Part shown: in pieces, positions 1-64,000 of the stretch
Numbering within the stretch: the stretch's first letter is position 1
Layout of the letters: every line of letters starts with the position of its first letter
Source: Glossina fuscipes
Lineage: Eukaryota > Arthropoda > Insecta > Diptera > Glossinidae
DNA: 64,000 bases
Direction: 5' to 3'
Assembly: GCF_014805625.2 (NCBI RefSeq)
Contig: NW_023998415.1
Span: forward strand, 47,250,099-47,314,098
Position numbers and translations under genes: made by a program
Notes under the pieces: model-generated
Seen by the model: the letters and a program-made list of their open reading frames with translations, nothing else
Databases searched by the model: none
Told to the model about the DNA's origin: nothing

Positions 1-609
1 AATTTAATTACTAATTTTTAATCCAGTTATTACTTAGGTTAAATGATTTTATTTTAATTAATTTAATTTCGCATTTCGGAAAGATTATATAACATGCATG
101 CATTCGCATGATCGCAATGATCAATATATCCCATCATTGTTAGTTAGATCTTAACTCAGCTATCACAACTAATAAAAATAATAATAATAATAATAATCAT
201 AAGGAGCGAAAAGTTTATTTTCAAAAGCGAATCCTACTTTGATACGGGTATGAATTTAAGAAATAGCCGCAAATGCAAGTCGTGCTGCCCTCCATAAAAA
301 ACTTGATAAAAATTCTGCATTAATCTAACATAACATAAGAATCAACCCCATGTCGATAAAAAGTCCATTTCACTTTTACACTAAGATTGAGAGAATTGAG
401 AGACTCTCAGTATTTTCTCGATATTATAAATGTAAACTTTCGATTACTTGCAAGCCATGCCCCTAAGGTGATTTTTGCCTATGCCTATGTTGTAGGGTGT
501 AAAGCGTCATCTTCTGCCCGTAAGTCGGCATACAAGTATAAGCTAAAGATTTTTTCTTTTCTTTCGAATCTTTATTGTTGTTGTTGTTGTTGTATTTTGT
601 TTTTGTAAG

Positions 610-646
610 TATAAAAGACATTGATCAATTTGTATTGAACTCAGTT
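610..646 (+). promoter_or_regulatory. Core promoter of small secreted peptide gene A
   Basis: TATAAAA at 610-616 is followed by the arthropod initiator TCAGTT at 641-646, so the TATA box lies about 33 bases upstream of the initiator A. This is the classical strong, inducible fly promoter type. A weak match to a Relish-type kappa-B site (GGTGATTTTT, 467-476) lies about 170 bases upstream; a single near-match is not strong evidence. Confidence 0.7.
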
Positions 647-760
647 AAGTTTTAAAAATAAGGAAACAATCAGTCTGAGAATACACATCGACCATAGTGC
701 AGGTGTAACAACATAAATTATATTTTTTTGTCATTTTGCACTTGCGTAACGAAAGGCATA

Positions 761-1055
761 ATGAAACTTTTAACTGCGGTAAGTTGCGTGAATCGCGTCT
801 CAACAAAAATAATATTCAAAATTTTTATCTTGTCTTCCATTGTGTTCTTTTTTCTTCATCTTCTTTTCTTTCTTCTTCATATAGACAATTTACTTATGCC
901 TTCTTTCGATTGCCTTTATTGCGATTGTCTCGGCCGTGCCTGTCGATGAGTCTTTGTTAGGCAATATTTATGAATCCGGAGATCAGCCAACCGCCCAAAA
1001 CTCGCAATCGATTTTTAAATTAAAAAAACTAAAAAAACTTCTTCTATGGGGTTAA
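761..1055 (+). CDS. Small secreted cationic peptide A (candidate antimicrobial peptide precursor)
   Basis: Two exons, 761-778 and 885-1055, joined across a 106-base intron (GTAAGT...ATAG), give a 62-residue protein. Residues 1-23 form a typical signal peptide: MKLLTA, then a hydrophobic stretch ending in IVSA. The mature part starts VPVDESLLGN, runs through a polar linker, and ends in KLKKLKKLLLWG before TAA. That tail can form a cationic amphipathic helix, and the last Gly could serve as an amide donor. The VP dipeptide right after the signal could be removed by a dipeptidyl peptidase, as seen in several fly immune peptides (inference). It has no cysteines. I do not recognise the family. A paralogue with the same exon layout lies at 12869-13127. 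TATA and initiator elements lie upstream in proper register. An antimicrobial role is inferred from composition only. Confidence 0.75.
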
Positions 1056-3420
1056 ATTTTGTCTGAGCCTTTTTCCCACGTATTACATTTTTCATAAAAT
1101 ATGATCATGCTTTTTACATCATTATTTTTAATATTTTTTTTAAAATTTAAATAAAAATGTAAACATTTTCTTATAAATTAAAATACATGTCTATGTGTCG
1201 TCTATGTGTGCGTGCGTGTGCCTGCGTATATATAAGGTCAAGTAAAAATCGTTACCATATATATATATATATATATATACATATATATATGCATGTATCA
1301 TCATCAATGTACATATAAATATATATAGTGAAGAAATTCTTCGCTAAATTCACTTGAGACGAGAGAGATGTAGCGAAAGAGAGAGAGGGAGAGAGAGAGA
1401 GAGAGAGATAGTAGTTTTATAACTAATAAGGTATTAAGTTTCAATATCGGCTTCGGGAAGATATATTGAAGAAGATTTTTTGTCACTAAATTCGTGTTTC
1501 ATTCGTCATTATACATCGGTCAACACTGAGCAGATGGCATTCTACCAGCGCGCATTTAAAGTCCGATAATTCAATCTACAATTTGCATAAGGATAGCTTT
1601 GTGTCCCGTCATTCGTCTCAAAAGTTAGTCAATTAGTACGAATGAATGACGATCGTTCCCATTATTCTCTACAAGAATCCCAAAAGAAGACTACGAAAAG
1701 CACTTAGCCGACAAGTCGTTTGAAATTCTCTATCATTAGATTTTAAAAAATTTCGAAAGGATCATAGACAATATTGAACAGCGAATGTTATGCAATTGCA
1801 TAATGAATGAAATGAAATGAAATGAAATAACAAAAAAAATAAGATAAAAATCACTCAACACCTTTTCCGCAAACTAAAAATAATTAACGAACACTTTGGT
1901 CATTAGATGAAAATTTTCGAAATTTACAAATAATCCTTTGCCTTAACTTCTTCTTCAGTTTTGCTTAACTTGACTGCCTCTGTCTACTAAATGCATTCTA
2001 CCTCTGACTCATCCAAATACGTTAAGTTAAGTGAGGTAAAGAAAGAACCCAGACTTGCTTAGACTATCACGTTAAAAGACCCGTAGAGTCGTCTTATTTG
2101 TCCGAAGACACAATGTCTAGAAATGAATTCATTTTAAGATTTATGGCAACTTGATAAGACGGAACATTTTGCTTCGAAAGATCATCCATTGGTCATCTAT
2201 TAGAGGTATTCTTAATCTTCGTAGGGTTTTTAATCTATATAGTCACCTCTATCTGTTGCGATTAGGTTTATTAGGATTATAAATATTGAATAAATGGCGA
2301 AAACAGTATAGAGGCGGGAAGCAGGAGTTAAAGTCGCTCTACAAACACATGCCCTTACTATACTAATATTTACCAAATACATTAATCGCATGCATAATAT
2401 TAACCTAAAAGTCACTGCTAACATTTACTGCAAATATTTCAACTTTAACGCGGTAATGTATCCAAATGATTACTCGATAAGTCCACATTTAAAGCAGCTA
2501 TCGAAGAATTGCACTTTATTCGATATCCTTGCCAGAAGTTCGAAGCAAAACACCCATCAAACGTATGTGTTCTTAAGTAATTTAATTACTACTTCGAAAT
2601 GACTTACCCGCTATCATTTAATCTGTCCGTATGTCCATTCCTCTGTCTGCTTATCATAGGTTAATTCGAATGCAGAAATTTCGGTATAGATAAGAATGAT
2701 TTCCGCGAACGACTGACGATACTCGCCATAACAAAATGATCTCTTCATGTCATCCTATATTGATGTAAAACTTAAAAGAGAAATTATTTCGTGAAATTCT
2801 TTCAAATTTCATGACAACAATCAATATTCGCGATTGACTCGTGACTTAATAACACGGCGCCTACACGAAAAAAGAAAACGAAAACTGTACAAGATATTGA
2901 ATAAAAACTCTTGCGCCCAATTACTGAGCAGAGTAAAAAAGTTCTAATTAACCATAATAAACAAAACGCTTGTGAATTTTTATGTATCGCTCTACGGCAA
3001 TAGAAAAGCACATAAAATTTCGATTACTTGTTAAGTGTTGGGTTGAGGGTATGAATATTTAAAGTTTCGCCGGAGGCGACTACATCTTTCTTCCTTATTG
3101 TGTTCTTCTTTTACTCTCTAATGCTAAGACATAGCTGTTGGGTCACTGACTTTAGCTCATTTGAATATGAATATTTTAAATATTTTTACTAATTTCTAAA
3201 CCAGTTAGTTATTTATTGTTAAAACAACAAAATCCAAAACACAATCTTAGATAAATGAATTCACGCTTGAGAGTATACAATAAACACTGTTGCAACGAAT
3301 TTTCGTGCACCCATCGCATAAGGCATAAATTCATTTCAGGTAAAGTGTTCAGAATTTTGTATTAACATCTGATTCCCTCTTATCGGTGCAAAATTTCCTC
3401 TTTTATAACCCAATATCACT
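1056..3420. other. AT-rich intergenic DNA
   Basis: Apart from the two microsatellites and scattered A/T runs I see no coding exon here. The open frames are short, lack family similarity and lack matching splice signals. Confidence 0.55.
1258..1410. repeat. (TA)n and (GA)n microsatellites
   Basis: A (TA)n tract lies at about 1258-1290, and a purine (GA)n tract at about 1376-1410. Both are simple sequence and explain the Leu/Ser-repeat shadow reading frame on the minus strand. Confidence 0.9.
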
Positions 3421-3429
3421 TGTGATACA

Positions 3430-3700
3430 GGATATATTAAGTTTGTGCGAATGTATGCAATAGGCAGAATTGCTTAAGACAGACCCGCCTTTTCTTATAT
3501 CGATCGATTCAGAATCATTATTTGAATTGATCTAAGTCTGTCTGCCCGTCTACCCATGTAAATTTGTGTTCAAGCAACAGGTCGAAATTTTTGAGATATA
3601 TTCATAATATTGAATACAGTGAGATATTTTGACTCAGGAACGAACGCTATTACAAATGGTTTGGATCGGTCCAATTTTTCAACCACTCCCCATATAACGT
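3430..3700 (+). repeat. Mini-me-like dispersed repeat, copy 1
   Basis: This stretch contains the core ATCGATCGATTCAGAATC, followed by GTCTGTCTGCCCGTC (a (GTCY)n tract). An arm reading 'gaacgaacgctattacaaatggtttggatcgg' (broken here as gaacgaacgctatt / aaatggtttggatcgg) ends in ACCACTCCCCATATAA. The same order of blocks recurs at 10035-10320 and 11160-11400. Mini-me elements of Diptera are described as a conserved core flanked by (TA)n and (GTCY)n tracts, which fits; the family name is an inference. Confidence 0.65.
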
Positions 3701-4808
3701 CCTATTTTGTGAAGCCGTTTTATGAGAAAAATAGCAATTTCAAAGTGCCTAAGTAATCTTAGGCACTTCTACATTCTAAATTGGTATGAAAACATTGGAC
3801 TGGTGGGGGAAATTTTTTTTTCAACCACATCTCAAAGAACGAAAACTGCAGTACGTATGACAAAACAGTCTAATTTTCAATGCCTCGTGATGAGAATCAG
3901 ATCGTAATACTAATTTAATTAAAAAAAAAAAAAATTAGTTGCAACAAGTTTGAACCATTTCGACCTACCCTATGTTGGGTCGTACCCTTGATCCCTTGAT
4001 TGATAATTTCTAGCTCAGAAAAGTTAAAGTTTTAACAAGTTATGATGAAACTTAACCCCTTGATGGTAATTTGAAATAGAAAAAATTCAAATTTTACTAA
4101 ATTTGGACTATCTACGCCCATATTTGGATCCTATACGATTTAGGGATTTTCATGAAAATTTCTGTTTTTTAGGACAGAAATTCGAAGCTTCAATATTTTA
4201 TGATGAAAATGGATTCATAACCGTAGTTTGATGTAAAAACTGACATTTTTGTACGTCTTGGGTGCAACCATTCTTATGGAAGGCAAGCCTTCATTTGCAA
4301 AGACGTCTAATTTTTAATATAACAATAGGGTCGAATTTTTTGCGATCTCTGGCAGGAATAAGAACTGTGTTAGACAATATGATGTGGGGTAGGGCTTAGC
4401 CCGATTTGTTAATAGCTCAAAACTTTGGGCGAGCTTGCGATGTCATCACATTCACTCGAACCCAATTACTGAGCGAAAAATGATAGATTTTCACAAGTTA
4501 AAATGCGAAAATAAAAATATATAAAAAGCGAACGGAAGCGACTAAATGTAATGAATCATTACAAAACGGTCCGATAAGCTGTTAAAAGAGAATATTTTTG
4601 AAATTTGATATGAGATGTATATGAATAAACATAACCTAAAAAAATGTTTTGCTAATCAAGCATTTTTAATATATTCAGATATAACAACTGGAAACACTAG
4701 CATGATCTTTGACGGATTCTTATGATAAATTTTCATCATTCATTACATGGTGAATTATATTTTACTGCATTCATATAGAATAAATATCTTTATGTATAAA
4801 AAAATATA

Positions 4809-4849
<41 letters not shown>

Positions 4850-4941
4850 ATTCATTTACGGACATTGAAAAAGAAAAACAAAAAAACTTTCAACGCTGTT
4901 GAAGCATAAATAAGCGATAAACACATTTTGATATCTCGATC

Positions 4942-4991
<50 letters not shown>

Positions 4992-5370
4992 ATTATCTAT
5001 AAGAAAATCCCAATCAAATATTTAAAACAGAAATAATTTGAAATCAATGTAAGTAACACGTAAATAAGCAGAGATTTCTTCAAGTCTACCGCCAGTCTGC
5101 CAGTCTGCAAGTACGATAAAGTATTTTGTACTTTGAGTACAATTTTTTAGGGAAATTTCTCAAAACTTGTTCAGCGATTTTTCTTATTTCATATAACTAT
5201 CTTATCTTCATATTTCTTACTAATTATTACATATTACGAATTTATTACATTTTAATAATGATCGGTTTTTTTTCTTTTTGTTATCATACCCAACAGTGTA
5301 AGATGGGAATAAACTCATTTCGTTTTTTTTGTTTTTTTTTTTTTTATAATATATGTAACACCCAAAAAGA
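3700..5370. repeat. Degenerate repeat arm and two long poly-A tracts
   Basis: Sequence after copy 1 continues as AT-rich repeat-like DNA. Two long A homopolymers lie at about 4815-4848 and 4946-4990. No coding exon is supported. Confidence 0.6.
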
Positions 5371-5374
5371 AGCT

Positions 5375-5960
5375 TCAGAGACCCTATAAAGTATATGTTT
5401 ACTTGATCAGCATGAAATTCTGAGTCGATTTACCCGTCCCTGCTCGTCTGTTCGTCTGTGTGTTGTGTGTTGTTGGCACTCTCCTGGTCGCAATAATGAA
5501 AATATCGCCTTCAAATTTCGTAGAAACATTGCAAGTTTCTCCCAGCAGGCCAGTATTAAAAACGAGAAGAAGTGCGTAATGGAGCGTAAACTGAACGCAA
5601 CTCCGTTTCCTTTTGACAAAAATTTTTGGATTTTCGCTCGTTACTCAAAAATTATAAACGCTAGAAGACTGGAATGTTCCAAGTGTACTTTAGGAAGCAC
5701 TCCATTGCTTACGTGCCAAAGTGGAAAACATCCGCGATGCCCACATACACTTACAAGTAATTAAATTTATTTTTTTTTTCACCTTTTCGAGATTTTATGC
5801 TTGTTTATCATAAGGCATCTAAGACCGAATGTTGAAAACTCCTTAAGTGAAGATATATTGTTCGCGTTAAAAATGAATTAATTTGAAAATGAATATGGTA
5901 GACATCGAGATCACTTTTTTCTTTAAAATGCGAAATAGTGGTGGGTATGCGAGATTCGAC
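5375..5960 (+). repeat. Mini-me-like dispersed repeat, copy 2 (long form)
   Basis: It begins GACCCTATAAAGTATATG, then has the core CTTGATCAGCATGAAATTC and TGAGTCGATTT, then CTGCTCGTCTGTTCGTCTG. The arm contains GGAGCGTAAACTGAA and, further on, AATATGGTAGACA. All these blocks recur in the same order at 43585-44120, so this is a real dispersed family rather than chance. The minus- and plus-strand frames of 70-99 codons inside it are not genes. Confidence 0.8.
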
Positions 5961-8590
5961 CCCCGCCGTATATAGCTTTCTTACTTAATTTTATGTGAAA
6001 CAAGCATAGGCTCTTATTAATGATAAATAATATTGAAAATAGAATCCATCGTTAGCTAGACATTTTTCATATCGTCTTGACAAGACCGGCTATCTACAAA
6101 TGTACGTAATGGGTTAAATAATGTTAAAAGAATGCAAACTTAGTCGACCAGACAATCAATTATCGGCTGTACGAATCTAATTAGAGGAAGATTTAATTTG
6201 TAGGAGATTTTGAGTCAATTCTTTCTATACAAAAAAAAGGATTTTTTTTGATCTGAAATTGTAGACAAAATATGTACTGTATATACATATATATATATAT
6301 ATATATAACTATTTTGAACAAAAATAGTTCTAAAAGTTCAGCTAAAAGTCAATGGGAAGCCTTAACCTGTTGCCTACTTACACATCAGTTATATCAAGCT
6401 AAGTAAATGGAAATGGTATATAAAAAATCGCAATGGACTTAAGATAGGCCCCTACCAAAACGATAGACTCAATATCCTTGTCTGAAGCGAATTAAACTCA
6501 ACCCTCTCTCCACTGTGACAAATATTTGCATTTAAACTATTCGTATAAAATTTTTGAAATATTTTGAAGAAATTTGCTAAAGTGACATCTTTCGACCAAA
6601 GAACTAACGCTTTGTAAATGGATTAGATCTGCTTAACAACACCCTATTTTGGCAAATTTATTATCTGCATATTTTGTAAATAAATTGAAAAAGTATGGAT
6701 TTTGAAGGTTACCGGATAACTTAGATCATATGCTTGCCTCTATTGGAAACTCGATCGTAGTTGAGATTTAAACCGCTTGATTCCATATATTTGCAAAATA
6801 ATCGCAATTTACTAGTATCCCAGCCTATTAAATTGATGTGAAAAGTTTGGATCGAATGGATCAATGTTTCGCAGTCCGGTTCTAAGACAAGTAAGTTTAC
6901 ATTACACAATTATCTAAATTTTAATATTTATAATGAAAATTGATCTGTAATCGAAATTTAATATAGAAATTCGCTATAGTAAATTTGCACCTCGTAGACC
7001 TATTTTTTTCGATTTTATCGTATTATATCACTGGACAATCCGGATCGCCATCTGAAAAGTCTATCATATTTATCCATGCCCCTAGCCCTCCAGACTTTAG
7101 AATTTTTATGAATCCCAACAGATTTTTCTTTCCGTTTTCTTGCATTAAGCGTCCTAAGCGTAGCGAATAGTTTCGGTGACCATTACGATATTAACATGGC
7201 TCGCTTTTAACGCCACAAGAAGACCTCAGAGCTTCCTCATGGTCCTACGATTTCAAATTGCTAAGTAAATAGTTAACTCTTTCGCCCCACCATGAACTCT
7301 CGAGCGATCTTGTGAAAACTAAGATGTCGTAGGATAACAAAGCCTAGTTTTTAGCACCCTAAGGCGAATTTAAGAGAAGAATAATAAATTCTTTGACCAC
7401 AACATATGATTTTTTAAATTTGTGGCCCGCTCCACATGGAAATAAGTTATGATTTTTGATATTTTATAATGAAGATAAATGATAAATAAACAATTATATT
7501 AGACCAAATTGTATAGAGTACTTAGGAGTCGGCCTTATCCTGCTATAATGTCCTCACTTGTCTTTTTAATTACAAAATCCAAGTTCAAGTACATAATAAC
7601 AATAATCAATAATAAATAATTTTGAATCAACAGAGGGTATATTAAATTGTTCGCAAGATATACAACATGAACTCCAGAAGAGTTCAGGATTTTGGTTTTA
7701 TGTCGTCATCTTTGAAATTACAACTGTGTACTGTGTACTGGTAGAAAATTAATTTCACATTGCATTTAAAAGTCTTTAATGACCTTTGCTATTATCGTTT
7801 AGGAATAGAACGCCGGAATTGCCTATTAATTGCAGCCAAATGGACGCAATGTAATAATCGGCTTGGTCACACTAAACTTTAATAAAAAACTTGACAAAAT
7901 CTCTGTTATTTTCATTAAGACATGATTACACCTTATCCCATATTAATGCCTTTTTATAGCCAATAATTGTCTGGATAAGCTTATTAATACTTAAGAGCGG
8001 GTGGGTGAGTGCCCACTAGAATATTCGTGCAGCGAACCTGATGTCCTCTATCCTCTATGTTTAAGGCGCCAGTGATAAGACTTATAATACTTATGTCTTC
8101 ACATCGCCGCCTTTCTACTACAAGAAATATATGAAAGCTTAGGCAACTACTGTACTATACTGCACTGTACTGTACATAGAATCAAATCGCATGAAATTGA
8201 GTTTAGTGTATATTCACTATTCTATTGCCAATACTTGGTAATTTTGAAGGTTCACAATTTCTGTGTACAAGTAATTAGTGAAAGATTGTAGGTAAAAATA
8301 AATAAATGAAAACAAGTAATTAAGTAAATTATAGTCAGTCGAGGTCGATCATTAAATACTCTACAGTGATTTCACACAGTTCATACAGTTATTCATTCAC
8401 TTTCGTAATAATACACCAAAAATTGTACATCATTTTCATGTAAGATCATAATCTCTCTCTCTCTCTCATGAAAGCCCTTACACTGAACGATGTTCGAAAA
8501 ACTGACATGAATGACAAATTTAGAAAACTTAATTTTCCTCGTTTTGAAATATGGAAGGGCATACTTTTGACACGACAACCTCACACGCAT
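5960..8590. other. AT-rich intergenic DNA with repeat fragments
   Basis: There is a (TA)n tract at about 6283-6307. Around 6580-6660 a stretch resembles the arm of the mini-me-like family ('accaaagaactaacgct', then 'aaatggattagatc'). I find no supported gene. Confidence 0.5.
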
Positions 8591-8596
8591 GAGATA

Positions 8597-8680
8597 GAGT
8601 CCAAAGAATCATAGAGTCAAAGATCAATATGATCCCATGAGTCCAAAGAATCATAGAGTCAAAGATCAATATGATCCCAA
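8597..8680. repeat. Perfect 42-bp tandem duplication
   Basis: The unit starting GAGTCCAAAGAATCATAGAG and ending ATATGATCCCA occurs at 8597-8638 and again, head to tail, at 8639-8680. The identity suggests a recent duplication, or less likely an assembly artefact. Confidence 0.9.
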
Positions 8681-9149
8681 CTTCCAAAATGGCTCATTAC
8701 AAAGTTTAAAAAATTTAATTTTTCTTTTACCGAAAGACTTTGCGTTCATGAGAACCCCTATATGAAAAGAGATCGAAAAAAGTGGACCCATATGATTCAA
8801 ATTTGATTATTAAGAATGCGTTTCAAAACATTTAATAATTTTGATCATAAAATATTGGGCATTTTTGCTATCTAAAGTCTTATTTTTCATGACAATTCTT
8901 ACATCGGGTATGGGGTCCAAAAAATGGAGCTACATAGTCCAAATTCGGCAAGGTTCATTTCAATGCAAAAATGACTATTGCGGACCAATTTTTACCAAGA
9001 AATATCAAAAATTCGACTTTTTTACCCTACAAAGATTTAGGATTTTCCTTGGAGCGTTGGCTATTTAGAAGGCATTCAAAACATTACCCTAAAAGATGGA
9101 AATTTTTGGTAATGCCATAATAATACTACTAAGCGATTTTAATGACTTT

Positions 9150-9260
9150 TCAAAATAGGGCGTTGGTCCAGATCGAAAACAAGAATACGTGAAGAGACAT
9201 CAGATGAACAAACACAGAGACGGAGAAGCTTAGATCGATTCAATATCGGAATAATAATAA
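9150..9260 (-). repeat. Mini-me-like dispersed repeat fragment, minus strand
   Basis: The reverse complement reads GAATCGATCTAAGC, then CCGTCTCTGTGTTTG, then an arm with GATCTGGACC. This matches the core and GTCY block of the family in inverted orientation. The flanks, 8690-9150, contain further degenerate arm-like sequence. Confidence 0.55.
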
Positions 9261-10034
9261 GTGTGTCTGCCTTAACGGCCTAAGTCATCCACTTAAAACT
9301 TAATATACCCGTACCATAAGTGGTGTAAGGTAAATTGAGTATATTCCATAATGAAACCGGTTTAAAGCAATCCTGCAAACTTAATATTTGCAAACATATG
9401 TAAATCATACACAAAACATGAAAACAATTTAAGTTAATTAAATTTCAAACCACCTTATAAACGACAAACACTTAAAATTTTTGCCAAAATTGCAGCGTCT
9501 TAAGTGCTCGTGTATAACTTTCTCCGAATTCAAGCGTTTTTACTTTACGTTAGAAACGATCGTTTTCTCCGCTTTCTTCCGCTACGCAAAGGTAGAAACG
9601 TTTCCGTTATTAAGAAATCCAACATGGCTTTGTAGAAGTAAGATCAACCGTAATGAACTTTCCTGAGTGTAGTTGTCATCTTTCACAGGTTATTCACTAC
9701 TAGCTAAGCTCTTTCACTAAGCTAACTATAAGTTATTGATTCTTGAACTTTAGTTCTTTCATTTCTCTCCGTACTTGTCGAAATGGCTCAGCCCTTAGAT
9801 TCGCCTCAATCGATTCGCTTCGCCGATTAATTTCCCGTGACGTCATTTATCTCGAGCTTATCTATCCATCTCTCCGTCCGTCTATCTATGAATAATATTA
9901 AATGAATCTATGCCTATTTTTTATTTCAATTTTTTTGTCTTGAAAATTTCTTTCTATCTTACCCATCTATATATATGTTTGTAAACATATATTTGTTTTG
10001 TTGCCACACCGTATACGACTTGCCGTACAAGGGT

Positions 10035-10320
10035 CTATTAATTTTTGAGGATGTATGCAACGTTCAAAAGCAATTGAGGCGGACCCATCTTTTATTATAC
10101 CGATCGATTCAGAATCACTAACGGACTTGTCTGTCCGTCTTTTTATCTGATTTTCTTATGTTTAACTTACATATCGCAATTTTCGCCATATTTTGATAAA
10201 ATGTGGTACATCGACGTGTTTTGACCCAAAGGCAAACACTATTGAAAATGGCTTGGATCGAAGCATTTTACCGACCACTCCCCATATAAAGTCTTAATTC
10301 GAGAATTCGAAACGAAGTTG
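10035..10320 (+). repeat. Mini-me-like dispersed repeat, copy 3
   Basis: Blocks in order: GGATGTATGCAACG, GGCGGACCCATC, ACCGATCGATTCAGAATCA, CTTGTCTGTCCGTC, ATGGCTTGGATCG and ACCACTCCCCATATAAAG. This parallels copy 1 almost block for block. Confidence 0.75.
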
Positions 10321-11159
10321 TGTAGGGTGCTGAATGGTGGGCCGCCTCCTACTATTGCGTTTTCTCTTCTTTTTTTATCGTTTACATGGTTTCCTACAGA
10401 CATGTTCACATATGAACTTAGACTCTCAACTTGACCAACAGTTTTATGAACTTAACGAATAAATTTATCTACATTTGTAGTTGGCTGGTTGGTTGATACT
10501 GGCCAAGGTAGGCGCAAAAACAGGTTTTCTATTTTCTAATCATCGAATTATGGCTACAAAAAGCACATAAACAATATTTAAAAAAAAAAAACATTTTACA
10601 TATAAACTTGTGTTTTCATGTTTGTCTGGGCATGTATGTCTACATTCGTGATGACATGTGTTAAATTTTTAGAGATATTAAAAAGTTAGGTGTGCGGACA
10701 TGACTCCCAGCTCCCAGTTCTCTGAACGTTCCTACCATACGCACTACCATACTTCAATTAAAACATCGATAATGAATGGCGTTGACAGGCGTTCTTTGTT
10801 GCCCATCATCGGTGTTTAGATCGAGTAGATTTTGTGTCGCACCTATACATCTACTTATGGGCAAGCATTGTTCAATGTTCAGAGAACTCTATTATAAATG
10901 TTGTGGTAACTAAGTAAGTAAGACGTTGCGATTTTTTCAAGGTTAATATAGCATTTTGTTCACGGAAATATCGCAAGCGACATTAGACTCGAGAATGGAT
11001 ATAAAAAATTTAAATATAAAATAAATTTTCTTAAACCAGTGCCATAAAGCCGTTCTGGTATGGTAAGGTCTACGATACCTCTGATCGCAACATACATTCG
11101 CACGATACGCTCACTGATCGTATGTCGTATCTCACATTTTCGTTTATTCACAAATTATA

Positions 11160-11400
11160 TTTATACCCTGGACCATTCGCGGTACAGAGTATATTAAAAT
11201 TGCCCGTACGGAGTATTATGTCGATCGATTCAAAATCATTTTGTAAATCGATCTTAGCCTGTCTGTCAAGCTGCAGGTCGCAATTTTTGAGATATTTTTA
11301 TGAATTTTGGTATACTGGCATGCTTTGACGAACCAAGGACGAACTCTATTAAAAATTGTTCGGATCGATACATTTTTCCAGAATTGCAATTTTCCCAGCT
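11160..11400 (+). repeat. Mini-me-like dispersed repeat, copy 4
   Basis: It starts TTATACCCTGGACCATTCGC and contains GTCGATCGATTCAAAATCA, CCTGTCTGTCAAGCTGC and an arm with GGACGAACTCTATT. The ATTATACCCTG-type start is common at the edge of fly repeats of this kind. Overlapping frames on both strands here are shadows of the repeat. Confidence 0.7.
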
Positions 11401-12270
11401 TGCTCGACAAAAGGCCCTGGGTAATAGTATTTCGATATTCTCAATTAGTATGAAAAATTTGAAATGGTTGGAGTCGTTTTTTGAACTCCCTCTCTTATAA
11501 TCGTTCCTTCGAAACCTGAATCTGTACATGATAAAAAAGATATAATTTTTAAATATGTTATGGTTCAAACTTACCGATTATGAACCACGAAGTTTACTTG
11601 TTTTTATTAAATTACTAGAGCAGTTCGTCATATATTAGCCCTAATTGGTATTATTGAACGCACTCACAGCATAGCATATACTTATGATTATGAACGAAGG
11701 GAAACATAATTAAGGTAAAACAGGACAAACAATTCTCATTAAAATACGTAATAATAGAAGAATTGCTATGTTAGCGGTATTATGAAATAGATTTCGAATT
11801 ATTAGAATTTTGCTACCCTGATAGCAAAGCAAAGCTAGGGGTACATTAGATAAACTTTCAAGTTCCACCTCACGCCAAAAACTATAGACAGAATTTGAGG
11901 CGAAAGGCTTATGGGAAATGCCAATCCAAACTAAGTTAGCGCCTTAGGTGAAACAATTTGACGATACTGTCGTGTCTTGCCGATTTTATGTTGCCACCAT
12001 CCGTTACCCTATGCTCTAATGTTCAGAAACGTTTCCTTTAAATCTTCAGTATAGAAAAACCGAGCCTATCTACGAATACAGATTTAAACTAACTTCGTAA
12101 ATTCGAAGCAATTATCAACGAATGCCGATATATGTATGTATGCTTTGATTTATTAAGTTTATTATCAATAAAAGTACTAATTATTCATTACCGATCGTAA
12201 ATAAAATACCCTCCAAAGTATTTAGCAAATTAGCAAAATGTGAACAAATACACTTATAGATTTAAACTTG

Positions 12271-12322
<52 letters not shown>

Positions 12323-12730
12323 ACATCACAACATTGAAGCATCATTAAACACAACAACAAAAACTAATGATTTGAACTGCATGAGTATTGTGATTCCTTT
12401 GTTTTGTAGGTATTTTCGACGATAAAATCAGCATACATTCATAGTCATGCTGTTAGTCAAGCGTTTTTGTAAGGGGTTTCTATGAAATGCGCGCATACAT
12501 CAAAAGTTTTCTGTATAGAAATATTTGGTTCGCATTCACATACATTTACATGTAAACTTCTTCGTAGTGAGGCAGGGCTGTTTTTTTTTTTTTCATTTTT
12601 CTTTCTTTTTTTTTTTTTATTGAGAAGATACATTTGTTTTTTATTCATTTATTTATTTGCGTATTTTATTTTTATATTTTACTGAATTATGTCAACGTCG
12701 TTTAGCAAGCTTGGAATAAAAATTTGTTAA
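11400..12730. other. AT-rich DNA upstream of peptide gene B, with (TA)n tract
   Basis: A (TA)n tract covers about 12276-12319, and poly-T and T-rich tracts lie at about 12581-12620. One weak kappa-B-like word, GGGGTTTCTA, occurs at 12473-12482, roughly 290 bases before the predicted start of transcription. No gene is seen before the TATA box at 12737. Confidence 0.5.
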
Positions 12731-12736
12731 CGGCGC

Positions 12737-12774
12737 TATAAATACTGAAACCCTAAGTAAATTCAATGTCAGTT
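12737..12774 (+). promoter_or_regulatory. Core promoter of small secreted peptide gene B
   Basis: TATAAATA at 12737-12744 and initiator TCAGTT at 12769-12774 sit in the same register (TATA about 34 bases before the initiator A) as at peptide gene A. The predicted 5' leader is about 98 bases to the ATG at 12869. Confidence 0.75.
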
Positions 12775-12868
12775 GGTTTTGCTTTCAACAGTCGGTTATA
12801 CGGTTTTTTCGAAACATTATTTCTTTGTAAACTAAGGAACTAGTTTAAAAACAAAAAAAAATAGCAAT

Positions 12869-13127
12869 ATGAATTTCCTGCATTTGGTATGTGCGATCTT
12901 AGCTCTTCTTATAAGAAACTTTTAAAAAACGCGTTTAATTAATTGTTTTTTAGTCATTACTTACGTTTTTAATAATAAATATTGTCGCTGTCTATGCCGT
13001 ACCAGTGGACGAGTCAATATTACATCCAGATGTACAAGGATCTAATTCGGAATACATTCACCCTACAGATAATCAAGAAATATTTTTGAAACTGAAATTG
13101 CTGAAAAAGATTTTATTCTTTGGTTAA
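12869..13127 (+). CDS. Small secreted cationic peptide B (paralogue of peptide A)
   Basis: Two exons, 12869-12886 and 12954-13127, are joined across a 67-base intron (GTATGT...TTTTTAG) and encode 63 residues. Exon 1 is exactly six codons, as in peptide A, and the intron is again phase 0. The signal peptide is MNFLHL plus a hydrophobic run ending in VAVYA. The mature part begins VPVDESILHP and has an acidic/polar middle (SNSEYIHPTDNQE). It ends IFLKLKLLKKILFFG before TAA. The shared VPVDES(L/I)L block, the FKL/FLKLK...LKK tail and the terminal Gly show common descent with peptide A, while the linker has diverged strongly, as in immune peptides. There are no cysteines. The function is inferred from composition. 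Confidence 0.78.
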
Positions 13128-14533
13128 TATTTATATAAATTTATAGAAACAAATAATGCTACAGAATATATTACTTATATGCATATACTTATATAAATTT
13201 AAAATGCAAAATAATTTTTAAATGAAACCGTTTTTGCACTAAACACTTATTTTTCACAAAACAATAATCTTAATATGCTTACCCTGTGATTTCTAAGAGC
13301 TGGTAACAATTGACTTTGAAAAATCCCTGTTATTCCCAAACGAGTTTCACATACATTATACGTACCAATTAGACAAAATTATATTCTTTGAAAAACAGCT
13401 GATTTCTATGTCGCAAAATTATAAAATTTTTTGTTTAGGAAAACAATTATAAATATGAAAAACGTTGATTTCTGTTTCTAAATTGCATTTTTGATTAGAA
13501 ATAAATACTCTATGTGATTTAACAGGCTTATTTTTACATCTTACAAACATACTTCAACAAATGTAATACGAATCTTATAACCGTTGTAACAAACAAATAA
13601 AACTAAAAAAGCTAAAAACTTTATATAATCTTATCTATATAACCTAAAAAATATATAAATTATGTTAGTTTCAGACAACTTAAGAAACTTAATCCATAAA
13701 CGCAATCAGGTATATTTTCCCGATTCGTTAAAAAATAATTGGCAGAATCTGTAGAAAAAAATAGTAAAATTAATAATATTGAAACTATCCTTGATTTGAT
13801 AATTTGTATAATTTTTATTTTTAGCAAAAAAGTTTATTACGTTCATTCAATAAATGATCATATCGCTGTTTTACAATTTTTAAAAGTAATGTATCAAAAA
13901 TAATATGAAAAAATAAATACATCTTAAAGACAATTTTTTTTGCAAACAGTTCCCAATTTATATTAAGAATCATCCATCATTAAGAATACTCTACCATTTA
14001 TGTCTACTTAGAAGGATATTACTTTCTTCCTTCCTATTTCAATAGAATCGAAAGTGAAAAGCACGAAAAAAGTATTGAAATATTACTTTAATTGAGAATG
14101 CGTCTCTTGTCTAATTTCGAAAATAATGAGCACATTCAATTAAATGTGGCAGAATCAGATGTTGGCTATGACACAAAAATATCTCGTTAACATTTGTCTG
14201 CATAGGCATGGTTCTGTAGTATCTTAAAAATTTGAACACCTGGTGTAAAGCTTAGCCATCTTATCGTACTTAACGTAAACGCAACGTAAATGAGTTGTGA
14301 ATACAAATTTAAAACTCCTGGCAACATTAGACTACTGCTAAAGAATTTGTGATTTTTTAATAGTTTTTTTTTTTTTTTTTGGTTAACGAAAAGAAAATTA
14401 AGATCAAAATTATTTAAAAAGAAAAATTTCTCAACAATATCTTATAAATTACAATCAGCAAATATAAAACGTGTGTAGTAATTATAGGGAACAAAGAAAT
14501 TTTAAATATATACAGTCAGAAAATAAAGGCAAA
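13128..14533. other. Intergenic DNA between peptide B and YOD1
   Basis: AT-rich DNA with a poly-T run at about 14365-14380. No exon is supported. The final 60 bases before 14534 are presumably YOD1 leader. Confidence 0.5.
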
Positions 14534-15643
14534 ATGACTGGTTCAACATTTAGTTTAAAATTAAAATCGAAAAAAGGTCAATTCATTGTCAAGGACTTGA
14601 ATAATTCGACGACGGTGGCAGATTTGAAAGCTCGTATAGCGCAAATGACGCAAATTAACGAACCACAATTGAACATACTAGTCGGCTTTCCACCGCGTCC
14701 ATTGGATATCACACACGATACGCAAAGAAGTTTAGAATCGACGGGCATATGCAGTGGTGAAACGCTTATCATCGAAGAAAAGCCCGAATTTAACGCAATC
14801 CAACAGTCTCTCGAGGAGGACGAAGCGTTAGCACGTCGCCTGCAAGAAGAGGAAGAGCAAGAACAGTTACGTCAAGTGGTGGAAGCCGACGAAGAGGGTA
14901 GTCGGGTTCAATTGCCACCAGGATCCAGCGGTAATTTCAATGGCGTTTTAATGAAACGTGTTGTACCGGCTGATAATTCTTGCCTATTTACAAGCATACG
15001 TTTTGTATTGAATGGAAAAATAGATAACGAAGGCAGTGAAATGATGCGTCACATTATTGCTCAAGAAGTGGCGGCCGATCCGCAGCAATATAGTGATGCT
15101 GTTCTAGGTAAATCGAATTCAGAATATTGTGCTTGGATACAAAAGCCTGATTCGTGGGGTGGAGCAATTGAAGTGGCAATACTTTCCAGTTATTATGGCA
15201 TTGAAATCGATGTTGTCGATATTCAAAATGCTATAATTAATCGTTTTGGCGAAGATAGAAATTATGGACTGAGAGTTTTTCTACTATTTGACGGCATACA
15301 TTATGATCCGTTATATATGGAAAATGAGGTGGTAAGTACCTAAACGTAAATATAAACTTGATATGATAACTTTACGGCAATCTATTTGCTCATACAATTT
15401 TCTAAATGCAATTTGCTTAATTCTTTTAAGGGCGGAGCACCCGCCACAATATTTCCTGTAGAAGAGTTGGGTGTCTACCAACAAGCTGAACAATTGGCGA
15501 AAGAGGCAAAATCCTCCCGCCAGTTCACTAATGTTGATCATTTCTCTCTACGATGTTTGCAGTGTGACATCAAACTTGTGGGCCAGGCGCAGGCATCGCA
15601 ACATGCCACAGAAACTGGCCACAATAATTTTGGCGAAATTTAA
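14534..15643 (+). CDS. YOD1: YOD1/OTU1-type ubiquitin thioesterase
   Basis: Exons 14534-15331 and 15431-15643 (GTAAGT...TTTTAAG) encode 336 residues, close to human YOD1. This cysteine deubiquitinase works with the p97/VCP segregase in ER-associated degradation. Residues 4-85 form the ubiquitin-like UBX-type domain that binds p97. Residues 94-109 (EEDEALARRLQEEEEQ) resemble a ubiquitin-interacting motif. The OTU domain starts around 137, with the catalytic ADNSC loop (Asp147, Cys150) and the catalytic His in DGIHYDPLY (His256). Exon 2 carries the C-terminal C2H2 finger (CLQCD...HATETGH) that ends the family. The open frame extends 21 codons upstream, but without an earlier in-frame ATG, so 14534 (AAAATGA) is chosen. 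A polyadenylation signal AATAAA lies about 70 bases past the stop. Confidence 0.95.
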
Positions 15644-16610
15644 TACGTTCACATATTAAGCTCAGAAGTTTTGATGTTTCATTTATCGCGAATAGTAGAA
15701 AAAATTGTAAAATAAACAAACGAGGATAAGCCCTAAAGCCATTATTAAAATATATGTTCTTTGTTTCCAACTTACAAACGAAAAAAGAAAAACATTTCTT
15801 CTGTCTCACTTAATTCTCGTACACAAACAAATAGAAATGCCTTAGCCATAAAACACTTAAAGCGTATTGTTCAAAATAAAAGCATACTAACACAAGACAT
15901 ATTTTAATATAGCTATCACTAAAGGAAAAGGAAACACCAGCTGATTGTAATGGACGGCAATGTTAATTTTGAAGATAATTTTACATCTACTGACTTTAAT
16001 TCATATATGCCGTGAGATATTGTTAATTTAGAATGGATAAGGAATATTATTTGTTAAATTATTTTGTGAGATAATCTAAAGATTATAAAGGAAATTTGAA
16101 TAATAATAACAAAAAAGAAAAACGTATTTCATTGATCATTGAAATTATTCATTTCATTCCTGCGTAAATCCATAATAAATATAAAACGTAAATTGATTGA
16201 TTGATAAGTGCAGAAACTACCACGTTCTTACTGCTATGTTAATAATGGCTGAGTTAGAGGAGCGAGAACCAGTTGGAAAATTTCAGCAAGACAACTGCTT
16301 AAATGGCCTGCAGCATAAACCTCTTCGGAAATGAAACAGGAATGGACTATCGAAAAATATATACTTTGTCTTGCATTCTCAAAATTTAATTAATCTGACG
16401 ACTACTTCCTTAAAATCCTACAATAAATTTTACCCAAAATTTTTCCGGTAGATACATAGATATGATTATAAATAAGAATATTGATACAATAGTTTTTATA
16501 TTTGAATGAATTTAAACCTATAATTTCAAATTTTTTAGTTTAATTATTAAGATAAGCTTATGATTATTCACAGTTTATTCAAGATCTTTAAATTTTCATT
16601 AGTTAATAAA
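15644..16610. other. Intergenic DNA, YOD1 3' end to Asterix 3' end
   Basis: AT-rich. The first part is likely YOD1 3' UTR. No conserved exon is seen, and a 29-codon frame at 16245-16334 has no support. Confidence 0.5.
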
Positions 16611-17085
16611 TTATATAACCGCAGCCCAAGGCGGTGTCATCGGTGTGGGATTTTGCAAATAGGACATTACCACCGCACTAACGCTTAACATAAACGAAGA
16701 TAAGACCTTAAATATTATAAAAGAAAAGGTGAAATTTCGAGAAAGAATTATTGCAGAGTGTAGACATTACCTGTTTGGCGTCGTCACTAACACGAGAACT
16801 TGCAAAACTTATGCTTGAGCAATATAAAGCAAACCAAGCACACCACTTTAATTTCATCATTAAGCCACACATAGAAAATATCATACCTACATAGTAAATA
16901 ACAAACAATGAGCTAAGCAATAAATGCAAAGGTGTTATTGAAGTCTCTGATCGGCACTCACCCAAGATATTCATGTAATCTGGCGTAAGGTCTTCATTAG
17001 CACCGCTGCCACTTTGCCCTTGATTTTGTGGTGGTTTGTAACGATTTACCTTTTCTTTACGTCTTGGATCTACAGTGGTGCTCAT
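16611..17085 (-). CDS. WDR83OS: Asterix/WDR83OS-like PAT-complex subunit
   Basis: Three minus-strand exons (16962-17085, 16771-16886, 16611-16706) encode 111 residues. Asterix is a small ER membrane protein. In mammals it pairs with CCDC47 in the PAT complex, which shields hydrophilic residues of nascent transmembrane helices. The sequence shows the family hallmarks: the [20 protein letters not shown] terminus, [40 protein letters not shown] and the terminal [13 protein letters not shown]. Two or three hydrophobic segments are visible. Frames join exactly at GG|T and CAG|GTC. It is divergent from the SYCP2-like gene, with 296 bases between start codons, so the two may share a promoter region. 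Confidence 0.95.
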
Positions 17086-17381
17086 TTTTTCTAAATGTCT
17101 TCTTTATTTTTCTTATTTTCATGTAATTAACAAGGAACTAAAGATAATTATATTTTAAGAAGGTGTTACCAAGCAGTGATATAAAATTCACAACAATCGC
17201 CACGCCATAAAAAATGTTAATGTTCCTTAAGGTATTACCATCTTCTGCTATAGTTTTTGCAAAAACCGTTTCTGACAGATGAGTTTCTGTTTTGTCATTC
17301 AATTTTCGTTATAGATTACAAAATCCAATCCAATTTTCATATTAACACAAAATAAGCAAATATAAAATTTTATTTATTAAG

Positions 17382-20300
17382 ATGGATGCTAAAAACCTTG
17401 ACAGAAAGTTAATTAAGAGTTTAAATGAACTTGAAATAATTGCCGATGGATTAAACACTTCCAAGCTAGTGGTACATCTCTCATACTTTACTTTAGTAAG
17501 TTTAAAGAATTTATGCGTGCGTACTTGAATTGCAGGATGCGTCGAATCTACGTAAAGTACTGAAGGGTTTCAAATTCTTGACGAGAAACTTAGAGTTTGG
17601 AGAGCACAAAACGTTTGAAGTTGTCACGATTTGGTGTCGTTTGTATTTGGTGAGTTGTGAGTTCAAAACAGAATATTTGTAACAATTTCTTAACAATTCT
17701 TTCCTCACAAATGTATGCAATATACTTCGTTCTTAGAGAATGCAATCCTTTCTTGACGCAAAAAATGAAAATATAAACGCACAATTTGAAAAGTCTACGC
17801 CAAAGGTTATTACTCACATGATTGGATGTTTGCAATGCCAGGTCAACGATGTTAACTATTATTACTTCACAATACTTCAAATTATAGATGAACTTTTAAA
17901 AAATATGCAATTAACCTCAATCAAAAAATTGGCTGATTTACACGTAGGAGTTATGTGGGTTTAGGAATTGCTCAGCCGGTACGATCATAACATAGTGAAA
18001 ATGTTTTTTTTTTTTCAGATCTTGTTTGTGGTATCCGATCAATCATGCCGGAGATTTTAATACACAAGTTTTGGCATTGAAGTTAATCTGGAAACTTTTA
18101 CAAATATGTGATATTAAAAAACGAAAGGAAGAATTGAAGGCTATCCATGGTACTTCTGTAAATTTAGCTGAAAATCAATTGAGCGAGATGATACAGAAAG
18201 GCAATATGGATACCTTCGAAACTGTAAGATTTTAAAAGGAACTTGTAGCTTACATAATTTTGAAATTGACAAAGATTTATATATAAATGGGTAGGATAGG
18301 TACATTCGAAAGAGGGGATACGTTACATTTGTTTACTGCTGATTAGTGTAGGACTTAATCATGTTCGCCCGCTTGTTCGTCTGTCGGTTGCTAAGAGCAG
18401 ACTTGCGGTCGCAAAAATTAAAATAGAAAAATAAGGCTTGGAATACGTGGCTTTAGTTAGCACCCACAGATTGGATTTTGGAAAAAAATTGCATTCCACC
18501 CTCAACTACTACCATTACAGCCAAGACACCATGGCGTACTTCAAAGCAGATGTCGGTGTAAAAATAAGCCTAAATATATGAGGACCATCTTAAGTCTAAA
18601 AATACTTGGCTCCAAAATATAAATGGAAGAAGTAGCTTAATGCACTTATAAATGAGCAAAACGTCTCACGCTTCTAATGTAAGCTCGCATTTTTCGAGCC
18701 GAAAAGTATATGTCCGCTTTAAATTGTCATTTGTTTGTCACTTTTAAAATTAAAACCCTCAGAGCGTGTTAATATGCGGCCAGTGTATTTAGTTAAAGAA
18801 TTGAAAAATGATTTATTGGAATATAGTTAAAATTTGTATTGATTTTTAACCTGGCGACGATAAGGAAATTTTTGATGTTGTACATATTATTTAGGTATAA
18901 TAGCCAAAAGTTGGATAAACATCGCTGAACAGATTTAAACAATCAACGACAAATCATTTGAGAATGCATGTATATATTAACTGACTGTCTAATCTATTCT
19001 ATTATATGGTTTAAGCAGCTCGAAAGCAGCTTGCTTTCAATTTTTTAATCTTTTTTAAACTTTAATTTTTTTTTTTAAATTAGTTAGGATATAATAAACG
19101 AATCCCATTTTTAATCAATTCTTTGCAACTTTAGATGGCTCGAGAACTTCTAAACATTCACAATTTAAACATATATAATGAAGGTAAAGTTTATTCATTC
19201 ACTTGTCAATCGTTACGTTTCGACAAATGTACTGAATTCTATAGACCTTTGGTAAGTTTACAATCGTGTTTAGAACATTAAAAAAGTAAGTTTGCCTTAT
19301 GGAATTTATTTTTAGAATTCTGATAAATTTTGGGTGGATTTTAATTGTGGTCCCCGTACCATGTCATTCAAAGGTCGTTACCGATCTTCCGTTAATGAAA
19401 GTTACAAGTTGACTCAGGTTATTATAAAGATCAAAGCCATAACCATGTAATTAATTCAGTCAATTTTCATATGTGTATACACGTAATAAATGAATATATT
19501 TTATTAGGCGCCAAAACGCTTTAATAGCTTGTTATGAAGAGAAAATTGAATTTTCGAACACCTCGGCTGAATTAGAAATATTAAATCGCCTTGGCAAAGT
19601 GAATTTATGTCTATCGGATGTGGAAGCAGATCGCCTAACAAATAATAAACATTTCCATGAGAATTTTAAAATCAACACGATTGACAACGAAAATGCTATA
19701 TTTAGTGATTCCGATTCCTTACATGAAAATACTGGCACAAAGAAGGAACCAACTTTTGCTGAAAAAAGCGGTTAGTTGCTAATGCTTAACGGAAAATAAA
19801 GACTATTCCGGTTTTGAGTAAACATTCTTGACGTTTTTACACTTCCAGATGGAAATAATGTATCATTTAACGAAAGCAACAAAGGCAATAATGCAATTGC
19901 TTCCCCCGTAGGGAAAGAAGTACTGGAACTATTCCCACATGGCGTGAAACAGGAAAAAGATAACAATGCTACAAATACGGCTCATATAAATTCAGCAAAC
20001 ACACCACAATCAATGCACACTTTGGAATCGAAAGATAGCAGCCCCATAAAGGGGTTACCTAATAAACGAAAATTTTTCAAAACTCCAGTGTCGCAGAAAA
20101 CGATGCTAAAACGTCGAAATAACAACAAAACTTCTTCACCAAAACCGAAAAAAATTAAGACGCCAACAAGCATATCCAAATCTACTGAAATTATTAACTT
20201 AACTGATAATAACGAAATCGAACACAAAAGCCCGTCATCATCTCGTTCATTAGATTCGCAAACTGCAAGCGATAGTTTTATTGTTAACATTTCCAATTAT

Positions 20301-20447
20301 CTTAAAGAAGGACGGGAGTACGCTTCTCCGGTTCTCCCAAAAGACCAGCAGCGCGCTAATATCATAAAACGTACCAATTCCTCAAATCATCCAAAGTATT
20401 CAGCAAAAAATCCTATCGATGTTTACAACATCTTCGATGAAATCTAA
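17382..20447 (+). CDS. SYCP2-like meiotic chromosome-axis protein
   Basis: Eight exons join in frame to 586 residues: 17382-17495, 17536-17649, 17737-17954, 18019-18223, 19135-19251, 19316-19446, 19508-19770, 19849-20447. Residues about 1-255 are helical and ARM-like. Around 240-275 comes GKVYSFTCQSL..., then KFWVDFNCGPRTMSF. These resemble the junction of the ARM-like and Spt16M-like domains of SYCP2, which reads FWIDFNLGSQTLSF in the mammalian protein as I recall it. The C-terminal half is Ser/Lys/Asn-rich and apparently disordered, with basic patches such as PKPKKIKTP; I see no clear C-terminal coiled coil. SYCP2-family proteins build the meiotic chromosome axis with cohesin and synaptonemal-complex parts. 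The fly protein ORD is a possible counterpart, but I cannot confirm that from sequence alone. Exon 3 must end at GTTAT|GTGGGT to keep frame. Intron 4 (911 bases) holds a mini-me-like repeat. Confidence 0.7.
18290..18440 (+). repeat. Mini-me-like repeat fragment inside intron 4 of the SYCP2-like gene
   Basis: The core-like TGCTGATTAGTGTAGGAC, then TTAATCATGTTCGCCCGC and TTGTTCGTCTGTCGG, is a divergent copy of the core plus GTCY block. It explains why this intron is much longer than the others. Confidence 0.5.
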
Positions 20448-21152
20448 TTCCTTTTTAAAAAATTAAGTAGTACCGTGCACAGAGGTGCTCAGAATTGTAT
20501 TAACAGTTGCGTTTTATGAATTTCTGAATTCTTTTTTCTTTGTGTATTTTATTAATCTTGAAAGTTATGGAGATTTAAAAAGTGTTTCCAAAAAATTGAA
20601 AACTTGTATTTCAACAAATGTTTTGAATCGACAATTATTGTATTATTTAATTTCAAAAGTTCTTGTATTATTTAATTTCAAATTCTTCTTATTTTAATTT
20701 TCAAATTCAGTCTTCATGCTGTCGTTGGGGTGTACACAACCAACTTCAGCGTGTTACTCAATTGAAATAAAGAAATAAAGAGTCAAACATAACCTAGAAA
20801 GCAAAAAATTAAAAAAATCTTAGTAAAAAAGCATCAATATTTCACCATCACGCGAAATTTTGAATATCATCAATGGATTTCTATAAAGTTACTGGATTAT
20901 GGATCTAAATTTAAGTTAAAAGGTCCAATCCATATCAAATACAAACAAAAAAAAAAAATTATTTTCAAATAAAAATATTCCATAATTTTCTTTTTTCACA
21001 TAGAATCTTCATTGATTGCTTTACTTCAGATTATATCAACCCTGTTTATTATTAATGTCATATGGTTATGCGGAGTTTTTTCCTAAATTGTGAGAAACTT
21101 TTTAGTAAGTTTTTTAATACTACGATCGTAAATTAAAACTGTGTCAAAAGGA
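20448..21152. other. Intergenic DNA between SYCP2-like gene and PTCD1
   Basis: AT-rich and presumably 3' UTR then promoter. AATAAAGAAATAAAG at about 20764-20779 could be a polyadenylation signal. The 70-codon frame at 20485-20697 is low-complexity and unsupported. Confidence 0.5.
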
Positions 21153-23614
21153 ATGGCGATTCGATTATTTCTGTTTAGCTCTATTCGAACATTATGTGTT
21201 TTAAACAGAACAAGTCCCATAATTCATAGAACACATATGCTCACAGTAAATAATACAAAAGCAATATTTTCTCAAGGCTTGCATATGAAAACTTATGACA
21301 AAGATGCCGGCTTTGATAAAGAAAGGGAAATGAATAAGTTACAAATGGGACAGGAAGAGCCTCTATTTAAACCAGTGGAATCAATAAAAATCGATAGCAG
21401 AAGGTCGAGAAGGGAAACTTTAAGAAAAGAATCTCAAACCGAAAATTTCAAAGTTACGGAAAATGACATAAGAGAACAGAACAAGTCCCTTCATTTCGAT
21501 TCCATAAGTTCAATTAATAATGATCCTGATACATTTGGCAATGCTGTGACGACAGAAGCGCTAGAGGACGAGGGTATTTCATAGTTTTCTATATATGAAA
21601 AGCGCTTATAAATATTTTAATCATTATTATTCAGGTGACAAAGTTGAGGAAGAATATATTAATAGTCCTACAAGGCATTCGAGAAAGTTACGCACTAAAG
21701 AATACGCCCTTTTAATAAAAGATCACTTAAATAATCATCGCCTAAAGGAGGCAATCAATATTTTGGAGGAGCGTATACTTAAAGAGGATCGAGCTAAGCC
21801 GGAAAATTATATTTACAATCTTCTAATTAGTGGATGCGCTAAGGCAGGTTATGCCCGCAAAGCTTTTCAATTGTTTACGAAAATGCGTCAGCGTGGATTG
21901 AAAGTAAAGCAAAGCACATATACGTCATTATTTAATGCTTGTGCGAATGCTCCGTATCGGACAGACGGAATTGATAAAGCTAATCGTCTTAGAGAAATAA
22001 TGTTGGAGAAAAATTATGAACCAAATGTTAAAAACTATAATGCTATGATTAAAGCTTATGGACGCTGGGGTGACGTCAAAACCGCTTTTTTGTTGGCTGA
22101 TGAAATGAAGGAAAAAGGATTTGAATTCACAACAGAAACTTATAATTTTTTGCTGCAAGCCTGCGCTAGTGATCAGGAATTTGGTTTTCGGTATTTATGC
22201 ATAGCGAAAATTTCTACTGTCATTTTATAAAAATTTTCTTTCTAGCCATTGCTTACTTACTTGGCATAAAATGCTAAAAGCAGGCATCAAACCAGATTAT
22301 TACTCCTTTAACGCTGTTTTACGTTGCACCCGCGATTGCAGTTTTGGTGATTTAGATAGTATGCAGCAGGTTTTAAAACAAATACTTGATGGGCCTGATG
22401 TTCCTCAAGTTGCTACCGCTGAAGAAACTCTGCCGATATTAAATCATGAGAGTTCAAGTGAGATTGGAAAAACTAAAAATCCTTTCACAGACTCTAAAAA
22501 ATCCTCTCTACAACCGCAAGCCACCATAAACCAGGCTTTGCAAGTGCAAACAGATGCAACTAGTTTGGAATTGCCCAACCTATTGGCGCCTCGACCACAT
22601 TTAGGTAGCATGATATCGCTCGCTGAGGTGCAGAAGCCGCATGAACGTTTTTTACTCTTAGGCGGTCTTAGCTGTTTCCTAGAACTCATGAAATCTTGTA
22701 ATATAACACCGGACATAGAAACATTCACTAGTATGTTGGAAGTAATACCGCCTACCAATACTGCCGAAAAACAACTATTGACTTTTATACGCAAAATTGG
22801 CCTTAAGGCCGATATAGATTTCTTTAATATTCTTATCAAGAAGCGTTCTATGCGCTGCGACTACGAAGGAGGTAAAGAGGTTTTAACAATGATTAAAACA
22901 GCCGGATTAAAGCCAGATATTGTTACTTACGGGGTTCTAGCTTTGGGTTGTACTAATGAGGAAACTTCACGAGAGCTTTTGCGACAAATGAACGATAATG
23001 AAATTAGGTAACGAGTAAAAACAAAAATGATATCATATATCTTAACTTATTTCCCTTTCAGAATGAACATTGAAATTTTAGGCGCTATGCTACGCCAAGG
23101 TTGCGAACACAATTCATTTCCTTACGTCTGTGAAATTATGCAAATTAGTTTGGACGAGAATGTCAAGCCAAACCCTTTATTTTTGAGACATTTGGATAAT
23201 TTCTATATAAAATGTGCCCGAGCAATCGATGCCCGAGTAAGTTCTTACTAGCCATTGTATATTATATTTAATTTCTTAACGTTCCAATGATTTTAGCGTC
23301 CTTGGACAAAAACTAAAACGTTCAAGAAAAATCATATGAAGTTCTGCGATAAGTATCGTTTATACCAAGAAGAACATGGTATATTAGGCTTAAAGTTAGA
23401 CGATGCAATCAAAAAGCTCAGACAAAGACCATATGATTATTATAAAGAGGATACGATAGATGGATTGGAAAATATAAAGAACGAAAAATTGGCACGTAAG
23501 CAAAAGCTACGTAAATATATCAAGAAAATCAAAGTAGAAAATCTTAAAGGAGATGAAACTCAGTTTGCAGACGACCTTCAAAGAAGAGACAATCAAACCC
23601 TCAAAATAGATTAA
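21153..23614 (+). CDS. PTCD1: PTCD1-like mitochondrial pentatricopeptide-repeat protein
   Basis: Five exons join in frame to 743 residues: 21153-21573, 21635-22190, 22246-23007, 23062-23236, 23297-23614. The N terminus (MAIRLFLFSSIRTLCVLNR) is basic and hydrophobic like a mitochondrial presequence. PPR helices are visible as ENYIYNLLISGCAKAGYARK, STYTSLFNACANA, KNYNAMIKAYGRWGDVKTAF, ETYNFLLQACAS, DYYSFNAVLRCTRD, ETFTSMLEVIPP, DFFNILIKKRS and DIVTYGVLALGCTNEE. PTCD1 is an RNA-binding protein of the mitochondrial matrix implicated in leucine-tRNA processing and 16S rRNA/mitoribosome maturation. The true start is the ATG at 21153. The tail is Lys/Arg-rich (KLRKYIKKIK). It converges on TP53RK with 60 bases between stop codons. 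Confidence 0.9.
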
Positions 23615-23674
23615 GTACATATATAAGTTTGCAGTAATTTTTATTTCTAAAAATAAATTGAATTTTGAAGTATG

Positions 23675-24370
23675 TTAACCAATCATGGTCCTTTTACGAC
23701 CTCTTGCTCGTACTTCTTCAAATTTTGCCACTACTGATACTTCATCTTCCCCGCATTGTTTGCGGTAAGCCTGCAATATGTATTCAAATAAATATGGTTG
23801 TTCACTATGGGTGCTTAACAAAGCCCGTTCTAAAACATATAAATCTACACCCTTGTCTTCCGCGCCTTGGTTGTAGTGACTTAACCCAAAATCTATAAAT
23901 ATCACTTCATAATCTATAAAATTGTTATTGACTTTAGGATTGATTAAAATATTTGATGTCGTTAGATCCCCGTGTATTATATTGTGAGCATGCATGCATC
24001 CTATAATATTTCCTACACGCTCACACAACGTCTTCAGAATCTCTCTTTGTTCATTTTGCTCTTTTTGTTCCTTTACCGCTCGCTCTATATATTCTTTAGC
24101 GGTTACAGCATTTTCATAAAATTCCATATAGATTTTACGCTCAGGCAAATCCATATGTAACATTCGGGGAACCAATATACCAGCAGCTTGGCATCTGCTA
24201 ACCGCTTTACTTTCAGCTTTCATACGTTGTCGTGTAATCTGCTGATCCAAGTCCGGATGACGATATTTTTTAACAAATCGTTCTTTAATAAGACATTTTC
24301 CACTCTTGTATTCACCTAAATATAAGCGCCCTTCGGCACCTTGTTTTAGTAAACCTTCCATAGAAAACAT
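23675..24370 (-). CDS. TP53RK: TP53RK/Bud32 atypical kinase of the KEOPS complex
   Basis: A single exon of 231 residues from the ATG at 24370 (a second possible start is at 24361). The open frame continues upstream without an ATG. Bud32/PRPK is the small kinase/ATPase subunit of KEOPS, which makes the t6A modification on ANN-decoding tRNAs; it can also phosphorylate p53 in mammals. Visible motifs are the glycine-poor N-loop LLKQGAEGRLYLGEY, the lysine segment CLIKERFVKKYRHPDLD, the catalytic loop HNIIHGDLTTSNIL, and the metal-binding IFIDFGLS in place of DFG. The basic tail RARGRKRTMIG is also typical. The size fits the family (about 220-260). Confidence 0.93.
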   Translation of the reverse strand: MFSMEGLLKQGAEGRLYLGEYKSGKCLIKERFVKKYRHPDLDQQITRQRMKAESKAVSRCQAAGILVPRMLHMDLPERKIYMEFYENAVTAKEYIERAVKEQKEQNEQREILKTLCERVGNIIGCMHAHNIIHGDLTTSNILINPKVNNNFIDYEVIFIDFGLSHYNQGAEDKGVDLYVLERALLSTHSEQPYLFEYILQAYRKQCGEDEVSVVAKFEEVRARGRKRTMIG

Positions 24371-25103
24371 TGACTTCAACTTTTTGCGTTGCAAACGTCC
24401 CTGTTAATGTGCATTTAATTCAAGTTGCATGAAGACGTATCAGCAGCCGTAAAGTGCGTGTGCTTTTACACATTGCAACAATTTGTGATGTTGCTTAAAA
24501 ATAAATATACTACTGAAAGAAAAAGTGTTCAAATTTCTTTTACAGAATACAAGAACAATGTAAACAAAGGTTGTAATTTAGTGGATAATTAATAATATTA
24601 GTAGTTATCAATTTTAATAATAGCGTTATGTGAAAATGTTTTTCTATCGTACGTAAAAGTGAACGAATTATTAAACACGTCACTTCATGTATCTTTTTAC
24701 GTCTGCATATTCATCTTAGCACAGATTACATGATTACTCAGTCAAATCGATTGACTAATCGGAGATTACTAAACTTAACAAATTTCATCATTCCATTTCT
24801 GAAAACATGACTCATATCTATGAATACTTCTTGGTTAAAATTAAGCATAATTTCAAACGTTTTAACCACGAAAATGTAATACAAAAGAACTTGTATTTGA
24901 AGATGTTAATCTCGTTCAATCGACCATTTGCACTGTTGACAATAGCAACTCTACAAAATGATCACAATAACACAGAGATGTTTGTGTCGAACAGCTGTCC
25001 TTATTGTTATTATTCGTCTGAGTTTTGGTCTGATTTAATGTAATTTGTGATTCATCTTGAGAAACTTTTTTTAAATTCAAAGTGACATCATAACCTCTGA
25101 AAA
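24371..25103. promoter_or_regulatory. Divergent promoter interval TP53RK / CHMP2B
   Basis: 733 bases lie between the start codons of two divergent genes. An E-box-like CAGCTG lies at about 24993. No TATA/initiator pair in good register was seen, as expected for housekeeping genes. A 78-codon frame at 24807-25043 has no family similarity. Confidence 0.45.
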
Positions 25104-25742
25104 ATGTTTAATAACTTATTTGGAAAAGCTCCGACTTTAAAGGAACAACAGCGTGAAAATGATAGGAATCTAAGAAAAGCAACCAGAGATATTGAACGTG
25201 AACGTCGGAAATTAGAAGAGGAGGAGAAAAAATTAGAGCAAGAAATACGGAAAAACGCCGCCCAAGGCAACAGTGATGTATGTCGGATACTTGCAAAGCA
25301 ATTAGTTGAAATACGTAAGCAAAAAGCACGAACATTCGCAGCCAACAGCAAAATAACTTCGATTGGCTACCAGAATAAAACAATTGGTACTAATGTGGCT
25401 TTAAGTAATGCAATGGGCACAACAGCTAAAACTATGGCCGAAATGAATAAAGTCTTGAGACCGGAAGGCATAGCTGCGAATGTTAGAGACTTTCAACAGG
25501 CCAATATGAAAATGGAAATGACTGATGAAATGATTAATGATACATTGGATGAAATGCTTAATGATTCCGATGACGAACAAGAAACTAATGCTGTAGTCAA
25601 CAAAGTCTTAGATGAAATTGGCATCGAAATTTCGGGTAAAATGGCTAATATACCGGCTGCCGGTTCAAGTGATTTAGAAGTGAAAGATATACGAACTGAT
25701 AAAGACATAGCAGAACAATTAGCTAAATTAAGATCAACGTAA
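25104..25742 (+). CDS. CHMP2B: CHMP2B, ESCRT-III subunit
   Basis: An intronless gene of 212 residues. CHMP2B is an ESCRT-III filament protein acting with VPS4 in membrane scission at endosomes, at cytokinesis and in repair. The N-terminal basic helical hairpin is plain (KATRDIERERRKLEEEEKKL...EIRKNA...KQLVEIRKQKARTFA). The central NMKMEMTDEMINDTLDEML block follows. Then comes the highly conserved VNKVLDEIGIEISGKMA near residues 167-183. The tail DKDIAEQLAKLRST matches an MIT-interacting motif for VPS4. The conserved residues favour CHMP2B over CHMP2A. It converges on the DHRS4 gene, with only 59 bases between stop codons. Confidence 0.96.
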   Translation: MFNNLFGKAPTLKEQQRENDRNLRKATRDIERERRKLEEEEKKLEQEIRKNAAQGNSDVCRILAKQLVEIRKQKARTFAANSKITSIGYQNKTIGTNVALSNAMGTTAKTMAEMNKVLRPEGIAANVRDFQQANMKMEMTDEMINDTLDEMLNDSDDEQETNAVVNKVLDEIGIEISGKMANIPAAGSSDLEVKDIRTDKDIAEQLAKLRST

Positions 25743-25801
25743 GAATATGTATTATATAGTTTAATAACCATTTAAGACGATTTATAATAATGCTTATGGA
25801 A

Positions 25802-26950
25802 TTATAATCGTGCACACATACCACCAGCTGCCACTATACTTTCACCAGTAATATAGCTGGCATCATCAGATACCAAAAAAGCTACTATACCAGCCATTTC
25901 TTCCGTCATACCCAAACGACGCATTGGGATTCTAGCTAAGACCATCTCTTCAGCCGTTTTCGATTCGTATAACTATAATTGTAAATGAATTTAATACTAG
26001 TTTTTTTCTTCCTTTTTGAAAGAACGCTTAATAAAAGTTCGAAGATTTCTTACCGACTTTGAAAATTTCGTTTTTATAATACCGGGCGCTAAGCAATTTA
26101 CTCGTATACCTTCCGAAGCTAAATCTTTCGCAGCCGCTTTAGTTAAGCCAATGAGAGCAGTTTTACTAACAGAATAAGCACCCAATAGCTAAACACAATA
26201 GAATTAGAAAGGGGAACTTTATCGGTATACAATGCATAATAGGTACCTCAAAGGCATCATAACCGGCTATAGAGGAGACGAACACAATGTTAGAATTTTT
26301 CTCTTTGCGTAACCATGGCAAGGCTTCTTTAGCCAGTAAATATGAAGACTTGACATTAACATCGAAAATTTTGTCCCAAACTCTTTCGTCACAATCTAAG
26401 ACACCACCAACCGCTGGATTTGTTGCAGCATTTGATACTAATATATTAAGTTTACCATATTTTCGTATGGTACCCTCAAACAATTCTTTGCGATCTTTTG
26501 CGTCGCCAACATGACACTTTAAACCAACAACATTCAATTGCAGTTTACACAATTCCTCTACAGCTCTATCAACATTATTCTGCTTGCGGCTGCTTATCAC
26601 CACATTGGCACCTTCTTGAGCTAAACGTTTTGCTATAGCAAAACCAATACTAGAAAGTAAAAATTTTATTTAAACGTATCGCAGTATGTGTATGCATTTC
26701 ATATTTCTTCTCACCCATCAGTGGATGCAGTGACTACTGCTACTTTCCCCTCTAAACGTTTCATGCTACTATTAGCTGCAAACGTATTGCTGCAATATCT
26801 ATTTTTGGAGATACTTTGGTTAATACCAACTATTGGAACGAACTTTTTGTAATGGTTTGCTAAAATAGGTTGCGTTAGTCGCGCGACACCTTTGCTCAAT
26901 TTAAAAGCCAGTATTAACGATGTTGTGGCATTTATTGCCGTAGTCTTCAT
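25802..26950 (-). CDS. DHRS4: DHRS4-type short-chain dehydrogenase/reductase, peroxisomal tail
   Basis: Four minus-strand exons (26715-26950, 26247-26649, 26054-26188, 25802-25972) encode 314 residues. The Rossmann glycine motif is VTASTDGIGFAIA. SNAATNP stands in for NNAG, and the catalytic residues are Ser in VSSIAG (about 204-205), Tyr218 and Lys222 in YSVSK. DHRS4 is an NADPH-dependent carbonyl/retinal reductase of peroxisomes. The C terminus ARL is a good type-1 peroxisomal signal. Unusually, about 65 residues rich in basic and hydroxylated residues precede the SDR fold and look like a mitochondrial presequence. An internal ATG at 26764 (SSMKRLEGK) would give the standard-length peroxisomal form. 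Frames join at GG|T and in phase 0 elsewhere. Confidence 0.93.
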
Positions 26951-28637
26951 ACTTTTCAACCTTAATTATGGTTAATTCCAATAAATCAAAAGAGTGGACT
27001 TTGACTTCAGTTTGAATAAGAGTCTAGCAATCTTTTTTGTTTTTGTGCTATATATTAAAAGTATTTCAGATTTACTCGTCGCATTATCTTTCACTTAAGT
27101 TAGGTACATACATAATAACAGTTTCTTAGCGAAATTATGTTTGGGTAATTTAAGGTTATCAGAATAAAAGCTATACTTGGCCTATCGTAATATTCGTATT
27201 CGCGAAAATTAATTTCAACGTAATTCTCCATTTGATCGCATTCAATTAAAATCAGCTGTTGCGTGCATTATTTACCTTCATTTCTATACAAATTTGCGTT
27301 AAGGCATGAAGAAAACAGCTTTTTTCTATTATAAATTGAAACATTTATATTTTACGAGTGTTATTGTTATCATTAAGTATATTTTGTTAAAAGCTTATTA
27401 AAGTGTTTAAGAAAAGTATACGAGAAGCGAAGAATAAAAACTACATTATAGATCAAACATTTCAATGTATAGGATGAATATGTGAGTTCACATAAAATAT
27501 TCGTCTCAAAGCGACCGTACCTTAAGTTCTACAGTAATTCACCTCATGAAAATGAGTTTAGAAAAAAGATGTTTTGGTTAGAGAAAATCACGAAGCATAT
27601 CGAGATTAACTTGAAAAAAAAACACGACTATTGCGTGGAATAAGAACTTGTTAAAAAGAAAAAAAAAAAACTATTTGGCAGGTTAGAAAGAAACATTAGA
27701 AATTTATCGTATCGTATTAATGTAAATTTTGCTATAATTATGCTAAACCGGAATATTAATATATCTCTTTGCTTTTTCATTTACCCCAGAATGAAAGCAA
27801 TGAAAACTCATGGCAATCTTACATATTCACAAACAAAAACGTTCCTCAATTATCGACTTACTGGCAAGCGAAAGTTATATATCACAAGCATGATTACCTT
27901 GCAGGTAATAGAGCGCGAAGCCTAGTACGAGCTGCCGATCTTTAACAATTATGACCAGCTTTCTGGTATCATTTAGTTTTCTTCATCCGACCCAATTTAA
28001 TTAAATAGGTACGACAAACTCTGATCAACGTCGAACGAGAAGTACTAAATTGCTGAACACAATGACTGCGTTTGCACATTGCATCACGCATAAACTACCA
28101 AAGTAAGATTTGTTTGTGAATCTCATGTAACATTTTAACTTTACACGTACGCACACGTTAATATTTTAAATTTTAAAGTGAACGTTTAGATTTTTATTAA
28201 AAAAAAAGAAGATATATTGCCACCTACTACTTACACGGGAAAAAATATTTGTTTCACTTTATAGCATTATAAAATTGAAGGCGTATTCAGTCCTATTAAA
28301 ACATTTGAGCTTGCAGCTATCCTATTTTATAAACAAATAAACTTTTAGTTTTTGTAACGTATATAATAGATGTCCTTTATTTTAGCGAACATGATGAAGA
28401 ATTTATTATAGCTTTATAGCGTTGAAAAATACCGTGCAGTTGGGAGAAAAATTGCATATATTTCATATATAACGTTGTAAAATTTGTAGAAAATTTTATG
28501 CATATTTTTTTTAGTGGTGTGAAATACGGTAAGCTCAGGTTTTTTGTATATACTTTCGGTTTATGTGTATTAACAGCTGATCGCTTTGTTTATAAACTGC
28601 GTAAGACGAAAATAGTTATTATTAATAAAATTTTAAA
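26951..28637. other. Divergent intergenic region DHRS4 / Eaf6
   Basis: 1.69 kb of AT-rich DNA. ATCAGCTGTT at 27251-27260 (DHRS4 side) and AACAGCTGAT near 28572 (Eaf6 side) both match the fly core-promoter E-box motif (Ohler motif 5, CAGCTGWW). The 61-codon frame at 27740-27925 shows no family similarity. No other gene is seen. Confidence 0.5.
28572..28581 (+). promoter_or_regulatory. Core-promoter E-box (motif 5 type) upstream of Eaf6
   Basis: AACAGCTGAT about 60 bases upstream of the ATG at 28638 matches the TATA-less fly promoter motif AWCAGCTGWT. The position fits a short-leader housekeeping promoter. Confidence 0.5.
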
Positions 28638-29400
28638 ATGAGTTCACCCTCCACTAAATCGAACAATGACACAGTGTCCAATAAACAAAGAAAGTCCTCG
28701 AAAAATAGTTCGAATTCTAAATCGACAAATTTAGATACTCGAGCAGAGTTAGCAGATCTCATAAAGAAAAAGGCGGAAACATCCGTAAGTGTCGAAAATA
28801 AGCTATAAATTTCTAGCAGTCATTATAATTTTTATATTTACCGTGTGAAGGAGCAATTGGCAAATTTGGAAAGGCAAATATATGCTTTTGAAGGTTCCTA
28901 CCTAGAAGATACTCAATTATGTGGGAATATTATAAGAGGCTGGGAAAGATATTTAACTTCCAATAAGGCAACAAACTCTAAAGCAGACAAGCGTAATCGA
29001 AAGTTTAAAGAAGCGGAACGATTGTTTTCAAAATCTAGCATTACGTCGATGGCAATATGTAACCGTAGGTATTTCATATAAATTATTTGACCGCTCCGTA
29101 AGCATTCGTTGTTCTATTTTAGCCGAACGAGCTAGTGAGTCTGATTCAGTGACGAATGAAGACTCTAGCGATAATCAGATAACTTTAAATCAAAACACAA
29201 CCACAGTGCATGACGGAACCACCTGTATTAAAAGTTCTGGTAAAGATGATAAATCGGAACGGGCTGCTACACCACAGCGTGACATTAGCAAAGAGCCAGG
29301 GACTCCAAGCGCGACTTCAACTAAAAGTAAATTGCCTTCCAGCTCAAGTATAACTCCGAAGAAAAGTGGACACATCAATAAAAAAATACGTCACCGATGA
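28638..29400 (+). CDS. Eaf6: Eaf6, NuA4/MOZ histone acetyltransferase subunit
   Basis: Three exons (28638-28784, 28851-29064, 29123-29400) encode 212 residues. Eaf6/MEAF6 is a small scaffold subunit of the NuA4/TIP60 and MOZ/MORF histone acetyltransferase complexes in the nucleus. The core [38 protein letters not shown] (residues 34-72) is a coiled coil. [12 protein letters not shown] follows, then [20 protein letters not shown], which together define the family. The N terminus and the C-terminal part are Ser/Thr-rich and disordered, ending in the basic [11 protein letters not shown], a likely nuclear localisation signal. The intron after residue 49 is short (66 bases). Confidence 0.94.
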
Positions 29401-29613
29401 TTTAAGGGTAGATGACGGCTTAGAAATACATATTGAAAAACTGAAGTCGTACCTATTGAGACCTCTAATAGTAATCCGCTAAATTTTTATTATAAAAATC
29501 TTTGTCAAATTCCTTATTGGAAGGTAACTTGAAATATATTATGAAAAGTCACAGAGTCTTAAGAAAGATTTAAATAAACGCAACGTAGGGCAGCAGTAGA
29601 AAAAATTTAACAA

Positions 29614-30316
29614 CTATAATACAATAAAATAGACGACCAGGCATATGACCATCAGTGTTATAATCATGCCACCAACCATCACATATTTATCTTCGACAAT
29701 ACGTCTTTCAATTAATTTCATGGTGTGATTAGATAAACCCAACGTACTGCCAATAATCATTATGCGTTTTTGAGCTCCTTTCAGTGTACTACGTTGATTA
29801 ACCAGACTGCTTAATATATTACCGCCACTTGATAACATTTCGTCAACACCACGATGAACATTGTCCAACTGATTATTATGCTGCAGAGCATAGTCAATGT
29901 CTAGGCATGTTTCATTATTATTTGCCGTAAATCTGTGACTCAATAACTGTTCCCTCTCCGACAATTCCGCTTCCCTTTTTTGGCGCTTTTCCCTAAATAA
30001 CTGAAGAGAGCTTTGCAGGTGCATGACATCATACTTAAGCTGATCGACACGCATTTTTGCATTTTGCCGCTGCGACGCGGGTATTTTATAAAGTAAAACA
30101 TCTAAACGATCACAATTCCTGCAAAAAGCGGCAATTATTACTATCATTTATATGAAGTAGAGGTCTGCAAATTTACGAGTTAACTTGCGTGATTCTCATT
30201 TGTATTTCATTTTCTACATCATAATTTTCGGGAGCTCCACTAGTTTGCACCAGCTTCTGGAAATTTTTTTCTATTTCTTGCAAAATGCGATTCGTTTGAT
30301 GGTACAATGCTTCCAT
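29614..30316 (-). CDS. GOSR2: Membrin (GOSR2), Golgi Qb-SNARE
   Basis: Exon 1 is 30177-30316 and exon 2 is 29614-30118. The donor TC|GTAAAT gives a frame-perfect join ([19 protein letters not shown]) and 214 residues, nearly the human length. Membrin is a Qb-SNARE for ER-to-Golgi and intra-Golgi fusion. The N-terminal helical bundle includes [17 protein letters not shown]. The [19 protein letters not shown] block is highly conserved. The SNARE motif covers about residues 120-185 ([19 protein letters not shown]...LKGAQKRIM...[14 protein letters not shown]). A C-terminal transmembrane anchor runs from about 192 to 213. It is divergent from the CoA synthase gene, with 293 bases between start codons. 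Confidence 0.95.
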
Positions 30317-30609
30317 ACTCAATAGATTATTGGAATGGTTAAAAAATCTAAATATTTAAATATAATCCGCACAATTGGAGCATAATTAAAATTTGGTTTT
30401 TGTGACGTGTTTTTACTACGGCAATGTTGCCAAGTACCAGTATTACTACATCATGATTGCCTTCAATTGAAAAATTTATTGAGTGGGACAATTTTGACGT
30501 TATGCAAATGAAATTTGTTATCTTTGACATTGTCCAAAGTTCTTCGCATGAATATATCGTCAACAGACTTAATCCATCCTTCTTAAACAAACGAATAAAC
30601 AAACAAAAT

Positions 30610-32231
30610 ATGGCTTCTACTGGATTATTGGTTATATCGAACTTTAAACAAACACCACAGACTTTGAAAGCCATTGAAAAATATGTTCACTCACTTTATG
30701 TGCATATCAATGTACCTGGTAGTGCAACTCCAGTGCCTTCTTGGGGTCGTTTTATATCACAACTTTACGTCGATGGTGCAACTTTATTAACTTCCTGTGA
30801 AAAGCTGAACATGAATATTTTGGTGGGTCCGCTGAAACAGCAAGGCACTTTTGATAGTCTTCGACTTAAACCAATTGATATGATATTCTCCGACGCCCGT
30901 TGTACCGAAGTATGCGAGCAATTGCGACAACAATTGCAAATCGAGAAACCACCCATTTATTTGGCCGATGATGTAGTTGTAACGGATTTGTGCGAGCATC
31001 AACAATCTAAACCTCTGGATAAATTACAAGTGTATGAAAACGTTGTCTTGGGTGGAACGTTTGATAGAATTCATCTAGGTCATAAAATATTTCTTACGCA
31101 AGCTGTGTTAAGAGCCTGCAGGCGATTAGTGGTGGGCGTTACTACGCAAAAGATGACAAAATGTATAAGCAATCGTCTCTTCGCATTGGTCTATTCAATT
31201 TTAAATTTTAGCTTATCATTTCAGCAAAAATTTTGAACGAGTTGATTTTACCGGTGGAGCAGCGAATCTCTGAATTACGTGAGTTTTTACAGGAGATCGA
31301 TTCTACTCTTCACTATGAAATCGTACCTATAGATGATCCATATGGGCCTACAAACAGCGATCCTAACATGGATATGATTGTGGTTAGTTCAGAGACGTTG
31401 CGCGGTGGTGAGAAGATTAACGAAATTCGAGCTAAAAATAATTTAAAACTACTCGACATCTACTGCATTGATCTTGTGGAAAATTCCGATCGAAAAGGGC
31501 CTAAAGAAAGTAAAATTAGTTCCAGCAATGCACGTATAGACTTGTTAGGCACTCGTTTACGGCAACCAGAATATCATAAAAATTTGCCATCAGAAATTTA
31601 TATTATTGGGCTTACCGGTAACATAGCCAGTGGAAAAAGTAAAATGACGCAACGTTTCCAGTCGTTGGGGGCCACCGTAATGGATTGTGACAAAATAGCT
31701 CATGAAATATACGAACCAGGTCAAGTTTGCTATGACAAGATTATTCAACATTTCGGTCGATCTATCTTAGATAACGGTCGTATTGATCGTCCTAAATTGG
31801 GAGCAATTGTATTTAGTAATCCCAAAGAGTTGGAAAGATTAAATGATATTGTTTGGCCAGAATTATTGAAAGAAGTGAAGAGAAGAATTCAAGGTTTACC
31901 TATCATTCCAGGTGAGATCAAAATAGTGATTTTGGAGGCTGCTGTTCTTTTGAAGGCTGGCTGGGACAAAGAAGTGCACGAAGTGTGGTCAATGTTAGTG
32001 CCTTTAGATGAGGCCATACGTCGTGTAGTCGCACGTAACAATTTAACCGAAACAGCAGCGCGTGACCGCCTAGCTAGTCAATTAACAAATAAGGAACTTG
32101 TCGCCCGTTCGCACGTAGTGTTCAGCTCTCAATGGGAACCTGAATTTACCCAAAAACAAGCCGAAAAAGCCTGGAATATGCTGAAAGAGGAGCTTCAGCA
32201 AAAACAGTTACAAACAAAGCATAATTTATGA
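30610..32231 (+). CDS. COASY: Bifunctional CoA synthase (PPAT-DPCK)
   Basis: Exons 30610-31162 and 31225-32231 encode 519 residues. The enzyme carries out the last two steps of coenzyme A synthesis. Phosphopantetheine adenylyltransferase forms dephospho-CoA, and dephospho-CoA kinase phosphorylates its 3' hydroxyl. The nucleotidyltransferase motif GGTFDRIHLGHK is at 148-159 (HxGH signature). The kinase P-loop GLTGNIASGKSK lies at about 313-324, followed by VMDCDKIAHEIY. The region before 148 matches the poorly conserved N-terminal part of animal COASY. The frame is open for 51 codons upstream of 30610, including an in-frame ATG pair (MQMK), so a longer start is possible. The 62-base intron interrupts the PPAT domain after TTQKMTK. 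Confidence 0.95.
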
Positions 32232-32363
32232 TAACTGATCTTGCTGAAGTTCCGCATGCTATGGTTCGTTATGCATTTAACCAGACAATCAATCACTAAA
32301 GCTGTTTGTTGAATATATTTGTATATTATTTACTTTAAAATAAAGATTTTTATTGATCAGACT

Positions 32364-33469
32364 TTAATGACTTTCGCCCTTTTTACCGGCCACGCGTTTA
32401 AAGTCATTCATTTTAGTGGTCATTAAGGGTGAGCCAATGAAACCCACATAATCAATTTGCGTTACCTCAGCACCCGATTGATTATTTTTTACAAATATTT
32501 GTATATTTTGTACATTCTGGAACTTAACGTAGCGCAAATTAACCGGTGTCCCCTTTTCCAGATCCTTCGGATCCAAACTGAAAAGGAAGAAATAAGAAAT
32601 AAAACCTCCCTGAAAATATATGTACAATAATTTACACCAAATCCTGTACGCTAGTCATGCTTTCGGCCTGGTCGAAATCAATGGTTCGTGGTTGGTTTAT
32701 GAAAAGCTTAATTTCTCTAGGTGCCAATTGCATTGGAGCTTTAAATTTCAAGGAGTGAATTTTGACCACTTGATTAAATGTTATAGACAATATCAGTTGT
32801 TCATCACAATCCGATTGTAAATAGCCACCCTCAGAAGCGAGACAGTGACTTAAAGGATGATCGTCTGACTCATTAAGACATTCACACTCTTGTTTCGATA
32901 TAAAGCTGTTCAAATCCATCTGAAAATTTAAGTACGGAAAATCTCAATATTATTGGATGGAGTTCAATGTTCATTCGATCATACTAGGCCCTGGCCGTAA
33001 TCTTCACCGGCCTCATCGCCTCCACTAGCACCAGCATATTCCTGAATCTTGGCCTCTAAAGCATTAATGTCTGCTCCTTGAATTCTATCAATTTTCGTCT
33101 AAAATGCATAAATTGTTATCAATTTCTAACAAACCGAAGTACCTTTAAAATGTACCCTATTTCTATAAAACACGAATGTAGGCATGGCCGAAACTCCTTG
33201 GCTAGCTGCAGTGTCTTGACATTTGTCTACATCCACTTTAAGAAATATCGCATTGGGATATTTACCGGGAAGCAATTCAAAATGTGGAGCAATACGCTGA
33301 CAAGGCCCACACCTATATAAATACATGTAAATGGTGAAAATTTTAATTACATGACCGTGAAAATAATAAACTACCAAGCAGCTGTAAAATCAACCACTAC
33401 TAAGCGTATGCCGGCCGCAGCCAATTCCGACTGAAAATGAGCTTCATCATTTATTACACGTACGGACAT
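32364..33469 (-). CDS. TXNL1: TXNL1, thioredoxin-PITH protein
   Basis: Five minus-strand exons encode 287 residues (human 289): 33375-33469, 33156-33312, 32985-33098, 32636-32919, 32364-32577. Thioredoxin-like 1 is a cytosolic redox protein that binds the 26S proteasome lid. Residues 1-105 are a thioredoxin fold with the active site WCGPC split by intron 1 (TG|G). Residues about 125-287 form the PITH domain (SLKFKAPMQLAPREIKLFI, LRYVKFQNVQNIQIFVKNNQ). The terminal KMNDFKRVAGKKGESH is the nearly invariant proteasome-binding tail. It converges on COASY, with 132 bases between stop codons. Confidence 0.96.
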
Positions 33470-35472
33470 CTTTTTAATTGATGTTATTGACAGAATTAGT
33501 AATTGAATGCAACGCCAAATAATTTTCTAAAAATTTGCGGATCGTCAAAAGATGACAGAGCAACTACCGAATGCTACTTCTTGAATAAAGTTATCATTCA
33601 CAAAATTAATTCATTGTTCATTAGTGTTGAATTCACAAATTCACCTTCACTTCACTAACAAGTAGTTAGATTAAATCACAAATATCATTCACAGTTCGTT
33701 ATCGTATTGCATTTAAAAAAAAACAAGTATTTTGTCCCTATGCATTTCGTTACTGGCGATTGCAACTCACCAATGGATCTTGAAGAAGTCTTCCTCCCCA
33801 ATCTGCAGTTCTAGACAAACTGTCACTATAAATCACATTCTCTGCGACTGTCTTAACTTTCCCTTGGCTAGAAGTATTGCATTTGGAACGATTAATACTT
33901 TGGACATTCTACAATCACCTTCAGAACAAAATATCAATTCAATATATTACTTTGTTAATACTACTAAGCTCATTGTCTAATATACATTTATTTAAATTAG
34001 AGCCGATAGCCTGTGTTGCTAACGCTCAATGTCTTTTTTTTTAGTCTAAGAATTTATTTCATTAGTCTAAAATTATAATAATACTAATAATAATATTAGT
34101 AATAATAAGAATAATAATAATAGTATTTTAATTTCACCTTTTACTCCAATTGCTTAATTAATACTTTTAATACGACAATGGTTATAATAAATTGCGTATC
34201 ATTAATCATTAATCTTCGTGTATATAAAGGTAAATATTAAATTCTTTTTTTAAATTAAACTTTTATATTTTTTTAAGATCGGTGCGTATTTTAATAGAAA
34301 AGCGAAAAAGCAGATACGAATCATAGAAGATGGGAGAATTTGCATATATTTGTGCATCCTTTCACCACATTTGCAAACACTACAAAGTGCAGAACCCAGA
34401 ATACCAAAATTTATTTTCTGCAGCTCCTGCATTTTATTTTAACGACATTTCGCTGGAGATCTCCCAATTAGAGTGAGGAAATAAGAATTGGCATGTTTTC
34501 TACACCTTCAAATTATATAATAATGGAATAAAAAATATGCGGAATAAATCCGCTTTTATCCAAATAAAAAAGTTGGGTTTACTTTTGACAAGCTGATTAA
34601 AAATAAAAAAATTCATTTCAAAATATTATACATATTTTATAGGCAAATTCATACGTCAATGTAAAAAGATATAAAATAAAAATAAAAGGCAAAGTTTTGC
34701 ATAATCTAGTTTTTATTTACGTTTGCATGGTTTTGTTATTGATTGTATTATTGTAACCGTCAACTTTGTCCCTTATTTTCCCATTATTTTTCGAAGCAAA
34801 TTTTGAATGGCGAAAGCCATACATAACTCTCAACCAAATGGTTCTCAACGTACGCCCTTTATATGAAAGCTAGTTAATTAAAAGATACATAATTACTGCC
34901 AAGCTTCAATAGGAAGGATGATGAACGGGAAAGGATTAGGTATACAAAAAGGCAAAACTGGAGGAAAGACACATATTATATGATTATATGTGTTTATTTA
35001 GGTTTTCGGATCATATTGTTCTTAGTCTTTTGTGCTTTAGTTTTTATTTTTTTTTTCTTTACTGTCTTCTCAGTATCTTTGATATCTTATTTATGTTCTA
35101 GTGATATTTATAGAGTATGTAAGTCGGATGAAAATAGACGCAATGATACTACGTTATTGTTGTTATATATAATATCTGGCAACGACAGCATAGTCATTGA
35201 GTGCATTTTACTTATATTTTGACTTTTTCGTAATAAAGTTTTGCAACACTGTATAAATTGGTTTTAACTGCAAAATGCAGCTTCTTAAATATAATAATCA
35301 TTCACTGTTTTTTCGTGTCGAATTCCCATGTTCTCTTCACCAGGGAAATACTTACATAGCAACGATAAGGCTAGCATTGAGAGTGAAAATTTCGCAGTTT
35401 TATTTAACGGTTATAATTAAAATTATCCTGCTAAGTGAAAGAAAACATAAAAGTTAAGTTTTTAGTTGGAAT
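33470..35472. other. Intergenic region TXNL1 / TRAPPC3
   Basis: About 2 kb, AT-rich. It contains a decayed retrotransposon piece at 33741-33980 and AAT-rich simple sequence at about 34074-34130. Frames at 34250-34432 and 34980-35222 lack support. Confidence 0.5.
33741..33980 (+). mobile_element. Non-LTR retrotransposon 3' fragment (decayed)
   Basis: The frame reads ...SSSPICSSRQTVTINHILCDCLNFPLARS... and ends YYFVNTTKLIV. The C-x(2..3)-[CR]...T(I/V)xHIL-x-(D/E)C pattern followed by R and a final F-x(3)-T-x-L is the usual C-terminal zinc-knuckle region after the RNase H / RT part of many insect LINEs. No upstream RT is intact, so this is a 5'-truncated remnant. No clear poly-A tail is seen. 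Confidence 0.6.
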
Positions 35473-37424
35473 ATGTCTCGGCAAGCTTCTAGATTAGATC
35501 CAAAGAAAGTGGTAAGTTGAAAAAAAGAGAAATATAGGTGCAAATGAGATAAGTGTGTTTTGGTAGAGTTGCGTAGAGTGGCCACCCTCGCTCAAAAATG
35601 GCTTCATTCGATTTTACAGTAAGGCATGTTAAAACTGTAAACTTCGTAGAAGCATAAGAAAATGGAGAATGCAACTACTGGAGATACAAGTAACGAGCAA
35701 CAACAGGTAACGGAAGCGGGTATATCCACTAATGCAACGGTAGGAACAAATCAAATACAAGTTATACCAATTCCTGTAATGGCCGCAGGGGGAGGAGCTC
35801 AAATTATAATTGGACAACAGCCGCAGCAAATGGCTGGTCTGCAACCGCAACTTATACCTCTTCAGACCAATCAAATAATGCTACAGCAACCGCATCAAAC
35901 GTCACAGCCTATGCAACTCATGCAATTGCCCGATGGGCAGGCATTATTTTTTCAATCTCCTGCTGTGACGAGTGAAACACCGCCTCCAAACAGTACACAG
36001 CCAACCATACAGCCACAGTTTATAAGCATTAACGGACAACTTATGCAAATAGCGACTGCAGTTTCTACTCAACAACAAGGTCCTAGTAGTACAGCCACAG
36101 CCTTGGGTCAGCAAATTATTATGATGCCTCAGGCAGCAGCCACAGTTGCAACGGCCTCAACTCCAGTGGCCGTGCCTAATTCTACAGCAAGTGCAGTTGC
36201 TTCATCAACTACTACCAACCAACCTTCATCTACAACTGTTTCTACGGCTTCAATTTCTGGGGCGGAATCGAGTTGCCCAACTAATTCTGATGACGCGGTC
36301 GGGCAAAATGAGCCAGAAGAGGAACCACTCTATGTGAATGCGAAGCAATATAAACGCATTCTTATACGACGTCAAGCCAGAGCTAAATTAGAATCACGTA
36401 TTCCTAAAGAGCGTTCAAAGTACTTACACGAATCTCGCCATCGTCACGCTATGAATCGAATTCGTGGCGAGGGTGGCCGCTTTCATTCAGCTCAAGAAAA
36501 AGGCGAACAACAGCATGGGGCGGGATCAGAACAACAACAATCTTTACAACAGTCACGTGCTAGTACACCCCGTGCTCCACCCAGGGTTATAGCTCCCCAC
36601 CAAACTGCACCGAATATTACCATAACGGCTATTAAATAGCCAGCCCAATTTCTCATATCAAATTCCCGCCTCTACATTTAGCTGTATGTAGAATTACGAA
36701 AGTTATACCGCATGTGTGATGCGTGCTTAACGTTAAAAATTGTAGCTAAAAATAGAATAAAACTTAGGACTCTATACGAAATGAAAAACACTGGCATCCA
36801 TACCAAACAAAACCTCTTCTCTTCATTCATACAATCGTAGAATTCGGAATTCCTAACTCTAACTTATGGAGCTCTAGTAACACAAATGCTGCGCGATTTG
36901 GAGAACGTCGAGGACGTGAATAAGCAGCTGGAGCGTATCGGCTACAATATGGGTATGCGGCTTATTGAAGATTTCTTGGCACGCACTTCAGCGCCACGTT
37001 GCATGGAAATGCGTGAAACCGCGGATCGTATACAACAAGCGTTTCGCATTTATCTTAATATACAACCGTCAATAACTAATTGGTCGACAGCATCTGATGA
37101 GTTTTCATTGCAATTTGAAACTAATCCGTTGACAGAGTTTGTTGAGCTACCACCAGATTTAAATAATTTACGCTACTGTGCGATTATTACTGGCTGCATA
37201 CGAGGCGCTCTTGAAATGGTTCAGCTCGATGTGCAGTGTTGGTTTGTTCAGGTATAGTTATCAACATTTTCAACATTTACCTGAGATATTTACTTGACAG
37301 CATTTTCCTTTTTTGCTTTATTTATTCCTTTCATTAGGATCAACTAAAAGGCGATAATGTTACCGAAGTACGAGTTAAATTTATAAGACGCCTTGAAGAT
37401 GCCATACCGGCCGGGGAAGATTAA
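35473..37424 (+). CDS. TRAPPC3: TRAPPC3/Bet3, core TRAPP subunit (host gene of nested NF-YA)
   Basis: Three exons (35473-35511, 36841-37251, 37338-37424) encode 178 residues (human 180). Bet3 is the palmitoylated core subunit of the TRAPP complexes, Rab1/Rab11 exchange factors in ER-Golgi and Golgi traffic. Exon 1 gives [13 protein letters not shown]. Exon 2 continues [17 protein letters not shown], then [39 protein letters not shown] and [17 protein letters not shown]. Exon 3 ends [18 protein letters not shown]. The Cys in ARTSAPRC lies where the acylated Cys of the family is found. Exon 2 alone would start at an internal Met, so the small exon 1 is needed. The 1329-base first intron contains the complete NF-YA gene on the same strand. 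Confidence 0.93.
35662..36639 (+). CDS. NFYA: NF-YA (CCAAT-binding HAP2 subunit), nested in TRAPPC3 intron 1
   Basis: An intronless frame of 325 residues. NF-YA joins the histone-fold pair NF-YB/NF-YC and inserts into the minor groove at CCAAT boxes. Residues 1-205 are rich in Gln, Thr and Ala, a typical activation region. The conserved core starts [19 protein letters not shown] (about 219-238), which binds NF-YB/C, and goes on RAKLE...[21 protein letters not shown], the DNA-binding part. The tail is Gln/Ser/Pro-rich. A plausible splice acceptor (TTCGATTTTACAG, ending at 35619) lies 42 bases before the ATG. The TRAPPC3 first exon could therefore also splice to an NF-YA message. Confidence 0.95.
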
Positions 37425-37436
37425 AATCGATCTATC

Positions 37437-37483
<47 letters not shown>

Positions 37484-37913
37484 TCATATATAAATTTATA
37501 GATCTTGGTAAAAGGCATTTAAAAGAAATCCATTCGTAGCCTAATTAATGGGAAATTCATTTACGTTCGCATTACTTTGTATAATGTATAGCTTCATTCT
37601 AGAGTATTCCGTTTATTATATTCTGTAAATGTTCACGGAGTAAAGGCTTACTTACCTATGATAACAAAAAAAATAAAAAAAATCGAAAAGAAAAAACTTG
37701 TACTTTTTCCATGAAGTAGTGTAGATTTTATTGAAATGTTTTTATATGGAAAAGCATAAGAAAAAGCAACGAAACAAACAAATTTACTTAGTATACACAT
37801 CTTTGGTTTATATAAGTTTGTCAATAAACAACGAGAACGAAAGTAGGGCGTAGAGAAAGAAAACATTGCCATACATATAACAGTTATCACATGGAGCATC
37901 TTAATCTTGATAG
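37425..37913. other. Convergent 3' interval TRAPPC3 / MTF-1 with (TA)n
   Basis: A (TA)n microsatellite covers about 37432-37490. The rest is AT-rich 3' UTR-like sequence of the two convergent genes. Confidence 0.6.
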
Positions 37914-48941
<11,028 letters not shown>

Positions 48942-50520
48942 AATCACTTTCTTGATACAATGTTCCGAAACTTTAATAAAACAATTTATGTATATTCTCC
49001 TAATATTTAACCATGAGCACTATACCATCTATATTTTTTAGTAGAGGATGTTTTTCTTAGTACACTGATTAGCGTAACAAAAATGATGGTTTTGAATAAT
49101 ATTCTTTATCAAATACAGAATAAAGATAAAGCTGCCAGAAATATTAATCTTCCCCATTTAATAGAGATGCCAGCAAACGCAATTCCTAAAAATAAATGAG
49201 GAAATCTTCAATAAATTATTATGCTAGAACTCTTTGCTCAGTTATTAAGCTTTGAAATTCAAATTGAAGACATTAAAAGCAATCTGCATGCATACGTAAA
49301 ATTTTCAAGCATGTTAAGCTTGAGGATTAGTTCGGCTTCGCTCACTTTACTACGATTGTTACTTGGAGTACCGTTGGTGACGCAACTAATAAATGATAGA
49401 TATATAATAATTCACGAGACCCGGAAACTATAATTTGTGCTGACCGCTATATCACCATAAGATACAAAGACAATGAGACCGCGATAAATTTAATTTATAT
49501 ATATTTATGTTTAAGTCGTTAGCAATCTCACCCAGCAATTTTTACTTTATCCATTATCCGTTCATGGCGGTTGTTCCGCGGCCATTTTCGCTTACAATAT
49601 GAAATGTTTCTAAACAATTTTTTCGTTGGCCCAAAATAGACAAAAAAAGTCACTGCTTCATGATGTTTGTTTTTCATATTTTTAATTGGCAACTTTGAAA
49701 ACTATACTTTGTGCCGTCCGCATACGTAGGCCGTATGGGGTGTATCTATCTGTTACTACCATAGTTTCTGTGAGAAATGGAATGACCGGTTCAGTTGAAA
49801 TCACGAATTGCCGCTGATCATTCATTTTCATTTTATAAACCTTTCTTTTGATGTTAGTAAGTAAAGAAACTAACCAACAATAGTGAGAAAGAGATTTCTA
49901 AAAAGAAAGAGTGTCCGAAGTTTGCTCGTAGATTATGAGGTTGGGTTTCGTTAGAATCGCGAAAAGAGAAACGAGTCAGTCTGCTTTAAGCCTCTATACA
50001 TGCAACGGTGATTGATTGTGGGAAAGATTGTCAAACTGACCAAAGCAATAACAATAAAATCTCTAAGACAATAAAATAAAGAGAATAAATTTCTCTTTTT
50101 TCTTCAAACTAAAAAGTCCTTGAAAATGATCGTGGCTTTTTAATGGTAATGTAGAGAAGGACATCCAGCATAGAAGAAAAAGACCAGCATTAAGAGAAAA
50201 AATCATTGGAGAGGAAAAAAACATTTTCTTACAGGTTTCTGTAAAACAGCCTGTCTATAAAGTATTGGAAAAACCATAATAGACTGGCAACCCTGTGCGG
50301 TTTGATTTGTCCGCTTTGTACGTGAATGAAATTTTTTTTGTGAATTTTTGTAAAATATTTGGTAATTAAGTACATTTATCTTTTTCAAGCGGATCTATAT
50401 TCCATTAAGTAGTTGTAAACTTGTGTTTGAGTGCGGGAGTGCTATTGCTTCCATTATGTAGGGCGTAACAATAATAAAGATTGCAACATTCATCTCAGCC
50501 ATGAAAATAACGACACAATT
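48942..50520. other. Upstream region of MTF-1
   Basis: AT-rich DNA holding presumably the MTF-1 leader and promoter. I did not find a perfect metal response element core (TGCRCNC) cluster or a TATA/initiator pair in register. The 70-codon frame at 49221-49433 is unsupported. Confidence 0.4.
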
Positions 50521-50576
50521 AGATTTTGTATAACAGCATTCGTTGCAGATGGACGGACTTTATCATTTCCTGTATA

Positions 50577-52031
50577 ATCGACAGAAATATGTATTGTGCA
50601 CAACCTAATTGTAAAACTAAAAATGTTGGTGAACGATATTCGGTGTGCCTGTGTTGTGAGAAATATGCCGTCAAAAATATCCGTACATTCAATGCTATCA
50701 TGGACAAATCTAAAGGTATATCCTAATCTTTTATGGATTGTAAGCAAAAGAACTTAAATCTTCACACATCACCTTTCGGAAAATTATAAAGTGCTTTCGG
50801 TAATTAAACATGCTGTTTGAATTATGTATCGCTTTTGAAGGGTGCCAATGCTTGGAGATGTGCCAGCAGTGCAGTACAACAGTGCAAACAGTAAGCGACG
50901 AATCTGGAAGTTGTTGATGTAACTAATGTCTCCATCAGTTGTGGTTATAAGAAAGCGATTGCTGGTACCTTCATAACAAGTGATATATGCGATTCGTGTC
51001 AGCAAGCGATGGCATCATCAATGTCTAATAATCTCCCTACTGCTTTGACTTTGTATTCTAGTGGGCCTTTGGCTCTTTCGCAGGCGCTCAATCAGACTGA
51101 CTTGGCGAATGATGGGTTGATGTTAACGTCTGCTGTTTGTCACGTCAACCCCTATCTTCCATCAGGTGAAGATTGGAGCGAATACCCTTCGCCGGATATG
51201 TCGAGGGGTGTCGCCAACCGCATAGTTAGCGAAGACAAAGATTCGGCTTGGCCATCGATTATCGGTGGTTTTACTGTTTCAAAGTTTAAGTCTTCATTTA
51301 CAAATAAGAGTCAAACTAACGGCACACAGGTTCAAATCTCTAGTTCGAATCTTACAGTGACCGGTATAGATAGTGCTGTTCCTAACTTGTTGATAGTGGT
51401 TCCCGCTTGGGCATCAGCATTTCAATCTCGTCTGGCTGCTATTACATCTGTTGAGAAGCTTAAGGATTATATTAAGGCTAAATTTCCTGTTTGCGATTTT
51501 AGCAAGATTAACATCTCTAAATTCGTTTTTCTTCAACCAGGGAACATTACCTCATTTAAGAAACTTGTGCCAACTAATTTGTGCCATATAATGGATAAAT
51601 GGTATTGGTTTGAGGGTTGTTTCGTTAGGAACTTTGTCCCTTGTAGACGATCTAGACCTGTAACAAATCTTAATCAACTTGATAGCGTTTCAAAAAGCTA
51701 AGTCACTCTATCTCCCTTCGTTATCGAAGTGTTCACAATCTGACGTTAAAATTATTGACTATGCTTCTTCACTCAGTAACTGTGAATTTCTTGTAATTAT
51801 ATTTATGCTTTAAGCCATGTATTCATAACGTTCAGATTTTTTGTATTCACTATTATATGCACATTCTTGCGTTAGCTGATTTCAACCTTCGCGACGTGAT
51901 GTGTGCTTTCAATGGAAATCTTGGTTATTTTATACCTGTTTTCCATAATGTATGATGAGCTGTTTGAAGGAATATATGACCTTGGGTTGTTTCAATTTAA
52001 TCATCTTACGCTAGAGTTGCTGGTATTTTGA
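50577..52031 (+). mobile_element. Decayed non-LTR retrotransposon, plus strand (ORF1 plus endonuclease fragment)
   Basis: Three pieces lie in the right order for a CR1/jockey-type LINE. 50577-50724 encodes a Cys-rich start (MYCAQPNCKTKN...VCLCCEKY) like the zinc/PHD-like N terminus of some ORF1 proteins, then hits stops. 51009-51701 is open for 230 codons. Its end, ITSFKKLVPTNLCHIMD, KWYWFEGCFVRNFVPCRR, resembles the conserved C terminus of these ORF1 proteins (usually SFK-x-GVP...FWP-x-G...V-x-F). 51876-52031 encodes LADFNLRDV, then after a frameshift DLGLFQFNHLTLELLVF, the end of an AP-type endonuclease (GDFNLP...GLFQ-N...LDLVF). Stops and frameshifts show it is dead. Confidence 0.65.
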
Positions 52032-52769
52032 AAATATCGATACATATAAAATCTTCTTAACGCATTTCACTGTTTCAAGTTAGATCTGTTCTTGTTGTTT
52101 TCTTTACCCTTCTCTTTACTTGTACTTGTATATAAGACATAAGACATAAAAAAAATTTAAGTGACAAACACATAGAAGAATAAGTCGTAAGGAATAAGAC
52201 GTAACACATAAATATTTAATATACATTTGAATCTAAATATAAAAATAAGGTTGATGCATATAAGAAAATAAATAGTTGTATGTAACGATAGAATTGAATA
52301 AAGAAACACTTAAATATATATATACTTACCTGTGAATATAAAATAAAATATAAACAAAAAAATGAAGTGTTATGTAAATGTCAACATAACCACAATATAA
52401 CTCTGAATATTTTCATAAACAAATCTATTTAAAATATACAACATTGGTTCAACCGATAAGAAAGAAATTTCTGAATAACTATGGTAGACAAATGGAAACA
52501 CAATCGAGATAGTAAAGGTCAAACCTGTGGCGTACTATAATTGGTTTAGTCTGAGCTGGCAATAAGATAAGTTTATAATTTTTTGCTTTCTTGTTAGGTA
52601 TTCCTTTTTCTTGTACTATAAATGATACTCATTCTAAAAGGGATGTAACTGAAATCAACAATTCACAAAAAAGGGTTAATTGAATGCTGAAGCACGAAAA
52701 GAGACCGTCACAGGGTGTAGGGGAGTTTTTTAAGTTTGCTTCTGTTCGTTTTGAATAAAAAACGAAATT

Positions 52770-53165
52770 CTGAAACACTATAAAATTAAGAAGGCGTGGT
52801 CAATTTTTTCCATTTTTGTACAGATACTATAGCATCTAAAAAAACTGTCAAAGCGAAAGAGTAATTTTTTTATTTCTATTGAATAACAGAGGTGTCCCCA
52901 GGTTAAGTAGCACTGTAGACGTGTATTGCGACTAATTTGGCCCATTTTCGACACTAATCTGCGTAAAAGAACTTCCGATATTTCTGCCCAATTTGAAGTC
53001 GATAGCTTCATTTTTGCGGCCAGGAGAATGTTTCCAATGAACATTGTACAGGCGGATGGACATCAGATAGACAGACGAGCATGCTTAAATCGATTCAGAA
53101 TTTGATGCTAATCAAGAATATATATACTTTGTGAGGTCTCTGAAGTTTCCTTCTTGGCGTTGCCA
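52770..53165 (-). repeat. Mini-me-like dispersed repeat, minus strand
   Basis: The reverse complement begins CAGAGACCTCACAAAGTATA, then has (TA)n, the core TTCTTGATTAGCATCAAATT, CTGAATCGATTTAAGCATG and TCGTCTGTCTATCTG. The arm includes CTAATTTGGCCCATTTTC in plus orientation, the complement of the block at 43715. A full copy, inverted relative to those at 5375 and 43585. Confidence 0.8.
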
Positions 53166-53339
53166 ACATTTGGACATAACAAATATATACCGTTCCTTTA
53201 GCGATAGTTATAAAAAAAATATTCAAAAATGCTTAAAACCAAAAATCGTAGTTATTTTCCGCTTAAAAGAAGAAGACGAAGTAGGTGAGCTCATCCACAA
53301 CTTCACAGTATGAATAAAAAAGCAGTCTTGAAGATGTGG

Positions 53340-54565
53340 ACTGTCTGTGTTCTGGTAAAATCAGACTCATAGTTCTTTTAGATGTAGCACACGTCAACTT
53401 GTCATAAAGATACTTGGGCTCCTGATCTCCTCATCATATGAATAAAGACAAGATTGCCTACATCTAAGTGCGAAAGTAAATTTAATCCCAGAATTCCCAG
53501 TGAGAGTTAAGATCGTAGTTTCTCTTGTTACACACATATCAGGCACACTTATTGATGGCAAGCCCTAATATGTTTCTTGAGGTATAATCACGATTGCCAT
53601 ACACTTTAACACTATAGGATATGAGAGGGACTATAAGGTATTTAATTCGTTGCAACTTAGTGTTACTAAGTACATAGTAGGGTGACAATTGTAGGTTTCT
53701 TAAATGTTATAATTCCTCACAGTTATATAATTAATGTGATCACAAGCGTTTTCAGAGCGTAGAATTCAGCTTGAATCCTAGATTAAAAATAACACTGACA
53801 AATTCAACATTAATATTCGCCATTATTAGCTTGGATAGGGAAGCAACATCCAATGCACCACGAGATATAGCAATATCTTTAGCGTTAGTTGAATTTAATC
53901 ATAGACTGTTCTCATTAGACCAATATTGCGTAGATCATCCGTTCGATCCGTTATCCGTTATCCGTTTAGGTTTTCAATAAAACCTACCTGGTTACCGAAT
54001 CATTGAGATTATGTTTAATGTTTGTTAAATCGGCCCCATTATTGAGCCTCGAGGTACACCACAGGATATTTCGCGGAGAGTAGACAATGATTGATTAACT
54101 TTCACACACTGGTAACCATTCCGAAGATATGACTTCACTAACTTGCTAGCATACTCGCCAAAATCAAAATATAGATTAAGTTTTTTTTAATAATCAGTAG
54201 CGGTCAAGTGTGTCAAAAGTCTTAGAAAAATCTATAATGATCACAATTGCAACTTCATCGCTCTCATACGCTGGACGAATATCATCGAGGACTTTAATAT
54301 AACAGTATTACAGCTGTGTGAGGATTTATGGGCTGATTCGTCTACACGCAGTAGGTTATACTTTTCTAGATGTACCCTATTTGAGTCACAACAAGCCGTT
54401 CAAAAACTTTGGATAAGTGATCATAGTCATTTTCCAACTATCAGGACAAATGCAAGTCGTAAATTTGCGATTGAACATGTTCGTGATAGACAAGAGTATG
54501 TTTGGCAGTAGTAACTTTAGGAATTTTATACTGACATTGTTATATACAACATTGGACTTGCTGGA
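53340..54565 (-). mobile_element. Decayed non-LTR retrotransposon reverse transcriptase, minus strand
   Basis: Reading the minus strand from 54565 down, I find, across frameshifts, successive RT landmarks of jockey/CR1-type LINEs. These are LLLPNILLSITNMFNRKF with CPDSWKM (about 54430-54540), DHLSKVFERLVVTQIGYI (about 54365-54425), and VAIVIIIDFSKTFDTLDRY (motif A, about 54205-54265). CGVPRGSIMGPI (the GVPQGS-x-LGP motif) is at about 54030-54075. Further down comes NILGLAINKCA. Each part contains stops or shifts. The plus-strand frame at 53771-53980 is a shadow. Confidence 0.8.
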
Positions 54566-57500
54566 CTAGATTGTTTGTTGATAACATCATTCAGTGTGCA
54601 AGTTCTAAATTCGAAATTGTCCTTGGGAATGTCAGAACTGACAGAAAGACGGCCTAACAAGGAAGGAAAAACGAACCAATTTTTCATATTCGGAAAATCC
54701 TTAAAATTAACTGTACATGTATTTATATCCTAGTTTGTGCGCCTTACTGGACTTGGAAACATTATATCGAATCTTTTGATGGTTTCCATATGCATTTCGT
54801 TTATGAATTAAATGCGTATTTAAACCATGAATTTTTTGTCACTGGTTAGATAATTAGACATTATTAGATCTTTAAACAAAGGATGTAACTTAATCATTTT
54901 TCAAATTTCTTTTGAAGTAGAACAACAGGAGAAAGCTTCTCCGCTGCAAGTTCGATGCCCACAGTACACTGTGAAATTTGTTATTTTTGCGACCCCGTGT
55001 GAGTGTGTTCGCTTCTATTGCGAGATTCGGCAGTCGTAAAAAATTAAATTTATAATGCTTGAGTGAAGGTTTTTTGCTTTTAGGTTTTTGGATTGGTGAA
55101 GAAGAGATTCGCGTTTAGATATGATCTCGTTTGATTGTATTCCTTAGAAAAAACAGGATATATTAAAACGAATTCTTATAAAACCAGATGGCTAAAAGTT
55201 TCTTTAAACCACAGATAATTTGCGAGGGAAAGAAAAGGTGTACTATATATGAATATCTTCATGATATAACCATAAAACGTTTTGCCGTGAAACTTAAAAA
55301 CACATGTGCATGCAAGGGAAGTTTATTATTTTTGAAAATCGTATTGTGAAACAGAAAAAATCGTGGTGGTGGTCGTTCCTTCCATGTGCAAAGAAAGAGA
55401 AAAGTGAAAATACTTTCATTTGAAAGTATGGTCTTTGCCTATAAATTGCTTTTGCATTAACTTATTAAATAATTAAATACTATTTTTGGATACAATTATG
55501 AAAACGGCAATGTTAACTATCTACCTATTAAATTCAACTAAACAGAAAAAAAAAAAAATGCTATCATCCAAATTCTAATAAATTTAATATATTAAATCAT
55601 ATTAGTAAATTATGTACACACGCGTATGAACCCATAAAGAGCACTTACTGCATTCTGAGAATAACCACAAACATTTCCTAAGAAATTTATAAAAACAACT
55701 TGTATTTTAAAATATAGTTTAAACTAGATTAAAAACATTTTTACATGTTCGAGTAACAAAAAGTAAAGAAAAAATTAATAAAAGCCATCCATAAAGATCA
55801 GAACAAGTACAAAGATTGTAAAATTAGACAATAGGCAATTATTTATATTATTTATAGACATATTTGATGCATGTATTACATCAAAAAAATTATATGCAAA
55901 CCTTTTGCGGCAACTTTTAAGGGAGAAGGTAACAGTTTCTGCATATACATGCTAGACGTGGCGTTATCATATCGTTAACTGCAAACTATCATCAACTATT
56001 TGACCGTATTTGTTGGTATTTCTTAGTCTTATATCGTATGTTGGTTCACATTTTTATTATTATTCCGTGTACTATTGTAACCTAATTTTTCAACTTTGAA
56101 ATTTATCCTATGATTTAAAAAAAAATTACATAAAATTTAACATTCATTTATATCTATTAACCCAACTTCGGGATCTCTTATAAAAAATCGTGGGCGAAAG
56201 AAGATTGTAGGTAGGGCAGCATATAGCGTAGCCCAAGACAATAGGTCAACTCGCCCGGTAAGTTCTGTGCGTTTAACCGTTTCTATAAGAACTTTTAAGC
56301 GTGCATTTCCCGAATGTAGTCGAACGAGAAGTGTCTGCTGGATTAAAGAGTGAAATCGATCCATTACTGCCGAACTAGCGAGCTTTATAGCACCACGCTC
56401 GTCTATGCGTTGCGACCTCCTACCATTTGACTGAGCGAATCTTTCCAAGAATTAATTCAGACACCCTCATTTTTAATTTGTTTTGCTATTTTGGGGTTCG
56501 AATACTAATAAAAATTTTCTATCGTGACATTCTATGAATTAAACCTTTCGTTACAGTACATAGTAGATTAGCAGTTTTAATTGTTTACATTTCATTCAGA
56601 TCGCCGATATTCCCTACATAAACCTATGTAGAATGCATCGACGCATCCTACGGAAATTGTATACTCGTATTGGCACTGAATGTCAGATTCAAAAGTATAT
56701 TTTTACAAATTTTCCTTAAGGTACGCCTTTTTTTTATTGACCTATTTTGAATAGGCCTAGTTCGCTCAGCCCTTTCAACTTAAAACTTTGTAAGTATAAA
56801 GCAGTTTTGACATAATATTTGATTCTGTGAGAAGCTTTATAAATGTACGCGCTTTCATAATGCAGTTCTGTACAACAAAAGTATATTACTCTATTGAAAT
56901 TATGATTATGATCTCAAAAATATATTATGTTTCTTTGAAAAACCAAGAGCAATAGGACTTGGTTGAAGCATAATCTTCAAAGTGAGAACAGCCCTGTCCA
57001 GAGATGGGGTCTAGTATTACCAGAGTAAATATTAGACGTATTTGCATATTAATTAGTTAAAGATCTACCATCCTTTACTTAAAATAAAAAGTAGAAATAG
57101 TTTAATGCAGATTCTATTAAATAGTATTTTTTACTATTGAATACGATTATTAGGTATTCATGCATGGGATTCCCTAGACGAATGTAGCTAAAGATTATAG
57201 TTCCAAAATGTAACTGTATATAGATTTTGTACAAGTGCCAAGTGTAGCATAATCAAAATTATGCACGCAATGCTTTATATAAAAAACAATTAATATCATT
57301 TTCTTTAGATTGCATACCCGTGTGGAAACCTGTTTTTGTACTCTTGGCAACATTACAAAACTATAAAGGAATAAAGTATAAAAGAGAACATGAAAATCCA
57401 AAATACGAACAAATCAAAAACAACATAAAATCTTATTTTGCTTGTCGTAGCGTAAGTTGAGCTCGCGTACAATATAATATTTTTATAAACACTGAAGAGG

Positions 57501-58283
57501 AATTTTCAGAGTAAATCATTATAGGACGGTTCCAAATTGATAAAACAATTTCACTTTATTTCAAGGTAAGTGTAATTGTTCGTAATTTTGGAAAGCATTT
57601 ACTTCCGTTGGTGGACGGATATGGAAACGGTAGTGTAAGGTTAGAGATTATTAGCCAGTTTGTGGTAGCATGCGCAGCTTATTGTTTACTATAATTTTAC
57701 GCCATTTTATAAATACTATACGAAGTACTATTAGGAGTTGACACATAGATTTATCAAGGGTTTTTTAAAGGAATTTCCGCTTTTCCTTGTTCAGTTCATT
57801 GCCATAGAGTAGAAAATCATTCATGGTTGGATGTTTTAGGTATAAAGAACAGCAGTTTTAATAAATTGCATATATTGGTTACAAGGAATATAAAAAAATG
57901 TTCAAGTCTTATGTTTGTTTGTCCTTCTAAATAATTTGTGAAAATTTTACAATTTTTTGCAAACAATTCAAGGATGAGATTTTTATTAAATTCATATGAA
58001 ATTTCACCATTGAAATGGGGAATGTACAGTCGAAATGTTTGGAAGATGGGTAACCCTGGAGAAATTTTTACATTTACGAACAACAATGGAAAAGCAAAGA
58101 AATGTAAAACTCACCAAAAAAGTGATGCGAGAGAAACCAAAAAAGGCTTGAAGTGTAATGCGTTTGTTTCCTTTTCCTTTAATATTTTTAATTTTTGAAT
58201 AAAAAAAAAAAGTGAAATTCTCATAATTTAATGCAGCGTTAATAGAATTGTTATAAAAAAACTCGACAATTAACGTTAAGAAA
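54566..58283. other. Gene-poor AT-rich region
   Basis: Only one open frame of interest (56137-56364, minus) is seen. The frames around 57817-58529 outside the GABPB exon are AT-rich and lack support. The last hundred bases before 58284 probably include the GABPB-like leader. Confidence 0.45.
56137..56364 (-). CDS. Unassigned open frame, 75 residues from first ATG
   Basis: The minus-strand frame reads MDRFHSLIQQTLLVRLHSG, then KVLIETVKRTELTGRVDLLS and ends RPRFFIRDPEVGLIDINEC. The frame stays open upstream to about 56448 without an ATG. Its base composition is less AT-rich and its amino acid use more protein-like than its surroundings, which is why I list it. I recognise no domain. It could be a terminal exon, an old transposon frame or chance. 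No convincing acceptor or promoter was found. Confidence 0.2.
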   Translation of the reverse strand: MDRFHSLIQQTLLVRLHSGNARLKVLIETVKRTELTGRVDLLSWATLYAALPTIFFRPRFFIRDPEVGLIDINEC

Positions 58284-61200
58284 ATGGTTGGTGGCGGCGA
58301 CAATGGTGGTAATAAGATTGTGGCTACCTTGCGAGGCGATTTTAAAGTCATTTCGACGCCTGACGGTGCTTCAATCACACAATTGGCCAATTTAATGAAT
58401 TACAAAATAGTAAGTGAAAAGGACTTGCGCAGCTTTCTCGCTTTTGCTATACTATTTTTAATGTCTTTTTTAAGCGCACTGAATGTGATGTTTACAATAA
58501 GCCACCGAATTCTCTCAGTACTACTGTAGTTGATTTAGGAAAACAGTTGCTGCAATTTGCTCGTGACTCGGACTTAAAAGGCGTTAAAAATGCCTTATCT
58601 CGTGGTGCGCCATTTACTTCGGATTGGGTTTGTATTGAAAATGTGAAATGTAAAAAGAGAAGCAACAGGTTTAAGTGTTTTTTTTTTTTTATTTTTTTTT
58701 TTTTTGCTTTTCTCTTCTTAAACAAGTTGGGCATGTCTGCTTTGCACTTTGCTGCTATGAACAATCAGTATGAAATTTGTCAGGTTTTATTGAATGGCGG
58801 TATTAATAAAGATTCTAAAACTAAAGTGGATCGCACTCCTTTGCATCTAGCCTGTTATTATGGAAATGAAAGTATTGTCGAACTTTTGTTGTCGAAGAAA
58901 TGTCTGACAAATCCTAAGGATATGGCAAGTTATATGAAATTAATAAAAATGAAAAAATTTATTTTATATAGTAAAAATTGGTTTTTAAATTAATTTTAGT
59001 TAAAAATGACTCCCCTACATTGGGCTGTGGAAAAGCGATTCAAAACTATAGTTCGACTTTTGCTAAAACATAATGCCGATGTGACCTTAGCGTCAAAGTT
59101 TGGTCGCACACCAGTAGGTTTGGCTGTATTAACTGAACAGGCTGACATATTAGAGGAATTAGAGGTGGCCAAACAAGCCCAACTCAATCGTAAATTCAAC
59201 GAAGAAAATGAAGTAAGTAATGCTAGAAATTATTAAGCTGATTTACAAAAAAAAAAAAAAATCTGTCTAGAATACGATTAAAAGCACCTTATCATTATGG
59301 GGGTTCAAAGTTCTACCTCAAACTTGAATTGAAAGCCATAGCAAATATAAGCCATGCAGGTTTATTGTGATGAGTGCTGGTATCGACTTTGTTATCCGCC
59401 CTTTTTTAAATAAAGCCTTACAAGTGCATTGGTGGTAAAAACGCAAAAAATTTTTTCTATTGAATGTATTTCTCTCACATAAGGCGAGAATACACGAATA
59501 TAGTCTAATCGATTCAGAACACAAAACTGATCAAAACATGTTCTGATGTAAATACATTTACCTTTCTTACAAAAGAAATACTGTTCGTATCTTTCTTTTG
59601 TCGCAGCTACAATAAACAAGCGATAAGCATAGACTCACTAACCCTTAATTTTACATAATCCTTCTATTCCTTATTATGATAAGGTATTAAATAATTTACT
59701 GCTTAAAGACAACGAAAATTTGTAACGATGGAGAGGAATCTTTACGAAAAATGTTAAATTTGACCAAAGTCTGTAATGATAAAAACCGTGTTCTTTAAGC
59801 AACTCGTGTTAGAACCATAAACTGGCTCGATTCAATGACAGTAATCGACTTAAAGACCAAATCGTTTACCCGAAGGAAGTGAATCGTGAAGTGATCTTGG
59901 TTAACGATGTGTCTTTGAAACAGACGAAATTGTTAATGATATTTTCGTCAACGGCAAATCTTTATGAATGTTTTGTTTTGTTTTGATTTGAGGAAATAAA
60001 TAAACTATATTCAGTTTTGATCGTTTGAATCGTTCATGTCCACCAATAGTCTCTTAAGAACAACTGATAAATACTGAATGAACGCGATCGGATTTCTTTT
60101 ATATAAGCGTTGCAGGATCATTACTAGAAAATACGGAAAAGTATTTATATATATATATCATCGTAGCTGTTAGATTTCCGGAATAATGGACAAAAAATGC
60201 GTTGTTTTGCTTTTGAAAACAAAAATATTCTCGGTTCATGATGCACTGGGCATATGATCTCTGATAGTTCTAGTCATTTTCAACGTCTGCGTGGAAGAAG
60301 CTACAATGTTTGAAGACGATACCTTAATTTTTGCCATCAGGAATATTTAAAGACTAGAAGAAAAATATCCTTTTTATGTAGCTTGTTTAGGTAATAACAG
60401 AATTTTTTTAAATCAGATTTTATATTGGAATTCGTTAAAGGTTTGAAATTTTTAGGAAAATTCTTTATTTTTTATATATTGCTCTGTGCTTCAAGCGAGT
60501 AATAAGTCGATCGAGTTGGTTTGTTTTAGTCAATTATGAGATGTACGCTATTTTTCCCTAATGGATTAATTTAGAGTGTAATATGGGTAACAGGAACGTC
60601 CATCAGATAAAAATGCTAGAAATGTTACCTCTTCTTGGTCGCTTCTGGTTTTGTTGACATCCACACTAGTACTACAGAGATACTGTTGCTATTTAACGTT
60701 TATGCAACTCTGTATTGTGTCGAAAAATGAATAATAGTTTTTATGCGAAGTATATTAGAACTAAATGAAAAAATTAACTTCCTACCGCTTCCGAATAGAT
60801 TTTAAATTTTGGTCAGATATGCAACCACTTGATATAATTACATTACTTTTAATTTAACTTTTAATTAACTTGTGATTCTAAATTACTGAAAAAACTGTTA
60901 AAAATAATACAATAAATTAACGGCTTGCCAATCATCGGCGAATAGATGTTTATAGCATTCGTGTATGTAATTTAATTATTTTGCTTTATGATAAAAAGCA
61001 AATTAATTTTTATTAAACAAAAAACAAATACATTCTTGTTCTAAAAATTTTCCAGAAGGAAACCTCAGATGCTGTAAATTCAATAATGGGTATACCTATT
61101 AGCGTAGCGGAGGAAGTAGTGCGTAAAATTGACAATGATGACGATTTGACAAATCAAAGTGATTATGCTACAACCAATATAGCTGATTTAGAAAACATTA

Positions 61201-63265
61201 AAGGTGGGTCGGACAGGATTTTGAAAATTAACAAAATTTTTAATCCTTTTTTCCTCGTTTTATTAGAAACTGGCATTTTGGGTGATTCAACTATAAATCT
61301 TTTGAAATCTCATGGCATTTCTATGATGCCCGATGATGATACATCTAAAGATTTATTTAATACTGCCTTACAGAATGGTCGCCAACTGATTTTATCAGAA
61401 GGCGGTAAATTGCTGCTAAATGAAACCAAGAAAATACAAGATAATCAAAATCCTAACAATAACAGCATAAACCCTAACAGTAACAGCAATAACCTTAACA
61501 ACAACAATAGTAATAATAACAATAAATGTAATATTAGCAACGACATTAATAACAGCAAAACTATAGTACCTGTACGCGTCCAAAATGAGAATTTAAAAAA
61601 TACAATAACTCAAATACCGCCTCAACAACAGTTAAATAAAGGGAAGCCGAATATTCTGTCAAGAGTTAAAGACAATACATCAATCAATAAAAATAAGGTG
61701 AGAGGAAAAGGAAAAAGAAAAAACAACAGGCAGCAAAAAGTCATTCATCTAACAATTTCTTTACAGAATATCCGTATTATGTCTTTTAATGATTTTAGAA
61801 AATTTTGTGGTAATACAAACGTAAAAACTTTGCAACAGATACCAACTTCATTAGCAAGGTAAGCCGTCGACGAGAATTTATTAATATTTCGAAAGCATAA
61901 GTATAAATGATGGGAGCAATTAAGCGAAATCACGATTACGTCCTTAAGTGTTTTTTTCGAATAGCGAATCTCATCTTAAGACCCCTCTCATTCTAACTGC
62001 GTTAAATCAAACTTAAATATAAAATGAAAAACTCAAATTGGACATCTACGATATTCGAAGGTCACATCTTAACGTGTTTATAGCATTGTAATCTGTGCGC
62101 TTTGAGTTGATAAGTGACTTACGTTACGCTACTTTATATTTGAAAAACGTCTTATTGCGAAGTTATTGCAGCATCTTATGATGTTGTATACAGCAGTGTA
62201 ATATGTTGATTTAGCTTACATGTCCCGTTGCAGTTATATTGCTCCCATATACATTTGATTCTTTTAGTTTTCAAATGCGTATATTAAAAAATAAAATAAC
62301 CGAAATGAAGACAATCGATTGATCGATATTAAAATGTTAATTATAAGCTGAATATAATTCTTTCCTTGTTTCTCTTTTTAAAAAAATCATTATTTTTAGC
62401 AATCGCTTAGTAAAGATAGAACCAGTGCATCCTAAACAGCAGCAACAACAGCAGGTCAGTAGTATTTTTTTGTTAAAAATATCATTGCAATAATTACTGT
62501 GAAATAGACTGTTTGGTATCTATCTACCCTTTTGCTTTAATAAAAACATCTTAAGGAAAAGAAAATTTTTTATTAAAGTAAAACCGAAAATTTTTAGCAT
62601 GATTCCATTTCATTTTGCCTTTGTTTAGTTAGTTACCAAAATAATTACTACCATTTATTTTTAAATATTTTGGTTTTCTCTTATTTTAGCATATTCAGCT
62701 GCAGAGAAACATTGGTAACAACGCTACCAACCCAAGCGCCAACTCCTCTACGTTTGTTGAAGACAACATAATTGACGACAGTGTTTCCGTAAGCAAAATT
62801 GGAACATTAGAGAGTGTAGAAGTCGAAATGGAAAACTCCAAATCACCACCGCCACTGAAAATAATACAACCACTCGCAGTTCGACAACAACCTATACGTG
62901 TCGGTATACCCCCTAGACAAATAGAGCAAATTGGTAGCGTACAAATACGGCAGATTGCAAAGCCGGCAATTAAACAGTATGGGAACATCAATAGAGCCAG
63001 TAACGGCGGCGATACGAAACCGTTTACTAGCGGCAATAGTCCTCTGAATAGTTCTGCTAATAAAATACGTCCGTCTACAGTTGTACCTTTACTAACCTTG
63101 CCGGAAATTTGCCGTCAATTGCTGGAGTTGCGTAAACAAAACGAGGAGCTTAAACGAAATTTCGATTTGGAAAAAAAAGAAAAAGAAGAGATTAGCCAAC
63201 GTTTAGAACGTTTAGAGGAATTGTTATTAGTAGAACGAACGGATGAAGACTTTATCGTATCTTAG
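58284..63265 (+). CDS. GABPB1: GABP-beta-like ankyrin and leucine-zipper transcription co-factor
   Basis: Nine exons join in frame to 663 residues: 58284-58409, 58475-58627, 58727-58924, 59000-59212, 61056-61203, 61267-61697, 61767-61858, 62400-62454, 62690-63265. GABP-beta pairs through ankyrin repeats with the ETS protein GABP-alpha and dimerises by its zipper. VVDLGKQLLQFARDSDLKGV, SRGAPFTSDWLGMSALHFAA, TKVDRTPLHLACYYGN and NPKDMLKMTPLHWAVE follow the vertebrate order closely. The middle is Asn/Gln-rich. The tail LPEICRQLLELRKQNEELK...RLERLEELLL is a coiled coil. Oddities: a 60-residue N-terminal extension, a GC-AG intron after exon 3 (ATG|GCAAGT), and two short introns (63 and 69 bases) that are in frame and stop-free. 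Intron 4 is 1.84 kb. Confidence 0.88.
59213..61055. other. Long intron 4 of the GABPB-like gene
   Basis: AT-rich. A fragment near 59490-59540 resembles an inverted mini-me core (TCTAATCGATTCAGAAC). A (TA)n tract lies at about 60145-60157. No extra exon is seen. Confidence 0.5.
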
Positions 63266-63905
63266 TTCGTAAAAGTATAGTAACTATAGGTATCTTCATG
63301 ATGCGTCGAAAAGGAAAAAAAAAACAGCAAAGAAACTGAGTTTAATATTTGCTGTTTAACTGTTCCGACATATCATGCAGACGCCCAATATGTGTAAGTA
63401 AAATCAAAATGAAGTTTATTATTATTTTTTTCCAAGTAGAGAAATAAAATTAATGTTAAATGAAAAAGTAAAGAAAAAAAGGAATTTATCGTTAATTTTT
63501 CTTAATGCTTATATTTTCTATTAATTAGAAATATAAAAAATATATACCTACGTATATATATAAGTATATATGCATATATATTTATTTACATATATATGTC
63601 AACAAATTGTTTGTATAAAAAACAGCAACAAAAGCATTTGTTAAACACGTATTTGTTTAAAAAAAATATGAATTTCCTTTTTTATTATTAAAACAAGCTT
63701 TTTAATAAAACACAAAATATTGAATTTAATGAAAAGCATTTGGAAACTCATTTATTTTTCATTTCAATTTTAATGAATTAAAAGGATGCAGTTGATTGTT
63801 GTCAAGAAACCAATGCTTTGTCGCCAACTTTCCTGTACTTGCCATCAAATTTTCCTTTATTCTCAAATGATAGATTATTGTAAAACAGAAGGTGCAATTA
63901 CATAC
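63266..63905. other. 3' flank of the GABPB-like gene
   Basis: AATAAA at about 63441 may be the polyadenylation signal. TA-rich microsatellite sequence covers about 63535-63600. On the minus strand at 63770-63870 there are stop-limited frames that might be a downstream exon of the edge gene, but their phase is uncertain. Confidence 0.45.
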
Positions 63906-64000
63906 CGCTGGAGATACTCCACTTTTGGTAAAACCACATCTTCGTGTCTGAGTTTCGGTGCATTGGATCCACTTTGTACAAAGTTTTGTATCCAGTTCTT
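63906..64000 (-). CDS. Partial exon of an unidentified gene at the right edge
   Basis: The minus strand reads KNWIQNFVQSGSNAPKLRHE, then DVVLPKVEYLQR, and is followed at once by a good donor (CG|GTATGTAA, boundary at 63905/63906). The frame is fully open and has protein-like composition, unlike the flanking AT-rich DNA. It runs off the window, so start and identity are unknown. A possible next exon starts after TTTGAG near 63860, reading on in the required phase as IKENLMASTGKLATKHWFLD. A different frame there (NKGKFDGKYRKVGDKALVS) also looks protein-like. I do not recognise the family. Confidence 0.45.

Follow-up and report, generated by a model that had tools for sequence, protein, structure and literature searches.

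The 64,000-nucleotide stretch of Glossina fuscipes DNA analysed here (the window) contains two genes, 12 kb apart, each coding for the precursor of a short peptide, and a tree of sequences assigns each copy to a different one of two ancient paralog classes in an apparently undescribed family, for which profile searches returned at least 121 rows. On the reading we prefer, the product is a likely secreted, charge-balanced peptide, predicted to be amidated, with a tail that would bind membranes, probably in host defence. The precursors comprise 62 residues (copy 1) and 63 residues (copy 2), and in both a phase-0 intron follows codon six. The features of the two loci are as follows.

610..616, + strand: TATA box of copy 1, with initiator TCAGTT at 641-646
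761..778, + strand: copy 1 exon 1, six codons (MKLLTA), start identical to P0001
779..884, + strand: copy 1 intron, phase 0, 106 bp, GT-AG (GTAAGT...ATAG)
885..1055, + strand: copy 1 exon 2, stop at 1053-1055; genome place G000:C2:47250983-47251150
885-935 and from 936, + strand: parts of copy 1 exon 2, rest of the likely signal and likely mature part (VPVDES)
1014..1052, + strand: copy 1 Lys/Leu tail FKLKKLKKLLLW plus terminal Gly (1050-1052)
1150..1155, + strand: AATAAA downstream of copy 1
12737..12743, + strand: TATA box of copy 2, with initiator TCAGTT at 12769-12774
12869..12886, + strand: copy 2 exon 1, six codons (MNFLHL)
12887..12953, + strand: copy 2 intron, phase 0, 67 bp, GT-AG (GTATGT...TTTTAG)
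12954..13127, + strand: copy 2 exon 2, stop at 13125-13127; near-identical to P0015 in another Glossina
12954-12998 and from 12999, + strand: parts of copy 2 exon 2, rest of the likely signal and likely mature part (VPVDES)
13086..13124, + strand: copy 2 Lys/Leu tail LKLKLLKKILFF plus terminal Gly (13122-13124)

The exon coordinates, together with the NCBI gene model LOC119644976 of G. fuscipes, which equals copy 1 in 62 of 62 residues, bear out what the sequence-only reading had described, namely two genes with a six-codon first exon, a phase-0 intron and precursors of this length. Copy 2 agrees with the Glossina protein P0015 in 61 of 63 residues. Coding exons this short in AT-rich DNA could be chance open frames or dead copies, but we regard this as so improbable as to be negligible: it is ruled out by the identical NCBI model, by relatives in other Diptera (E down to 1e-9 with copy 1 alone, lower with profiles) and by the intron position, which appears to be conserved in those relatives. 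Within the window, tblastn with each precursor found the other copy (E 1.0e-4 and 1.6e-5) well ahead of any further locus (E 0.55 and 0.12 at best). When the family profile was run on the 3448 stop-to-stop frames of the window, the two copies scored 7.3e-22 and 3.1e-19 and the third-ranked frame, ankyrin-like by eye, 0.019; no third copy was found in the window or in the partly masked 20 kb upstream. Genome searches with either exon 2 returned their own locus only and missed the other copy, so the copy number in the genome is not firm. A DNA pattern for KLKKLKKLL gave four matches genome-wide, of which copy 1 alone lies inside a family gene, versus six for the reversed control, and the best blastn match to about 1 kb around each copy was 33 bases of T-rich DNA (E 0.003).

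The sequence-only reading had named absence from related species as a result that would count against it; relatives extend from mosquitoes to Drosophila, well beyond the higher flies. Among the matches listed, 49 of the 121 rows have a named organism, and all 49 are from Diptera by genus (lineages were looked up for two); they range from mosquitoes, sand flies (P0004 of Phlebotomus papatasi), midges and fungus gnats to Musca and Drosophila (P0008 of D. hydei), with two rows at most per named species among the matches listed. No D. melanogaster row stood among the matches listed in these protein searches, which give one shortened name per cluster and one of which lists 120 of its 135 rows. Both window copies carry the features of the family (profile match, six-codon exon 1, xP start, Lys/Leu tail and terminal Gly), and in a tree of 36 rows the two fall into classes A (copy 1, support 99/96) and B (copy 2, support 95/84) of schizophoran flies. 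Scans of viral contigs and genome contigs yielded no relative, and a profile search of the PDB gave nothing significant (best E 0.15). The description of the family as apparently new also stands, as no paper naming any member was found in the literature searched and the best Pfam hit among 38 members has an E value of 0.0024. If so, a family shared by mosquitoes, sand flies, tsetse and Drosophila would be a new effector or signal of the leading insect vectors of disease; and should D. melanogaster truly be without an annotated member, the case would illustrate that research centred on a single species can miss a peptide present throughout an order.

Gly is the last residue of the precursor in 117 of 121 rows, which suits the amidation that had been predicted for the window copies. 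Across 118 tails (117 rows plus window copy 2), 1285 of the 1298 residues in the 11 positions before the Gly (99%) are Leu, Lys, Phe or Ile, with a Lys to Arg ratio of 549:4, and Cys is absent from the last 38 residues in 117 of 117 rows. The tail patterns are few and steady across the family; between paralog classes the order of Lys and Leu varies while composition, length and the Gly end are constant, raising the question of why Lys is kept over Arg, and composition over order, in a 12-residue tail. An amphipathic helix, as had been suggested for the tail, did not withstand analysis: when the helical moment at 100 degrees was calculated on one scale for the last 13 residues before the Gly and compared with shuffled tails, none of 117 beat 80% of its own shuffles (p<0.2; median p 0.69), and we reject a classical amphipathic alpha-helix. 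The moment of the copy 1 tail peaks near 120-125 degrees. Structure models place a helix over the tail with low confidence, at residues 46-61 of copy 1 and 47-62 of P0015, which stands in here for copy 2 (pLDDT blocks of 56-76, model means of 67-68).

Linker and tail could be separated in 109 of 121 rows, and in these the median charge is -6 in the linker, +5 in the tail and -1 overall (linker/tail -4/+5 in copy 1 and -6/+4 in copy 2), and the whole mature peptide is roughly neutral, unlike cationic antimicrobial peptides. A dibasic site occurs in one of 109 linkers and in neither window copy; with 108 of the 109 lacking such a site, the earlier view of the acidic part as a pro-region cut from the tail is unsupported. 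An X-P dipeptide (V-P, L-P, A-P and similar) directly follows the likely signal; such dipeptides are described after the signal in insect antimicrobial peptides (PMC12882233). The likely mature parts have 39 residues in copy 1 and 42 in copy 2 (4359 and 4824 Da before amidation), with predicted amidated average masses of 4300.95 Da, or 4104.70 Da minus VP, and 4765.46 Da, or 4569.22 Da minus VP, respectively.

We propose, with somewhat less than even confidence, a likely secreted peptide, predicted to be amidated, whose Lys/Leu tail would bind negatively charged membranes, probably those of microbes. The signal would be cleaved off by signal peptidase behind ...SA or ...YA, the leading X-P pair would be trimmed by a dipeptidyl peptidase, a step shared with several defence peptides of insects, and the terminal Gly would be converted to an amide. 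The product would remain a single piece of ~36-42 residues, since the family is without a dibasic cut site. Its acidic front would offset the basic tail, leaving the peptide in solution and without harmful effect until the tail, predicted to be helical, encounters an acidic membrane. A Lys/Leu order that varies on a constant composition, length and Gly end suits action through physical chemistry over receptor fit. Against the proposal stand the helical moment, no better than in shuffled tails, the near-neutral whole peptide, the zero Relish motifs described below, and the pattern of no more than two listed rows per named species with few, steady tail types, which looks less like an arms race.

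Both promoters pair a TATA box with a TCAGTT initiator at a distance of 31-32 bases. Such promoters, together with the X-P after the likely signal, the cationic Gly-ended tail and a weak contact of 13 of 38 members with Pfam DIM, would suit an antimicrobial peptide induced through Imd or Toll, a reading we consider unlikely. Dif/Dorsal motifs in the upstream 250 bp slightly exceed expectation (2 and 1 versus 0.64 and 0.28, in a scan run without a positive control), counts equalled by 9% and 27% of shuffles, but Relish motifs number zero in the 250 bp upstream of either copy (again without a positive control), and no known antimicrobial family matches above its cut-off. With NF-kB motifs not enriched upstream of either copy, in scans that had no positive control, a constitutive peptide would fit better than an induced one.

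The same lack of enrichment, with the same caveat of a scan without a positive control, is compatible with a hormone or neuropeptide-like signal, that is, a secreted, C-terminally amidated ligand of a receptor common to Diptera; so are the wide conservation with one or two listed rows per named species, the nearly invariant Gly and the strong preference for Lys over Arg. We nevertheless find this improbable, because a dibasic site precedes the tail in only one of 109 linkers, each precursor holds one candidate peptide, and a receptor would hardly tolerate a Lys/Leu order that varies between paralog classes. A constant composition in variable order, in a neutral peptide with a tail made nearly entirely of Leu, Lys and Phe, could also indicate a film former of trachea, gut or salivary gland whose tail would coat lipid surfaces instead of killing. 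Designed Lys/Leu surfactant peptides resemble the tail; even so, we hold such a lipid-handling role to be quite improbable.

Cecropins resemble the predicted peptide in being linear, secreted, helical and often amidated, but were rejected, as PF00272 was absent from the Pfam listings of 38 members (E<=10), of 8 members and of copy 2 itself; no known antimicrobial family gave a Pfam match above cut-off. The likeness to Pfam DIM (PF08194) amounts to a weak hit that spans the signal region and the residues directly following, with the best E of 0.0024 among the 13 members touched; membership was rejected, since P0002 reaches 18.5 bits (residues 1-32) against a cut-off of 20.8 and the tail lies outside the match. 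GffStomoxyn, the stomoxyn-like peptide of the same tsetse species, is also linear, cationic and Gly-ended, with a precursor of 68 residues against 62 and 63 here; it has 7 Lys and 4 Arg in 43 residues, and its mature peptide was rejected as a relative because it has no local alignment at E<=100 to copy 1 (P0001) or P0015. GffStomoxyn is reported to be constitutive in the cardia, and stomoxyn to be upregulated in the midgut by trypanosome infection (PMC11819587), so that 'constitutive' would be an incomplete description of it. Ibin and Mibin are tiny secreted fly peptides too, Mibin often having X-P after the signal and being spread across cyclorrhaphan flies; both were rejected, as their motifs (KNHEEWXG and RPXTLPPN/QRPXXPN/DF) are missing from both copies. 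Ibin is reported to show no killing in vitro (PMC12882233).

Paillotin (IM18, CG33706) of Drosophila is similar in being short and secreted, with XA/XP after the signal and its C-terminus the most conserved part, and it, too, shows no killing in vitro (PMC12419901). Its precursor has 71 residues and its synthesized peptide 45, versus 62/63 and 39/42 for the window copies; its peak at 4625 Da amounts to ~102.8 Da per residue, against 111.8-115.7 for the window peptides. Eight NF-kB motifs are reported within 200 bp of Paillotin, whereas the window copies show no enrichment (scanned without a positive control), and its authors found none outside Brachycera, having searched Phlebotomus papatasi, where the Lys/Leu family has P0004. 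Identity with Paillotin, compared by its published description, was rejected on size and range. Copy 2 minus VP but with its Gly would have 40 residues and 4627 Da, and we take the nearness of this value to 4625 Da as a coincidence. Beside these peptides, the Lys/Leu family might, though we think this rather doubtful, represent a third kind of fly effector: order-wide, charge-balanced and amidated, set by its Lys/Leu composition and Gly end in place of a classical amphipathic helix or immune induction, preserved throughout dipteran evolution, and unnoticed because D. melanogaster is without an annotated member.

The sequence-only reading had proposed two genes for short secreted peptides, each opening with an exon of six codons that a phase-0 intron follows, and both structures were upheld, with GT-AG introns.

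Peptide genes in the window
761-1055: copy 1 gene, 62 residues, intron of 106 bp
12869-13127: copy 2 gene, 63 residues, intron of 67 bp

Each copy has a TATA box and, 31-32 bases further on, a TCAGTT initiator. Spliced copy 1 equals the NCBI model LOC119644976 (Glossina fuscipes) at 62/62 residues, and copy 2 matches at 61/63 residues a Glossina protein, P0015, with the UniProt code GLOAU, which we take to be G. austeni. The likely signal peptide of the precursors was assigned by reading the sequence; it is followed by an X-P dipeptide, an acidic linker, a Lys/Leu tail and a terminal Gly.

Between the copies (window 1056-12868), all ATG-started open frames are of at most 87 residues, and short stretches such as ccgatcgattcagaatc recur by eye and look like old repeats. 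The peptide genes are adjoined by an ordinary gene block (14471-15343 on the + strand, and 21595-39920), in which Pfam identified an OTU1-type deubiquitinase, a PPR protein, a small RIO/Kdo-like kinase and a Snf7/CHMP protein, and further a V-SNARE, CoA synthase (a cytidylyltransferase-like frame and a CoaE frame), NF-YA and a C2H2 zinc-finger protein. The next-best match to the family profile in the window (E 0.019) is an open frame at 58418-58990 (+) with ankyrin-like repeats by eye (PLHLACYYGNESIVELLL), probably owing to a chance KLIKMKKFILY run.

As a lone query, copy 1 returned seven proteins at E ≤ 10. An eight-sequence profile gave 135 matches among 7971 scored candidates, 120 of them listed; one further weak row, P0121 (E 7.2), came from a profile built on two Sophophora sequences. 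Unless stated, family counts rest on 121 rows, which are database clusters and not independent species. Among the matches listed, 49 of the 121 rows bear an organism name and all 49 are from Diptera, with lineages looked up for Teleopsis and Bradysia. They comprise Glossina, Teleopsis, Drosophila (many), Scaptodrosophila, Musca, Haematobia, Cochliomyia, Sarcophaga, Bactrocera, Anastrepha, Rhagoletis, Phlebotomus, Bradysia, Culicoides, Chironomidae (Clunio, Diamesa, Polypedilum) and many mosquitoes. The labels shown on family rows read 'uncharacterized', 'hypothetical' or 'unnamed', or are bare gene numbers. Protein searches with copy 1 and the two profiles gave no D. melanogaster row among the matches listed; the only named melanogaster-group member there is P0007 from Drosophila santomea, which has a 35-residue N-terminal extension ahead of the normal start.

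In a tree of 36 chosen rows, built on 62 columns, a small number, copy 1 fell into a class A group of 12 schizophoran proteins (support 99/96). Copy 2 joined class B, whose proteins come from Glossina, Musca, Cochliomyia, Sarcophaga, Teleopsis and Bactrocera (95/84). Six mosquito rows formed another second class (98/99), most of them having a KKLLLKKKLLLLG tail. Because both classes are present in Teleopsis and in Cochliomyia, the two tsetse copies appear to stem from an ancient duplication, one that would predate the schizophoran radiation. The DNA flanking the two copies retains no mutual alignment beyond T-rich stretches.

The protein rows also indicate that the family intron is old. Outside the 38 annotated full-length precursors, we examined 33 rows with at least 20 residues up to the likely signal end and set nine aside, namely seven with a proper first exon (P0007, P0046, P0056, P0064, P0065, P0100 and P0101) and two odd gene models (P0082 and P0097). 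The remaining 24 are without exon 1 and resemble unspliced genomic frames; all 24 carry a Gln 13 or 14 residues ahead of the end of the signal, immediately preceding the first residue of exon 2, as would be read from a phase-0 CAG splice acceptor. Of the 38 annotated precursors, 34 have a likely signal of 20 residues, which agrees with an intron after six codons, its putative position there.

A terminal Gly is found in 117/121 rows. Two of the others, the archive proteins P0078 and P0085, have a Trp right after the tail Gly, presumably because the gene caller of the source translated a TGA stop as Trp, and the last two, gene models from Culicoides, carry added ends. The 11 residues before the Gly, counted over 118 tails (the 117 plus window copy 2), comprise L 604, K 549, F 105 and I 27 times, with 13 other residues of 1298, R 4 times among them. 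No Cys occurs in the last 38 residues of 117/117 rows. In the 109 rows that could be divided into linker and tail, the median charges of linker, tail and whole were -6, +5 and -1, respectively; linker and tail carry -4/+5 in copy 1 and -6/+4 in copy 2.

The tail had been read as an amphipathic, membrane-active helix. The hydrophobic moments did not bear out a classical amphipathic α-helix, as 0/117 tails outscored 80% of their shuffled versions at 100° (median p 0.69). We scanned 14 angles over eight stretches, which are short and of low power, with p values uncorrected for many tests. In this uncorrected scan, copy 1 peaked at 125° both for the tail (0.62 vs 0.33, p 0.06) and for its eight-residue core (0.88 vs 0.42, p 0.02), and the chironomid and D. 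santomea tails gave p 0.01-0.03 at 120-125°. None of the 14 angles stood out clearly in copy 2 or in the second class of mosquitoes. AlphaFold placed a low-confidence helix across the tails of copy 1 (mean pLDDT 68.2) and of P0015, the near-identical match of copy 2 (67.0), with a second helix, also of low confidence, at 28-35 of copy 1. The acidic part had been taken for a pro-region; a dibasic site is absent from 108/109 linkers, leaving cleavage between acidic part and tail unsupported.

Host defence at a surface would be the likeliest use of the peptide, a tentative assignment from sequence that we place somewhat short of an even chance. The steps would be signal cleavage, X-P trimming, amidation, helix formation, membrane binding and a defence role, the acidic front offsetting the basic tail until the tail reaches an acidic membrane. 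The order of Lys and Leu shifts between classes while tail composition stays, with Lys over Arg, which fits a lipid surface more than receptor binding; beside this, the peptide may be a hormone or may form films. It may also be an induced antimicrobial peptide. Using Relish and Dif/Dorsal motif definitions from PMC12419901, we counted sites upstream of the initiators. Within 250 bp there were 0 Relish motifs at copy 1 (expected 0.66) and 0 at copy 2 (0.32), and 2 (0.64) and 1 (0.28) Dif/Dorsal motifs, the latter counts being matched by 9% and 27% of shuffles, respectively. Within 600 bp, Relish motifs numbered 3 (expected 1.83) and 0 (0.69), and Dif/Dorsal motifs 3 (1.29) and 2 (0.66). These counts show no clear enrichment of NF-κB motifs upstream of the copies, and without a positive control they carry little weight.

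Among known families, 38 members touched 14 in Pfam, with DIM at the top (E 0.0024, 13/38 members), and each score displayed with a cut-off falls under it. Literature searches by sequence string or identifier returned no paper, and in the lists obtained by name or topic no title or abstract start named a family member. Paillotin, compared by its description in PMC12419901, mismatches in length, mass per residue and range. Ibin and Mibin were ruled out by the motifs given in PMC12882233. Stomoxyn, which gave no alignment with copy 1 or P0015, is described in PMC11819587 as constitutive in the tsetse cardia, though the abstract of that paper reports its upregulation on trypanosome infection.
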